A program made the position numbers and the translations under genes. A stretch of 64,000 nt of DNA from Agarophyton chilense. Lineage: Eukaryota; Rhodophyta; Florideophyceae; Gracilariales; Gracilariaceae. Location of the stretch: assembly GCA_030374765.1 (NCBI GenBank), contig JARGXX010000117.1, forward strand, positions 1,426,001 through 1,490,000, read 5' to 3'. The notes beneath the pieces are model-generated. The model was not told where the DNA came from. It saw only the letters and a list, made by a program, of their open reading frames with translations, and did no database searches. Shown here piece by piece: positions 1-64,000 of this stretch; positions within the stretch are counted from its first letter, which is position 1, and every line of letters starts with the position of its first letter.

Positions 1-1892
1 ACGGGCAGGTGGAACGCTTCAACCGCACCCTACTCGCGTCGCTACGCTCCTACGTATCCGATCACCCAATGACGTGGGACATTTATTCTGATGCTATCAC
101 CTACGCCTACAACACGCAGGTTCACCGGACAACCGGTCTGACTCCTTTCGAGCTTGTGCTCTCCAGGACACCCCCGCCAGTGGCGGTCGAACCCCAACAC
201 AGGGTCAACTCTTTCCCATCCGTGGGTCAATACCGCCTCAAGTGGAAGAACTGGCTTACCAAGCTCGTACCGGTCGCCCGGAAGTCCATGGAACGTGCCC
301 AGGCCGCCTACAAGCGGGATTTTGATAACCGCTTACGCGGACCACTACCGGCACCGCCCAAGCCAGGAACCTACGTGTTCGTTCGCCGGGAGTACTACAA
401 CCCCCGGACCGACAAGCGTCACAAGCTCTCGCCTGTCGCTCAAGGTCCGTTCCGGGTCGTGTCCTCCCTCCCCGGCACCGTTGTGGTGGACAAGAACGGC
501 GACCACGAACGTCTTTCACAAAACCGCATCGTAGCCGCCCCACCGCCGCAGGCGGAAAACGCATCAGCCCCCGTCGAAACGGCCTCGGATGCCACAGGTA
601 CAACGGTGGCACCACGCCCCGCCGTGGTACCGCACCCCTCACGGGGTCTCTCCGATATACCGACTTTATCGGAACCACCAGCAATGCCGGAAACACCTGG
701 CCCTCGCGGCCAGCTACCCTTACGGGCGCTGCGCAGCGGTATTTGTACCCGCCATGCGGTTAGCCCACCATCACCCGTCGCTCCGTCTAAGGAGGGGGAG
801 GGGACCCGCTCAATCGCGGAAGCATCGCCGTCGCGACGGAAGTTTAACCGGACACCCCGGGCAAGGCCCCCGAGCGGGCATCCGGCATCGTCGCCAGACG
901 CCACTCCGCTCCCGCGGGACGCGGCGGTCAATCCGACCGCCACGCAACCCCGCAAGGGGAACCAAGGCGCTGGAAGACCCGAAGCCGGGAAGCGAGACCC
1001 TACGGACGCTCCGCATCGCGTGGAAGCAACTAACGGCTCCCCGCACATTCGCGGTTGCACTCCGAGCGTTTCGGTCGATACCGGTACTCCTGCGGGCGCT
1101 GCGCAAGCAGGTCTAGCGAGCCACTCCGTTGAGAACGGTACGAACCCCATGGGGGAAAAGGGGCGCAACGACAAGTCGAAAACCGCCTCCCTTGCCGAAC
1201 AATCGGAGCCAACCGTCCGCAACGGCCCGACCACCGGTCCTCAAGGTCACGTGACCCGGGCGGGAGATCGGACCAATGGGCACCCGGCATCCCGGTCATT
1301 GGCTGACAGCCACCCCGCGGAGGCGGATCACCGGGACGGTGAACCACTCACCGCCCACGGCGCACCGCACAGCGGAAACTGCCCACCAATGGGAACGCCG
1401 CATGCCGCAAATCAAGCGGAGGCCTCCAGCGAACCGTGACCAAGACGGAAGGACCCCCGCAAACTCGCGGTAAGAGCGGACTTCAAGGAAGCCCCTACCG
1501 CCCAGCGGAAACACAACCCGGCCGCGCCGGCAACTTCCGCGAAGCGGTACGGCAGCCCCGGGCATCCGGCGACAACCGCAGAGCGAAATGACAAACCGGG
1601 TGACCCGGAACAGGCGACGACGAGCCCAGAACCACGCGGCGCTGAGGCTCGGGTCACCACCACCCGGCAAGGCCGGCAATTTTACGTGCAGGATTACGTC
1701 CTCGACCGAATCTTCGGACATAGCTACGATGAGAACGGGGTGCTCCAGTACCGGACCCGCTGGTACGGATACGGGCCGGAGTGGGACACCCCGGAGCCCA
1801 CCGAGCACCTCCCGCGCTCCGCGGTAATGCGATACCACCGCCTTGCGGGGACCGCACTCCCAGCCACGCTGGTAAACGCCCAAGAGGGATAA
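1..1892 (+). pseudogene. Ty3/gypsy pol 3' end: integrase C-terminal part, long linker and chromodomain
   Basis: The frame begins inside the integrase core: the first full codons read GQVERFNRT, so the catalytic glutamate of the DDE triad is codon 12-14 and the rest of pol lies outside the window. A GPY/F-type C-terminal domain follows (YKRDFDNR, KLSPVAQGPFRVV), then a Pro/Arg/Thr-rich linker of about 350 residues. A chromodomain lies at about 1690-1850 (YVLDRIFGHSYDENG, RTRWYGYG, then TPEPTEHLPRS), and the frame ends at TAA 1890-1892. Chromodomains on integrases steer insertion to marked chromatin in chromoviruses. One in-frame TGA at 1437-1439 splits integrase from chromodomain in an otherwise continuous frame, so this copy is defective or relies on readthrough. 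The integrase is close to the one at 17.0-18.7 kb. Confidence 0.9.
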
Positions 1893-2225
1893 ACCGGGAA
1901 CACAGAATGGAATGGCTGATGGCGCCACGCGCCATCTCCGTCCATGCCCCAACGCGGGGAAGGAAGCAACGGCTCACGCTATCCCAACGTCGTTGGTGGT
2001 CGTGCCAGTTACCTGGTCCGCGCGCGAAGCGCCCACCGTTAAACACGGAACTCCCAGCTAGGCTGGTTCCCTGCAACGCCGGAACCCCGGTAGAAGGTTG
2101 GTACCCCGGAAAGAAAGAAGCGGACTTGGGAAAGGGCGTCGGAAAGGCGACCCTCCTCTTTTAATTTCTCACTACTGACAAGGGCGCCCTAGTGGCGCCG
2201 CCCTACATTCTACCGGAAGCTCCGG

Positions 2226-3896
2226 TCATTCCTCCGCACGAGGTGGACCCCCGCCCAGGCGGTTGGCTAAGGCATCCCGCATGGCGGCCACATCACCCGA
2301 GGTCTCGGAAGGGCGAAGCCCCACCTCCCGAAGGAAGCGCGCGATGACCTCGCCCCGCTCCGCACCAGCGGCAGTTGCGGGCGGGCCCGCCACCGATGGA
2401 GTCGGATAGGAATCCGTTCGCATGGCATCAGCAGCCCCGGATGGAGCCGCACCACCGTATTCAACGGACTCCTCACCGGCCTCGACGGACTTCTCACCCT
2501 CCATCGGAGCGTAACCCGGATCCTCCGGTTCGTTGTCGACCATCGGGTCACCACCCGCATAGTCGCGGTAATAGTCGCTCGAGTCGACATACCCTCGCGG
2601 GTGGTCGGCCTGGACTTCACGTGGCGCATGCCGGTTGGCTTCCGCTTCCTCGCGGCTGATCTCGTGGTAATCCCAGGGGTTGAAGTAGATTAAATCCCCC
2701 GCTAGCGCGGTATTCCTCCCGAATCCGGGGCCAGACCCGCGACGCGGTTGAATGCGTTGGGAGTTCTCCAGCGGGACCTCATCCCACTGGACCCCCTCCA
2801 CAAAGTCGAGGAGGCCCAGCATCTCTTCTTCGTTCGCCTCGCCCCCGAGGGGGATGCGCATGTCCAAACGGCGGATCGCAGCCCGCACACGCGGTGGCAC
2901 GTACCACAATCGGTATTGGTCGTACGCCTCAGCGAGGATAAAAGCCGCAGTGCGGACGGCCCATTCGCTTACCACGACGGACCACCACCCCGACTGGGGA
3001 TCGTTCAAGAACGACGACCCTACATAGGTGAGGACTGGGGGCAGCTCAATGAAGCAACCCCAGCACGCCTCCAAGGATGACCACCAGTCTGGGAGACTGA
3101 CGTACCGACCACGTCGGTGAGCAGGCGCGATGCGCTCAATCTCCGTGTTTTGGTACGGTACGAAATACCCGGTCCGGGCCCGCCAACGCCGCTCATCGCG
3201 GATGAAGTTCTGAAGGTAGTTCGAGCGCGACTGCCGCGGTTGGTAGCGGAACTCTGCCCGAAGAATCGGTCCTACCCAGAAAAGGGCTTCTTGCCGAGCG
3301 ATCGGTGTGCCCCTCCAAGCGAGGGTTTCCAACCCGTTAAGACGGTCACAGTATGACATTTCCCCGCGAGTGCGATAAAGGTGGACGTCGAATTCGACCT
3401 CTGGCGGTATCGGGAACTCGAAAGGCGCCCGATGGTGCCTGAGATAAGCGATCCGCACAAGCGCAGCCTGAGCCTCCGCAGAGGATTCACCGCGTCGGCG
3501 GAGTATGTGGTGTACCGGGATGGCGATGCGATTACGCCAATCCCAGGACATGGTCACCACGCCGGGCAGGTCGCCAGGGAGCATCTCCGAATTATCGGTG
3601 TAGGATTGGATCAAATCCTCGTCGCGGACAGCCAATGGGTGAAACCAAGGCGCAAACCGCAACATCGCAGAGCCATGCCGAGTTCTCGGATTTGCACCCA
3701 CAAGGGCGTCGTAGGTCGGCAACTGCGGTGGGTCCGCCTGTCCGCGAAAGCGGGCGCCAATACGGCGGTCTTCGTACACGAGGTTGACGGCCAGAGTTCG
3801 GTTGGTAACATCCCCAGGGTGGGGCGCGGACCGGAAGCCGGTGGAACCGCCAAGGGCGGGAGTCGCGGATGTGCTATGACGGTCGGGGTTGGACAT
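2226..3896 (-). CDS. antisense accessory ORF of the first Ty3/gypsy element (unknown protein, 556 aa)
   Basis: This long intact ORF lies between the end of pol (1892) and the 3' LTR (4066), transcribed against gag-pol and converging with it. I start it at the first ATG (3894-3896, context ACCATG). The frame is open further upstream to 4019, but only with GTG. The N-terminus is Ser/Thr/Pro-rich, the middle is a conserved globular region (PWFHPLAVRD, ILRAEFRY, a WYVPPR motif) and the C-terminus is acidic and disordered. I see no signal peptide, membrane span or retroviral envelope feature. A clear homologue sits at the same place and orientation in the second element (13937-15795), so the ORF is under selection in this lineage. 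Antisense accessory ORFs before the 3' LTR are known in plant Tat/Grande elements; I do not claim homology to those. Function unknown. Confidence 0.82.
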   Translation of the reverse strand: MSNPDRHSTSATPALGGSTGFRSAPHPGDVTNRTLAVNLVYEDRRIGARFRGQADPPQLPTYDALVGANPRTRHGSAMLRFAPWFHPLAVRDEDLIQSYTDNSEMLPGDLPGVVTMSWDWRNRIAIPVHHILRRRGESSAEAQAALVRIAYLRHHRAPFEFPIPPEVEFDVHLYRTRGEMSYCDRLNGLETLAWRGTPIARQEALFWVGPILRAEFRYQPRQSRSNYLQNFIRDERRWRARTGYFVPYQNTEIERIAPAHRRGRYVSLPDWWSSLEACWGCFIELPPVLTYVGSSFLNDPQSGWWSVVVSEWAVRTAAFILAEAYDQYRLWYVPPRVRAAIRRLDMRIPLGGEANEEEMLGLLDFVEGVQWDEVPLENSQRIQPRRGSGPGFGRNTALAGDLIYFNPWDYHEISREEAEANRHAPREVQADHPRGYVDSSDYYRDYAGGDPMVDNEPEDPGYAPMEGEKSVEAGEESVEYGGAAPSGAADAMRTDSYPTPSVAGPPATAAGAERGEVIARFLREVGLRPSETSGDVAAMRDALANRLGGGPPRAEE

Positions 3897-4053
3897 GGTG
3901 CGTGTTGGTGTGCTTTGGTTGGAATCTGATGCGTGGAGCGTGCGTGAGATCCTAGGTGAAGGTGTGTTGGTTTCCGGAGACCCGGTGTCGGACGCGCTTT
4001 TATCATGACGAGCTGCCACGCCGACTTCCTCTTCGAGGTGTTCGCCCTGTCTT

Positions 4054-4065
4054 AAGGGGAGGATA
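4054..4065 (+). other. polypurine tract of the first Ty3/gypsy element
   Basis: The purine-rich AAGGGGAGGATA lies directly before the TG that opens the 3' LTR. It should prime plus-strand DNA synthesis. The second element has a similar tract in the same place (13856-13868). Confidence 0.75.
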
Positions 4066-4930
4066 TGAAGAGCAACGTCCTTTAGGGAAGTTTTTGGGGA
4101 CTTAAGTTTTTTCCGGAGCCTCCGGCGTGCAACCTCGTTATGAGTAGGAATAATCCGTTTTCACGGCGATGGCCGGGACGCCGGTGATGCACCGGCGGGA
4201 CCGGGTGCCATACACGTGGCCGCAGCGCCCGCGCGACACGTGGCCGCCAGATTGGCCCCTTTATTAGACGGACATTTAGCTATTTAGGATAGACTTTATT
4301 TATTCTATTCTACGGTGACTACAGTACTTAGGCCACCGGCCTTGCGGTCGCCGGTCCAGTAAAGTCTCCCCAACAAGGGTGATCTTGGTCTTCCAGATCT
4401 TGGCTCTGGGTCTAACCGCCTGCGCGGATATACAATTCCTTACGGAGGGATTTCCCGTGGTGCACGGCTTCCCAACCCCCCTTGGACGTTCAAGCAGCCT
4501 TCGTGTGTTGGGTATCTATTCCCACTTTCGTGGTTCCGCCCGTGTATACGGTTTGCTACACCCGGCAGTGCCGGCTATTCCCGAGTCCCCTCTTGCGACT
4601 CGTGGTCAACCTCGCCCTCTTGCCTCCGTTCCCATTTTCCTTCCCTTTTCCTCCCCTTCATTGGGCAATTCCCGCTCTCGTGGCTCGCACTGACACCTGT
4701 CGTGCTCGCCACTCTCGTGGGTTTTGCCTCCTCAGAGGATACGCAAGCACCGCTTCGGCGGATATTCTCGGCTTCTTTCAGCCTCCCTGCGCCCGTCGCG
4801 ACGGTTCGACTCCGGCTTACACCCGGCATTGCGCGCCGATCCCTGGGAGGGCTCTACCGCGCCGGTTACCTCGTGAGAGGAAGATCCGGACGTCTTCGTA
4901 GGTGTTCCCCCTTGGGGGCATTGTCCTACA
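4066..4930 (+). repeat. 3' LTR of the first Ty3/gypsy element (865 bp)
   Basis: The edges were set by comparison with the homologous solo LTR at 36383-37249 on the other strand. Similarity starts at TGAAGAGCAACG, right after the polypurine tract, and stops at GTCCTACA, giving a TG...CA repeat. Internal AT-rich segments (for example 4300-4316) could hold the promoter or polyadenylation signals. The 5' LTR is outside the window, so the target-site duplication cannot be tested here. Confidence 0.88.
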
Positions 4931-4937
4931 CCAGTAC

Positions 4938-5469
4938 TATTTACTTGGCTCGAGTGACGCTTCTCCCTTAGAGTACGGTCGGCACCGTTAGGATGCTAAA
5001 TAAGCCCCTTTGGTATATTAATTCCACCATTTGGTCTTCAGGCCATCGTTTTCGTAGCACCACCCTGTTAGACTACGCAGTAAACGCCAGCCCATTGCAT
5101 CCAAGTACTCTGAGAGTTTCCACCGTCAAGGATTCGAACCTTAGGACACGCTCTACCACGATACCACCGGTCGACTCCCATACTCTGACCCACCCGTCAT
5201 TGCGTTACACTTTGTCACAATCAGCAACTTCAGAGATAAAGCCGTACGGCTACCTAAAGGTACAGTGGTTGGCGTCACTCTACCTGCGCACGTGGGCATT
5301 ATAAAAGCCCAATTGGATATCCTCTCCACCCCAACTACCGACGAGGACTTCGACTCTTGGGAGGGGATAGTCGCTATCGGCGCAGAATTCGAATCCTAAA
5401 AGCCCCAGGTACTTGATCTCCTCAGGGAATACCCCCTAAGGGAGAAGCGTTACTCGAGCCAAGTAAATA
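4938..5469. mobile_element. MITE-like element with about 33-bp terminal inverted repeats
   Basis: The left end (4938-4972) and the right end (5436-5469, read on the other strand) share TATTTACTTGGCTCGAGT, one mismatch (G/A), then ACGCTTCTCCCTTAG. The 532-bp interior has no ORF of note. It contains two GGTTCGAATCC-like motifs on the minus strand (about 5130 and 5385), so a tRNA-derived origin of part of it is possible. It starts only 7 bp after the LTR end. I cannot see a convincing target-site duplication. Confidence 0.6.
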
Positions 5470-6066
5470 ACAATTGCGAGGCGCTGGGATCTCCCTGTCA
5501 CTGTAATGCTAATCTATTACACTAATTAAAATAAAAGAATTATCTAAATGAGTCCAGCTGAGGTCTGTCAGTCCCCGTGGCGTCTGTAAGATACCTCAGG
5601 CCCCAGCGGCTTACAAGACTCAACCTTTATCGTTGCTCCTTCACATCGTTCTATCGACGCAACCCATTCCTTTGCTGCCGAAACCCATCGCACCGTCGGC
5701 GCTTCCAGGCGCCCCGTTTTCAGGACCCTTCGCGCCGTTGCGGCAACCCTTCGTTTTGTCGCCGAGACCCGTTTCTATGCAGCCGCAATCTCTGTCTTCG
5801 GGTGTGACCCTTCATTTTGCTTCGGATGTGGTCAGGAAGGATCACGATCCACCCTTTCCGCCGATTCCCCGTTTGCCTCTCTTGGCGCCGTTGGTTATTT
5901 CAACAATGCGACAGTCAAGGCGGCAGCCTAGACAACCTTTGACCGCCAGAATGTTAAGGCAGGGGGCGATGGCTCGAAGAGGGGCTCGCCCTTCCTTCTT
6001 ACTACACAGTACCACGCTGCATACAAGATTTAACCAAGTTGGCTACAGGCAATCAGAATAGAAGGT
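5470..6066. other. stretch with no convincing gene
   Basis: A Pro/Arg-rich plus-strand ORF covers about 5633-6061, but it has no recognisable motif and no homologue in the window. It may be the start of the decayed gene that follows, or non-coding. Confidence 0.4.
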
Positions 6067-6763
6067 CGACCGCCACATCGACGTGAATCATCTCACCTGG
6101 GCGCACAGTTGGAACACGCTATTAATCGAGGATATGAGGTACTGAAACAACGTCGAAGAGGACAACCAAATCCGGCCGGGTATACGGCGATTCCGAGATT
6201 TGGCGCAGTAGGATGGCCTTCAAGTTTCTCGTAACGCATGGAATATGTTGACTCAAACCCAGTCGTGGTTTTTTATACTGCAAACGATCTCGTGCGCCTG
6301 CATTTTTGCTCGCGGTGAGTTTGACGCCATCTACGTCGATCACATGGCGCAGTTCTTGGTTCTGGCGCCTGGACAAGGGGGAAATTTCGACATTGAGAAG
6401 CTGCCGCTTCTTAGCATAGGCAATCCTTAGATGAACAGGTGGTGGAATAGACTACCATGCGGCCGATGGTTCGTGTTTGAATGCAATTGGAGGTCATGGT
6501 TGCATTTGCTGGTGCCTGTGGACGCTTCTTACACTTCGATGAACGGGGCACATGCTAACTTTCATGCGAAAGTTTACCGCCGACTCCGAGCTGATAGACG
6601 CAAGAACGTTTCCCGGTCAGGATTCTGTGCCCCAACCCCCTCGTGGTGTTCCACTTCCATGATCACATAGTCAACTGCACGGACGTTAAAGAGCAAAGGA
6701 TGTGGGCTCTCCTTCTGGAGCTGGAGTTTGCTCTCCTATTCGCCTCTACTTATTGACAGGAAA
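6067..6763 (+). pseudogene. decayed gene of unknown family
   Basis: One plus-strand frame gives coherent protein-like stretches broken by stops. Examples are EHAINRGYEVLKQRRRG and AIPRFGAVGWPSSFS near 6120-6230, YVDSNPVVVFYTAND near 6250-6290, LEVMVAFAGACGRFLHFDE near 6490-6540, and LVVFHFHDHIVNCTDVKEQ then WALLLELEFALLFASTY near 6640-6755. Several in-frame stops interrupt them. I cannot name the family. The reading is an inference from composition and continuity only. Confidence 0.45.
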
Positions 6764-7636
6764 ATACACGTAGCCATCGAGCAGTCATCTAGAAACAGGA
6801 CATGATGCAGTGGCTTTGCGCAAGACTCGGTGACGTACCGATTAATCCCAATACAGTCTTCGGACCGGCCAGTTAGACCACATTCTCTGGGAAAGCTGAT
6901 CGTATGTCGCACACAAGTCGCCTCCCTTGACGTCACCACAACTAGCTCAACTTTCCTCGTCCCCGCCTGCGACATATTTCGTGTGGTCAGAATATGCCAC
7001 AGCGTTTTCCAACATGTAAGAGCTTGGCGCCTGCATGTTTGAACACATTGGCCGATTGTTCCGCATCCAAGAGGTAGGGGTTTAGCAGAATGAGTGGGGG
7101 AAGCAGCCACGAATTAATCGTCGTCGCCTGCGGCCCCAACCGCGGAACCAGGACTGGGAGCAGGAACAGGAGCACGGTCCGCTTCGAAGGCTAAAAGACG
7201 ACTACGGTGGAGGCGTGCCATGCTTCGGTGGTGGTGAAGGCCCGTACCTTTAGCAGCCTCATGTGACGACGCGATCGCCCATGTGTAGAGTTTTGTGTAT
7301 TTTATCAATATAAGATTTAGTTTTCATGGGAATTTTCACATGCCAAACTGAATCCGTCAGAAACGTTATTGGGGTGTGCCCCGCCTACGTCATCTCGGGT
7401 CGCGACATTGGCATAATAGATACTTCTATCCCCCTTCTTCTCTACATGCTCCGCCAAGAAGAATCACTCGGGTACTGCGCACGTGACTCTCACCAGACCG
7501 CGCTCAATCATCCATCTGGACGAAATCAAAAAGTTGAAGACGTCATCTAGCATCGCCTGAAACGCACCTTCTTCTCTTCCCGAGCCACTACCAGCGCCCG
7601 CTTCTCCTGCACTAGCTGATGCGATGCCACTGCTGT
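6764..7636. other. stretch with no convincing gene
   Basis: Only short overlapping ORFs on both strands. Nothing recognisable and no repeat structure seen. Confidence 0.4.
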
Positions 7637-8535
7637 TCAGAATGTTTTTGCAGTTTCATCTGTCAGGACGGCACAAAAAACGACCGCCACTTCGTACAAT
7701 GCTGCAATAGATTGCCTGTGAGACGCCGACGTGTCGCTGATATCTGCCGAGCGCTCGAAGAAGGGCAGGGCTCGAATGAAATATACGGCCGCTTCCTTGA
7801 GATGGAAAATATGCTTCCAAGATCTCACCTCTTCGCCTCGATGATTCCGGAGGTCTGACCTACGCCTCAGGATCCTGACAAGGACCTCGTGCTCCACCAT
7901 CAACATGAGCTCATGCCAGGAGCGTACGAACTTCTTGTAGCGATTCTCGTTCGTGGCCAACATATCTGTGTCGTGGTCAGAAAACAAAACTTCTGGGAAG
8001 CATCCTACGGAGAAAGGTCGGCCGCGGCTTCGGCGCCAGCCACCCATGACAGGGTGAACTTAGAATATATCGACTTGCATTGCTTTTATGGAGACCATCC
8101 TATAAGAAGATATCCCACGTTGTTTAAAAACTTGATCGGAGCCTGTTTTGCAGCTGTTTTCAGGAAGTACACCAAGGTTTTGAACACGTATCTCATCTCG
8201 TACAAACCGTTAACTATCCTGGTTAGGTGTGCCCCACTCGCCATCCGCATCCTACGGCCGTATTCACTCTTCCCCCCCAAACGCTTCTCATTCCAGTCTT
8301 GGGCGGGAAACACATGCTGGGGCGATATGCAATCGCCGCTGCCAGGGACTTGCTTAACCATCCATGGAGGCGTGAACGGGCACGTCCGTCCATCTCGGCT
8401 GCTATCTTCGCTAATATCAAACTGCCTGAAAGTATCGCACCAATCGTTCCGAATGCGGAAGTACAGCAATCTGCACCTGAAAAAGAACGTTGCTGGCTCA
8501 AACCCACGCTGTATCTCCTCCTTATTGTCATTCAT
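7637..8535 (-). pseudogene. minus-strand coding relics, unknown family
   Basis: Two minus-strand ORFs (8086-8535, about 149 codons; 7637-8047, about 136 codons) have protein-like composition, with charged and hydrophobic alternation such as SWHELMLMVEHEVLVRILRR. They lie downstream of and in line with the relic at 8532-9640 but in other frames. They may be the 3' part of the same dead gene. No family recognised. Confidence 0.35.
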
Positions 8536-9640
8536 TTTTTAAAGAAAACAGAATTGTCGCCAAGACCTCTCGAAATCCGGCCAGAAGGGAGTGGAACGGT
8601 TGTACACTTATCCATGATTGCGGCCACAATACTGTTGGAAACGCAGCGGGATAGTAGAAATTCATCGAAGGCCGTTCGGAGATGGCGAAGCCTCTTTACC
8701 TTCGCCCCCTCGTACATTTTCTTGGGATTCGCGCCCGTTTTTTCTGTTTGGATATACGTGCAACTTTCAGTGAAGCCCTGCCTTTGCACAAAGAGGTCCG
8801 CGAACCACTCGAAAAGGACTCCCATTTTTTTAACACAGTCGCTTTTACCCCCAATCTATTTATCAACGCTCGGCACCTGGTTGGTAAAAGCCCGGTCGCG
8901 GCCAGAATGGGCGTCCTTACCGCGTGGTAGCGAAGCCGGAGACGAATCTGACGGCGGGTGGTCGACCTGTTTCGCTAGGCGGAGTTGTTGGTGAGCCCGA
9001 ATTACGGCTGGTGAAGATGATGCAATGGCACCCGTATTGAGAACTGTTCCAGAGGCTACCTGAGCCCTGAGTTGTGCTGAGGAACTTCCCAGGGGGAGAC
9101 CTGTCAGTGATGGCATACCGGGCCGGGGTGTGGCCACCGGGAAAATTGGAACGGAGTCTGTGGACAAGCCATTGTCATCCTGAGATCCACTAACAGCTTC
9201 CAAAACCTTCCTGGTAGGCAGAGGGGTACTCGAAAAGCTTCGTCCTGACCTAACGCCAGCGTTGTTTTGTCCACGTACCGCCCGGTGCACTGCAGATGCT
9301 TACGGCGCACTCCATCCAAAAGCAGCACGTGTGATTTCCTTCTCATCATGTTCGTAGCCAACGGTTGAAGTACTTTTCAACGGTGGTACAGAAGGTGTAC
9401 GTCTCGAGGAGGTACGGGTTCGAGATCCTATCGCAGAGGTGTGCTTTATTGCGGTGCTCTGATTGTGCGTCTTCTTCCTCTCACTTTCCCGAGCAGGTGG
9501 TGAAAAAGGAGAAGGTTTCGGCGGCGGCCGCTTTCGTCGGGATTTTGCCTGTCACTCCCATGCCCGTCTCGGGGATTCTTTTTTCTTGGTGGATGCCATC
9601 AAGATAACGTTTAGGTTTAAACGCAGAGATAAGAAAGATA
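8532..9640 (-). pseudogene. decayed gene, unknown family, two in-frame stops
   Basis: One minus-strand frame stays open for about 1.1 kb apart from stops near 9310 and 8855. The N-terminal half is Ser/Pro/Thr-rich and looks disordered. The C-terminal part is a compact domain (FEWFADLFVQRQGF, ANPKKMYEGAKVKRLRHLR, then FDEFLLSRCVSNSIVAAIMD). I do not recognise it. The single continuous frame with few stops suggests recent decay, or a sequence to be checked for introns. Confidence 0.5.
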
Positions 9641-9847
9641 TGGAGGGGCTGCCAATATGATGGGTATCAGTGGTTTCGATTGCTTGTTCAATAATGCCGC
9701 CCACGTGAAGACCCTATTCTGTTTACAGATTTTGCGCCTTCTTCAAAGAGGTACGGGAGAACCAGAAACATGATTTTATTCGAATATGGTGCTGCACGAG
9801 CAATTTTGTCTGGATGAGGGGCTAAGAGGCCGCCGCCGAGAGTATCA

Positions 9848-11160
9848 TTGGCTGCGAAGTTCACGTCAATTTCTACAACCACCGGCTGCGCCAAAAGACG
9901 TGCCAGAATACCAAATTCGCACATACCCTGTGATCTGCGCTGTGCCCTGCATCGGCAGGGTATGATTCCTTCAACCTCACGATCGTGTACAAGGCTTGTC
10001 GCAGTTCCATCAGAGGTTATCTGGGTCTGTTTCTTTCTCGAAGACGACCGCTTAGAATGGTGGCGAGGCACGGTGGAGCGCGTACATCCACTGTCCGGCC
10101 GGAGTGACGTTCTGGCAACCGCAATGGTAATGTGTGAAGCTGCATATGGATACCAGAAGATGCGATGTAAAGTAGATTTTTTTCGCAATGGAGGTCTCCG
10201 CACAGATGTCGATGAGAACAACAACCGCAGTCGGGTAACGTTGGATTACGAAGAAGATCACAAAGAGCTGGTGGACGGCGAGATTTTGGGAGATTTTGGG
10301 ATATTCAAGGTGCCCTCATCAAAGAATTGTGGGAAAAGAAATCTGCAACGTCGTCTGACAAGGAATTGCCAGCAGGGCTGGATGCAAGACATTAGTGGAG
10401 AAGAATATTATAGAATACGCGAGGCATAGGCAGATCTGTTTCGAAGCCTGGCTGCCATAGAAAACCAGTTGATCAGTGCGAGGGCATGCCGCCACCTCGA
10501 GTGGCTAGAAGAGAGGGTGTATGCGCGCCAAGATGGATCTCTTTATTCAATGGCAGCGTCTGCTGAGAAGGATGAAGAGTATTCATAGGCGGGAAGTGTT
10601 CGATACCGTGTTGCAACGTTTAGAAGCAGTGGTGCAGTACCTGCGGAACTTCCGATTGTTTACATACGTTGCCTGACATGTTCTTGACGACTTCAGTGCC
10701 CTAAGTGAAGCTGGGGAGGTAATACTTTCACCATTAGTTGTGGACATAGAGCACCCGTCACAGCACATACAAGAGGCCTGCATCATTTTCTCCACAGCAG
10801 CCGCTATGATGGAATGGGTAGGAATTACAAGTGACGCGGACTGAAAGTCGCTCCTCTTCGTGGAAGCCAACGCCAAGGCTGGACGGATGATGCGTGTGTT
10901 GGGAGGCGTGCAGTGGAGCTCTGAGGATCCCACGGGCGCCTTGCGAATTTTCGTTGGAGAGAGCTGTGCAACGGAAACTGCCGAAACGGATGGATGACAA
11001 CGAACAGTGGTGGGTTTAGAAACAACCGTGTTGGATAACGAGAACAGCGATTTCGAATGTCGGGCGACCCTGATGGAGGGTTATCCTGGTCTCGGCGATG
11101 AAATCGCCGGAACGGATACTGCAGTATCTCAGGACGTTCCCGCGGTTGCAGTAGAGTAGA
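9848..11160 (+). pseudogene. decayed gene with a Tudor/PWWP-like segment, unknown family
   Basis: Plus-strand coding relic. The first part (9848-10429) holds an aromatic patch, RLEWWRGTVERVHPLSG, reminiscent of Tudor/PWWP-type barrels; this is a weak resemblance. After a stop near 10428 the same frame continues to about 10590. A frameshift then leads to a long second stretch (VFDTVLQRLEAVVQYLRNF, DDFSALSEAGEVILSPLVV, AGRMMRVLGGVQWSSEDPT) and an acidic tail ending near 11160. At least four stops and one frameshift are needed to connect the pieces. Function unknown. Confidence 0.5.
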
Positions 11161-11699
11161 GATGGGACAGAAAGAGTACAGGAAGATGTTCAGACTGCAT
11201 ACAATGGCATCAGAAGGCGTCCACTTAGGCAGGATCACCGTCACTCTTCCCAGCACTCTTTTACAATATCCAGCACTTTGCTCCGATGCTTCGAAGCTAC
11301 TCAGCAGGCAGGTGCTAGGTTGTTTCCTAGTGTATTAAAAAACCTTGTTGTCTTTTAGTTGGCGAGGGAGGATACCAAGTAGTTTGCACGATAAGTTGGA
11401 CGTTGATACGTGTACACGAGCGCCCGTCAGAACCTGCACATGTCCCTGTTTGGGGAAAATTGACGAATTGTGGTGCTCGGTTGGAATTATAGTGGTTCCC
11501 TACGACTAATCGACGTAGAGCACCACTGAAATTCTGATGGTTTAGTGAACCATTTGACATCGCCCGCAAACCTAGAATCCTACTGGTTCCGTACCATTAG
11601 AATGCCTTTTGTCGTTAAGTAGTACCGCACCCCTCTTCACAATAGTGTACCACTACTTTTAGTGTGGTGTGAACCACCAAAAAACAGTGGTGCAGTATT
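11161..11699. other. stretch with no gene seen
   Basis: Only short ORFs. An imperfect inverted repeat around GTACCACTACTTTT and its partner lies at about 11648-11697. Nothing else noted. Confidence 0.35.
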
Positions 11700-12235
11700 C
11701 GTTACCATGCAGTGAGGCGTTCTTAAGGTTGAAAAGCATATCCAAATAGGCGAAAGTGTTGAGAAGGTTTCGAATGAGCTTTGACACTATGAATTTGTCC
11801 GAGAGCTCTTCGTCAAAGGTTGTTAGTTCCCAAAAACTCCCACAGACCGAAATAAAGGCTTGTTTCAGTCGTTACTGTCCCTGAAGGCGGGAGTGCCCAA
11901 GCGGCGACGGATGTTTTGAACATCATATCCATTTGAGGTGGTGTACACTCGTTGAAGTTCATCTTAAAGGTCCCTCGCGATTTGGGCATCGTCGTCTACC
12001 AATGTACGGTAGGTAGCAACAGCAGAGTCACGGAGTCATAATATGATGGTACTCTTTGCTTTGACGGACTTCTCGAACGCAGATATCATGGCACGGTTAT
12101 TAAGATTGAATCGTTCGCGGCAAGAATCCAAACCGCTGGAAAAAGCGTCTTCACGGCAAAGATATGCTGGTAGACGACGGTACCAGAGAATGTAGTCGGT
12201 GGGCACCTTGAGCTTCAGGAGTTTGCAAAAGAAAG
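11700..12235 (-). pseudogene. decayed gene fragment, unknown family
   Basis: On the minus strand about 180 codons read as coherent protein with three stops and one frameshift: KVPTDYILWYRRLPAYLCRE near 12210-12150, then ATYRTLVDDDAQIARDL, QRVYTTSNGYDVQNIRRRLG, and in the next frame DKFIVSKLIRNLLNTFAYLD near 11780. Too short and degraded to be flagged as an ORF. Family not recognised. Confidence 0.45.
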
Positions 12236-12936
12236 GCTCTTAAGAACCCGACATTCCTGGCAGATGGGAATGTAAGATCGACCTGCTTAAGCAGAAAAGA
12301 TCTTCGCTAGACAGAACTGCTTAAGAGGGAAAGAACCCCACAATTTATCTAGTAGGAAGTTTTTCTTCTTCTTCTGCTTTGACTCCAATTTCGCCCGTTC
12401 CCTACGATTATAAGGAGTAATTATATTTAAAATAAGCCTAACCCATCTCTGGGATCTATGCAATCGACTCAGTACAGGTCCCTGCAATTAAGCTGCTAAC
12501 CCCGCACCACGAAGACCCGACCTTCGGAGGATCTTCCAACTACCGTGAACGGCATGCATAACAATCCTAAACTAAAAATCACAACTCCATGTATAGGACT
12601 CAATACTGAGTAGCCCCGGCCAACTCTCTCTTCAGTATTTTCCCATGTAGCTACGTGCCTTAACTTCTGTAGTATCCATTGTGACGGAGAGAGCAGACAA
12701 CTGCGACAGCGTTCGGACTGTCGATAGGAGTGCTTGCGGCAAAGAGGAAAGTGGGTGATAAAGCTACAAAACTAGCGAGCTGGAAGATGGGGGTTGTAAA
12801 GCCCCAGTCGCTAATGCGGGTGGTTGGTAGACTATGGTCGTTGTTGAACGGACCACTACTTATTGTAGCTTGACTTTATCTCCGGTTAAGAAATCATGAA
12901 CAAGTAACAAGTCAGTTGAGAACCCGTTGTTGTCTC
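12236..12936. other. stretch with no gene seen
   Basis: AT-rich in part, only short ORFs, directly upstream of the left edge of the full-length retrotransposon. Confidence 0.4.
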
Positions 12937-12941
12937 CTTTA
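12937..12941. repeat. left copy of the 5-bp target-site duplication (CTTTA)
   Basis: CTTTA immediately precedes the TG of the left LTR. The same five bases follow the CA of the right LTR at 24715-24719. Confidence 0.85.
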
Positions 12942-13855
12942 TGTGGAGCAAAACCCGGCGACGGGAAGTGCTTTCAAGGTGTTCGAAGCCTTGCTCCCTG
13001 AGATAGGCAGACTCAGAGACAGAGCCCTCCGTTCCACCCGTAGTGTGGGGTGTAACTCCCACGGGGGATTCCGGCAGTACCGACGGAGGTGAGGGTAGAA
13101 ACAGTTGGGTCGGGAATGGATATGGGTATCCCAGAGAATGGGGGAAAACCGGCCAAGAGGAAAAACGGGGCGAGGGTCGGGCACTAACAGGCACCGGATC
13201 CGAGAACCAGAAAAGGGGCGAAACAACAAAAGAAACCCAATACAGGGGCGAAAACCTGTCCTCGAAAGGAAACACAAAAAGCACGCAACAAGTAAGCAGA
13301 ACCCCCACGGGGTATCGTGCACGCAGGTCGTCTAAGCGGTCCCAAGGGGGTGGTTGCACGGAACCCAAACGTGGGCACTCTCCAAGTGGAGTCGTGTCCC
13401 TACGCAGGCGTTGCTAACCAGAGCCCGTTCCGGGTTGTAAGGCCGAAACGATGGCGACGAAGAACCTCTAAAGGTATCGAAGACCAACCTTGGTTCCCAT
13501 TTACTCTGAGCTTCGGACTGTCAGATCTCATCTCCCTAAGTAGGGCCCACTAACTAAACTCTACAGTATTGCACACCTGCTCAGGGCCATACATGTGGAG
13601 ATCCCACTGTCAGGGCCCAAAAGTCCAACGTTCTAACAAATATCCAAAAATCGGTGCCAAAATTAAGCCACGTGTATCACGGGGCCAATCCAACCATGGG
13701 CCATCCGAATCCTTTCTTCACAGGCGAACTCTAACCAGAAAACCGTGCCACCTCAGCACACCTTAGAGGGGGTCATAGTCATAACCCTCGGAGGGTTCAA
13801 TTCTCATTCTATGAGTTGCATCTTCAAGTATCCCCTAACTGGGCGTTGCTCTACA
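12942..13855 (-). repeat. 3' LTR of the full-length element (914 bp)
   Basis: TG...CA ends. It matches 23799-24714 almost base for base from about 13192 to 13768, with roughly a dozen substitutions and small indels clustered in 12942-13190 and a few near the other edge. Confidence 0.93.
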
Positions 13856-13868
13856 TCTCCCCCTCCTT
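13856..13868 (-). other. polypurine tract of the full-length element
   Basis: On the minus strand AAGGAGGGGGAGA directly precedes the 3' LTR, equivalent to the tract at 4054-4065. Confidence 0.75.
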
Positions 13869-13936
13869 AAGACGAGGAAGAACATTCCGAGCCACGGGTG
13901 TCTCGCTTTCCGGTCACTATATATACTTCTCTCCTA

Positions 13937-15795
13937 ATGGGGTCCTTCACCACTTCTGAGAATCGCCACAAAACCGGCACATCGGTACAACTTGCTTCTA
14001 CTCCTCCGACTTTCGGCGAAAAGCAACTTCTCGCAACAGCAGTCTCAACCAGCCCTCTCAAGGGAATGAACCCATACGTCATCAACCCACTCTCGGGGTC
14101 ATCGGCCTCCGCGCCGGCGGACAACGAAGCTCCCCAGCAGGGTGGATATCTCTCCAGTTTTGATGCGGCTCCGTCGGGTACCGAACCTTCCGCCTTGGCG
14201 AGCAACCGACATCCTCAGGAGGATTTGGACATTAACGCGGTGGCGTGGAACTCCGCTCATGCGATGCCCTTGGTAGCAAACTCCAGATGTTGGATCTCAA
14301 ACGAATCCTTTCGAAGGTGGAGTCCCCTTACCGATCCGGTGATATATTCCCGCGCTCCGTGGTTCCATCCGACAGCGGTTCGCGACGATGAGCTCATCGA
14401 CTCCTACGTGGAGGACGGCTTATTGCCGGGGTGGCCTACCTGTCGAGGTTGTACGTTCTCCCGATTGGAGGGCGCGGGTAGCCATAGAGCCTCAGTATCT
14501 ATACCGCGGTCGCGGGGAGTCCCTGGACAAGGCACGCGCAGCGATGGCGGCTCTGGCCTACCAGCGATTGGAGAGGTCACGCTTTGACCATCTGGTTCCC
14601 CCGGAGTACGGGTTCGATGTCGCCTATTACCGCACGTACAGTGAGGTCTCCTACGGGGATAACCTGGCAGCCTTTCCCGAAGCCGAGTTCCGCGGACCGG
14701 GTTTTCCTCTCCGAGAAGATATGCTCCAATGGAGTCGTCCCATCCTTCGGGCTGAATTCAGGTACCTTCAACGGCAGTTTACCCAGTATGGGTTCGATCG
14801 ACGCGTGCGCTTCGAGCGCCGCTCGCGCTCCCGTTTCGGGTTCCTTGTCCCGTATCATCACGTGGAACTGGAGCGTATCCGTAACACGGCGAAGGTTGGG
14901 CTATTCGTGCCCCTTCCAGCTTGGTGGAGTAAGATCGAGGTCCCCCGAGGGTGCTTTGCTGAACTGCCCCCGTGCATCTACTATAATCGGGTCTCGTTTG
15001 ATGCACGACCCGAACTCGGGATACTGGGCCCTCGTTGCAGCCGAGTGGGCAGCCCGCGTAGCGGCGCACCTCCTCTGGGATGCTCATGACCATTTCCGTA
15101 TCTGGTATATTCCTCCGATGCTACGGACCATCATGCGTCAGATCGACCTTGTCCCAGCGTTGGGTTCGGTCAGCAACGTGCAGGACCTGTATCCAATCTT
15201 GGACGTGATCGACAACACCCAATGGGATCGAATTCCAGTGGAAAATCAGCCCGCAGGGGAAGGATCCGTGCGAGACAAGTCTCCTGGCCGGTACGATCCG
15301 GGCTCCGGTAACTGGGTCTATTACAATCCCTTTGAAGGGGTTTGCATCAGCGCGGCGCAAGCACGGGCACTGATGGACTCGCCTCGACCGATGCCGGTGG
15401 GAAATCCGACGGGGTTCATTTATACTGACGATTACGAGTACGAACCTCCAGTAGACCTGGACGATCCAGCGTTGGATAACGACATGCCAGCTCCTAGTGG
15501 AGTACTCCCTGTGGAGCCATCTGCACCCTTCCAATTAGTGGGAACGACCTCAGCTGCGGCGGCGAATGCATCCGGTGGCAGTCCATCTGCTCCCCCCGGC
15601 TGGGGTGTGAACACCCTTGCGCAGGCGCCGGTTGCCACTCCGCAAGTGGATAGTGTGCGACAAGGCCTAGTGAACGCGGGCATTCCGATTCCCCTGGGTA
15701 TGACGGATGTGAGCCAGATGTTGGCTTTCGCCTCGGCGTACCATCAGGGTCAGAATCCCAACGGTGGGGCGGGTCCCTCCTCGGGCTTTCCGTAG
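13937..15795 (+). pseudogene. antisense accessory ORF of the second Ty3/gypsy element, broken by two frameshifts
   Basis: Homologue of the intact ORF at 2226-3896, again antisense to gag-pol and between chromodomain and polypurine tract. The first ATG is at 13937, 13 bases after a TATATATA motif (13917-13924), so an internal antisense promoter is plausible. Frame 1 runs to about 14437 (shared PWFHP-AVRD block). Frame 2 covers about 14437-15000 (shared ILRAEFRY and FVPY blocks). Frame 3 covers about 15000-15795 (shared EWA, W-P-P and Q-WD blocks) and ends in a Pro/Gly/Ala-rich tail. Two single-base shifts would account for the breaks. No known domain recognised. Confidence 0.82.
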
Positions 15796-15849
15796 TTCCG
15801 CCTTCGGGCAATTGTAGAGTCCATAGCTTGACGACAATAGGAAACTTCT

Positions 15850-16015
15850 GATATTTGCATAACTTCTTTTCTTCTTCCTTCCTAGGATCTTAACTTCTAC
15901 TTCATCTTCTTCATTCCTTCTTAGGATCTTCTTCATCTTCTTCCCTCCATAGGGTCCAATCTTCTTCTTAATCTTCTTCTCCACTTCGTGGGTCTTCTTT
16001 TCCTTTTTCATCATA
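15850..16015. repeat. pyrimidine-rich imperfect repeats (CTTCTT type)
   Basis: A 165-bp tract of CTT/CCT units with recurring TAGGATCTT and TAGGGTCC islands, almost pure pyrimidine on the plus strand. It lies between the antisense ORF stop and the chromodomain, i.e. where the two opposing transcripts would meet. Confidence 0.65.
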
Positions 16016-16184
16016 AACTGTCCCGATAACCGGTGTTGTGTTCCCCGGTTAACGGCGCTAGGCCGAGGGCCAGTAGACATTCCCTCTCAATACGTGTTCT
16101 TCGGGATACTCTCCTCAATTCCTCTTCAGAGGTCCAACATCTTCCTCACTTCGAGGTCCCATCCACACCAGTTCCCGTGGTGGC

Positions 16185-16475
16185 TTACCCGACTTGGGCA
16201 CGATCCAGACTTGGAGGCAAGGTTACCCGAGCGCGTCGGTGATAGGATAAAACCTTAGACCTCGGAAGGTGCTCAATGGGTTCCACTGTATCCTCATCAG
16301 GCGAGAATCCGTACCATCGGACTTGGTAGCGAACTTCTCCCTCGGGGGTGTAGATGTGACGCACGATGCGATCGATAACGAATTCCTGCGGGTACACTTT
16401 TCCCTGTTCGGGCTTCTCTTCCATCTTGGAACGCTCTAGTTTCCTTGAAAGTGTCAACGTAGGGTCTAGAAACAC
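16185..16475 (-). pseudogene. chromodomain segment of the second element's pol
   Basis: The ORF carries a clear chromodomain (EFVIDRIVRHIY, VRYQVRWYGFSPDEDTVEP, then EHLPRS), very like the one at 1690-1850. It is in the same frame as the integrase ORF that ends at 17001, but stops in the intervening linker (about 16476-17000) separate them. In the first element only one stop lies in that interval, so the linker here has decayed. Confidence 0.85.
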
Positions 16476-17000
16476 CCTGGTGGGTTCTTTTCCGTGTTGC
16501 GAGCGGGTCTCAGCACTTCGTCCAAACGGCGCCGAGTGGCCTGTGGGCTACGTTGTAACTTCCGTCTACGGAGTCAAAACGGCCCAGTTTTGGGTTCTTC
16601 TTAAAGCTGAGATCTTCCCGATAACAGTGGTGTTCTTAGAATCCGTGACGGTTGAGAAACCGTGACGCGGTAGCGTCTCAAATCTCAGGGGGGTAAGACT
16701 TCAACGTCAACCCGAGCTACGGGGACGAAGGTTGCTCCCGTGCAACGCGCCGTGCGACGGAGGCGGTTTGCGCGACGGTTGGTCGTCAGAGCCTTTTGAT
16801 TGGCTCGGTGCCATTCGACGTGTGCCACACAAATGCGCGCGCGCACCGTGTGGGGTGACCGTTCCTTGTGCGGGAAAATCTTCATATGCGGATGTGAGGT
16901 AGCGCTTTCGACACGCGCTAGCACTCTCCTGAGCTGTCCCCGACGGGTCTCACTCATTTCCTTCCCATTCCTGAGGGTTCCAGTGTCTCCATAGGAGTTC

Positions 17001-18931
17001 CTATTCCCATTCCAAAACAAAGAGCCAAATTTGGTCAACCTCGTCGTCGAGATCTTCCCCGTGCGGGTCCGCTGACACAGCGCGTTCCCGAGAAAGCGGG
17101 GTTTGAGTGTGCGACACCTCAATGTCTCGTCCGCGGCGGCGGGTGATCGTCGGCTCTGTAGGCGTTCCGGGTGCGGAGTTCTCCACACGACTCTCCCTAG
17201 GCGGGGTTTCGTCATCTTTTCTGACGTCGTGCTCGGCTGGGTCGGCGGTGATGTCGCTACCCATACGCTGGGGTTGTGACTTCTCTGTCGCCGGCTCGGT
17301 CGGGCTCGCCGTCTCACTGTGAGAACTAGATTCTCTGTTAGGGCGACTGGCTGACGCCGAAACATCGTCCTGCGAAGGAACTAAGTCCTCCTCCTCCTCC
17401 TCAGGCGGAGAGCCAGGAGGCTTGATTACCTCCGGTGGGGGAGTAACTCTGTAAGAGTTCGTTGACTGGGCCCTTGAGGGAGCGGGCCCAGGTTCGAGAG
17501 TATCCGAAGTTTCCGGTAGGTCGGTTAAACCACGTTCCGGGTGCGGAAGTATAACGGGGCGGGTGTTCGAATCTCCGCCTGACGGGTTAACTTCCGTTGA
17601 ATCATCCCCTGTGGAGGGCGTTGGTGCCGACACCACTTCCACATTTGGGCTGGGCGCTCGTGTGATGCGGTCCCTGGAGATCCGTTCGTGGCGGTTAGCG
17701 ATATCCAAGACCACCGTGTCCGGGTCTACAGAAACCACACGATAGGGTCCGTCCACAATTGGCGAAAGCTTGTGCCTACGTTCCTTTTCAGGATTGTAGT
17801 ATTCCTTTCGAAGGAAGACGAAGTCGTCGGGCTCCACCTGAGGTAGAGGTTTGCGAACCCGATTGTCAAAGTCCTTCTTGTATGCGCGTTGAGATTTGTC
17901 CATTGCTTTCCGGGCTATCGGCACCATCTTCGTAAGCCATTCCTTCCAGGCTTTTCGGTACAATCCCGGTGACGGGTACGTCGACAGCGTCGGTTGAGCC
18001 TCGATGGCGACCGGCGGCGGTGTCCTCGACAGTACCAGTTCGAATGGGGATAACGATGTAACCCGATGTACCTGGGTGTTGTATGCATACGTGATAGCGT
18101 CTGTGTACAAGTCCCATTTTTTGGGGGGATCCGCAACATACGATCTCAAAGCGTTGAGTATCGTGCGGTTAAACCTCTCCACCTGGCCATTCCCTTGAGG
18201 GTGATACGTAGTAACAAATAAATTCCTTACATCAAGGATTCGACATACATCCTGAAAGAACTTTGATGCGAATTGCCCTCCGTTGTCGGATAACAACTGC
18301 ACCAGCGGTCCATATACGAACACCCAATGGGTCACGAACGCTTGCGCGACGGTAGCGGCAGTGATCCGCTTCAGCGGCACAGTTCTCTTTAGCTTAGAGA
18401 ATCTGTCAGAAATGACAAGCAGATGCCGATGACCTCGGGGCGTCCTGATAAACTCCCCTAGGATGTCTATGGCCACGAATTCGAGTGGAGCCCGTGCCGG
18501 GAACAGCGTCAACTTCTTAGAGTGCTTCCGAAGTTTGACGTCATTCTTGGCGCAATTTGCGCAGGCCCGTCTGACGGCGTAACAATCGAATGCCATTGCT
18601 GGCCAGTAAAAGTCCCTTCTCAACGTGAGGTACAGTTTTCTTACCCGGGGGTGGGCGCCATCCTTCACATAGTGAGTGAGCTGTAATACCCTCTTTTGTA
18701 GGGTGTGCGGCACCACTATCCTCGGGCGAGGTCAAACGGTCCTGATTAGGTAACCCTGATCGTCGCCCGCGAAAGGTAACTGAAATCCTCCGTTGAGGCG
18801 AGCCCGAATCCGTGTACAGAATGGGTCGAGCTGTTGCTCGCGTATCATGTCCTCTGGAGAGATAGGTATAAAAGAGCCGGTCGGCGAATCCAGACTCTCA
18901 TTGAAGAGTATATCGTCACAAACATCATCCG
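17001..18931 (-). pseudogene. Ty3/gypsy integrase with GPY/F domain (in-frame TGA)
   Basis: Zinc-binding HHCC region (THYVKDGAHP and CANC), DDE core (FVAIDILGEF, LLSDNGGQF, GNGQVERFNRT), then the GPY/F module (HKLSPIVDGPYRVV) and an acidic, Ser/Pro-rich tail. The ORF from 18716 down to 17001 is intact. The same frame continues upstream to about 18931 through a linker (PEDMIREQQLDPFC) but carries a TGA at 18732-18734. A one-base shift near 18932 separates it from RNase H. Confidence 0.93.
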
Positions 18932-20857
18932 TCAGCGGTTGAGCTCATCCCTCGAGGTCCGATACCATAAAACATGGAATGGGATGTCATCGTCCTCGTA
19001 GGGTTCCGTTTCCGCTGTGGTTCCCAAGCGGGATAGTGCATCAGCCTGAGTGTTCAGCTTCCCTTTCTTGTACAGGATCTCAAAGTCGAATTCCGACAGT
19101 CGGAGACGCCAGCGCATAAGGTGGCCCGAGGGTTCGGAGATCTCCAGGAGCCAACGCAAACATGCGTGGTCCGTATGGACTTTGATACGAGTACCCATCA
19201 GATAGGGGCGAAGTGTAGCTAAGGCCCACACAACGGCTAAACATTCTTTGTCGGAGACCGAGTAGTTCCTTTCATGGACATTCAGGGAACGTGACCAGTA
19301 CCCAATAGGGTGACGTTCCCCATCCTCAGAGGATTGGAACAGTGCACACCCTACTTGGTTTGCACTAGCATCGGTGTCCACTTCGTAAGGGAGCCCAGGA
19401 TTGGGTAGAGCCAAGATTGGCGGTGATGTTACGGCATTCACCAGTGCCATGAAGGCAGACGCTTCCGCGTCGCCAAAAGGTTCCAGTTCAACTGGTTGTC
19501 TCTTCGTCAGGAGCCTGTTGAGGGGGGTGGCAATTTCCGCAAAGTTCGGGACGAATCGGCGCTACACGTTACACAGACCTAAGAAGGATCGCAACTCCGT
19601 TTGAGTTTTCGGGTGTTTTGCTTCCTTCAAGGATTTCACTCGTACTTCATCGATTGAAAGCCGTCCGGGACGGATGATATGACCCAGATACTTAACCGAA
19701 TCGGTGAAAAACTCGCACTTCTTGAGTTTCAAGGTTATTCCCGCGTCGCGGAATATCTTCATTACGTCCCTGACGTGTTCGAGGTGGTCATCCAGGTTGT
19801 TGGAGAAGACAATAATGTCGTCTAAATACACTAGACATGTCCTCCACTTGAAGGGAGCCAACAGAATGTCTATCGCCCGTTGAAACGTTGCGGGGGCATT
19901 TGTCAACCCAAAAGGCATCCTCCGGAATCGGAAAAGTCCTTGATGACACACGAAAGCCGTTTTGTCTCGATCTTTCTCCCTAATAGGGACTTGCCAGTAG
20001 CCCGAATTGGCGTCGAGGGTAGAGAAAACAGTAGCGCTCCCAAGGGAGTCGATGTATTCGTCCATCCGAGGGATCGGGTACACATCCTTAATGGTTACCT
20101 CGTTCAGGCGTCTGTAATCGATGCAGAAACGCCACGATCCATCCGGTTTCGGAACTAACACCACTGGTGAGGCCCAAGCGGACTGGGCAGGTTCAATTAC
20201 GCCCGCTTTAAGCATCTTCTCCACCTGAGATTTCTCCTCTTCCCGAGCTTTCGGTCCAGCCCTGTAAGGGTGTTGGGCAATAGGCCGAGTGTTCGGTAAC
20301 AAGTCGATGCAGTGTTCTGTAATCCCAATAGTTCCAAAGGAACCATCCCAGATGGGGGTAAATTAACGAAGCATGTGCCTCAGCTTCTCCCGATGAGATG
20401 CGGGTACATGGTTGAGATCCCATTTTTCCAATTCCTGAACAGGATCCGTCTGGTCTGCTCCTGTGATAGGGGCCGTAACCTCCTGATGTTTAAAGTGTTC
20501 AGCGTGTGGAGCTGCATTCGTATGCTCACCGTCTTCCGCGATTTCGGCAGTGTCCTCCCCCTCTTTAGGGTCCGCCACACCAAGGACCTCTGCGATAGAG
20601 ATCTTTGTAGATACGACCGCATGCGGGTGTGGAAGAACAGAACCCAGGATCTGGTGTTTGACCAAATGCTGCGTTGTCTTTCCATAGTTGGCTACCAAAA
20701 CCTTGAAAGGTTTATCTGGTTCCACGGAGACAACCCCATTCGCAAGGGCGAGTTGACGCCGCGTATACAGAGACGGGTTCGGTTGTACCACATGCACACC
20801 AATTTGCTTGGTAACAACTGTGACCCAAACCTGGGTTTCTGGCGGGATAGCCACTGA
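18932..20857 (-). pseudogene. reverse transcriptase and RNase H of the second Ty3/gypsy element
   Basis: Reverse transcriptase lies at 19562-20302 (PDGSWRFCIDYRRLN, MPFGLTNAPATFQR, and the catalytic VYLDDIIVFS). RNase H follows at 18932-19450 (VDTDAS, SVSDKECLAVVWAL, HTDHACLRWLL). All of 18932-20857 is one frame, interrupted by TAA at 20363-20365 and TAG at 19562-19564. The second stop falls in the usually conserved LCN-YRRF motif, replacing the tyrosine. The N-terminal part (20366-20854) is the connection between protease and polymerase. Confidence 0.93.
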
Positions 20858-21547
20858 CTACGCAACCTTTTCCCGTGTAGACACCGGGTCCTTCTTGACA
20901 GATTCCTGCGCGACGGGGAGAGGAACGCGTGTTCGCGCTGCTCCCTGTAAGGGTTTACGAACGATTGGGATCGTAGACCCGTCTTCGAGTTCCACAGTTC
21001 TATTCCGAGGACGGATGGCTTCCACGAAGCGGTCGCAAAAGTCACAACCCAGTATGACTGGTCCTGCAAGTGACTTGCATACAATAAACTCTAGCTGAAC
21101 GAGATAAGAGCCTAACCTCACCATGAGGGAAATTGTACCCAGTGTCCGCAGCGGGTTGTTGTTCGCATCAGCGATATCCAAACGTGGACCAGTACGAACT
21201 TGAACCCGGAGCAGCGGGGGTAACAATTCAACATGAATTAAGTTAGGAGCGGCTCCTGTATCCAGGACAGATGTTTGACGAACCATAAACTGGTTGGACA
21301 GGCAGAAGTCGGCGAATGCTTTATAATTCCGCTTGGCCATTACCATAACTCGATCCGGAATACGGAGATTACGGGACCGTATCCATGGGCAACGGAGGAC
21401 ACTAAAGTATCCCGAGTTTACATCGGTGTCAGCCGTTCTCCTTGAAAGGATAGTCACAGCTGGGGAGCGAAGCTGGAGCGCCTCGGGCGTCTTCAACTCC
21501 GGCTTAGAAGACGCCCCTCCCGCAGGGGAGACTCCCAAGTTTAGTTT
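20858..21547 (-). pseudogene. retroviral-type aspartic protease
   Basis: Contains the active-site motif VLDTGAAPNLIH and the downstream ILGCDF turn expected for a Ty3-type protease. The frame is -1 relative to gag and overlaps its end at a run of five A residues directly before the gag stop (GAAAAAC TAA, minus strand, 21541-21550). A TAG at 20858-20860 separates it from the reverse transcriptase part of the same frame. Confidence 0.88.
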
Positions 21548-23571
21548 TTCGAAGCGGACTTCACCGAATTCGGTGCAGCTGCCTCGAAGGGGACCGGTTG
21601 TTCCCCGTTCGCGGGTACAAGTTCTGTATCCCTGTCAGCAAGGTGAGCTCGGAGTATCCTTTGTTCTTCATAGGACCTACTCGGGACTCGAGCTTTCTCC
21701 TCAGGGGTCAGAGTCTCGTACTGAGCGATAATTCGTGAACCCTCCCGCAGGGGAAATGTGCAGTCTGGTGCTTTGTGACCACGGAGGTAACACAAATAGC
21801 AAATCAGCTCTGCCGGGTTCGGTTGTGGACGTGAATCCACGCGACGTGTTGCTGTATCCCTCCATCCGGGGCGAGAGAATCGAGCAGCGGTATTTGCAAA
21901 AGGTAGCGATGTGGCTGGCACCCTCCGTCCTTGGGTATAGAGCGCAGGGTCTTCATCCGTAGTCGGAGCGGATGTCGACGGCAACTCAGACGTACCCATA
22001 GATTCGGGGTTACTTCCCATGAAGTGAATGTTATCATTGACCCACACAGGGGCAGGGCCTCCTGCGAGTGACAAAGACGAGTTACCTCCATCGGCGAGGA
22101 GTGCACGTGTCGGCCGACTCTTTCGGTTCTGCCGGGCACGGAGAGTATCTCCCTCAGCCTGGGCGTACTGAACCAGTTCCAAGTAGGTCAGCTTGCGCTT
22201 CTCTTCCCGATGTCGGGCAACCAATGCCCTTATCGAGGGGTCCAAACCATCCACAAACATGGTGCATCTCTCGTAGGCGGGGAATACATTCCCGCATCGG
22301 TGAAACGCTTTATTCAAGCGAGTTGAATACACCGTTTCGGTTTCCATCGGCTTCTGCCGCGTATCCCTTAATGCAAGGATTGCTTCCTGAATCGCATTTC
22401 CAGTAGCGTATGACCTCAAGAGGTACTGCACCGCTTCGGGCCAGCACGTGACTCCCCCTTCCGAGGCTCGGGATGATCCACGGACGGAGCTGAACTGGTC
22501 TTCAGCCATCCCCTTTAAGAAATAGGGTAATGCAAGATACGCTTGCGCTTCACTCACACCGAGGATGTCAGCCTCCTGGACGAACCTCGCAAGGAAATCG
22601 AGCACCAGAATTGGGTCTGTTCATGTGAACTCCCTCTTCTGTAGGGTGATGCTCAGCCTTTTGATGTAGTCCTTAACCTTACCCGTTCCGTGGGATGTTC
22701 GATCTCCCGAAGGGTTATCCAACCGGTAATAGCGGTACGATAGCAGCTTCCGATAGAGAGAATTCGTCGGCTTCAGCTCCCTTAATCCAAGGTGTTTCCT
22801 ACCCTTCTTCCGGGTACGGATTGCCCCTTGAGAGGTGTAAGTAGCCTTCGACCGAGTCGTCCGGGATGACCGGCGTCCATCTTCACTATCTGAAGATTCG
22901 GAGGACGAACTCGATGACGAGCGATTGGGATCGAAATCCGATAAATCCTCTTGGAGTTGAACCCTCTTCTTGGACTTGCGGCGGTCCCGTTTAGCGGAGC
23001 GGTGTTCTTCGTCTTCCGAAACGTCGGGTTTATCCTTCGAGGCTTCTGTGTCTCCGTCCACACAGATAATGGCCTCGAGGGTGTCCAGCCGAGCTTGGAA
23101 GCGTTCCGCTTGCACGCGGTGTTCCTCCACGAGGCTCCGGTACTCCTGGATAAAGACGCCAGGGGTACCAAAGCTTTCTAAAAGGGAGTTCACATCCCTC
23201 CTCAGGGTACGAAGGTCATCGGCGACTCCCCGCACCTGGGCGTCCTCTACCTTGCGGCGGAGGGTAGTAACCTCCTGAAAGAGCTCGACGTGAGCCGCGT
23301 TGGCGATATCGATTCGAGTCTCCAGGCGCTGTAATTCAGGGTCGGCCCGACTTCGGGGTGCTGCTGAGGGGGTCTCCACCACTGGAGCTGGGCCCACAGC
23401 CACGACCTCTCGAGGAACTGAAACCACTGAGGGTGCTCTCCGAGTGTCCGGATCGATACCGAAATCGTTCCAATCTTCGGGAATTGAGCTCCTCGACCTA
23501 GGCGGGGCCGGGGGCACTGAACCCGCTTGACGGTTTGATCCAGTCCTGGAACCACGGTTAATCGGCGACAT
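21541..23571 (-). pseudogene. Ty3/gypsy Gag with one in-frame TGA
   Basis: ATG at 23569-23571. The N-terminal 316 codons contain a predicted coiled coil (ELFQEVTTLRRKVEDAQVR) and basic and Ser-rich tracts. Then comes TGA at 22621-22623, and the same frame continues with the capsid-like part (DPILVLDFLARF, YLALPYFLKGMA) and one CCHC zinc knuckle (CYLCYLRGHKAPDC, C-x2-C-x4-H-x4-C). It ends at TAA 21541. Without the TGA the protein would be about 676 residues, a normal size for chromovirus Gag. Confidence 0.9.
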
Positions 23572-23783
23572 GCTGCAGACACGACACCGACGATTCGGGG
23601 TAACGATGAAATTCGATCACGAGATTCCCAGAGAACGGATGACGTAACACAAAACAAAAATAAAAACCAATTCCACCCTTTCCAAAGGGGACCACTACAA
23701 CAAATCTTCACGACGGTGCTTCCTCTTCCAAGAGATATTCCAACACGTGGATGACCAACCCAAGAGTCCGAGAACGGCTTCTA

Positions 23784-23796
23784 GGCCGGGAGACCA
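23784..23796 (-). other. primer-binding site
   Basis: Two bases after the end of the 5' LTR the minus strand reads TGGTCTCCCGGCC. It begins with the TGG expected opposite a tRNA CCA end. The primer tRNA would end in GGCCGGGAGACCA; I cannot assign it to an amino acid. Confidence 0.65.
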
Positions 23797-23798
23797 CT

Positions 23799-24714
23799 TG
23801 TGGAGCAAAACCCGGCGACGGGAAGTGCTTTCAAGGTGTTCGAAGCCTGGCTCCCTGAGGGAGGCAGACTCAGAGACAGAGCCCTCCGTTCCACCCGTAG
23901 TGTGGGGTGTAACTCCTACGGGGGATTCCGGCAGTAACGACGGAGGTGAGGGGTAGAAACCGTTGGGTCGGGAATGGATATGGGTATCCCAAAGAATGGG
24001 GGGAAATCCTGCCAAGAGGAAAAACGGGGCGAGGGTCGGGCACTAACAAGCACCGGACCCGAGAACCAGAAAAGGGGCGAAACAACAAAAGAAACCCAAT
24101 ACAGGGGCGAAAACCTGTCCTCGAAAGGAAACACAAAAAGCACGCAACAAGTAAGCAGAACCCCCACGGGGTATCGTGCACGCAGGTCGTCTAAGCGGTC
24201 CCAAGGGGGTGGTTGCACGGAACCCAAACGTGGGCACTCTCCAAGTGGAGTCGTGTCCCTACGCAGGCGTTGCTAACCAGAGCCCGTTCCGGGTTGTAAG
24301 GCCGAAACGATGGCGACGAAGAACCTCTAAAGGTATCGAAGACCAACCTTGGTTCCCATTTACTCTGAGCTTCGGACTGTCAGATCTCATCTCCCTAAGT
24401 AGGGCCCACTAACTAAACTCTACAGTATTGCACACCTGCTCAGGGCCATACATGTGGAGATCCCACTGTCAGGGCCCAAAAGTCCAACGTTCTAACAAAT
24501 ATCCAAAAATCGGTGCCAAAATTAAGCCACGTGTATCACGGGGCCAATCCAACCATGGGCCATCCGAATCCTTTCTTCACAGGCGAACTCTAACCAGAAA
24601 ACCGTGCCACCTCAGCACACCTTAGAGGGGATCATAGTCATAACCCTCGGAGGGTTCAATCCTCATTCTATGAGTTGCATCTTCAAGTATCCCTTAACTG
24701 GGCGTTGCTCTACA
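23799..24714 (-). repeat. 5' LTR of the full-length element (916 bp)
   Basis: TG...CA ends, near-identical to 12942-13855, followed on the right by the second CTTTA duplication at 24715-24719. Transcription would run leftwards from here. Confidence 0.93.
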
Positions 24715-24719
24715 CTTTA
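24715..24719. repeat. right copy of the 5-bp target-site duplication (CTTTA)
   Basis: Matches 12937-12941 exactly and directly abuts the LTR end. Confidence 0.85.
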
Positions 24720-27570
24720 CTTTAGAGTTAACGCTCACCTCGGTACCATATGTACTGTGCACAGCGGTGAGGGCCACAAATTAATATCTAGATATAAATT
24801 TTGGTGAGCCAATTAGCTCCTCTACAGTACAAGATGATCGGCTCTAATGGGCTTCCATTTACGAAGGATAGACCTACCTTCCACTTGGCCATCAACTACA
24901 TGTGCCGTTGCAAGCCACCTAGCACTTAGAACATACAAACTCTGCGTGATGCGGCTCATAACCTATTCCAAGCTGTAACAGCCTAATATGAGTATCATCG
25001 TACTTAGACGAAAAAAGGATGTATCGGTTATCCGAAGGTGTCGAATAATACAACTTCTCCGGGCTTTAATGACCCTAAATGAATGAGACTGGACGATGAG
25101 ACACCCTTTTTGAAAAGGATTGCAGAGCAAACCCCAGCAAAGCTCGTTAGCCAGTTTGATTAATTCCAAGCGGACTAGTTCATAGTCCCCAATCGGTTCC
25201 CTACACGTTTTTCAGCATGAAATTCACCAGCTCCAACCTTAATGCAAGCTACTGCAGGTATTCGTTTAAATATGTGAGTACCCGGATGATGATACATGAG
25301 TTATGTAAACACTTCTCTGCATGTTTGTGACGGAGGTCCTAAAAAGTGGTAATTTAAACCTACCCGAACCGGTGATCTTATCTCTCCGCAGCTCTCAGAG
25401 GAAATTGAGGAACTTCATTCTTAACCGAGAAATGGAGGGATCTTTTCGATTTGCAAGAGAACAGGAGAAATATTTGGTTCATTGAATTCAGTTTTGGCTA
25501 GGAACATGAATTCAAACCTAGAGAAATTCTACGACGCAAGACCCAAACAAAAAATGTTGAGACCCCAAGGAAACTGAAACGCAAAAAAGGAACCACAGCG
25601 GCTATATTCGAAGAAACGCAAGAGCAAAGTAAGCGTAGAGGCAAGAACCGAGGAAAAGCAGAGATGAAGTCCAAAGAAACGTGGAAGCGAAAGCCTAAAA
25701 ACCGCAAAGGCGAAATCCGAAAAGCACGAAAACGAACGTCAAAGAAGCGCAAGTTTGAGCGTCAAAGAAACGCGCAGGCGAACCTAAAAAGAACGCGGAG
25801 ACAAGAACAAAAAAAGCGCAAGAACAAGAGCCAAAACAGCGGGCTAGCAAGAGACAAAGAAGCGCAAGGGTGAAAGCCAAAGAAGCGGAGACAAAAACCA
25901 AGGAAATGTGTCGCAGTGGCGCACTGAGCCAGGCACATGCTACCTTGTTAGAATTTAGGAGCCGGAGGCCGTTTTTTGCACTACGTTGTGTTTTGGGGGG
26001 TTGTCTGCACTCCCGAAAGCTGTACTATTTATTTGTTTTGTGTCAGGTATAGCACATAACGCAGTACACATGTTATTGTACGTTTTTCGTGCTGTGTTTT
26101 TGCCTTTAGAGAGGCGCACTGACGTCAGCACTGACCAATTTTAGTTGGATTCGACCAAAACAAAAAGCTTTAAATAGCGCGTTTTAAAAGTGCTGACCCT
26201 GCTGGCACTCGATCCACGTGTGTTCCAACAATGCTGGAACACTGTACGCATTCCAAGATGCACACATTTGTTTAAAAAAAAACGACTACTCGATTTCTAA
26301 TAAATGAGAAACTTTCAATTATTTTTGAAAAAGGTAAGCAGTTGTTTCTTACCACAGGAGTTTTCTAATCAGGCTTAGCACGCGTTCTCAGCATGGTTCC
26401 AACTTTTTTGCCCTGCTCTACACCACCGCCTGCCAGGCTCTACCGACTCTCGTTTTGTGTGCGTCAATCCGCGCCAGTGAGAAACTATCCGCTGCCAATA
26501 TCGTCTTGGCGCCGTATCTTGACGCCTCGCAACGCTACACCGCGTTCGGCTGAGGCAGCGCGTTTTCTTCTCAAACAACTTTGGTTACCCCCAACCAACC
26601 ACCTGCCCTACCCATTCACGCCTTTTAGACCCATTGTGGAATGCGCGTCACTTTGGTTTGTCAAGGGGTTTCGGTTTTCGCGAGGAGTCACGAAGTTGAA
26701 AGGGTCAATGAAATGCAAGCTTTCATATTTGACTGCGATTAGAGTTTCTTTTGGATCGTGTGAATTTGATCCAAATCCGCCCTTTTTGGATCGAGATTTT
26801 GTGCTCCAGAACTTTGACCTAATCTATTTCTAAACTTTGGATTCGTGTTTCGGAGCCGGTGGGGTTCATACTCTGTCGAAATATATCTGAAGTTGGATTG
26901 GATCGGGATTTCTCTTTTAATGATGGGGTTGCTCAGTAACTGTTCTTTCTACTGCACTACGTCCAAATAATAGCTTGATTACTATATTAGTTGAGCGCTA
27001 CTGTAGGGCCGATGCGCGTTGCTTGCACGAATGTAATGTACGTGATGCGGCAAGCGTCACTGTTACGAATAGGCAGATGGCGGGTTGGCAATGACTATTG
27101 AAAGAGCGAAACTGTATTTTATGTTGGAAATCCCGAGAGGTGGACGGATGATAAACTAACTTGTACGATATCATCAGTCTCTGAAAGACGGCAGCACGCT
27201 GCGTGACATTGCGTTTGTGTTGCATTGACGGCGTTCACGACTGATGTCCGCGGAGTGATAGATGCCAATTTTTGTGCACCGCTCCGCTCCCCCTCACCAC
27301 CTGGGCAACAAAAGGATCAATGCTCATTGCGCCAAGTAGCAATGCTCAACTGAAAACAAATATTCAAACATTCAAAGTTCGAATTTTTGTGGCCACAGAA
27401 AAAAAGCGTTGTGCGATTGACACCAATCAGGGGTACGGGTTTCTTTGACGAAAATACAGTAGAATGACAAGAATACCTCTTGTGCACAAAAGTTTGAGGA
27501 GAGCTGAACACTTGCGAGTGAAGAATGTTGATAGGTTGTGCTTGCAATTGCTTCTCTGATTCAAATCTGC
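24720..27570. other. gene-poor, AT-leaning stretch
   Basis: I see no supported gene. Short ORFs on both strands lack motifs. Around 26100-26240 there is a cluster of promoter-like elements (a TGACGTCA palindrome near 26120, TTTAAATAG near 26170) without an obvious gene to serve. Confidence 0.4.
25500..25905. repeat. purine-rich degenerate minisatellite
   Basis: Recurring AAGAAGCGCAAG / AAAGAAACGC-type units with irregular spacing, nearly all purine on the plus strand. The Lys/Arg-rich ORF inside it is most likely a by-product of the repeat. Confidence 0.6.
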
Positions 27571-27796
27571 TAGTCTATCTCATGCAACATACTCAGCACT
27601 GTGAATGAGGGCGTGGTGATAGCCCAATCTGGTGCAGGTGAGGTTGAGGCTGAGGTTGAGGATGAAGGTTGGTGTGAATGCCATTCTGCGTCGAGTCAGG
27701 TTGGGGAGAATCACCCTCTGGGCATTCGTTTTGCGTGTGCTGCACGCACTGTATGAACTGGGTGTGGCAGCACCTAGTAAACAAATTACCTGATTA

Positions 27797-27900
27797 CCTG
27801 ATAGACTTGCCTGATAGACTTGCCTGATAGCCTTGCCTGATAGCCTTGCCTGATAGCCTTGCCTGATAGCCTTGCCTGATAGCCTTGCCTGATAGCCTTG
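27797..27900. repeat. 13-bp minisatellite, eight units
   Basis: Eight exact-length tandem copies of CCTGATAGCCTTG; the first two have ACTTG in place of CCTTG. The near-perfect homogeneity suggests recent expansion by slippage. Confidence 0.93.
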
Positions 27901-29027
27901 GACGGGCAGCACGGCGTGAATGAGAAATGGTGTTGTTTTGAGTGGCGCACTTGAGCTGGGGGAGACTGGCCACAGGGCTGGGGGCGTATCCTGTTGTGTT
28001 ACACAGTGGAGATGGGACAAACACAAACAATGTGGCTTAAATGAAAAAAAGGTGTATGGCAGCAGCTACCAGCGGGCAGTTGTCGTCTAGTGGTATCGAT
28101 GAGTTGTCATGTTAGATTGGTGGGTGTGGAACGCGCATGCGCTGAATTGAGCGAGAGAGTATGTGTGAATGAACCAAGCGCTCGACGAATGTGAGTGCAG
28201 TCGGGGAAGGAGTGAGTTGCGCCACTGACTTCACAGCGTCGAGTAAAGTATGTCACATTGTGACATGAGGGGCGAGAGGTGTGTTTGAAGACGGGGGACG
28301 CGACATGTTCATTGTTTACAGAGACACCGTCTCGCGTGATTGGTGTTTCGTAGTTGACAGGTCACTAGTGAGAACAGAGAGGAGATGGGTGTGGAAGTTG
28401 TGCGTGAACGAGGGGAGGGGGAGAAATGATTCACAAAGACAGACAAAGAATAAGGCGGTGCATTACAGAGAGATGCAGAGCGATAATATGTGCTGGTGTT
28501 GGTAAGAAGGAGGGAACTGTGAGCACTCGAGACCGAATCAACAAGTATTGTCACACTCTCGAGGCGGAGCTCGCCTGGTTGGCGTACAGAGGCGGGGGGA
28601 TGGACGGCGTGCGTGTGGAGTTTCTAGAGCGGAACGAGGGGACGAGTGTGGGGCTGCTGTCCATTACGCTCGTGAGCCGGCAGTGCAGCAAAAATATATG
28701 AGGCGTGGTGACGCGAGCGATGACGAGGCGAGGCGTCACGAGATGAAGGAGATGGAGCGATGGGAAAGTTGCGGAGGGGACGAAGACGCGGGCGAAGCTG
28801 GGGCATGATGATAAGTAGCAATAAATATTGAATGTGTGTGTGTTTGCATTTTATATAAGTCTGTCCTCTCTACATTGACGAGTACAACACATGGTATGTA
28901 ATACACATAAGGTAGGAATGACAGCGCGTGAATGGGGGCGGGAGCAAATGACGCGGCGGCAGCTGGCGCGCGCGTGCTAACGGTTGCGTGATTCACGTAG
29001 ACGGGAGGGGAGGGTTACCTGGAGGGC
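27901..29027. other. stretch with no convincing gene
   Basis: A plus-strand ORF (28426-28701) and others overlap here, without motifs or a clear start context. An A-box-like tRNA fragment lies at 28079-28100 (see rejected items). Confidence 0.35.
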
Positions 29028-29585
29028 TTAATGGCGCTTGGTAAAGACAAACTGGGGCTTCTGCGGCTTGGGGATCACGACCTGCGGGGCGCCATGCACG
29101 TAGGTAACGTAGGGTCTCGGGCGGGGCGCGATAGACGGATAGCCGTAGTACAGCGACTTGACGGAGGCGATGCGGTGATCGACATGGGCCAACTGGCGGT
29201 TGACGGTGCGCAGGGCTTCGTTGTCGCGGGCTGTAGCCTCCAATTGGTGCGCTTCGGCAAGCTTGGTGTTGAGCGACGCGAGCTTGGCGCGCACGGTGTC
29301 AATGTGAATGCAGGCCTTTTGATCGGAACGACAGGCGCTCTCCGTGGCGGCCAGAAGCTTGTCGAATTTGGACACGGCGGCTTGAAGAGTTTGACGCGTG
29401 CTCACGGCGTGGTGCATGTGCGACTGGTGCGTGGAGAGCTGGGTGAGAAGGTCGGAGCGACGGCGAGAGAGCGCAGCCAACTGGCGGGCTCGCAGCGGAG
29501 ATGGGGCCTGGTGGTACTCGGCTGAGACGACGGCGACGAGCACGCAGCACAAAAGCATGGCGATGGGGGTGGTGAAGGTCGACAT
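29028..29585 (-). CDS. secreted coiled-coil protein, unknown (185 aa)
   Basis: ATG at 29583-29585. The N-terminus MSTFTTPIAMLLCCVLVAVV-SA is a classical signal peptide. Residues about 30-145 are alanine/leucine/glutamine-rich helix with heptad character (RQLAALSRRRSDLLTQLS, LRTVNRQLAHVDHRIASVK) and two cysteines that could pair. The tail is Tyr/Pro/Lys-rich (YGYPSIAPRPRPYVTY, PKPQKPQFVF), as in some extracellular-matrix proteins. A TATAAA box lies 122 bases upstream (29707-29712). No known family recognised; an extracellular or cell-wall role is inferred from the signal peptide only. The frame is open far upstream, but that part is low-complexity and lies beyond the TATA box. Confidence 0.75.
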   Translation of the reverse strand: MSTFTTPIAMLLCCVLVAVVSAEYHQAPSPLRARQLAALSRRRSDLLTQLSTHQSHMHHAVSTRQTLQAAVSKFDKLLAATESACRSDQKACIHIDTVRAKLASLNTKLAEAHQLEATARDNEALRTVNRQLAHVDHRIASVKSLYYGYPSIAPRPRPYVTYVHGAPQVVIPKPQKPQFVFTKRH

Positions 29586-29706
29586 GTCTGGGGATGAGGT
29601 GTTGATGTTGGACGGGGAGATGAGGTTGTGCGTGCGTGCGTGCGTGCGTGTGAGAGAGGGGATGAGAGTGGAAAGGAGCTGCAGGATGGGGCGCTGGGGG
29701 GGCGAC

Positions 29707-29712
29707 TTTATA
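29707..29712 (-). promoter_or_regulatory. TATA box for the gene at 29028-29585
   Basis: On the minus strand CTATAAAG, 122 bases before the ATG. The intervening leader is CA-rich with a (GCAC)n microsatellite. Confidence 0.55.
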
Positions 29713-30572
29713 GCGCTCGAGCTCGAGGGAAACGGATGGGTGAGGGCAAGTGTGAGGGACGCAAAACGTGAAGGCGACGGATTAACAGGCGGGGGCAACG
29801 CGCTGGAAGACAGACGCGCGCACACACACATTGGATAAAACGACGAAGAGCAAATGATGGCACATGACACGAATGCAGGCGCGCGCAACGTGTGAATTTG
29901 GGCGTGTCGCGAATGCTTTGAATATTGATGGGATTGATTGTGGAGGAGATTGAGACGCATGGTGGCGGTGGTGGTTGGTACTTTGTTTACAGCGCGCGTG
30001 TGCGGCGCGCGCGGGTGTGTGACGGGTGGTAGCGCGGGTGTGGACGGCGGTTGGGGGCGGGCGGCGTTGGCGCACGGTTTGCCGTTGGGGGGGTCAGGTG
30101 CCGTTGGGAGGGTCGGGTGCCATTGGGGCCGCGGAAGGACGCGAAGCGATGAGTCGTCGCAATTGGCGAGCGGAATGGGAATGGGCGCGGCAGCAGCGAG
30201 GAAGGCAGCGATGGAGGTTTTGAATTGCGCGCGTTGGTGGCGCAAATTACAAACAACAGAGCGGTGGCGATGAGGCGACGGCGCTGCGGCGCTGTTTGAC
30301 GACGGTGAGCACGTATGTCGAAAGACGATGCGGCGGCACGTCGCAACGAAGACGGGAGTTGCGAAAGAGACGCGTTGCGAAAGCGACGGGCGCAGCGGGG
30401 TGAGCGCGGGTGCGGGCACGACGATGGAGGCCAAATTCAGGGCGGCAGGCTGACTGCACATGGCGTATGCTTTGTTGTTAGAGGTTGCTGGCGGGAGGGG
30501 CGACTTACTTTGCGGCGTGCTGGCTGCTTCCCTGCCGGCGACGGGGCCGTCGCGCGACGGGGCCGGCCGCGC

Positions 30573-30595
30573 GGGGGGGGGGGGGGGGGGGGGGG
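30573..30595 (+). repeat. 23-base G homopolymer
   Basis: An uninterrupted run of G between GC-rich flanks. It could form a G-quadruplex. The exact length may also be an assembly estimate. Confidence 0.85.
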
Positions 30596-30749
30596 AGGGT
30601 GCGAACGGTCGCGGCGGCCGCACGGGCGTGCAGCGCTGCTCGCGAATGGGCACCAAGGCGAGCCTGACACAGCGCAGCGCGCGCCGGCGCAGGGCGCACA
30701 CGCGCGCACGCACACGCGTCAAGCACAAGCGCAAGCTATTTAAAGTTTT

Positions 30750-30768
30750 AAAAAAAAAAAAAAAAAAA
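30750..30768 (+). repeat. 19-base A homopolymer
   Basis: An uninterrupted A run just 3' of GCTATTTAAAGTTTT, in the 3' flank of the Cys-rich protein gene. Confidence 0.85.
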
Positions 30769-30889
30769 GAGAAAACCCAAATTCGGCGTGCTGTAATGAA
30801 ATACACAGCACTCGTAACATTAGCACAACAAGCACACATATACAGCGCACACACGCGCACACGACGACACGGTCAACAGCGTGCCACGA

Positions 30890-31750
30890 CTACACGACGC
30901 ACACGTTGGACACGCAGCGGAGAGCGCGCGCACACGGCCAGTAGTCGTCCCAGCCGCACGACTGGCCGAGCGCGCGCGGGACGACGCAGTAGGCGCGCGA
31001 GTGCGCCGCCTCGCCGGCGCACTGCAGCCCGCGCGCGCACGTCACGTCGGCGGAGGCGCACGGCATGCCGAGGCGCACCGGGCGGCGACAGCGCCCGCCG
31101 GCGCACGCCAGCGGCGGCGCGCACGTCCACCACGGGTCCGGGCCACACTCCATGCCCAGCGCCTTGCCCGGCGCGCACTTCTTCGCGCCGGCCGGCCCCA
31201 GGCACTGCAGCGGCGGCGCGCAGCTCCACCACGGCTCGGCGCCGCACTCCATGCCCGCCGCCTTGCCCGGAACGCACTTGAAGTTGTCGCCCGAGCCCAG
31301 ACAGTAATTGGGCGGCGCGCAGCTCCAGAACGGGTCCAGCCCGCACTCCATGCCCAGCCCCTTGCCCGGCACGCACTTGGTCGTGTAGTTGCCGCCGCCC
31401 AGGCAGTGGTTTGGCGGCGCGCAGCTCCAGAACGGGTCCGGCCCGCACTCCATGCCCGGCCCCTTGCCCACGGCGCACTTCTTCTCGTGCCCGCTGCCTA
31501 GGCAGTACAGCCCCGGTTGGCATCCCCACCACGGGTCGGGGCCGCACTCCATGCCCAACGCCTTGCCCGGTACGCACTTCTTCACGCCCAGTTCGCCCAG
31601 ACAATACAGCCCTGTGCCACACTGCCCCGTCGTCTCGCACACCGTGCCCACCACGTCGCCGCCCGTCCCCCCGCCGCTGCCGGCCGCCACCGCGCACAGC
31701 GCCCACGTCACAGCGGCGCTCAGCATCATCGTCGTAGCATAAACTTTCAT
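30890..31750 (-). CDS. secreted Cys-rich repeat protein (286 aa)
   Basis: ATG at 31748-31750. Residues 1-23 are a signal peptide ending LCAVAA. The mature protein is built from five regular modules (starting at about residues 66, 99, 133, 166 and 199) plus three degenerate ones (one N-terminal, two C-terminal). Each module is about 33-34 residues and reads GMECG-x2-P-x-W-x-C-x-P-x4-CLG, then KC-x-PGK. There are four cysteines per module, which implies a string of small disulfide-knotted units. There is no membrane span or GPI signal. The pattern resembles small cysteine modules of extracellular proteins in general, but I cannot assign a named family. A TATTTAA box lies about 50 bases upstream. 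Confidence 0.88.
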   Translation of the reverse strand: MKVYATTMMLSAAVTWALCAVAAGSGGGTGGDVVGTVCETTGQCGTGLYCLGELGVKKCVPGKALGMECGPDPWWGCQPGLYCLGSGHEKKCAVGKGPGMECGPDPFWSCAPPNHCLGGGNYTTKCVPGKGLGMECGLDPFWSCAPPNYCLGSGDNFKCVPGKAAGMECGAEPWWSCAPPLQCLGPAGAKKCAPGKALGMECGPDPWWTCAPPLACAGGRCRRPVRLGMPCASADVTCARGLQCAGEAAHSRAYCVVPRALGQSCGWDDYWPCARALRCVSNVCVV

Positions 31751-31798
31751 CGACGTCTACTTTCTTTCCGCATGCGCGAACGGTAGCAGTCAAGACGC

Positions 31799-31805
31799 TT
31801 AAATA
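31799..31805 (-). promoter_or_regulatory. TATA-like box (TATTTAA) for the Cys-rich gene
   Basis: TATTTAA on the minus strand, 49 bases before the ATG. The same motif precedes the reductase-like gene (55086-55092). Confidence 0.5.
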
Positions 31806-32387
31806 GCGATCCACCGCCGCCTCACGCCACACCACGCGCCACGTTGAAACAATGCCATCATTCTTCCACGCACCGTGTGTAAGCCCGAGCGAGTCGTTAC
31901 GCGAGACAAACATCGCGTGTCGCTCTTTGTGCGCGTCATGGCGCGTTTTTGTCGTCGTCGCAACACCATTCGCATCGCCACGTCGTCGCCCATAGCTGCC
32001 GCCGTCATTGTCACTCTCAAGCCCCCCCGTCCACGTGGCGCTCGCTCGCGCCTGCTTGTCGTAACGTCTCGTCGCGCCGCGTCTCATGTTTGAGTACAAG
32101 CATTTATCTCACGTGCGCTCCACTGTCGTCCCTGTATTTGACTCGTTGTTTCTCTGCCAGTAATTTAACCTACCTGCGTAGATACCGAGTACATTGCTAC
32201 GGTTGCTTGCTTTCAGCCAAGCATTTGCCGCTTCACTCCCCGCGTCTTCCGCCTTACCCTTCGTATCGTAAATTTCCCCCATCTATCATTCCAGTACATA
32301 CCGTCCGTACCTTCCAAACTTGCTTCTTTATCTTAACCTACAATCTCTACTCTATATCAACATAACATATCACCCCATTACACATCC

Positions 32388-33698
32388 TCACACCTCCGCC
32401 TGCCCGCCTCGCCCGTACCTGTCGCGCACCACCTCCTCCGTCTCTGCGCCCTCATCCGCACCAAACCACCCCCTCCACACCGCGTCCTCGCTCTCGCCGT
32501 GCTCCATCTCACCCAACTTGCACCTCCGCCTCGCCCACACTACACGCCCCATCAGTGCCGCAACCCCCACCGCCACGCACCCGAAAACAATACCCACAAT
32601 CCCCACCACACTCACTCCTTCTCCCCTCTCACGCTCGCCTGCTCTCCCGATCCACACAAACGTTTTGTACAGTGAAACCGCCTCCTTGCCTTCCGATGCG
32701 CCGCCGCCCACCCGCACCCGCACCCGCACACGCGCCCTAAACTTGCCGCCTCGCGCACGCCCTCTGAACACGATGCGCTGTTCCGTCGCCCCCGTCACAT
32801 TGCTTTCCTCAACCACTGCGCCCAGTACGCTGTCGTCCAACACCAGCTCCAGCTTGGATGCGTCCTTCACGTTCAGCATGCTCATCGCCACCTCCACACT
32901 CCCGTTTCCTCCCATCACCACCTTTTGCACCCCCTTCTGAACCAACACCACGTCCGCTTCATCCGCGTCCGTGTCCGCAATGTTCACCGCAATCGCCGTT
33001 TCAAACTGCTCCCCATCCACCTCCACGTTCTCTGCGCGAATCACCACCATGGCAGACCCTGTGCGGAACGGACGCGCCATCATCACCAGCCCTTGTTGGT
33101 CCAAAACCACGTCCTCCTCGTCGAGTATCGCCCTGTCTTTCCGCCCGCCCACCACCTCGATGCTCGGCTCCAGCTCGGTGCCCTCCGCCACGTGCACCAT
33201 CCATTTCACCCGAAACGGCTCGTCACTCAAGTCCACGTGTCGACTCATGTTATACCCCACCCCATAATCGCCCGAGATCACTTGTATTTTGCCGTTTTTG
33301 TCGTCGAAGAACACCGCCCCATACACCGAATGCGCAAGTTGTATCGTGTACAACTTTTGCTGTCCGCCGCCCGTCTGCGTCGATACGGCTACCGTGTAAT
33401 TTACGTCGCCTGGAAGAAAGTCAAAGAAAAGCTTGGCTGATATTTTCAGCTTTTTGTCTGGCGTTGTCTTTGTGCTCAGCTCATGCGTTGTCATCACGCG
33501 TGTGTCCGACGAATTTACCCACGTCTCCATCACTTTTTCATGTTTGCTCAGCTCTAACTCAAACGTCTGCGATGATTGCGCCGATCCGTACTGCAAAAGA
33601 GTTTCTGCTGATCCGCTTGTGTGCACTATCGAGCGTTTGCCCGTGCCACTGCACACCAAGCACACAAAAACGCAAGCTGACACTATCCACAAACTCAT
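32388..33698 (-). CDS. type I membrane glycoprotein, unknown (436 aa)
   Basis: I start at the ATG 33696-33698 because the 19 codons upstream begin only with TTG. The N-terminus MSLWIVSACVFVCLVCS-G is a signal peptide. The ectodomain (about 340 residues) alternates short polar and hydrophobic strands and has several N-glycosylation sequons (NSS, NYT, NMS, NGS, NVT), which suggests beta-sandwich folds. One membrane helix follows near residues 368-390 (VVGIVGIVFGCVAVGVAALM), then RRRCK and a 40-residue acidic cytoplasmic tail. Size and layout suit a cell-surface receptor or adhesion protein; that is inference. No family recognised. Confidence 0.8.
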   Translation of the reverse strand: MSLWIVSACVFVCLVCSGTGKRSIVHTSGSAETLLQYGSAQSSQTFELELSKHEKVMETWVNSSDTRVMTTHELSTKTTPDKKLKISAKLFFDFLPGDVNYTVAVSTQTGGGQQKLYTIQLAHSVYGAVFFDDKNGKIQVISGDYGVGYNMSRHVDLSDEPFRVKWMVHVAEGTELEPSIEVVGGRKDRAILDEEDVVLDQQGLVMMARPFRTGSAMVVIRAENVEVDGEQFETAIAVNIADTDADEADVVLVQKGVQKVVMGGNGSVEVAMSMLNVKDASKLELVLDDSVLGAVVEESNVTGATEQRIVFRGRARGGKFRARVRVRVRVGGGASEGKEAVSLYKTFVWIGRAGERERGEGVSVVGIVGIVFGCVAVGVAALMGRVVWARRRCKLGEMEHGESEDAVWRGWFGADEGAETEEVVRDRYGRGGQAEV

Positions 33699-33799
33699 TG
33701 ATTGGCGCAAATGCACAATGCTTTGTTTTCTTCTCGTGTATACTGTAGCAAACAACTTGTCGATGCCGAGTATACAAAGCCTGCAGCTCCATCAGACAC

Positions 33800-36382
33800 A
33801 CGCGGTCTGTGATTTCTTCTTATAGACAAGTGCACCTTTTTTCGCCGCACATATTTTCACATGCGCAGCGTCTCCAAACAGTTGTTTCCGAAAACACAAT
33901 CGCAAAAAAGTGCTCGAGCGGTTGCAAACGGCCGAAAGAAGCAACACAACCTTCTTTTGGGGAACTTCAAGCACAGATATATTACGGGAACGGTCTTGAG
34001 CCACCGCCAGATTCGAATAACGAGAAACAACCTGAAAAGGCGCATCGCGTGTACTTTGCGCTGGCAACTCAAAAGTCAGTCTGTGACACAGCGATACCAA
34101 TTAAGCCATTGAGTCACGCAGCTTGCAGAATATTATTGCACATCGCAGAGCTCCACGAACGCGACTGTCTTCGCGCCAATCCGGTCATGAGTTTTACGCC
34201 CAGTTTGATTCGCGACCCAGCTGAAATAATACAAGAAGGTGTTTTAGGGCAAATTACGTAGATAATAAGTAATATCTAGATATTTAACTCTCCTACGATA
34301 TCCGGTTTTGGAAAACGTTTAATCCTCTATAAATCGCGCCGTGAACAAGCCGCTATAGCACCTGGCCGCCCACCTTTTCTACTCCCTCAACACACCGCTC
34401 ACATTAGTGCTAACAGTCTCTTGTCGACTCTCTCGGCCGTCACCAAACTCGTTGCCGATGGGATTTCAGAGGTCTTCGGACAACCCAGGTTGACCCAGGC
34501 CACGTCTGCAGCATGGACTTCTTTGATGTTTTGGTAGCCCTTGCATTCTATGCATAAAACAGTGAACGATATTCCTCTATCCCTGCCAACTGTTATAACT
34601 CCAAGCACACTGTATTTCTTAATCACGGCCTAAACGAGCCAATCATTGCCCTTTTCTTCTATGTGGGGAAAGAGACGCTTATCTTGCGCGCTTTGCGCAA
34701 AGAGAAAGGCGCCAAATGAGTAAAAAGTAGTTTGTACAATATTTTAATTGCTTGTCAAAGAGATTGAACCCTCAATACAGCTTATATCAGTTCATATAGT
34801 GGGTGCATGCAGAAATCGCTAGCTAGATCGCCTGCTCGCCAAATAAGAGCCAGTAAAATAACACCAACGTATGTCAACTTCGGTTGCGTCAAGCCAAAAT
34901 TCACGTTCAAAATGGACCCCCTGAGCGTTCATTCAGCGCGCTAAACCGTCCGCCCGATCCTTCTTCACTTCCAAAGTCCTCAGATGCACACGGGACTCCA
35001 GGAAGGTGCCGTAGCGTCCTCTGCGGCCGTCTATTCCACAGCTCTGTACGTATTGCTGCTGCTCAGAAGGCGAAGCAGACGATATCACGGCCGGCAAAAC
35101 TCCGCTCAGCACAAAAAAAGCAATTTGTTCTCCACAATGGCACCAAAACCACCTTCATCATCACAAAAAACTTTACGCGCCTCATTCTACTTCAGAAATT
35201 GGTGCCCCTTTTTGACGCTACTCGTTTTACTGCAAACCATAGTAGCCCATTTTCAAGAACACTCTTCCAGGAGAGCAAAAAAACTCTAATGCGTTCATAT
35301 GATTCACAAAAACTGATGCTTCAGTTTTTGACAAAGAACTTCAAAACGTATCAATTATGTTCGATTTATGGCAGCTTTTCATCAGAATTGAGCGTGTTTC
35401 TAGAATTTGTTTTTTTGTAATAGTTTCAAAGCAACGAAGACCGATGTGAGGCCCGTTCTTAGGCCAAGACTAGCTGTGCGCTATAGTGTGCAATATATCT
35501 ATATTATAGAGTTTTCTTCGCTTATGGCATCACTACCAGTGTGCTTTACCTATATTTCGGAGCTAAAATTTTGACTCCAGCTCTATATCAATCTCAATCT
35601 CGCAACAATATAGAGCTGGATATAGAACGAGACCCCTCTCCAAATCATGGCAAATTAAGACTGATGAAGCCAATGAGATCTGAAACGCTATATCTGCGAC
35701 AAAGGACCTTTTTCCAAACGCTTCCACGCCTTGGCGCGCAAACTTTTGGCGCAAGCGCTTTCTTCAAGATCTCACCCACCAACCACGACAAAGACGTAAA
35801 ACAATGCCTAATACACCACCCTCAAGGGTTCTCGGACCTCCATCATTATCGTCGCCTTTCGAAACTCAATTTCCAACTGCACAACGGTCTTTGACAAGAC
35901 AAACGCAGAATGCCTCACAGCCACTACAAGAGCCAAAAACGGCTTCCTCGATTCTTTCAGTTCCAAAAGGAGCGCTTGGATTCCAATTATTGCCTCAATC
36001 ATCGACTGAACCGAAGAAAAGAGAAATATGCCAGATTTCTCCACCTACGACTTCTCCGAAAAGCAAATTACTACCAATCTCGACGCCATCAACATTTGCA
36101 GATGCAGCCGCTATCGTAAACCGTCACGTGTTCCTTCTGTTTCAATTTCTAACGCCAACCAACTAACGACTTCTTATTTATAACAAAATCACGCCCTACA
36201 GATTGAAGAAAATGACACACCCACATCAAATAAAAAGCGGCAGGGCAGAGGTCCCTCATTTATGGATGACTAAATTTTGTTCTTGGGCAAAGCGTGGATC
36301 GAACAATCTGCATAGTGCTGTAATAAACAAGAAAGAACACTTTGGGGCGGTGTGGAGAGAACATGTCAAGAAAAGTACAAAA
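33800..36382. other. 2.6 kb without a supported gene
   Basis: Short ORFs on both strands. The best minus-strand candidate (35808-36044, 78 codons, helical composition) is too short to judge. It overlaps an equally open plus-strand frame. No repeats or RNA genes seen. Confidence 0.45.
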
Positions 36383-37249
36383 TGTAGGACAATGCCCCCA
36401 AGGGGGAAAACCTACGAAGACGTCCGGATCTTCCTCTCACGAGGTAACCGGCGCGGTAGAGCCCTCCCAGGGATCGGCGCGCAATACCGGGTGTAAGCCG
36501 GAGCCTAAAAGTCGCGACGGGCACAGGGAGGCTGAAAGAAGCCGAGGATATCCGCCGAAGCGGTGCTTGCGTATCCTCTGAGGAGGCAAAACCCACAGCA
36601 GTGGCGAGCACGACAGGTGTCAGTGCGAGCCGCAAGAGCGGGAATTGCCCAATGAAGGGGAGGAAAAGGGGAGAAAAATGAGAACCGAGGCAAGAGGGCG
36701 AGTTTTACCACAAGTCGCAAGAGGGGACTCGGAAATAACCGGCACTGCCGGGTGTAGCAAACCGTGTACACGGGCGGAACCACGAAAGTGGGAATAGATA
36801 CCCAACACACGAAGGCTGCTTGAACGTCCAAGGGGGTTGGGAAACCGTGCACCACGGGAAATCCCTCCGTAAGGAGTTTTATATCCGCGCAGGCGGTTCG
36901 ACCCAGAGCCAAGATCTGGAAGACCAAGATCACCCTTGTTGGGGAGACTTTACTGGACCGGCGGCCGCGAGGCCGGCGGCCTAAGTACTGTAGTCACCGT
37001 AGAATAGAATAAATAAAGTCTATCCTAAATAGCTAAATGTCCGTCTAACAAAGGGGCCAATCTGGCGGCCACGTTTCGCGCGGGCGCTGCGGCCACGCGT
37101 ATGGCACCCGGTCCCGCCGGTGCATCACCGGCGTTCCGGCCATCGCCGTGAAAACGGATTACTCCTACTCATAACGAGGTTGCAGGCCGGAGGCTCCGGA
37201 AAAAACTTAAGTCCCCAAACACCTCCCTGGAGGACGTTGCTCTTTACAA
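36383..37249 (-). repeat. solo LTR of the first Ty3/gypsy family
   Basis: Homologous over its whole length to 4066-4930 but on the opposite strand, with scattered substitutions. On the minus strand it begins TGTAAAGAGC (37249) and ends GTCCTACA (36383). There is no internal gag-pol on either side. The flanks do not show an obvious 5-bp duplication, so the insertion is old or rearranged. Confidence 0.88.
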
Positions 37250-38044
37250 AGTGAGACGTTCTTTGGCTTCATTTCGCAGCACATGGCAACGAGTGGCACA
37301 GGAAACCCATCATTTTATTGCAGCAAAACGAAAAGTGCGAGCACTACATATATCATGTATTAATTACAAAATGATTGATAATCTTGCACAAGAGCACTAT
37401 CGAGTGCGAGCAGGGAAAAAGATGAGAGATGTAACCACTAATTACGCACCACCGTTCAGATTGCTGTCAACCGCGGAGTATCTGTCAATCCAAGACATGT
37501 TTTTTTATGATATTAAGAACGACCCGGTACGTCAGTGTTCTCGGAATGCTAGTTCAGTGGTCAAAAAAGGACGAATTGAAATGACCGAAAAACCCGTGAA
37601 TTTATCCAAATTTGGAGGTGTTAATTTCCAAAAATATTTTCATTCGTTCATTAGTGCTAGTTTGTATGGGAAGGAAAACTAGCACATATCTGCAGTTTTT
37701 CTAGTTTTGATGGAGGTAAAACTAGCGTGAATCTTTCTGTCGCCGCAGTTTAAAGGTAAAAGTAGAGAAGTGGTGCAAGAGCAGATTCAATCTTTGTGCG
37801 CTCTAGATTGACAGATTAGTACAAACAACCGGTCCCAAAATGGACCTCAAAATAGAAATTGAACATTTAGTACCATCCATATCAATCGCAATAGAATCGC
37901 AGCCCGACCTGGCAGACCTCACGTGCCTTGCATTCTATATTATTCTCCACCGCCCTCCCCTGTCACGTGCCCTGTGTGCGCCATACTCTCTCTCCGTCTA
38001 CGCCCCCTACCAACTTCTTTCCCACCACCTCTCCTCCACCCACC
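37250..38044. other. upstream region of the transposase gene
   Basis: A GTG-initiated ORF (37251-37682) carries no motif. Around 37640-37740 the motif AAAACTAGC recurs (GTGCTAGTTT, AAAACTAGCAC, TTTCTAGTTT, AAAACTAGCG), partly inverted. Such short repeats could be subterminal binding sites for the adjacent transposase, but no element end is identifiable. Confidence 0.4.
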
Positions 38045-41000
38045 ATGCCTTCCTGCTGCTTCAACGGTTGCTCCTTCTTCGCCCGAGAAATCCCCGCCCT
38101 CCAGCGGCACCAGAGAAGGTGCCCTCATCGCCTCTCCGCCAACAAGCGCTTCCTCTCCCCTGGCGGAAATGAACCCAACTTCCCCCCCCGCACAAAACGC
38201 CACAAGTCCACCTCACAACTCCCCCCTCATCCTCCTCCCTCACATCGCCCTTCCGACAACGTCCCTCTCGCACACCATGACTCCTACCTCCAAGACCAGC
38301 TCTCTCTCTCCCTCCACACCCAGGACGCCATCCACGTCGCCACTGCCCCTCTCGGTTCCCCCTCCTCTCTCGCTCTCTCCCCCCTCCCTCCTTCCACTCC
38401 CCCCCTCGACAACCCCCACCTGGAGAAAATGGTCCTCTACATCTCCTCCATCGCCTCCAAGCTTGGACAACGAAAGGCTGACGAACTCATCACTCTCCTT
38501 AATGATCCCCACTTCTCCGAATCAACATTCCGGAACTCAGTCTCCTCCGCAAAGCAATGCCTCGAGCTCCAGGCAGACCTCTTCCACCAGAGAATCAGGT
38601 CCATTGGTTTCGCCCCCTCCACCATCTTCGATCCCCACAAACGCTTCTCCGCAACCCTCTTCCAGAAAGACGCAATCCATGTCCTCAAACAACAGCTCGC
38701 CCTCGCACACTTCAAGAACACCTTTTTCCACCCCATCTCCCAAACATCCGCCTCCGGCTCCCCCGCCTTCGCACACCCCATGGCAGCCACCCTCGGCTCA
38801 AAAGTCGTCCCCGCACTCAAGACCGCCATCATGCAGTCCACAAAAGATAACATCGTCTGGCATCTCCCTCACTCCACCGGTATCGACTCCTTCATCGGCC
38901 TCGTCCAAATCTACTCCGACAAGTCCTCTACCTCTCTCAAATCTTCTTCCATCACCTCCTACCCCCTCCACATCACCCTTCTCAACTTCTCCGACTCCTT
39001 TCGCCGCAAATGCATCTCCGACAATCTCACACTCCTCGGCTATCTTCCCACCTCCTTCACCCCAATCACTCCTTCTCCAGATGCAGATATCATCACTCAT
39101 TCCTCCTCCATCCCCCGCCAAACAAAAATGGAACTCATACAGCAGACCATCTCCTCCCTCCTTCAACCTCTCTTCTCTTCCGCCCTCCCCGGTTTCCCCT
39201 TCCGCGACGCAGACGGCGTTCTTCGTCAATGCCACCCCATCATCGCCAGCTACTGCGCAGACATTCCCGAGGCAAAGGATATTCTCGCCATCTCCCACGG
39301 CACCCGCCCCCAGCACCCCTGCCACAGATGCTCTGTCCCTCGCTCACAACTCCACCAACACTCTCACGCCCATCCCCCTCGATCTCTTCCCCTCACCCTT
39401 GCAGCCCGCAACAAACACTTCTCCCTCCTCAAGGACTCCGAAGCAGCTCTCCTCGCCCGCAAGCCAAGAGTCTCGCGCAACTTCAAGGAACAAGCTCTCC
39501 AAGCACTCCACTCCCTCTCCCTCGCAAAATACCCCTCCCTCTTCGAGTCTTACCCCCTTTTCAACATCACCCCCCTCCTCACCCCATACAACATCTTCCC
39601 CTTCGAACCCCTCCACAACTTCCACCTCGGCGTTTCCAAACTCATCAAGCTCGCCGCCATCGAACGTCTCAGATCAGAACACCTCTTCACCACCATCAGC
39701 TCCACAAACTCCCGCCGTTCCTTCCACTCCGTCCGCACCTCCATCCTCAAGCACTCCAACTTCATCCTCACCGCCATCGAAAATCATTCCCCAGCTACCG
39801 GCCTCCACATCGACTTCTCTACTTCCGAAAGCGGGCAGTCCCTCAACGGCTTCTTCACAACTGACGGCGTCCGCGGCATGCTAGAAGCAAAAGACTACCG
39901 CGCCCTCGACATGGTCTTCCCCTTCATCGGCGCCTTCTTCGACCGCTGCTGTGACGAAGCCAATTCCGCTCCCATCACAACTGTCTTCTCCAAGTACACA
40001 GACCTCCTCCTCACCTCCATGTGCTACAACTCCGTCCCCGAATGGACCACTTCTCGTCTTGCCAAACTCGCCTCCCAAATCCATTCCTTCAAGCACAGAG
40101 CTGTCGATGTTCTCGGTCCATACCATACCTCCAACCTTGGCACCCTCAAATTCCACCTCCTCGATCACATCGTAGACGACATTCGACGCTTTGGGGGTCT
40201 CCACTTCAACGATGCAGGCATCTTCGAACAAGCCCATACCCTCTTCAAAGCACATTACTCCCGAACCTCCAAGCGCAGACCCACCGCGCACAACGAAACC
40301 ATCCGTGCCATCGAACGCTCCGATGCCGTCAACAATTGGATTTCTCTCTCCGCTGATCCTTCCGTCACCTCATCCTCCCATGCCCCTCCTCCTCCCTTCC
40401 AAGCCCGCAAACCAGGTTTCGTCCGTGATGGCAAGCACACCTCCTTTTCCGATCTCATCACCGCTCACAAATTCCTTCGAGCAAACCCCCACTCAACAAT
40501 CTCTTCCCTTCAGGACCTCTTCTCCCCAGACACTATCGCCATCATCTCACAGATTGGAACCCTCGCACTCCCCTCCTTCGTCACACTCACACTCGAAACA
40601 CTAGCTCTCAACCAGGACTCCCCCACTCTCCGCCAAACCCGTCTCACATTCGTCAATTCCGCATACGTCGTCGGCGGCTTCACCCCAACCCTAGACGACT
40701 ACATCGCCGATCGAAACGAGCTCGCCGTCAAAGATCCCCCTCTCCCACTCATTCAACGTATCTTCGCTGCTCCCTCCTTCGGTCCCTCTAAAACCCCAAA
40801 GTTCTCCCACATCCTCGTTGCCGGTTCCAGCTTCTCCAACCCCACTCCCACCGCCTGGGTCTGCAAGCTCAACTCTCTTCTTCGCTTCACCACCCCTTCT
40901 TCCCCTTCCACTCATAACGAGTTCGCCTTCGTTCAGTTCCTCGAACTCGTTCCACCCCAGGATCAAGTCGATGTCTCTCTCAATTGCATCTGCCTCCGAT

Positions 41001-41308
41001 GGGCAACAGACGACGAACAAAACCACACCGCCCACCCCCTTCCTATCTCAAACACTTCCAACTCCGACAACGTCTCCCCCTGGTTCGGCCTCGTACCATC
41101 CTCTTCCATTCTCGGCCCCGTTCATGTACTTCGCCAAAACTACCCCGCACCCCCTTTCACCCCTCGATTGCACTGGCGCTTCCATCGATTTTACCTCAAC
41201 AGATTCTACCGAGACCCAACTGCCAAGCCCTACTTCTCCAACACCACCACTGGTGGCACAACACCACCACTGGGTGGCACCCATAATAATACCTCCCAAG
41301 GCACATGA
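38045..41308 (+). CDS. CACTA/Plavaka-like DDE transposase (about 1087 aa)
   Basis: I start at ATG 38045 (CCACCATG), which opens the N-terminal zinc finger (C5, C9, H22, C26 of MPSCCFNGC...RHQRRC), although the frame is open from 37928. Landmarks follow in the order of fungal Plavaka transposases. Near residues 392-430 comes YCADIPEAKDILAIS, then HPCHRCSVPR. Near 519-540 is PLHNFHLGVSKLIK. Near 712-742 is DIRRFGGLHFNDAGIFEQ, then AHYSRTSKRR. A Ser/Pro-rich linker follows the zinc finger. The protein should cut and paste an element carrying matching inverted repeats. The ORF is a single intact exon with AATAAA right after the stop (41312-41317), so the copy looks young. The family call rests on motif order, not on a search. 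Confidence 0.8.
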   Translation: MPSCCFNGCSFFAREIPALQRHQRRCPHRLSANKRFLSPGGNEPNFPPRTKRHKSTSQLPPHPPPSHRPSDNVPLAHHDSYLQDQLSLSLHTQDAIHVATAPLGSPSSLALSPLPPSTPPLDNPHLEKMVLYISSIASKLGQRKADELITLLNDPHFSESTFRNSVSSAKQCLELQADLFHQRIRSIGFAPSTIFDPHKRFSATLFQKDAIHVLKQQLALAHFKNTFFHPISQTSASGSPAFAHPMAATLGSKVVPALKTAIMQSTKDNIVWHLPHSTGIDSFIGLVQIYSDKSSTSLKSSSITSYPLHITLLNFSDSFRRKCISDNLTLLGYLPTSFTPITPSPDADIITHSSSIPRQTKMELIQQTISSLLQPLFSSALPGFPFRDADGVLRQCHPIIASYCADIPEAKDILAISHGTRPQHPCHRCSVPRSQLHQHSHAHPPRSLPLTLAARNKHFSLLKDSEAALLARKPRVSRNFKEQALQALHSLSLAKYPSLFESYPLFNITPLLTPYNIFPFEPLHNFHLGVSKLIKLAAIERLRSEHLFTTISSTNSRRSFHSVRTSILKHSNFILTAIENHSPATGLHIDFSTSESGQSLNGFFTTDGVRGMLEAKDYRALDMVFPFIGAFFDRCCDEANSAPITTVFSKYTDLLLTSMCYNSVPEWTTSRLAKLASQIHSFKHRAVDVLGPYHTSNLGTLKFHLLDHIVDDIRRFGGLHFNDAGIFEQAHTLFKAHYSRTSKRRPTAHNETIRAIERSDAVNNWISLSADPSVTSSSHAPPPPFQARKPGFVRDGKHTSFSDLITAHKFLRANPHSTISSLQDLFSPDTIAIISQIGTLALPSFVTLTLETLALNQDSPTLRQTRLTFVNSAYVVGGFTPTLDDYIADRNELAVKDPPLPLIQRIFAAPSFGPSKTPKFSHILVAGSSFSNPTPTAWVCKLNSLLRFTTPSSPSTHNEFAFVQFLELVPPQDQVDVSLNCICLRWATDDEQNHTAHPLPISNTSNSDNVSPWFGLVPSSSILGPVHVLRQNYPAPPFTPRLHWRFHRFYLNRFYRDPTAKPYFSNTTTGGTTPPLGGTHNNTSQGT

Positions 41309-41395
41309 TCCAATAAAATAGTCACCGCTGCTTTTCTTCCATAGCCGACCCCCATCTTGCTCCACCTCCTTACCCCCTTATCCCCCCGTACCTTA

Positions 41396-44048
41396 TCACT
41401 CTCCCACTCCTTGCCTACTCCCCAACGCTAAGCGCTTGAACCGTGGTTCTTCTGGTCCACATGACGCTATATAGCAATCTAACACCGCTCCAAGTCTTCT
41501 CGTGAGATTCTCCATGAAAAACTCCTCCCTTATCGCCAGATAGATTTTCTCTCTCGACGGTATCCATAGCCCAACCGTCGCGATTCTCTCCTTATTCCCA
41601 CTCACATCTCTACGATTCCCTCCACAGAATCCATCATTCTCAAACTCCTCAGCATACTCATCCTTCACCATGTTCCAGGCAACCCTCAATATGTCCTCAA
41701 CAGCCAGTGGCAGAAACCTCCCAAACAGCGTCGAGAACAAAAGTTGCCTTTGGCCTCCCCGCCCAACGTCTCTATCCATCGTGGTCACCACACATCCAAT
41801 CCATGCATCAAGTCGCGCAAGATGCATCACCGTCCCATCCACATACTGCCTTTCTCCATTTCTGTGACTCTCTACCGCGTAGCCCATAAACTCCTCCAAC
41901 ACTTTCAACGACACCTGATTTCGAAAATACATATCTGCCTCACCAAAGTCCTCCAAGTTCTCAGACACCTTCGATCCAGAATAAGTAATATCTTCAATCG
42001 CACTCGTTCTCCACGCACACAGCTTACCTCTCCCATCCTCCCCCGACCCCATCAACTTCTCCTGCGCCTCCTCAATCTGCTTCTTCAACTCCGCCCAAAG
42101 CTCCGTCCCTTCAGTCACCTTAGCTCGTTTCGCGATCAAATCATATCCAAGCATGGAAAACAGCTTATCACGCGCTGCTCGCTTCCGCACCCCAACCACA
42201 TCGCTCAATGTCTGCTTCATCCTCTGTCTCAAGCACCTATCCGCACTTACATTTTCCACGCACTCCTCTCTCCTCCCCGCTTCCCTTATCGACTCCCATT
42301 TCTCTCCCATTAACTCAGTCTCTACCACGTGCTTCAACAACAAATGGCTCCCGCCCTCTGTCGACGGCGTATACGGTCTCATCTCATATGCAACCTCAAT
42401 TGGACATCTCGGAACCATTTCCTTCTCTCCCACCACAAACATACTTTCCTCCCTACTCTCCCCAACCGCCTCACTTCTATTCTTCCAGCTTCGACCCACA
42501 TTCTCGGTGTCGAAGCAAAGTTCCGATGCCTCCAGTTTTGCACAATGAAGAATCCTATCATACACACGACGTGCAAATCCATAAAAGCATTCCTGCACTC
42601 CAATGTCATACTTTCGTCGCCGCGTCACGCCTCCCTCCCCCCTCCCTTCCCCAGCGATTCTACTTTCAACGCCTCCCTCAAACTCTCAATCAGCACATTC
42701 TGCTGCTTCATTTCCTCCCTCGCCCGATCCAGCTCCGTTTGGGTCATTTTCAAACTCACCATCACACTGTAGCTGTCTTCCTTCATACGTCCCATTTGTC
42801 CCTTCAACACATTCATCTTCTCAATTAGCATCGACCGCGGCAACAAACCTATGTCATCATCATTTGCTTCATCTTCCACTATACGGACGGCGTTCTCCAC
42901 GACATTTAAATTCGCATTCTCCCCGTTATCATTATTCCTTGTGAATACAATGTTTCTCCTTACTCGCATACCTTCCGGCGTCCTTCGCCTTGCGTTCACC
43001 TCAAACCCTTCAACTCCCAAACCCACCCCTCTCCTCGGTGGCAAACGCTCGACATCTTCTCCCTGATGAGAAAGAACTGCTGCTCTTCCATCGCCTTCCT
43101 CCCCTGAACCACGTGTTCTCCCTCCAGCAAACCCCCTTCTCCCCCCTCACTCACATGCACTTCTCTGCTTTCCCTTTCGTCTATCGCTCTTCTTCCTGTA
43201 ACTCGAACACTCCCCATTCTTTCCCTTGCACGCTCTCTCCTTTCTTCCACGTAATCCAAGTTCGCCCCCTCCCATCTTTCCGCCTGTTCCCCCGCGGTAA
43301 CTCCAACACTCTCTCCTTCTGTTCTCTCTCGAACGACTCTTGCGCCCGCGATTAGACCACTACTGGGTCCACCTATTCTACCCTCCCCACCACGGCTACT
43401 CTCTATTCTCCCTTTCTGTATCTCATCATCACCGTCCTCTTCCCTCATACCCGTAAACGATGCCCCTGCTTCTTCAACGCCTCTGAGGCGGGATCCACGT
43501 TCTCCGATCATTCTCTCTCCCTCCTTACGCCCCTTCGTCCTCTCATTCGGAATCTCTTCACCTCCTTCAGGTGCAGAGCATGGATTTACCGGCTCCACAT
43601 CAGCTGAAGACGTGAGTACAGCACTTAGAGTCCGCTCGGATGCATCCCCTCTCCTTGTCCTCCCTGGAGCTCTGCTCGCCCTCCCCCGCAATCCACTTCT
43701 AGGTACACGCGTGCGGTTGCTTCGCACGCCATCCCGTTTTCCATCGCCGCTCCGCACCATCTCTCCCGTAGGCGACGTGATTTGCTCCGTACGCGACGTG
43801 ATTTGCTCCGCACTCTCCTCCGTCACCGTCTCCTTTGCGCGAACAGCCTTTCCTTTGCCCCCACTCGCCTCTCCTTCCCCACCATCTTGCCTTGATCTAC
43901 CTCTCAGGCGCACGCCTCCCTTCTCTCCACTCGCGCCCTGGAGCCTACGCCCCTTGTCCCTTCCGCCCTCCGCATCCCCTCCATGCCGCCGTGATTTTGT
44001 ACCGCGCCCGCTAGTGTTCTCGCTTCTCGATTTGCGCTTCGGAGCCAT
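41396..44048 (-). CDS. coiled-coil partner gene of the transposase, probably three exons
   Basis: ATG at 44046-44048 (ACCATGG) starts a basic, Arg/Gly/Ser-rich protein (MAPKRKSRSE). Three frames follow one another: 42996-44048, about 42625-43044 and 41396 to about 42690. Two short GT-AG segments would join them in frame: 43063-43112 (50 nt) and either 42611-42663 (53 nt) or 42593-42663 (71 nt). The middle part holds a coiled coil (MLIEKMNVLKGQMGRMKED, TELDRAREEMKQQNVLIES). The last about 400 residues are a charged helical domain I do not recognise. It converges with the transposase, 88 bp apart, as expected for the accessory TnpA-like gene of a two-gene DNA transposon. Programmed frameshifting or sequence errors are alternatives to the introns. 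Confidence 0.6.
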
Positions 44049-44216
44049 GGTTGAAGAGAGAGAGAGCGATCGTGGTATGGTCTTCCACGCGTTGCAATGC
44101 GATGGATGGGAGAGAAGCTTCGAAACATTCTGCTTCCAAAAATATACCTCCACCCTTTTCGTGTTCTCAGAAAACCCCCAAACTTTTCAGATATTTTAAA
44201 TATGCGCTCGAACGCA

Positions 44217-44333
44217 CCAGATATTGGGAAAGTATTCTCCTTCGGTGTACATGACTTTCCTTTAGCATATGTACTACGTCACGCTTTGACGTTATATGTA
44301 GCGACAAACATAGTAAAAGCCCACAATATCTGG
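44217..44333. other. inverted repeat between the partner gene and the methyltransferase gene
   Basis: CCAGATATTGGG (44217-44228) is matched in inverse by CCCACAATATCTGG (44320-44333). It lies in the promoter region of the coiled-coil gene and the 3' flank of the methyltransferase gene. Confidence 0.45.
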
Positions 44334-44372
44334 TACACTACAATGAAGTAAAGTAACAAAAGCGATGCACTT

Positions 44373-47300
44373 TTAATCGATTACTATGACTGGCGTGTTA
44401 TTCATACTCCAGATATACTCTGTCCCATAATCCGCGAACAGCTCCTCTCCTATTTCTATATCTCGAATTGCTTGCACAGAAAGCAATCTATAGTCTCTCA
44501 ACTGAAATGGGGTCCGCCCCGTCCCCGGAGTTCTGATGACCCGAACATTTGCAGTTCGGCGTCTCATTAACCCGTCTTCAACCGCATCCCTGTCCCTATC
44601 CCCTTCCACATACTTGGGGTCGTTAATTGTTCCCCCCAAGCAAAATGGAGCAGGGACAATCCACACCGGAATAAGAGACACCCCACTAATTCTTCCTGGT
44701 AGCTTGTGAAACACTTCCCCTCGGACGCTTATCTCCATCGCGTACTGCCGAAAACGATCAGCAGTCGCTTTCAATAGCCCCCCTCCGTATGCCTTATGAA
44801 CTTCCTTCCGCTTTGAAAGATTATGGTACACCAAAGTCCCGTAAAAGTAACAAACAGTCTCACCTTGTATCACCCGGCGTGTTGTGTACACACCAACTCC
44901 AGCATTCGGGTGCCTTATCGTCGACTTTGCAATCCGACAACCACATACTGTCGCCTCCACTGCCAGAATAGCATTCCAATCCAACAGTGACATCTTTCCT
45001 TGAAAACTTCTTGGCCACTCATACAGCGCCTGCCGTCGCCCAATCTCCGATATATTCTTATCCTGCCACATGGAGGAGAGAAAATCCACGATATGGGGTG
45101 GAAACATCTGATGCTCGGGAAATCCGGTAGGTGTTTTCCAGGACTTCGAACGCTTTATGACGACGTCCGGAAACAAGCATGTCACTCGAGTCACAGCGTT
45201 CCGAACATCTTGCGTTATATGAATGTCCGTCTCGTTGTTCCGCATGCATGACGCAAATTTCACTGTAGCGGCGTGCTTCGCATGAGCAAAGCACTGCGGA
45301 TCTGGCTCACACCCTAGAAACTGACGGTGCTTTTCCAGTTCCATGCATGCCATGGCCGTTGAAAATGTTCCGGCGAAGAGGTCCACCACTATGTCTCCCG
45401 GCTGAGAAAACCTGCTGATGAGCTCCTTCAGCAAAGCGCGTGACTTCTGTTCCGCCCGCACTTTCTGATACGTAACTGCTCCTTTGGCATTCTTCCTTCT
45501 CCATAGAAGTGTTTCACCATTCGACATGGGAGGCACTTGGTCAATCACGCTATGGTAACCCGGATATCGCGATGGTACATAGCTGAAGTTCTCATAGTTC
45601 ACCATGCCATGTTGTTCGGCGTAGGACAACCCGCTGCGAACTCCATGAATGGCGTACTCTGTTCCGGGAAACAGGGAGCACGAACTACGTCCGGGATTAC
45701 GCATCGGATTGCCTTGAGAGCGAATGAAGTGCAGCTGGACCTTGTCCACGACAAACGACCTGCTCTTCTGTCCATTCTCATCCTTTGCACCAATTCGACC
45801 CAACACTTCTTTCCATTCGTTCACCTGCTCAATCGCGCAGAATATAACGAAATGCCCTCCCGGACGCAGAAGTTTAGAGATGAGCTTCGCCGTCTTCACC
45901 ATGTCTTGCCGGTTAAGAACGTCGTACCAGCTGTTTTTCCTGTTCTTCTTCGCACGTATATTATACGGCGGGTCCGTGAGAACCAACTGCACTTTCCCTA
46001 TCGGAGAGACCCCATTGCTGCGCAATGTCTCGTCAATCTCCACCAGGTTCTCGAAAGTACAATTGTACATTCGACAGTGCTTATCCATCTCCGACTCGCA
46101 CTTTTGGAGAGACATTATATCATCCAGAGAGGTAAGGTCGTGAGGCGGCAGAATATCCACCGACTCAGATTCGACCGACCTTGGTCCAGCTGTGGAAGAA
46201 TGCTGACCAACACCCATGTTCTCTTCCTCATTCCCGGTCCCACCCTCCACTCCCTCTCCACCCTCCACCGCCGGAGCCTCCGAATCTTTCTCAGGGGGTA
46301 CAACTTCTATCTCGTCTTCTTCCATAACCATAGTAGGTTCCGCCTTTGTCGCAGCCACCACTTCCACCTCCACACTCCCTCGCAGCTTTAGTGGCGATAT
46401 GTATTCCGAGATGGTAGAGATAAGAGAGTTCGAGAAGCAGTCGAATCTCTCCGCAAACACTCTAGGCAAAGTGTATGTAAACGGTTTTAGAACGTCCCAT
46501 CTTTCCGGAGCTGATATAGAGTAAAGCTGCTCATTCACCACCACTTTGTGCAGGTCAGCGAGAAACTCTTTGGCCAACATACGAAGTGGAGTGTCAACGT
46601 ACTCCGGCAGGTTCCACGCCCATGGGACGACATCCTCCTCCAATAAAGTACGGTTTCTACCAGGAAGGAGTCGTTGGGCCATGTCCTTGTGAGAGAACCC
46701 ATCCCTTCTGTTTCCGATTGCCTGGAACTGCATATCAGAATATCGTAGATGGATAAAGGGCAAAACCATGAATTCCACGCCAGGGAATCCCAAATACTGG
46801 GCGAAGCTGTCCCACGCGTTATTGACGAGCTGCACACCAAAGCCCACACGCTGAGCTACTGGTTTGTCATAAATCGCCACCTTCGAAAATGGCGTATCGT
46901 AGGTTCTGTCCCGCTTTCTTCGCTTACGGGAGACTCTTCTCTTCTCCATAGAGACCGACTGAATACAAATGAGGAACAGCAACCTCTGGAACATTGTCGG
47001 GAAGTCGGTCGCGAATGGAGCCCGGCTTTTGCTCGCCTTCTTTCGGGTTGTATCCAGACCTTTGAAGAACTCTGTCAAAGTGACATTCTTCGGGATGCCC
47101 TTGAACTCCACCGCCTCGTACGCGTTCCAAAAGTCCCTCACGCGCCTATCTGGGTCCCCATCCCTTATATCCAGCAACCTCGCCGAGAAATAATTCTGAC
47201 AGTTCGAGCCCCTCATTCCTACAACTCGGAGCTCATCTTCTGTGTAATTGGTGTGGTCGGGACCTAGGAGAGTATAAAAAAACTTCGCGGTCTCCGGTAG

Positions 47301-47504
47301 GATGTGGCGATTGGCAATTGCGAAATCGATGAATGCAGTGTGCCCCACTTTTCGCGGCTCATCTTCCTCCCGCCTCGTTAATGCGTAACGATCACGCAAA
47401 TCCAGACACGCCCTGATAACTTCATCCCCCGTACCAAACAGTTTACCCATTTCGAAGGTGTCTGCCGCAGGCGATGAAGAAGTTCTCGTGGGTTCTGGAG
47501 CCAT
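44373..47504 (-). CDS. DNA N6-adenine/N4-cytosine methyltransferase fused to a SET domain (1043 aa)
   Basis: Single exon from ATG 47502-47504. Residues 1-370 are a region I do not recognise, with an Arg/Lys-rich patch at 188-201 that could be a nuclear signal. Residues 380-450 are acidic linker. Residues about 480-745 are a beta-class amino-methyltransferase: catalytic DPPYN at 511-515, LLRPGGHFVIFC at 545-556, and the S-adenosylmethionine-binding block DIVVDLFAGTFSTAMACME at 704-722, then GCEPD. DPPYN before FxGxx is the bacterial beta-class order. Residues about 860-1033 are a SET domain: GVGVYTTRRVIQGE at 869-882, an N-D and A-N pair at 961 and 985, and GEELFADYGTEY at 1019-1030. One protein could thus methylate DNA amino groups and lysines in chromatin. 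Its promoter faces the palindrome array and the divergent gene at 48814. Confidence 0.88.
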   Translation of the reverse strand: MAPEPTRTSSSPAADTFEMGKLFGTGDEVIRACLDLRDRYALTRREEDEPRKVGHTAFIDFAIANRHILPETAKFFYTLLGPDHTNYTEDELRVVGMRGSNCQNYFSARLLDIRDGDPDRRVRDFWNAYEAVEFKGIPKNVTLTEFFKGLDTTRKKASKSRAPFATDFPTMFQRLLFLICIQSVSMEKRRVSRKRRKRDRTYDTPFSKVAIYDKPVAQRVGFGVQLVNNAWDSFAQYLGFPGVEFMVLPFIHLRYSDMQFQAIGNRRDGFSHKDMAQRLLPGRNRTLLEEDVVPWAWNLPEYVDTPLRMLAKEFLADLHKVVVNEQLYSISAPERWDVLKPFTYTLPRVFAERFDCFSNSLISTISEYISPLKLRGSVEVEVVAATKAEPTMVMEEDEIEVVPPEKDSEAPAVEGGEGVEGGTGNEEENMGVGQHSSTAGPRSVESESVDILPPHDLTSLDDIMSLQKCESEMDKHCRMYNCTFENLVEIDETLRSNGVSPIGKVQLVLTDPPYNIRAKKNRKNSWYDVLNRQDMVKTAKLISKLLRPGGHFVIFCAIEQVNEWKEVLGRIGAKDENGQKSRSFVVDKVQLHFIRSQGNPMRNPGRSSCSLFPGTEYAIHGVRSGLSYAEQHGMVNYENFSYVPSRYPGYHSVIDQVPPMSNGETLLWRRKNAKGAVTYQKVRAEQKSRALLKELISRFSQPGDIVVDLFAGTFSTAMACMELEKHRQFLGCEPDPQCFAHAKHAATVKFASCMRNNETDIHITQDVRNAVTRVTCLFPDVVIKRSKSWKTPTGFPEHQMFPPHIVDFLSSMWQDKNISEIGRRQALYEWPRSFQGKMSLLDWNAILAVEATVCGCRIAKSTIRHPNAGVGVYTTRRVIQGETVCYFYGTLVYHNLSKRKEVHKAYGGGLLKATADRFRQYAMEISVRGEVFHKLPGRISGVSLIPVWIVPAPFCLGGTINDPKYVEGDRDRDAVEDGLMRRRTANVRVIRTPGTGRTPFQLRDYRLLSVQAIRDIEIGEELFADYGTEYIWSMNNTPVIVID

Positions 47505-47677
47505 TTATGTACATGTTCAAACAACCTCACGGGCGGTCGTCACGAGAGCCTGAGTGAAAGAGAGCAGCGGGTGCGGGTGGGTGCGGGTGGGTACGGAAAG
47601 ATTGTGAGTACGGTTGAGGAGCGCGCACGGAAGAACGGTTGTTGCGGAACGACTTCGCAGCTATCCTGGTTGCATTC

Positions 47678-48523
47678 TGTCGGCCGTCAGAGGTGCGCTC
47701 CGACTTCATCGGGGGTCCCGATGAAGTCCCCGCGCACCTCTGTCGGCCGACATAATACATATAATTTTGTAATTTTTAGGACGCCCAGGTGTACACGGTG
47801 CATTCTGTCGGCCGACAGAGGTGCGCGGGGACTTCATCGGGACCCCCGATGAAGTCGGAGCGCACCTCTGTCGGCCGACAGTCGACCAACATCTCAGAAA
47901 CGCATCATGCGTGATGTTATGGCGTATTTGTCGGCCGACAGGGGTGCCCTGCGACTTCATCGGTCCACCGATGAAGTCGCAGCACACCCCTGTCGGCCGA
48001 CAAATCACCAACATGTTGTAGGGACACCATGTTGGTGATTTGTGGGCCGACAGGGGTGTGCTGCGACTTCATCGGTGGACCGATGAAGTCGCAGGGCACC
48101 CCTGTCGGCCGACAAATGCCATAACATCGACATCATCGCGTTTCTGATGAAGTCACCGCGCACCTCTGTTGTGTACACCTGGGCGCGTACTATGTCGGCC
48201 GACAGAGGTGCGCTCCGACTTCATCGGGACCCCCGATGAAGTCGGAGCGCACCTCTGTCGGCCGACAGAGTGCACCGTGTACACGTGAGCACTCCAAAAA
48301 TTACAAAATTATATGTATTATGTCGGCCAACAGAGGTGCGCGGGGACTTCATCGGGACCCCCGATGAAGTCGGAGCGCACCTCTGTCGGCCGACAGAGTG
48401 CACCGTGTACACCTGAGCGTTCCAAAAATTACAAAATTATATGTATTATGTCGGCCGACAGAGGTGCGCGGGGACTTCATCGGGACCCCCGATGAAGTCG
48501 GAGCGCACCTCTGTCGGCCGTCA
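47678..48523. repeat. array of seven 74-75-bp palindromes plus one half copy
   Basis: Full copies lie at 47678-47752, 47806-47880, 47929-48002, 48041-48114, 48193-48267, 48321-48395 and 48449-48523; a half copy lies at about 48146-48169. Each begins and ends with the 12-bp palindrome TGTCGGCCGACA (or a one-base variant) and has GACTTCATCGG / CCGATGAAGTC around a 3-5-bp centre. The spacers are themselves repeated and inverted: the left spacer after copy 1 (47753-47805) reappears in reverse after copies 6 and 7. The whole of about 47680-48270 is roughly mirror-symmetric about 48022, a palindrome of palindromes. It fills the divergent promoter region of the two chromatin-type genes. Confidence 0.93.
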
Positions 48524-48616
48524 GGATATTTTTAATTTTTTAATTTTATTTTCTTGTATCGCCTACCAAGCCAATAGGCGTGTTTGTGATGGAAAGAGAC
48601 AAGGAGTTTCTTGAGT

Positions 48617-48668
48617 TTGAAACTAAGCGGACGTAGCTCAGGTTGAAACTAAGCGGACGTAGTTCAGG
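48617..48668 (+). repeat. 26-bp tandem duplication upstream of the ParB/oxygenase gene
   Basis: Two adjacent copies (48617-48642, 48643-48668) containing ACTAAGCGGACGTAG, differing by one C/T. Its position 146-197 bases before the ATG suggests a promoter element. Confidence 0.8.
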
Positions 48669-48750
48669 CTGATTGCAACGAACTGCTCTCGGGAGTGTTC
48701 CGGATAGTCGCCACCAAAGGAGCTCGATCTAATACGTCTTAGTCTGTATA

Positions 48751-48760
48751 CCATAAAAGG
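48751..48760 (+). promoter_or_regulatory. CArG-like / TATA element
   Basis: CCATAAAAGG fits the CC(A/T)6GG consensus exactly and lies 54 bases before the ATG, so it could act as a MADS-protein site or simply as the TATA box. Confidence 0.45.
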
Positions 48761-48813
48761 CTCAAAGCGCTCTGCGACCATTTGCAACCTCGACCGACTA
48801 CGATCCGATTCAA

Positions 48814-51800
48814 ATGATGACTCGAGGCAAAGCGAAAGCGAGGGGTACTCCGCGGGGTACTCCACGCGCCACTCCGCGAAAAGCTACATCGGGAAACAAT
48901 CTGGCTGGTGGGGATAGGGTGGCGTTGTTCCTGGCGGATGGGACAGGGAAGAAGAAGGGTACTATGGTTGGCACTGCGGAGTTGAGAGGTGTTGGGGGCA
49001 GTGGAGCGGCCGGGAAGGCGCTTTGCAGAGCGATGCATGGCCATTCGTTGCGCGAGTCTGCGAAGCCGGGAGAGGACTTGGTGGCCATCTGGAGGACTGA
49101 AATTAAGGAGGGGATCAACTCCAAGTATCCGTACTCCTTCAAGGGAGCAGAGGAGCCGCCGGAGTTGCTGAAGGATATGGTGTCGGCAGGTATATACGCA
49201 TGGGATACCTCGATGATGACACGCGTCTCCTCTGTGCTGACTCCAGGGCCTCCTCGGCCGGAGACTCCCAAAAGCGCGACCCCCTCGAAGGAGTCTGCTA
49301 CGCCTTTGAGGGGGAAGAGGGCACAGCCAACAACAGTGCCGCCGGCCATGAAGCAACCCGTCAAGCCGAAAAAGAGGGTGACGATAGTGGATGATTCTGA
49401 TGAAGATGTTGTGGAGGTGGGGTCAGCGGTGAATGTACGCGGGGATTCGCACACCGGTCCCGAGTTGGAGTTGTTCGATGACGGCGATGCCGTTCCTTCG
49501 CAGGAAGTGGATAGGACTCTCGTGGAAAAGAAGATCTCTGCTTCAGACTATGACCAGTGCCGCTTGATTGTGGACATAGATGACATACAAATCCCCGAGA
49601 AGACTGTCAGAAGTGTGAATGCGGAACACAAGGCGGCGACGATGGCAAAGTGCAAAACGTTTGGCTGGCTTGCGTCGGCAGGGTCGATTGCTGTTGCCAT
49701 CGTCGGGGGAATGGAATTAGATTTCAGTGAAATTGTTCACAATGGGAGGGTAGTGGTGCCTGTCATACTCATTGACGGTCATCACCGCGTCTTGGTTCTG
49801 CGAGATCTGAAGAATGATCCCTCTGAAGGGAGAAAGTGGTTGGAAATTGTGCGGTCTCTTGATGTCGTTCTTTGGAGACGCAAGGACCGGAAGCCTTTAT
49901 CGCTGAACGAAGTGCTCGGTCTTGGTAATGTACTCAATGAAATGAGTTCAAATGTGTTGAAGATGAGTTTCGCCGACAAGGTTCATTCGACAGTGTCCTT
50001 CATTTGCAACTTGATTGACGATAAGAGAACCAAGTTGGCTGACCTTACTCCGACACGGATAGCTGGGGCGCTGAAGACGAGCGAAGCTATAGGAATCTAC
50101 AGCTTGCGCCACTTGAATCGCTATGCGACTCTTGGGTTGAAATTCGTCAGGAGCGAAGGTCTCCTGGAGTTCTTTGAGAACGTATGCAAGGAGGGTCCAG
50201 TGCTAACGCTTGCGCATGTGTCGAGTGACTTGTTGTTAGGACTCGAAGACGAAATATTCCGTTTCGCAATCCGTTGTTTGCAGCTACATGTGAGGGTGAG
50301 GATGGGTTCTACGGGGAATATGGGACGTTTCCAGGAGACGCGAAAGCAGTTCTTCCAATGCGCCATAGGAATGTTCCAACTATGCGAAAGGGCGGGAAAG
50401 GAGAAGGGTCTGACGGCGGGGAAGGTTCTAGACAGCACAATTGTGATGGGAAAGAACGAGGTGTCTTTAAGGGAGTACCTTTGCATGCAAACGGCGAAGA
50501 TGGAGCTCAGTGGTCCGAAGCGGTTGTGGCCGGGGTTGGTGTCGAAGAGGATGAAAATCGCACAAAGGCGGATTGAAGGCGGTCTGAAAGTGAGTCTGGC
50601 GTCCCCAAGTGCGGAGAAGGATGTGGTGGAGGTGCCACCTTCTGTGAATGTTCCTTCGTCTAGTGCTGGGGAGTCTGTACCCCACCAGGAAACCGTGGTT
50701 CCCAGACGCATCACACGAACTAGAAAAGGTACTGAGCGCGGGCTGGATGCTGCGGGTGAGAGGGTGATGGAACCTAGACAGAGAAAGGGGAAGAGAAAGG
50801 CTGTGGTCATTAGTGATGATGAACGCGAGTATGAACAGCCTTTAAAGCGGAAGAGGAAGAGGAGAAAGACGGTGGGCACATCTGCGGCTCAAATACCGGC
50901 TGACGTGGTGGATGTGTTCAAGAAGATGAGCAGGAAAGAGCTGAAGCGCTTCTTGAAGGAACATGTACTCAATGTTTTCTCATCGAGTGAGGATGAACTG
51001 GATGATGACGGGGGGCAGGGTGCATTTGTAGGGGACGAAGAGGAGGAAGGTGTGCAAATGCGTGGCTTCGAAGACAATAATCCGGAGGGTGTTCCGAAGG
51101 GGCTGAAGAGGGCGGGACCGTATGCGGGGGGGTCGGGTATGTCGTGGGTGTACTTGGTGAATGCACTTCCGAGCGAGTGGCCGGCGGGTGAAAATGGAGT
51201 GAAGCATCAGCACCTCTGGATGCAGATGATTTACCTACGGAACAAGCACAGGGCGGAGTGCTTGAGGGTAGAAGACTTGAAAAGTGTGCACCATGCGGTT
51301 TATTGGCGTGCTGCTCATAACAGGCACAAGGAACTGGGTTCCACGAAAGAACCGGTTCTTGGGGTGATTCTACCGACGAAGGACCACCCTGTGAATGAAG
51401 AGCAGGCGATATGGATGGCAGCAATGGAGAGGGATGACTTGGCCCGCGAGTACTTCGCGACTAAGAGAAGTGAGCTGATGGAGAAAGGATTTTGTGTGCT
51501 GGAAGAGTTTGCCACGGACGAGGGGATGGCGGATGAGGCGAAGAAGAGGGGGGTAAACTTCGATGGGGATGTGACTGGGACTTTGCTAGAGTTCTTCCAG
51601 ACGGATTTCTTGAACCAGCCGGACTTGACGATTGAAGGGAATAGAAAGAAATGGGACCCTATAATCAACGCTGGTGAGGAGAGAGACGCTGGAGATAGAA
51701 TGAAGGGAGTTGGGCGGTACATTACGACGAAGGTGGGGATTGTGGATTCTGTGGAGGGGGACGAGAACAACGTTTTAATGGTGAGGAAAAGGGCATTGTT

Positions 51801-52500
51801 GGATGCGAGGTTTGGACAGATTGCGGCCGCTCTTCGGTTGTGCAACAACAGGTCGGGGAAGAAGAGGATGTATGCCCCTGAAACAGGGGGGCGAGTGCTG
51901 TGTACGGCGGAGGGCTGTCCAAGGCAGGTGTTACATACGGACTTTCGAGGACTGACCGATGCCGAGAAGAACGTCGGAGAGGTTCCAGGGTTCTTCATGA
52001 TGGCGTCGGGAGCGAGTTCGTTTATGCTTTGGGTTTGTGAGAGGTCACATAACATGTACGTGCCCGACGACAGGAGCTTGAAGCGGCTGTCTCGGACGAT
52101 GGTAGTGAGGAAGTTCAGGATTCCGCCGTACTCCATTTTTATTGGAAGAGGAGATGTGTTTCATGCTGGAGCTGGATACGAGGATGCATTGGTTAAGGAA
52201 GTTTGCATGAGGTATCACATGTACTTGGTACCGGATGGGTACAAGCTACCGGACGCAGTGCATAGGCAACCAGCATTTCGGCCTAAGTTCGAAGAGGATG
52301 ATTCCAACAAGGGTGATGATGAAGACGTCCAGGTAGATGAGGATGAGGAGTTGGATGAAGATTATAAAATGGAAGTTGTTGAAAGTGGGGAAGAGGAGTA
52401 TGAAGAAGAGGATGATGAACCTGGGATGGGTCTCAACTCGGCTAACACAGATGGAGACTATGAAGACGGCGGTATGATAATGGATGACGACGACGACTAG
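48814..52500 (+). CDS. ParB/sulfiredoxin-like domain plus 2OG-Fe(II) oxygenase-like domain protein (1228 aa)
   Basis: Single exon; two ATG codons in tandem at 48814. Residues 1-30 are basic with repeated TPR tripeptides. Residues about 245-345 form a ParB/Srx-like fold (LIVDIDDIQIPE, VPVILIDGHHRVLVLRDLK); D321-GHHR-325 is the box II-like catalytic/nucleotide motif. A helical region follows to about 580. Residues 620-755 are basic/acidic linker with several nuclear-signal-like clusters (KRKRKRRK near 679). Residues about 870-1145 resemble a double-stranded beta-helix oxygenase: ELMEKGFCVLEEF, iron ligands H1041-x-D1043 (VLHTDFRG), H1117 (GDVFHAGAG) and R1133 (MRYHMYLVP). The C-terminus is highly acidic. 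AATAAA lies about 25 bases after the stop. Divergent from the methyltransferase-SET gene. Substrate unknown; oxidative removal of a DNA or histone methyl mark is an inference. Confidence 0.75.
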   Translation: MMTRGKAKARGTPRGTPRATPRKATSGNNLAGGDRVALFLADGTGKKKGTMVGTAELRGVGGSGAAGKALCRAMHGHSLRESAKPGEDLVAIWRTEIKEGINSKYPYSFKGAEEPPELLKDMVSAGIYAWDTSMMTRVSSVLTPGPPRPETPKSATPSKESATPLRGKRAQPTTVPPAMKQPVKPKKRVTIVDDSDEDVVEVGSAVNVRGDSHTGPELELFDDGDAVPSQEVDRTLVEKKISASDYDQCRLIVDIDDIQIPEKTVRSVNAEHKAATMAKCKTFGWLASAGSIAVAIVGGMELDFSEIVHNGRVVVPVILIDGHHRVLVLRDLKNDPSEGRKWLEIVRSLDVVLWRRKDRKPLSLNEVLGLGNVLNEMSSNVLKMSFADKVHSTVSFICNLIDDKRTKLADLTPTRIAGALKTSEAIGIYSLRHLNRYATLGLKFVRSEGLLEFFENVCKEGPVLTLAHVSSDLLLGLEDEIFRFAIRCLQLHVRVRMGSTGNMGRFQETRKQFFQCAIGMFQLCERAGKEKGLTAGKVLDSTIVMGKNEVSLREYLCMQTAKMELSGPKRLWPGLVSKRMKIAQRRIEGGLKVSLASPSAEKDVVEVPPSVNVPSSSAGESVPHQETVVPRRITRTRKGTERGLDAAGERVMEPRQRKGKRKAVVISDDEREYEQPLKRKRKRRKTVGTSAAQIPADVVDVFKKMSRKELKRFLKEHVLNVFSSSEDELDDDGGQGAFVGDEEEEGVQMRGFEDNNPEGVPKGLKRAGPYAGGSGMSWVYLVNALPSEWPAGENGVKHQHLWMQMIYLRNKHRAECLRVEDLKSVHHAVYWRAAHNRHKELGSTKEPVLGVILPTKDHPVNEEQAIWMAAMERDDLAREYFATKRSELMEKGFCVLEEFATDEGMADEAKKRGVNFDGDVTGTLLEFFQTDFLNQPDLTIEGNRKKWDPIINAGEERDAGDRMKGVGRYITTKVGIVDSVEGDENNVLMVRKRALLDARFGQIAAALRLCNNRSGKKRMYAPETGGRVLCTAEGCPRQVLHTDFRGLTDAEKNVGEVPGFFMMASGASSFMLWVCERSHNMYVPDDRSLKRLSRTMVVRKFRIPPYSIFIGRGDVFHAGAGYEDALVKEVCMRYHMYLVPDGYKLPDAVHRQPAFRPKFEEDDSNKGDDEDVQVDEDEELDEDYKMEVVESGEEEYEEEDDEPGMGLNSANTDGDYEDGGMIMDDDDD

Positions 52501-52581
52501 ATAGTATCTGTTACCTATTGAACAATAAAGAGTACAATTTGAGGTAATATGTGGAGTAGTCCCCTTTTCTTGTAATAGTGA

Positions 52582-53767
52582 TCAGTCGTCTTTCAGTAGA
52601 AACTCCTGAACAACTGGATTGAAACGCGTGAGAGTAGCACTTGCTTTCACTTTCTCATAGTGAATGACAACTGTCGAAGATATCAAGATTACGACATCCA
52701 CTGTGTTACCAAGCAGTATAGGAACACCAGGTCCCTCAATGCGAGAGGTGGAGAAGGCGGTTGAAGAGAGTGCAGCGAAAGTGCATGCCGACAGCCTCAT
52801 ACCGAGTAGTCGGAAGGTTACATCCGGACTGGATATGAATAAAGCCTGTTGAAAAGAGTGGGAGAGGGCGCCAAGCACGAGGTTCATAAAAGAGGTTCTC
52901 CGTGGTTCCGGGGTCATTGTGAACTTTGTGTTAAGATAGGACTCTGGAAAGAAGGATATAGAAACAAGCTGGAGAAGATATGCCAAAGCGCCAACTGCGG
53001 CCCCTCCTGTGGAGAAGGCGATACAATTTGTCTTCACGTCTGATGAAAGGGTACCGCTGACTGGAATGAAGCGGTGAACGAGGAAAAGTATGGCGTTGAG
53101 GGGGATGAGTAGAGTAAGGAGTAGAGCCCCGAATTCCAGAAAGGCTCGTTTCTTCCAGGTATATCGCTGGTTTGGATTGAACGGCGTAGTTTGTAGAGAC
53201 CCGTATAACGCGTTTATACATTGTACGCCTCCTTCGATTATGAGAATGTGTAGCAGGCTTTGGATAGAACACCTCAATAGCGTTATGAGAATGAACCGAA
53301 GGAGAGAGTTGAATCTGAATGGAAGCGTATATTGCAGAGCTGGGTCTATAACTCCGAAGAGTGTAGTTAGTGTGATTGTGAACGTTAAGGTCGATGTGAA
53401 GAGTGTTTGCTAACTGAACATCTTAGTAAAGGCGTTCCGGTTTGCTAGTCTTCCTTGTACGCTGCACATAGGTAACGATATGATACCGCTCTTTGAACAG
53501 TTGTTTCAGAGTATCTTGCTGCTGTAGGGAGTTGCGAGTGGGGAGCCTCCTGGTGGTCGTACAAATGTCACGAATCTCGTCCATGAGCTCGTTGGTGATA
53601 TGATTCTGGAACCCTCTGACTTCGACCACATTCTGGGTGGTTGGAAGTTTGATTTGAAGGACTTCGTCGATGGTGATAACCGTTCGTTGTGGAAGAATAT
53701 CCACAGCTGCTGAGCATTGGACAGAAGAACCAGGGGGTAGGGAAAGACGTGCTTCGTAGCGCTGCAT
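52582..53767 (-). CDS. multi-pass membrane protein, unknown, two exons
   Basis: Exon 1 starts at ATG 53765-53767, preceded by a CT-rich leader and TATATATAT (53863-53872). It encodes a soluble part (IDEVLQIKLPTTQNVVEVRG). Exon 2 opens at 53409 after a textbook 3' splice site: TACTAAG branch point (53422-53428 on the minus strand), then TTAG. It stays open to 52582 with no ATG of its own at the start, which supports splicing. The 5' splice site is uncertain; phase-0 candidates are GTTACC and GTGCAG near 53480-53470. Exon 2 encodes about seven hydrophobic segments, for example LLRFILITLLRCSIQSLLHI and FLEFGALLLTLLIPLNAILF. No family recognised. It converges with the gene ending at 52500, 81 bp apart. 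Confidence 0.6.
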
Positions 53768-53862
53768 GCTTGAGAAGGAGAGGAGAGTGTTGTGTAGAAA
53801 GGTATTTGTGAGGGACTGGATACAGTATGTTGAGCGCAATGAAGTAGGGTGGTCATCGGTGG

Positions 53863-53872
53863 ATATATATAT
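53863..53872 (-). promoter_or_regulatory. TATA box for the membrane-protein gene
   Basis: ATATATATAT, 96-105 bases before the proposed ATG at 53767. Confidence 0.5.
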
Positions 53873-54182
53873 GTAGTGATCAAAGTAGTTGTTAGGTTGT
53901 TGCCGTATCTCTGTCGCGGAGTATGAATAATTGTTATGAATGAAAACCTTTGATAGGCTGTAGGAGCGGTTATTGGGTACAGACTTAATTGCAAAGTTGG
54001 AAGATTTATGAAGAGTGGTTGTAGTGATGATTTGTGATGTACGAAGCAATTCTTAATATCGTTTCATATATTCTGACGTGGTGTCGTGCGGATAGCAGTC
54101 TTTATCGAGGCAGCGAAGGAGATGGACATATGCTTTAGAAAGGAGGACTTGTTTTTATTGGAAGGGGTATATGAATGAAGTA

Positions 54183-55007
54183 CTACCCATTGAGGAGGAC
54201 GTTCAAGAAGTTCGTATGGAAAGGGGCGGGGTCACGGTTTCCAATGGATTTTTGGGCGTTAGAAACGTTGTAGAAGTAGACGTTCCGGAACTCAAAGTCT
54301 GAGAACGAGGTGGGGAACTGTGTAAGTGTTTTTCCGTGGGCCAGAAGTTTTTGGAGTGTTTCTGTTGTATTGTAGGCGATTCCTGTTTCGGATGTGACGA
54401 TGGCGAGGAGCTCTTTCATTATGGTTGAAACGACTGTGCGGTGTTGTACTGCAACTTCGTGCATTGTGATAAAGCCATAAGAGGAGCCGACGAGATTAAA
54501 AGCTGATATCCATACGAGTTTTTCGTAGTAAGCTTTAGAGAAGGAGGGCTGGTCGACGACATGACAAGTGAGGCCTGCGGTACTGAGGCGATTGGCGAGT
54601 GCGGGAGCCCATTTGCCGGTGGCAGTTGTGAGACCATGGGGACTGAGGAGGGTGACACCGTCCTCGGGGGGTGCGTTAAGGGAGGGGACGGCGAGGAAGA
54701 GAACGGCTTTGGTGCAGTTTTGGAGCCCATAGGTTGAAAGAAGTGGGAGAATGATTCCGTTCTGAAGGAAGACCAGATCCTCTCTGCGGGAGGAAGGGCA
54801 GAATTGAATGACGTCTTCGAGAGAATGATTTCTGCCGCAGAAGAAAATGGGGCCGTCGGGGATGTATTGCGCGGAGATGAATTCTTGAGTTGAGAGAAAA
54901 GCATCTTGTGGGGTGCCGTTGTTGCGAAGCAAAGTGCCGATTCGGCCTCTGCCGACAATAACGGCTGGGTCGGAGGTGCAAGGGATGGCAGTGAGAGAGT
55001 CGGTCAT
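54183..55007 (-). CDS. ketopantoate-reductase-like (ApbA/PanE fold) oxidoreductase, 274 aa
   Basis: ATG at 55005-55007, TATTTAA box at 55086-55092, AATAAA 25 bases after the stop. Residues 15-24 (VIVGRGRIGT) replace the usual GxGxxG with GRGRIG, still compatible with a dinucleotide-binding turn. QNG at 82-84 and the C-terminal helix YYEKLVWISAFNLVG (160-174) match the layout of ketopantoate reductases, where the EKL segment carries catalytic residues. The protein is shorter at the N-terminus than bacterial PanE. It is probably a plastid or cytosolic NAD(P)-dependent reductase of a plant/algal subfamily rather than a true PanE; the substrate is not deducible. It looks like an ordinary host gene and marks the right edge of the transposon-like zone. 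Confidence 0.65.
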   Translation of the reverse strand: MTDSLTAIPCTSDPAVIVGRGRIGTLLRNNGTPQDAFLSTQEFISAQYIPDGPIFFCGRNHSLEDVIQFCPSSRREDLVFLQNGIILPLLSTYGLQNCTKAVLFLAVPSLNAPPEDGVTLLSPHGLTTATGKWAPALANRLSTAGLTCHVVDQPSFSKAYYEKLVWISAFNLVGSSYGFITMHEVAVQHRTVVSTIMKELLAIVTSETGIAYNTTETLQKLLAHGKTLTQFPTSFSDFEFRNVYFYNVSNAQKSIGNRDPAPFHTNFLNVLLNG

Positions 55008-55618
55008 GTTGATTGCGAAAGGTGTTTGGAGTGCGGTGTGCTTGGAATTGAAGAAGTGGTGGGGGTGGCGAGTGTGGAGATGTGATTAAATAGAGAAGGA
55101 GTATGGTTGTGGAGGAATGGGTGTTAGGGGTTTTTGGGAAGGAGGTTAGATTTATGATATTGAATGGTGTTTATTGTGTTAAAAGTGTAGGAGTGTGTGT
55201 TGTTATGGAAGTCATAACGGGAAAGAGGGCTTATGAGTAATCGGCGGTTTGTGTTACGAATGAGTGTGATTTATTATAAATGAGAAGGCTATGAAATTGG
55301 GAGTAGTGAGGGAGCGCTGAACATGATAGAAGGTGTAGGAATATGGATGGGAGTGTGTGAGTGAGCAATGAGTGGGGTGAAGGGCATCCGGAGCGTAGAT
55401 GCAGGGGTGTACGAGGGTACTGAAATTGGGCGAGCGCGCGCGAAAAGCGGGTCAAAAAAAGGAGATAAAAGGCCGGAGGTGGGCGAGAGGATTTTCGAGG
55501 GGGGGTGCTGTGTGGGAGGCTGCGGGTACTACTGGCCGCACTAAGGTGAGTGCGCTTGCGCTTGCGGTGGCTCTTGTCGATAGCTTTCGCGGGCGTTGGC
55601 GATGTCGAGCGGATCCCC

Positions 55619-56746
55619 ATGGGGCTGGAGATGGGGAAGCTGTGGAGGGCGAATGAGGAACTGAAGAGGCGTGTGAAGGTGTTGGAAGTGCACATGGAAG
55701 GGGTGGGGGAGATTTGGGGTGCGCGGAAGGTGTTGAAGGAGGTGGGAGAGGAGAGGGGGAGAGCGAAAGGGTCGCCGGTGACGCCAGGGAGACGCGGGGA
55801 GCCGGCTGGGATGAAGAAGGGGAGAGAGGAATGGAAAGGGGGAGGAGTTGGAGAGAGTCGGCTGAAGAAGAGGAGGGTTGGTAAGGATGTGGAGAAGAAG
55901 GTTGGGAATGTGTGTGTGGTGGGGCAGCCGGGTGTGAGGAAATTGAGCAGTGGGGAGGTGGACGAGGTTGAGAATGCGGTGGTGGACTTCTTCAACCTCA
56001 AATACCCTCCCGGTGGAACGCTGGAGCCTAGTAAGCAAAAGGGCCAGTAATGAGGTAGAAGGTACTGACGACTGCCTTGGTATGGATCTCCACCTAGAGC
56101 GGTCAAAAGTGACCAGTAAACTGCAAATGCAGATTAAACTGCATTAAGTGGTCAAAACACTAAGATGCATGGAGTTCTTACATCCAAAATTTTTTTTTCA
56201 GGTGCCGAACTAGCGCAATCTGCAAAATTCTTAGATTTTTTGGCTTTTTATTTACAAAACTAGCTATGTAGCACACTTATATAGCATTCCGAGAACACAG
56301 ACGTAAAGCCTCACGACCACATGAAACGTATGACACAAAAATATGACTTTTTGTAGCAAAAGGGAGGTATTGCGGAGGAAAGTGTGCCAGGTGAAAGCAA
56401 AAGCGTTCTATGTGCCGAGGTTGTTGGGCAAGGAAAGGATTTGGACTCTGTGGCAAATAAAACTGTAACAGCATCTACTAATGAGGAAGGTATTCGGCCG
56501 ATGGGTATAAAGAGGAGAAAGTTCGAAAAAAGAATGGCGAAAGATGAAGTGGACGTGAATAAGAGCCTGAGAGGAATTTGTGAGGGTAATACGGAGGGTA
56601 ACAGGCTATTACAGGAGGAACAAAAAGCACAGGGAGAAGATCGAAAGGACGCAAAAGATATAGAGCTCCTGAAGCTGCTGGAACCAAATTCATCGGAGTT
56701 TAAAAAGATTATGAGGAGTTTGACGGAATGCTGCAAAGATGAGTAG
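55619..56746 (+). CDS. basic coiled-coil protein gene interrupted by a 312-bp insertion or intron
   Basis: I start at ATG 55619 (CCCCATGG). The first part (to 56050) has a leucine/valine heptad stretch (LWRANEELKRRVKVLEVHME), a basic region (KKRRVGKDVEKKVG) and an acidic end (SGEVDEVENAVVDFF). The same frame resumes at about 56357 and runs to TGA 56744-56746 with a helical tail (IELLKLLEPNSSEFKKIMR). The 321-bp distance between the two 10-bp copies of AGCAAAAGGG (56034-56043, 56355-56364) is a multiple of three. Dropping one unit rejoins the frames into about 268 residues. Either a mobile element broke the gene or this is an intron, for example GTAAGC at 56031 to GGGAG at 56366, which also restores the frame. 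Function unknown; composition suggests a nuclear protein. Confidence 0.5.
56034..56364. repeat. 10-bp direct repeats bounding a 312-bp insert
   Basis: AGCAAAAGGG at 56034-56043 and again at 56355-56364. The insert between has no terminal inverted repeats and no ORF. Just before the right copy the sequence reads CTTTTTGTAG, a good 3' splice site. Introner-type elements create introns with just such target duplications. Confidence 0.55.
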
Positions 56747-56909
56747 AGGACAGAACGTGGTTCTTCACTTAGAGAGACAATTTAAACAATAAAAAGGAAT
56801 CCCTTGAAGTAAAAATAGCCATGGGATGTCCTTCATAGTTTGCCTACCGCGATGGCTTGTAAGCCATTTTGAGGTAGTGCGACTCACAATACGTTTTGTG
56901 AATGTTCCA

Positions 56910-57173
56910 TTATGATCTTTGGCTTGTGTCTTCCATTGCAGTGTTTCTTTCTCTGAATACTGAGAATGCAGTTGCTTGCGGTTGCCTCGTGGTAGTGTAC
57001 GTTAGAAGAAACATCTTTTGTATGCCACCGAGTCTTTTTTCCATTGCTTCTCGAAGCTCAACCACTGATGCTCCAATTAGCACGTTCGTGACAAATACAG
57101 TTCGGCGCTGCCCCCCACCGTATCTAGCATACGAATATTCTCTCAAAACGAAGGGCTTAGGTTTGTTGCTCAT
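56910..57173 (-). CDS. short ORF, possible gene fragment (87 aa)
   Basis: The minus-strand ORF has protein-like composition (RRTVFVTNVLIGASVVELRE, FLLTYTTTRQPQATAFSVF) and a proper ATG. It has no recognisable domain. It could be a small gene or a relic. Confidence 0.3.
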   Translation of the reverse strand: MSNKPKPFVLREYSYARYGGGQRRTVFVTNVLIGASVVELREAMEKRLGGIQKMFLLTYTTTRQPQATAFSVFRERNTAMEDTSQRS

Positions 57174-57390
57174 CGAGGGTTTGTAGTTGAAACGAAACCT
57201 TTAACTCAGTCGTTAAGCTTTCTGTAAACGACACCTTGAACTCGATCATGTAGGAATCCTTCAATGAACCTTCAGGGGGTATTGCTCATCATGGAACGAA
57301 GGGTTTGGTTTATCATGGTGTACCATCCGAAGAAAGGATCTCGGAAGCCAGCACAATCGAGAAAAAATCTATAGCGGTGCCTTCCCTACC

Positions 57391-58600
57391 TTGTCCATCT
57401 GCAGAAACGCTTCGTGCAACACACTACCACGCCAGAATGCGGCTTTCCTCCAGGGACAGATAAGCGTTGTCACCAGAAGCAACCATGTAACAAGGCCAAT
57501 CCCCTGTAAAATATCTCTCATGACCTCCTGCATCTCAACCTACAAAGCTCCCTCTGCGGACGCTCGCCAAAGGGAGACGAGCCCGGTTGATTCCCAGGGC
57601 AGCTTCACGTCGCACAAGATGCGGAACAGCCACAAGGCGCTGGTACTCGCCGGGAATAACCAGCTACAGTCGATCGGCGGCGTCGGGAACACAGCACTGC
57701 GACAGCTGGCGCAGACGCAGCAGCTGCTGCTCGGGCAACGGGCGCGCCAGCTCATTCTCCGCACAGACGGCGCACGGAGACGGCGCCGCCTTGATCTACG
57801 TCTCGACGGAGCGAGCAATGCGCATCTTCGCCGAGGAGTCCAGCCCCGTGTACAGAGAGCGCACGGTTGACATGGCGTGCGGCTTGGACGGCTCGCTCCC
57901 AGCTGCGTACTAGGACGACGGCTCGGGGAAACATTCGAGGCGCGTCAATGGCATCGTGCGCGAACAGTGGCGGCGGGGAGGGTCGGTGGAAGAGGCTTCG
58001 TCGTCGTCGATTGTTCCCATTGGGGATCGCGCGCGGCTTGGAGAGGTATCTTCGCCGGAAGCGTGGGCAGCAGCGCACACGCGGAAGGGCCTTGCTGCTT
58101 CCAGCCGCCGCCGTTAGATGCTGTCCCCAGCGAAAAACCGAAAATTTCTGCGAGAGACCAATCTTCTTGCCGCGAAAACCCGATTTTTTCAGCGAGAAGG
58201 CGATCGGCCGAATAGCTTCGCCTGCAGGAGGCGCATTGGCACCGCACGACGCGTCGTCGTTCTAGAGCGCGCGCACCATACGCCCCGCCCCTAGCCCTTG
58301 CTTTCCCACCACTGCGCCATTGCGCTCCCGCCCTCTCCACCACCTGAGCCACCCTTGCGCGCGCCCCGCGATGACAACATTTTTGCCTTCCGCTCTGCGC
58401 TCGACGCCACCCTGCTCGCGGGCTGCTCCATGACGAACACCATCCTCCAGCTGCCTCCGCCGCGGCCGCCTGCTAATCGCCCAGACCAAGCCACGCGGCT
58501 ACTGCACGTGCTGTCCGCCAACCCAGCTCTTTTCTCTGACTCGTTTGCCATCGCCAACCCAATCTGCGTCTTCTACCGGTACAGCCTGCGTCGCCGCCTT
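57391..58600 (+). pseudogene. GC-rich decayed coding region, family unknown
   Basis: Abruptly higher GC than its left flank. Plus-strand pieces such as LALVLAGNN-like and ALRQLAQTQQLLLGQRARQ (57650-57740), then ALIYVSTERAMRIFAEESS and VYRERTVDM (57780-57880), alternate between frames with stops. The YRER segment faintly recalls ABCG-type transporters, but I would not rely on it. The part after about 58280 may belong to the sirtuin relic that follows. Confidence 0.35.
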
Positions 58601-58611
58601 CCCTCCCCCTC

Positions 58612-59350
58612 ACGCCCGAGCTCCTGCGCGCCACGCTCAGCGCCTTGGTGGATGTTGCCGCCCTCATCCTGTCGGCGCGCAACATCGTCGCGTTTGATCG
58701 CGCAGGCGTCTCAGTCGCGTCGTGTATTCTATACTTTCGCTCCTCTAGCAGTGCGTACGACGCTGTGATGGAGCGCTTCGACATGTGGTACCCGCAGCAG
58801 ATCTTCTTTCTATAATAGTTCCGGGATGATCAGACCATACTCTCATAGTTTGCCCCATACGTCATGCTGCAGCCGCCCGTGAAGCCTTCGCTCACACACA
58901 GCTTCATCGCTGACCTGCAGCACCGAAACCAGCTACTGAGCCTTTACTCGCAGAACATCAACGGCCAGGCGCGTGCCGTGGGTGTATTAAAGGACCGTAT
59001 AGTGTTGTGTCAAGTCTCCTTTCTCACCGCCACGTGCATGCGCACTCTGTGCGCCCGCCGCGTTCCCGATTCCACCATTGCCTTGGACGTCAGTCGCTAA
59101 TGTCCGGCGCTGCCCCGCCTGCCGCCGCAGTGTGCTCAAACCAGATATAGACTTCTTTGGAGAGCGCTAGCCCGATCGCGTCTCCAAGAGTATCACCATC
59201 GACGTTATCCTAGCTGAATTGCTACTCGTGTTGGCACCCAGCTTATGTGTTGCACCCGTGGTCTTTTTCGTTATCACTTTTCAACTGCCCATCCGGATTG
59301 CATCTTCATCAATCTCTTTTTCGCACAACATGAAGTAAAATACTCTGTGC
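58612..59350 (+). pseudogene. SIR2-like: SIR2-family (sirtuin) deacetylase pseudogene
   Basis: Piecing together three frames gives the sirtuin landmarks in order: VAALILSARNIVAF-RAGVSV and ILYFRSSSSAYDAV (from the GAGxSxxxGIPDFRS-xGxYdal region), FRDDQTILS-FAPYV, KPSLTHSFI, LYSQNINGQ (from YTQNID-L), VSFLTATCM (from HGSF-TATC), CPACRRSVLKPDIDFFGER (zinc cysteines and KPDI-FFGE) and LVLAPSLCVAPV (from GTSL-VAPV). The catalytic histidine of HGS is lost, the NAD-binding GAG is altered, and at least three stops and two frameshifts are present, so it is dead. Intact sirtuins of this type are NAD-dependent protein deacetylases acting on chromatin. It runs directly into the next pseudogene. Confidence 0.8.
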
Positions 59351-59354
59351 TCTA

Positions 59355-60620
59355 CTGCCACGCTCGGCTACTAGCAAACTGGGCATAACCGAGAGATCAA
59401 GAAGGCTTGAAGAACTACTGGACCGACATCATTACGGAGGCCTCTCTTTCCGCCATTTCTGATTCTATCATAGAATTATTCTAAACGATGTGTTTTAGAC
59501 GCAGCCCTCTCTGACGTAGAGGCCGTTGCTGTTGGAGAACACACCTTGTATGACCATGTGCTTGATTGGACAGTTCATCTTGGCTGCATTCCGTCTCGTT
59601 TCCAGCAAGTGCCAAAGGGCTCGCCCACAGACTTCGCCATGGCTCGTGGTGTTGATGATGTCCCTGCGTTGGATATGTCCAAACAATTGGTACGAACTAT
59701 CATTATCTTGTGCCGGAGCTGAATGCAGCTATCACTTCGTCTTCTATCTTTGACAATTTCCTTCGTCAGATTGATATTGCAAAGAAGGAGATTGATGTGG
59801 ACCATGTCGCACCTGCTATGTCTGGGCCCGTCACCTATGTGCATATCGCTGGCCTCACCGCCATTGAAGCGTTTCAAAAGTTGGAAAAACTGTTTAAGCT
59901 TTACAAGAACCTTTTGAATTTTCTCAAGTCTCGCAATGTTCCAGAAGTGCATCTTCACAAGCTGCCACTTGTTGTTACGGCAGCACAGTTCTTACAATCG
60001 CTGGTTCAAATAGCCTTCCAAGATCTGGCCGCATCGAACTTCCCACTCAACCTCATCACTTTCTTCGATGATGTTCATGTCGATGTCTTCTCTTGGATAA
60101 GTACGCTACCGGGTCTTTCTGCCATTTCTCTCGACTTTACTCGAGGTGCCAACATTGGGAATCTTAAAAAATGCGGCTTACTTGTCGTTGGAAAAAACTT
60201 CAAGGTCAAAGTGCAACCCAGTTGCTCGTTGCGATAGGTACACATCCACGTGGAGGCTGAGGTTAACCTACTGGAATAAGTTCGCCCCAAGCTCAGTTTT
60301 GTCATGCAAAAATTGAAGACGTTCTATAATGTTGCATCGAATGCAGACTCTCAGTCCCTGTCGAGCATTGCCGGAGTTTTCCAAGAAGCTGTGAGCACCA
60401 CGGTCGAAGAATCTCTCCTCACTCGTGTACCTGACTGTGAGGATCGTCGGCCATAATAGTTCACTGTTCGGGATGGTTACGGCACTACAAACATCGGCTC
60501 CTTTCTACAGACACCTGAGCTTTGTCGTTAGCTGGCGCCAAGCTTGCTCGCTGCAAACCAAACAACACCACACGCGCTTTATACCTACCGCTGAAGGAAC
60601 GAATGAATCCGTTCCATGTG
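59355..60620 (+). pseudogene. METE: cobalamin-independent methionine synthase pseudogene (5'-most 60 percent)
   Basis: Landmarks of MetE in order: GHNREIKKA and NYWTDIITEASLSAI (N-terminus), IPSRFQQVPKGSPTDFAMARG (59580-59645), VPALDMSK, then in the next frame TNYHYLVPEL (59688-59718), SGPVTYVHIAG, LNLITFFDDVHVDVF, LDFTRGANIGNLKK, KVQPSCSLR, and in a further frame TTNIGSFLQTPEL (60480-60520), the start of the C-terminal catalytic domain. The zinc-binding part of that domain is missing. Several stops and frameshifts occur, so no product is possible. The functional enzyme makes methionine from homocysteine and methyltetrahydrofolate; here the relic follows a sirtuin relic on the same strand. 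Confidence 0.82.
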
Positions 60621-60794
60621 GCTTAACCCCCAAACCTGGCGCTGTCTATACTGTATTGGAGTGCCGCTCCAAGATAACCTTCTTCTTCCCTCTTCCATAG
60701 CTTGTATTAAATCTCTTCGTAGACCTTGAAATCCAACCGTTGAAGTCATATAGAATTCTCGTAAACAAATCGTATCGATATCTATCTCTCCGTT

Positions 60795-62030
60795 TTAATC
60801 CACCTCTAGCTCTGTAGCTGGCCTCTGTTCTTCCCTTTCACTGCAACATTGTTCTGCTCTCGCACATTCCAAGTCATATAATTCTGTAACAAGAATCACG
60901 GAAGGTCCGTCTTCACTGGCGTCCTCTTCAAAAGATCCTTCCTCGTTAATTCTAACCAACATACTGTGAAGTATCACGCAAGTCTCGCATACAGCAAGAA
61001 CCTCCCTTTTCTGCCAGAGGTAGAATTCTTTCCTCAGTACGTGGAAACGAGCCTTTATTACACCAAACGCTCGTTCTATGTCCTTTCTCAGCATCTCTTG
61101 AGTCTTTGAGTAGTAACTTTCTCTATCATTTGCCGGCTCATGAATAGGTCTGGCGAATATTGTCCATCGCGGGTAGATACCATCCACTAAAAAGTATGGA
61201 AGACATCTCTCCTGCCCTTGACGATGAATTTAATAGTTAGTAGAAAGTTGAATATCATATGTACCATTGAGAATAGAAACAAACATAGTTGAATATTCCA
61301 GAGGTTTTTTGTCGTTGTTTGTTTCACATCTTCCAGCCAGCCAGTGCCACACATACAAATCGTGATCGCATCACGCCTCCACAGCTATTGTTGCGAGCTT
61401 CCCTTCCTTCGTATTGTGATACTGCCCTTTAAAAGCACTCGGGCAGTTCTTCCATTGGATTTTGATTCCGTCCACACAAACAATTTAGCCCTTGAATCCA
61501 TACTCCCCGTACCTTTCCGCAATCTGAAGTAGTTCTTCCTTGCTTGGAAGACGATTAAAGAAGCTCTCTTCGTATAACCAAATAATCGCCTGGAAAAAGT
61601 GACGAAATTAGTATCGCAGTGAGTCTTTCGACATTTGCGATCCATTATCAACATCTTCGAAAGATCTCGCGGTTCCTAAAAGACTTAAGCACGTCAAAAC
61701 CTTTACTTCAGATGGAATTCCATTCCTAAAGGCTGCGTCACAACGTTGGCTCCAGATTGAAAGCAATGATGTTGTCAGATCAGAGTGAAGTTTGTAAAAC
61801 ATAACTCTAGGTACTCGAAAACGGCGACGAAACATTTGGAGATGATTAATTGGACTACTGCCAACATATTCCTTAATCCAGGTGCTTGTGCCTCTAGAAA
61901 GGGTTTTCGTTCCCACTTTTCGTCCGACATGTTTCGTTCTTCTTGTTTTCTTATTATTTGTCCCAACGAAGATAGCTGCAGCCGCAGCCGCTGCGCGGTT
62001 TCGTCGGAAAATAAAGCCTGGGATGGTCAT
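60795..62030 (-). pseudogene. PIF/Harbinger-type DDE transposase pseudogene
   Basis: A single minus-strand frame of 412 codons from ATG 62028-62030 with four in-frame stops (61608-61610, 61485-61487, 61371-61373, 61230-61232) and no frameshift. Landmarks: FRRRFRVPRVMFYKL near the N-terminus; IVCVDGIKIQWKNCP with the first catalytic Asp; ATIAVEA-CDHDLYVWHWLAG; GRCETNNDKKPLEYS; YFLVDGIYPRWTIFARPI with the second Asp; and MLRKDIERAFGVIKARFHVL with the catalytic Glu. These are the hallmarks of the plant transposon protein family. One stop replaces the conserved Trp before CDHD. No inverted repeats or target duplication found. Confidence 0.9.
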
Positions 62031-62119
62031 GGTTTGAGCAAGATGAAGGATAAGGAAAGGTATGGAGCGAGAAAGGTAACCGAAGAACTGCGAAGTTTGT
62101 TTTGTTCTTATAACTAGGA

Positions 62120-64000
62120 ACCTCTGGAATGATTGGACAAGAACGAGTACGACTGGTTAACTCGTACTTGGAGCTGTACGTTTTAGCGCTTCGCCAGTAG
62201 AGATGCTCCAAAATGAGGGTGCTATACGATGGGCTATTTGTTCTTTTCAGCTCAATTTTTTAGCGCACCGCTAGTCTAGCTCTTAACAAGTGTGGATTTA
62301 CTGTGAATCCACGCGTGAAGGACGGGTGGCACCATATAATTGGTCAAAGAAAACGTTTGACTTTTGCACAGAAAGAGTAGTATCTTTTTTATATGCTGAC
62401 TGTAATGGGAATCTTGTCCGAATAAAGCTGATTGACTAGAAAAAACCGTAGAGCGCGGAATTTGAGACTACTGGATGGGTTGAAGAGAAATGTAGAGGTA
62501 GAATGATTAGAGTAAGATGGAGTTAAATGGTTAACCAGCGCATCTTCAAAGGCTTCCGCACCTCCTTCTTTATTGAAGCAGTCCAGAAACACACAGAGAA
62601 AGATACAATTCGCTTGATCAGGGCGTTGTCATTCGACGCGACCTGTCAGTATAAATACTGTAGCTCCTATGCGCTCTCGGCGTCTCTTCGAGCCTACGCC
62701 TCCCCAATTTGCCTTTGTCGTATCGAAAAAAAAAGGACAGACAGTTTCAGCAATTGAATAATTACAACCTACATGACCCCTTTCATTCGCCACCACCCTG
62801 CCAATTCCCCAAAGGGTCATCAGACGAAGTGGTGTAGACTGGTTGAGTGCCGTGCCCTCTTCCCTACCGTCTCCTCGGAGAGGATGTTGACCAAAAGGGA
62901 ATGCGCAGTTATAGAGGCATCAAATCCCCGCAATATTGTGAATTGGACCACCATCAACGCATTTCATAATATGGAATTCTGCTTTGGTGCCCAGGCCAAT
63001 CAATTTTTAGCGTAGCCTTGCACTGCATTTCAACCTGTAACCCACCAATTACAGCACATTGCGATCTCTCACACCACCTCGGCACCCTACCCTAAACATG
63101 TCCCAAGAAGAACAAGGTTCTGTTTTCCGAACGATCAGTACCCCACCGCAGCATAAACGCGTAAAAGCAAACAGATTTTTTTATCCAAAAACTACGACAT
63201 GGCTTTTAATGAAGCCACTTCAACGCTTACAATGAAAACACGACGCACAGTATGGAAAAATGGAAAGTGGCCTGATATCTGTCAACTAGCTAAGTATGCT
63301 TTTTATAGATTTTTATTTACTGTACGCGATTCTTGAAAAACTCAAAATATTCGTTCAAGCTCTTTCCCATTCACACTCTTTCACGCTCGTTCACGCTCTT
63401 TCACGCTTGTTAAGAACAGCCCTTCCAGAAATGCTAAAACACACGTGTAAGAAGTGCCAGCAGGGTCTGCACTTTGTTTAACACTGCTAGCATCGAAAAC
63501 CATAATGGCACTTAAACAAAAGTAATCATAGTTGTTATATATTTTGGTCAGTAGAGGGCTTACGCAAGCGCACTTTTCTTTGCATGACAAGCGAATTTGA
63601 CTAATAGAGCTACACCTACAAAGCCACTTTCCGACTCACCTTTCTCCTTAACAGCCAATTACGCAAAACCCACATGAGTCAGCCCTGAAAAGAAGTGCCT
63701 TCCCTCAAAGAGGTCAGCAACGGAGAGATCCATGCAAGAAAAGTACTACGGTATCGCAAAATCAATCCGGCGCAAACCAAGAAAAGTTCGCTTTATGTAC
63801 AAAGCCCTGCTTCTTGATACAGAGAGACACATTTTCTTTTACAGTCGATGCTGATAAATTCGCGCACAAAAAAGCGTTTTTCTCATTTCAATGCGTTCCA
63901 AAAATATATTCTCAACCTGCTTCAATATCAAGCTCTTTACTGAGAAGGAATATTTGTCTCAATTCCGCTTCCAGTTGCATGAAATTCAACGCGTGTGCTA
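62120..64000. other. 1.9 kb without a supported gene
   Basis: Only short ORFs without motifs. AT-rich patches and the small tandem repeat at 63371-63410 are all I see. Confidence 0.45.
63371..63410. repeat. 10-bp tandem repeat, four units
   Basis: TCACACTCTT, TCACGCTCGT, TCACGCTCTT, TCACGCTTGT in direct succession. Confidence 0.8.

Follow-up and report, generated by a model that had tools for sequence, protein, structure and literature searches.

Two divergent genes and a palindrome array on a Plavaka-type transposon of a red alga: a candidate chromatin-modification module

What could a pair of large divergent genes, parted by a palindrome array, be doing in the genome of a red alga? The question arises from a window of 64,000 nucleotides of Agarophyton chilense (contig JARGXX010000117.1, positions 1,426,001 to 1,490,000), for which an earlier note proposed a self-contained epigenetic device lying next to a transposase. 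The same genome encodes light-harvesting and phycobilisome-linker genes, which point to a red alga and led us to reject the fungal host that a Plavaka element had at first brought to mind. The two genes, ORF A (44373..47504, minus strand, 1043 aa) and ORF B (48814..52500, plus strand, 1228 aa), are indeed large, intact, intronless and divergent, with a gap of 1309 bp between them.

The proposal that one protein joins an amino-methyltransferase to a SET domain was borne out by profile searches. ORF A matches N6_N4_Mtase (PF01555, E 3.4e-18, above the Pfam cut-off) over residues 505-742 (45279..45992, minus strand) and SET (PF00856, E 8.2e-5) over residues 869-1027 (44424..44900, minus strand), the latter at 23.4 bits and thus barely above its cut-off of 22.4. 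Beta-class amino-methyltransferases have a permuted order in which DPPY precedes FxGxG; ORF A carries DPPYN ahead of FAGTFS, and both this order and the predicted fold place its domain in the beta class, as a CcrM/DpnA-like amino-methyltransferase on the modeled structure. Fold comparison ranked N6A enzymes first with N4C enzymes close behind, and because of the DPPY motif and the CcrM/DpnA-like fold, 6mA is the more likely predicted product over 4mC. For the SET domain, a match at E ≤ 1 was obtained in 16 of 20 aligned ORF A-family sequences, profile matches to KMT2C chains were weak (E 0.0042-0.0055), and the place of the canonical SET-domain motif, NHS, reads ND rather than NH in 14 of the 20 alignment rows when inspected by eye. 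A search for bacterial or viral ancestors of the fusion returned three bacterial methyltransferase loci (22-24%) and one phage ParB-methyltransferase (28%).

ORF B was expected to hold an HxD...H...R oxygenase-like core, and this expectation held. Residues ~825-1146 (51286..52251, plus strand) are predicted to form the double-stranded beta-helix of a 2OG-Fe(II) oxygenase, with H1041, D1043, H1117 and R1133 at the core; all seven aligned ORF B sequences keep the HxD, H and R unchanged. The listed fold matches of this domain are chiefly small-molecule, PhyH-type enzymes, and TET/JBP is not among them. In protein searches a full-length ORF B query gave no relatives, and a query with residues 880-1165 gave six.

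The same protein had been described as ParB/sulfiredoxin-like from a DGHHR motif, a description that survives in part. The motif is present at residue 321, within a ParB/Srx-like region of ~residues 225-420 (49486..50073, plus strand; approximate limits, drawn by eye), and structure prediction recovered a ParB-like fold in ORF B in addition to its oxygenase fold. The ParB-type Foldseek matches had modest E-values (ParB 6sdk, 3.4e-3, ParB-N 5k5d, 8.7e-3, and Noc 7ol9, 1.1e-2, these three at probabilities of 0.97-1.00; phage ParB, 2.7e-3), and a PDB Foldseek search with the ORF B model gave no ParB or oxygenase match at E ≤ 0.001. At the sequence level ORF B has no significant ParB match: no ParB family (ParBc) was listed for any of the seven family members, solved structures searched by sequence, first with the single protein and then with the family, yielded nothing useful, and profile comparison with the phage ParB-methyltransferase was not significant (E 0.089, probability 0.65%). 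Since no sequence profile matches, we name the protein ParB-like and do not file it as ParB, an identity drawn solely from the motif and the predicted fold. ParB proteins carry the motifs DGxHR and ENxxR. The first is retained in all six ORF B-family sequences that have the ParB-like region; the ENxxR box, and its glutamate especially, is not evident by eye in the alignment, and because this glutamate looks absent, CTP-driven spreading may have been lost.

Between the two genes, in the 5′ region common to both, a pattern script counted seven palindrome units of 74-75 nt in the window copy (L009), bounded by TGTCGGCCGACA or near forms. Exact inverted 14-mers no more than 150 bp apart number 168 in the gap, whereas 200 dinucleotide shuffles gave 0.12 on average and never more than 3. 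The number of palindromes claimed earlier is therefore correct, but rather than filling 1.3 kb they occupy ~0.88 kb of the gap (at about 47671-48547).

Do the genes and the array belong to the host or to something that moves? The window holds a Plavaka-type DNA transposon of 18,774 bp (37530..56303), delimited by end points shared among copies, inverted ends and 2-bp duplications. Most copies have the same two end points, or lie within a few bases of them. The terminal inverted repeats, ~23 bp each, are CGTCAGTGTTCTCGGAATGCTAG (37530..37552, plus strand) and CGTCTGTGTTCTCGGAATGCTAT, given as reverse complement (56281..56303, minus strand), and are flanked by TA target-site duplications (37528..37529 and 56304..56305). 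The 2-bp duplications were equal in six of seven copies with both ends read, the exception being C2:1231 (CG/TG); this count leaves out C71:2247483 (L045, right end motif not found), C12:356208 (L062, left end truncated), C95:697079-703953 (L061, a stretch without an end), C71:148558 and copies with one end read. A transposase ORF of 1126 aa (37928..41308, plus strand) matches the Plavaka family in Pfam (PF18759, E 1.3e-22), and the duplications agree with the 2-3 bp of Plavaka elements. The element ends in CGTCAGTGTTC.., with TGT beginning 6 bases inward, which rules out both subgroups whose termini are given in passages of PMC12730594 (PlavakaA, TGT..ACA; PlavakaB, CATCA..TGATG); since its ends match neither, we file it only as Plavaka-type, by its transposase. 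Its remaining minus-strand content comprises overlapping ORFs of 410, 139 and 385 aa (41396..44153), the 410-aa and 385-aa members of which had no match in a Pfam scan, and further ORFs of 231, 208, 274 and 291 aa (52582..56106), where 54183-55007 weakly resembles ketopantoate reductase (ApbA_C E 0.038, below the Pfam cut-off).

Dozens of near-identical copies of this element are present in the genome. The transposon that carries the pair is a young Plavaka-type element, and the transposase noted beside the pair, although present, is no mere neighbor: pair and transposase belong to one repeated mobile element. Post-insertion decay of the copies is almost neutral, and a host-level function is therefore unlikely. 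Among 30 copies, 6 have a full-length open ORF B, and the number of detected palindrome units varies from 0 to 7 while the genes are nearly identical, with only 0-1 unit in 10 of the 30.

The earlier note had suggested looking for further loci with the same pair and array, and the genome does contain another lineage of this kind. Its ORF A is 34-35% identical to that of the window and its ORF B 31%, rising to 55% in the oxygenase part. In one comparison the rows for relatives P0001-P0021, which contained alignment gaps, were set aside; the ORF A versus lineage-2 rows are ungapped. Of 14 places with the relatives, 11 show a head-to-head arrangement, and five of the six copies read around the array (C98, C96, C33, C92 and C116) have intergenic palindromes whose units are unrelated in sequence to those of the window element. 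The exception, C10 (L079), has one palindrome unit followed by a helicase block, and no ORF B relative was seen there. Single-change codons of the lineage-2 methyltransferase-SET gene (L079 versus L082) comprise 56 synonymous and 25 nonsynonymous changes, which suggests coding selection. Four contig-end pieces showed no telomere repeat by eye, so that a subtelomeric placing of this lineage is only a suggestion. Because the second lineage repeats the arrangement with unrelated palindromes, ORF A, ORF B and the palindrome array are a conserved module.

The interpretation offered in the earlier note is partly supported; the mechanism we infer. Our reading, held tentatively and at somewhat less than an even chance, is that the module is a self-addressing, anti-silencing or self-marking chromatin kit of candidate activities that keeps selfish DNA expressed. 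The ParB-like part of ORF B would bind the palindrome array and might spread outward, in the way that ParB spreads from parS; the array-bound protein would deliver its 2OG oxygenase to the element and there oxidize a methyl mark carried by DNA or by a histone. ORF A would put an amino-methyl mark on DNA and, through its SET domain, methylate a protein, probably a histone; together the two would swap host silencing marks for an element-specific active or self state, with the array as the element's own address, brought along by each new insertion. Its strongest support is the second lineage; the high copy number, the predicted folds, the invariant catalytic residues and the place of the array between the 5′ ends of the two genes also speak for it. 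The existence of host silencing marks in red algae favors this reading as well: passages of a review (PMC8566409) put methylation in Gracilariopsis chorda at ~8%, with transposons, genes and promoters affected alike, and describe H3K27me3 at repeats of Cyanidioschyzon. The reading is weakened by the missing ParB match at the sequence level and the ENxxR glutamate that looks absent, by the almost neutral decay of inserted copies, by the copies with 0-1 unit and the few with full-length ORF B, by the PhyH-type rather than TET character of the listed oxygenase matches, and by the lineage-2 copy C10 that lacks an ORF B relative.

A more far-reaching version, which we regard as rather doubtful, is that ParB-parS-like addressing became a eukaryotic chromatin editor. 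A ParB-like clamp would load at the palindromic addresses carried by the transposon and spread a 2OG enzyme, acting as demethylase or oxidase, over the element, and a methyltransferase acting on both DNA and histone would rewrite the mark. If so, lineages with unrelated palindromes would represent separate reader-address specificities, as in partition systems.

Alternatively, the array may be a shared promoter or a block bound by the transposase or accessory proteins, with ORF A and ORF B as transposition accessories and methylation acting on excision or on the timing of replication, not on silencing. In CACTA-type transposons, subterminal repeats serve as a protein-binding block. That the array lies in the 5′ region shared by the two genes and that transposase, ORF A and ORF B travel jointly is consistent with this unlikely alternative, and in a genome scan 58 of 116 PF01555 matches sit ≤9 kb from a Plavaka match, on the opposite strand in all 58. 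However, the array is central and not subterminal, the lineage-2 pair and array have no Plavaka match within 9 kb, and around 68 of 123 Plavaka matches, some of them perhaps truncated, no PF01555 match occurs within 9 kb, so that Plavaka transposition generally needs no such pair.

DNA hypermodification, in which ORF A would methylate a base and ORF B oxidize the methyl or the base to yield a modified base, as in phage and JBP/TET-type systems, would fit a module that has both a writer and a 2OG oxygenase, and passages of PMC12730594 describe TET/JBP encoded by fungal transposons; the lack of TET/JBP among the listed fold matches and of any glycosyltransferase family in a Pfam scan of the nine element ORFs makes it distinctly unlikely. 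That the palindromes are unstable debris or small-RNA triggers from replication slippage, and the proteins without a role, would accommodate the varying number of units beside nearly identical genes, but is quite improbable given that lineage 2 places unrelated palindromes between the same two genes. A selfish restriction-modification-like system, in which element DNA would be marked by ORF A and the palindromes, marked or unmarked, recognized by ORF B so that copies are protected or loss is punished, recalls the ParB-like and DNA-methyltransferase fusions seen by eye in phage proteins (L055) and the best phage family of ORF A, DNA methyltransferase phrog_67 (E 2.4e-26), but is very improbable, as family searches gave no significant nuclease match in ORF A or ORF B and SET and 2OG domains ill fit a simple restriction system.

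No description of such a module was found in the literature searched, which consisted of titles and abstracts and scarcely covered subscription journals. Single epigenetic enzymes on transposons are already known. The fungal TET/JBP transposons (Kojima, 2025, PMC12730594), including Plavaka, Kyakuja, Zisupton and others, are likewise cut-and-paste elements with a 2OG-type oxygenase, thought to counter silencing; the passages of that paper describe neither a ParB part nor a partner of the methyltransferase-SET kind nor an array of palindromes, the words 'ParB' and 'methylase' occur nowhere in its text, and the ORF B oxygenase model is, unlike theirs, closest to PhyH-type enzymes among the listed matches. 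HarbingerS and MuDR of Phytophthora encode a SET protein, as ORF A does, but the same passages, which cite them, mention no fusion to a DNA methyltransferase. Many of the genes described in passages on the Plavaka giant repeats of Amoebidium (PMC11244446) are tyrosine recombinases, and a SET domain goes unmentioned there. ORF A is set apart from N4CMT of bdelloid rotifers by its DPPY, its fusion to SET and its location on a transposon. The phage fusion at L055 (ORF 6703-8037) holds ParB-like and DNA-methyltransferase domains in one protein, as read by eye, whereas the window element distributes ParB-like and methyltransferase parts over two divergent genes and adds SET and 2OG domains; the searches and profile comparisons brought out no link by descent. 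The VANDAL anti-silencing proteins of Arabidopsis, cited in PMC12730594, exert sequence-specific control over the silencing of their own family; unlike for the window pair, the citation mentions neither a writer nor an oxygenase. The list of eukaryotic proteins would gain a fusion of SET with a DNA methyltransferase of bacterial type, and the array and ORF B would form a natural candidate reader-address pair. If the self-marking reading is true, the element shows how selfish DNA could carry its own chromatin state. Collectively, two separate repeat lineages keep together a candidate writer of DNA marks, a candidate writer of histone type, a predicted oxygenase and a private array of possible addresses.

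Two large open frames diverge from a 1309-bp intergenic gap: ORF A (44373-47504, reverse strand), which encodes a 1043-aa fusion of a beta-class N6/N4 amino-methyltransferase with a SET domain (MTase-SET), and ORF B (48814-52500, forward strand), which encodes a 1228-aa ParB-like/2OG-oxygenase protein. The gap holds 168 exact inverted 14-mers no more than 150 bp apart (200 dinucleotide shuffles: mean 0.12, maximum 3). Its palindrome array comprises seven units of 74-75 nt, each bounded at either end by TGTCGGCCGACA, a short palindrome, or a close variant of it, with the inverted pair GACTTCATCGG / CCGATGAAGTC inside. The divergent pair with seven palindromes described in an earlier note is therefore borne out; the palindromes do lie in the 1.3-kb region that they were said to fill, but the array spans only about 47671-48547.

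Both genes are repeated across the assembly (79.8 Mb in 135 contigs), where DNA searches returned at least 40 matches to 2628 bases of ORF A at 98-100% identity and at least 41 to ORF B at 97-100%, two of the latter being pieces of one copy. The limits of the repeated element lie at 37530 and 56303, according to flank searches in which 21 and 34 candidates, the window among them, were scored: most copies stop there, exactly or a few bases off, and a few are truncated. The element is bounded by inverted repeats roughly 23 bp long, CGTCWGTGTTCTCGGAATGCTAK, and the 2-bp flanks are equal in six of the seven copies read at both ends (TA four times, AA and TG) and unequal in the seventh (CG/TG). Its 18,774 bp include a Plavaka transposase gene (PF18759, E 1.3e-22); the pair was thus correctly placed near a transposase, but the two are parts of one element rather than neighbors. 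Because an N6_N4_Mtase match lies within 9 kb of 55 of 123 Plavaka matches (the best 123 of 235 candidates) and of none of the other 68, the window element is one Plavaka family with cargo. Conversely, 58 of the 116 N6_N4_Mtase matches in the genome sit near a Plavaka match, on the opposite strand in all 58 cases, these being counts of matches and not of copies, some of which gave two. The element also carries an odd cargo frame at 54183-55007 (reverse strand), weakly similar to ketopantoate reductase (ApbA_C, E 0.038, below cut-off). By eye, LTR-retrotransposon integrase, reverse transcriptase and gag-like frames occupy 16685-23616 (reverse strand) and 3-1439 (forward strand) of the window.

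The full ORF B frame is retained in six of 30 copies, including the window's own. Substitutions in these copies include 650 singletons; in a second count, N/S was 2.40 for singletons (expected 2.69), 2.68 for two-copy variants (expected 2.44) and 1.00 for variants common to at least three copies (12 N, 12 S; expected 1.91; few sites). The pattern is consistent with a recent burst that started from a small number of sources and was followed by near-neutral decay. C>T singletons show a modest bias toward CG (86 in 436 contexts, compared with 75 in 536 for CC, 43 in 502 for CA and 40 in 476 for CT). The array is much more unstable than the genes, since the units detected within 1500 bp upstream of ORF B range from zero to seven among the 30 copies.

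Light-harvesting proteins gave nine matches in the same genome (best E 9.4e-36) and the phycobilisome linker 13 (best E 1.1e-41), some of them together with element copies on contigs C10, C16, C68 and C88 (0.9-5 Mb); the two sets of matches suggest a red-algal host. Among the ORF B relatives is a hypothetical protein from the red alga Gracilaria domingensis. Contig C39 has, at two places, a phycobilisome-linker protein of 892 aa that is perhaps plastid ApcE, owing to an inverted repeat or a doubled assembly.

The pair also occurs in a second repeat family, lineage 2. Of the 58 methyltransferase matches that lack a Plavaka neighbor, 20 fall within frames 1130 or 1141 aa long, and four loci of this lineage were read. 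The protein of stretch L079 is a full MTase-SET with 35% identity to ORF A over 1067 columns, that of L080 has 34% identity, and the L081 copy is split into two frames. Upstream of the gene stand tandem units of 771-774 bp, each containing a 143-bp palindrome that ends in short palindromes such as ATTGCCTGCAGGCAAT; compared with the Plavaka-element array, these units gave no significant similarity (best E 1.8). Across the array on contig C98 lies an ORF B relative with 30-32% identity up to residue 834 and 55% in the oxygenase part, where HTD, H and R are retained; this copy has a frame change near L087:1970 (about 1966-1975). The N-terminal part of the relative is found at the same place on C96, C33, C92 and C116, contigs picked on account of arrays already seen there, and on C10 (L079) one palindrome unit is followed by a helicase block with no ORF B relative seen, giving five of six copies read there. 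A genome search with P0022, an ORF B-type relative from outside this genome, found 14 lineage-2 places (among the best 39 of 293 candidates, as for the counts that follow), with open frames of 1316 aa at eight and of 1233 and 1335 aa at two more. The two genes do co-occur elsewhere: a methyltransferase match stands head to head within 15 kb at 11 of the 14 places, compared with 24 of 25 in the Plavaka lineage, and no such match was found within that distance on C63, C9 and C31. Arrays were read on C98, C96, C33, C92, C116 and C10; at the other head-to-head places the count refers to the two genes.

Single-change codons in the lineage-2 MTase-SET number 56 synonymous and 25 nonsynonymous between L079 and L082, 37 and 32 between L079 and L080, and 47 and 38 between L080 and L082. 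For ORF B the computed neutral N/S is about 1.9-2.7, and these ratios fall well under it, which suggests purifying selection on the coding sequence. By eye, at least 23 of the methyltransferase matches without a Plavaka neighbor are no more than 25 kb from the end of a contig, and lineage 2 was noted on C98, C92, C33, C96, C116, C95, C25, C16, C10 and others (L079-L082, L087-L092); it could be a repeat of the subtelomeric or tandem kind, or these could simply be points where contigs break. Beside the MTase-SET in L079, positions 1-3160 contain a helicase C-terminal domain frame (Helicase_C, E 1.4e-10; by eye similar to RecQ) together with interstitial (CCCCTAAA)n repeats at 2014-2262, an arrangement like that of telomere-linked helicase loci. 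On C98 a further palindrome unit follows ORF B (1501230-1501429, the end of L088) up to the contig end, so the module may have such units on either side. Outside this genome, the MTase-SET P0002 and the ORF B-type P0022 are probably on one contig, since each is reported with four contigs, the longest 20528. Six short methyltransferase fragments (C79:655360, C105:1199179, C71:762401, C128:250771, C68:3647902 and C95:188333), 165-aa frames with one TAG each, are perhaps an older, decayed repeat family.

The two proteins are thus co-inherited in two lineages, with a palindrome array where read, and between lineages the array sequence has been replaced while its position and palindromic form are retained. 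One of the encoded proteins may read the array as an address, and ORF B, given its predicted ParB-like fold, would be the natural reader. Its oxygenase would then erase or alter a mark, and ORF A would add one to DNA and one to protein, potentially keeping the element active in a repeat-silencing host. We offer this whole mechanism as a tentative proposal, to which we give slightly less than an even chance. A review (PMC8566409) puts DNA methylation in Gracilariopsis chorda at about 8%, with transposons, genes and promoters all at the same level, and reports that at least half of the repeats in Cyanidioschyzon carry H3K27me3.

A phage stretch (L055) has neighboring frames at 6703-8037 and 7911-8933, each joining, by eye, a ParB-like part to a DNA-methyltransferase. 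Searches of open-licence papers turned up no title or abstract describing an MTase-SET/palindrome/ParB-2OG module, and neither "ParB" nor "methylase" occurs in the searched text of Kojima 2025 (PMC12730594). That paper reports fungal transposons, Plavaka among them, that carry TET/JBP genes, and it refers to SET genes carried by HarbingerS and MuDR. A review of fungal 5mC/6mA (PMC13297926) names MetB (PF02384) as the bacterial-type writer, and Plavaka giant repeats with tyrosine recombinases are reported from Amoebidium, with hits in red algae (PMC11244446). The original observation of a gene pair with an array holds and widens: the module is conserved and mobile, has palindromes and occurs in two lineages. 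It belongs to a known kind, transposons bearing epigenetic enzymes, to which it adds an enzyme combination and an array that are new as far as the open-licence literature was searched.
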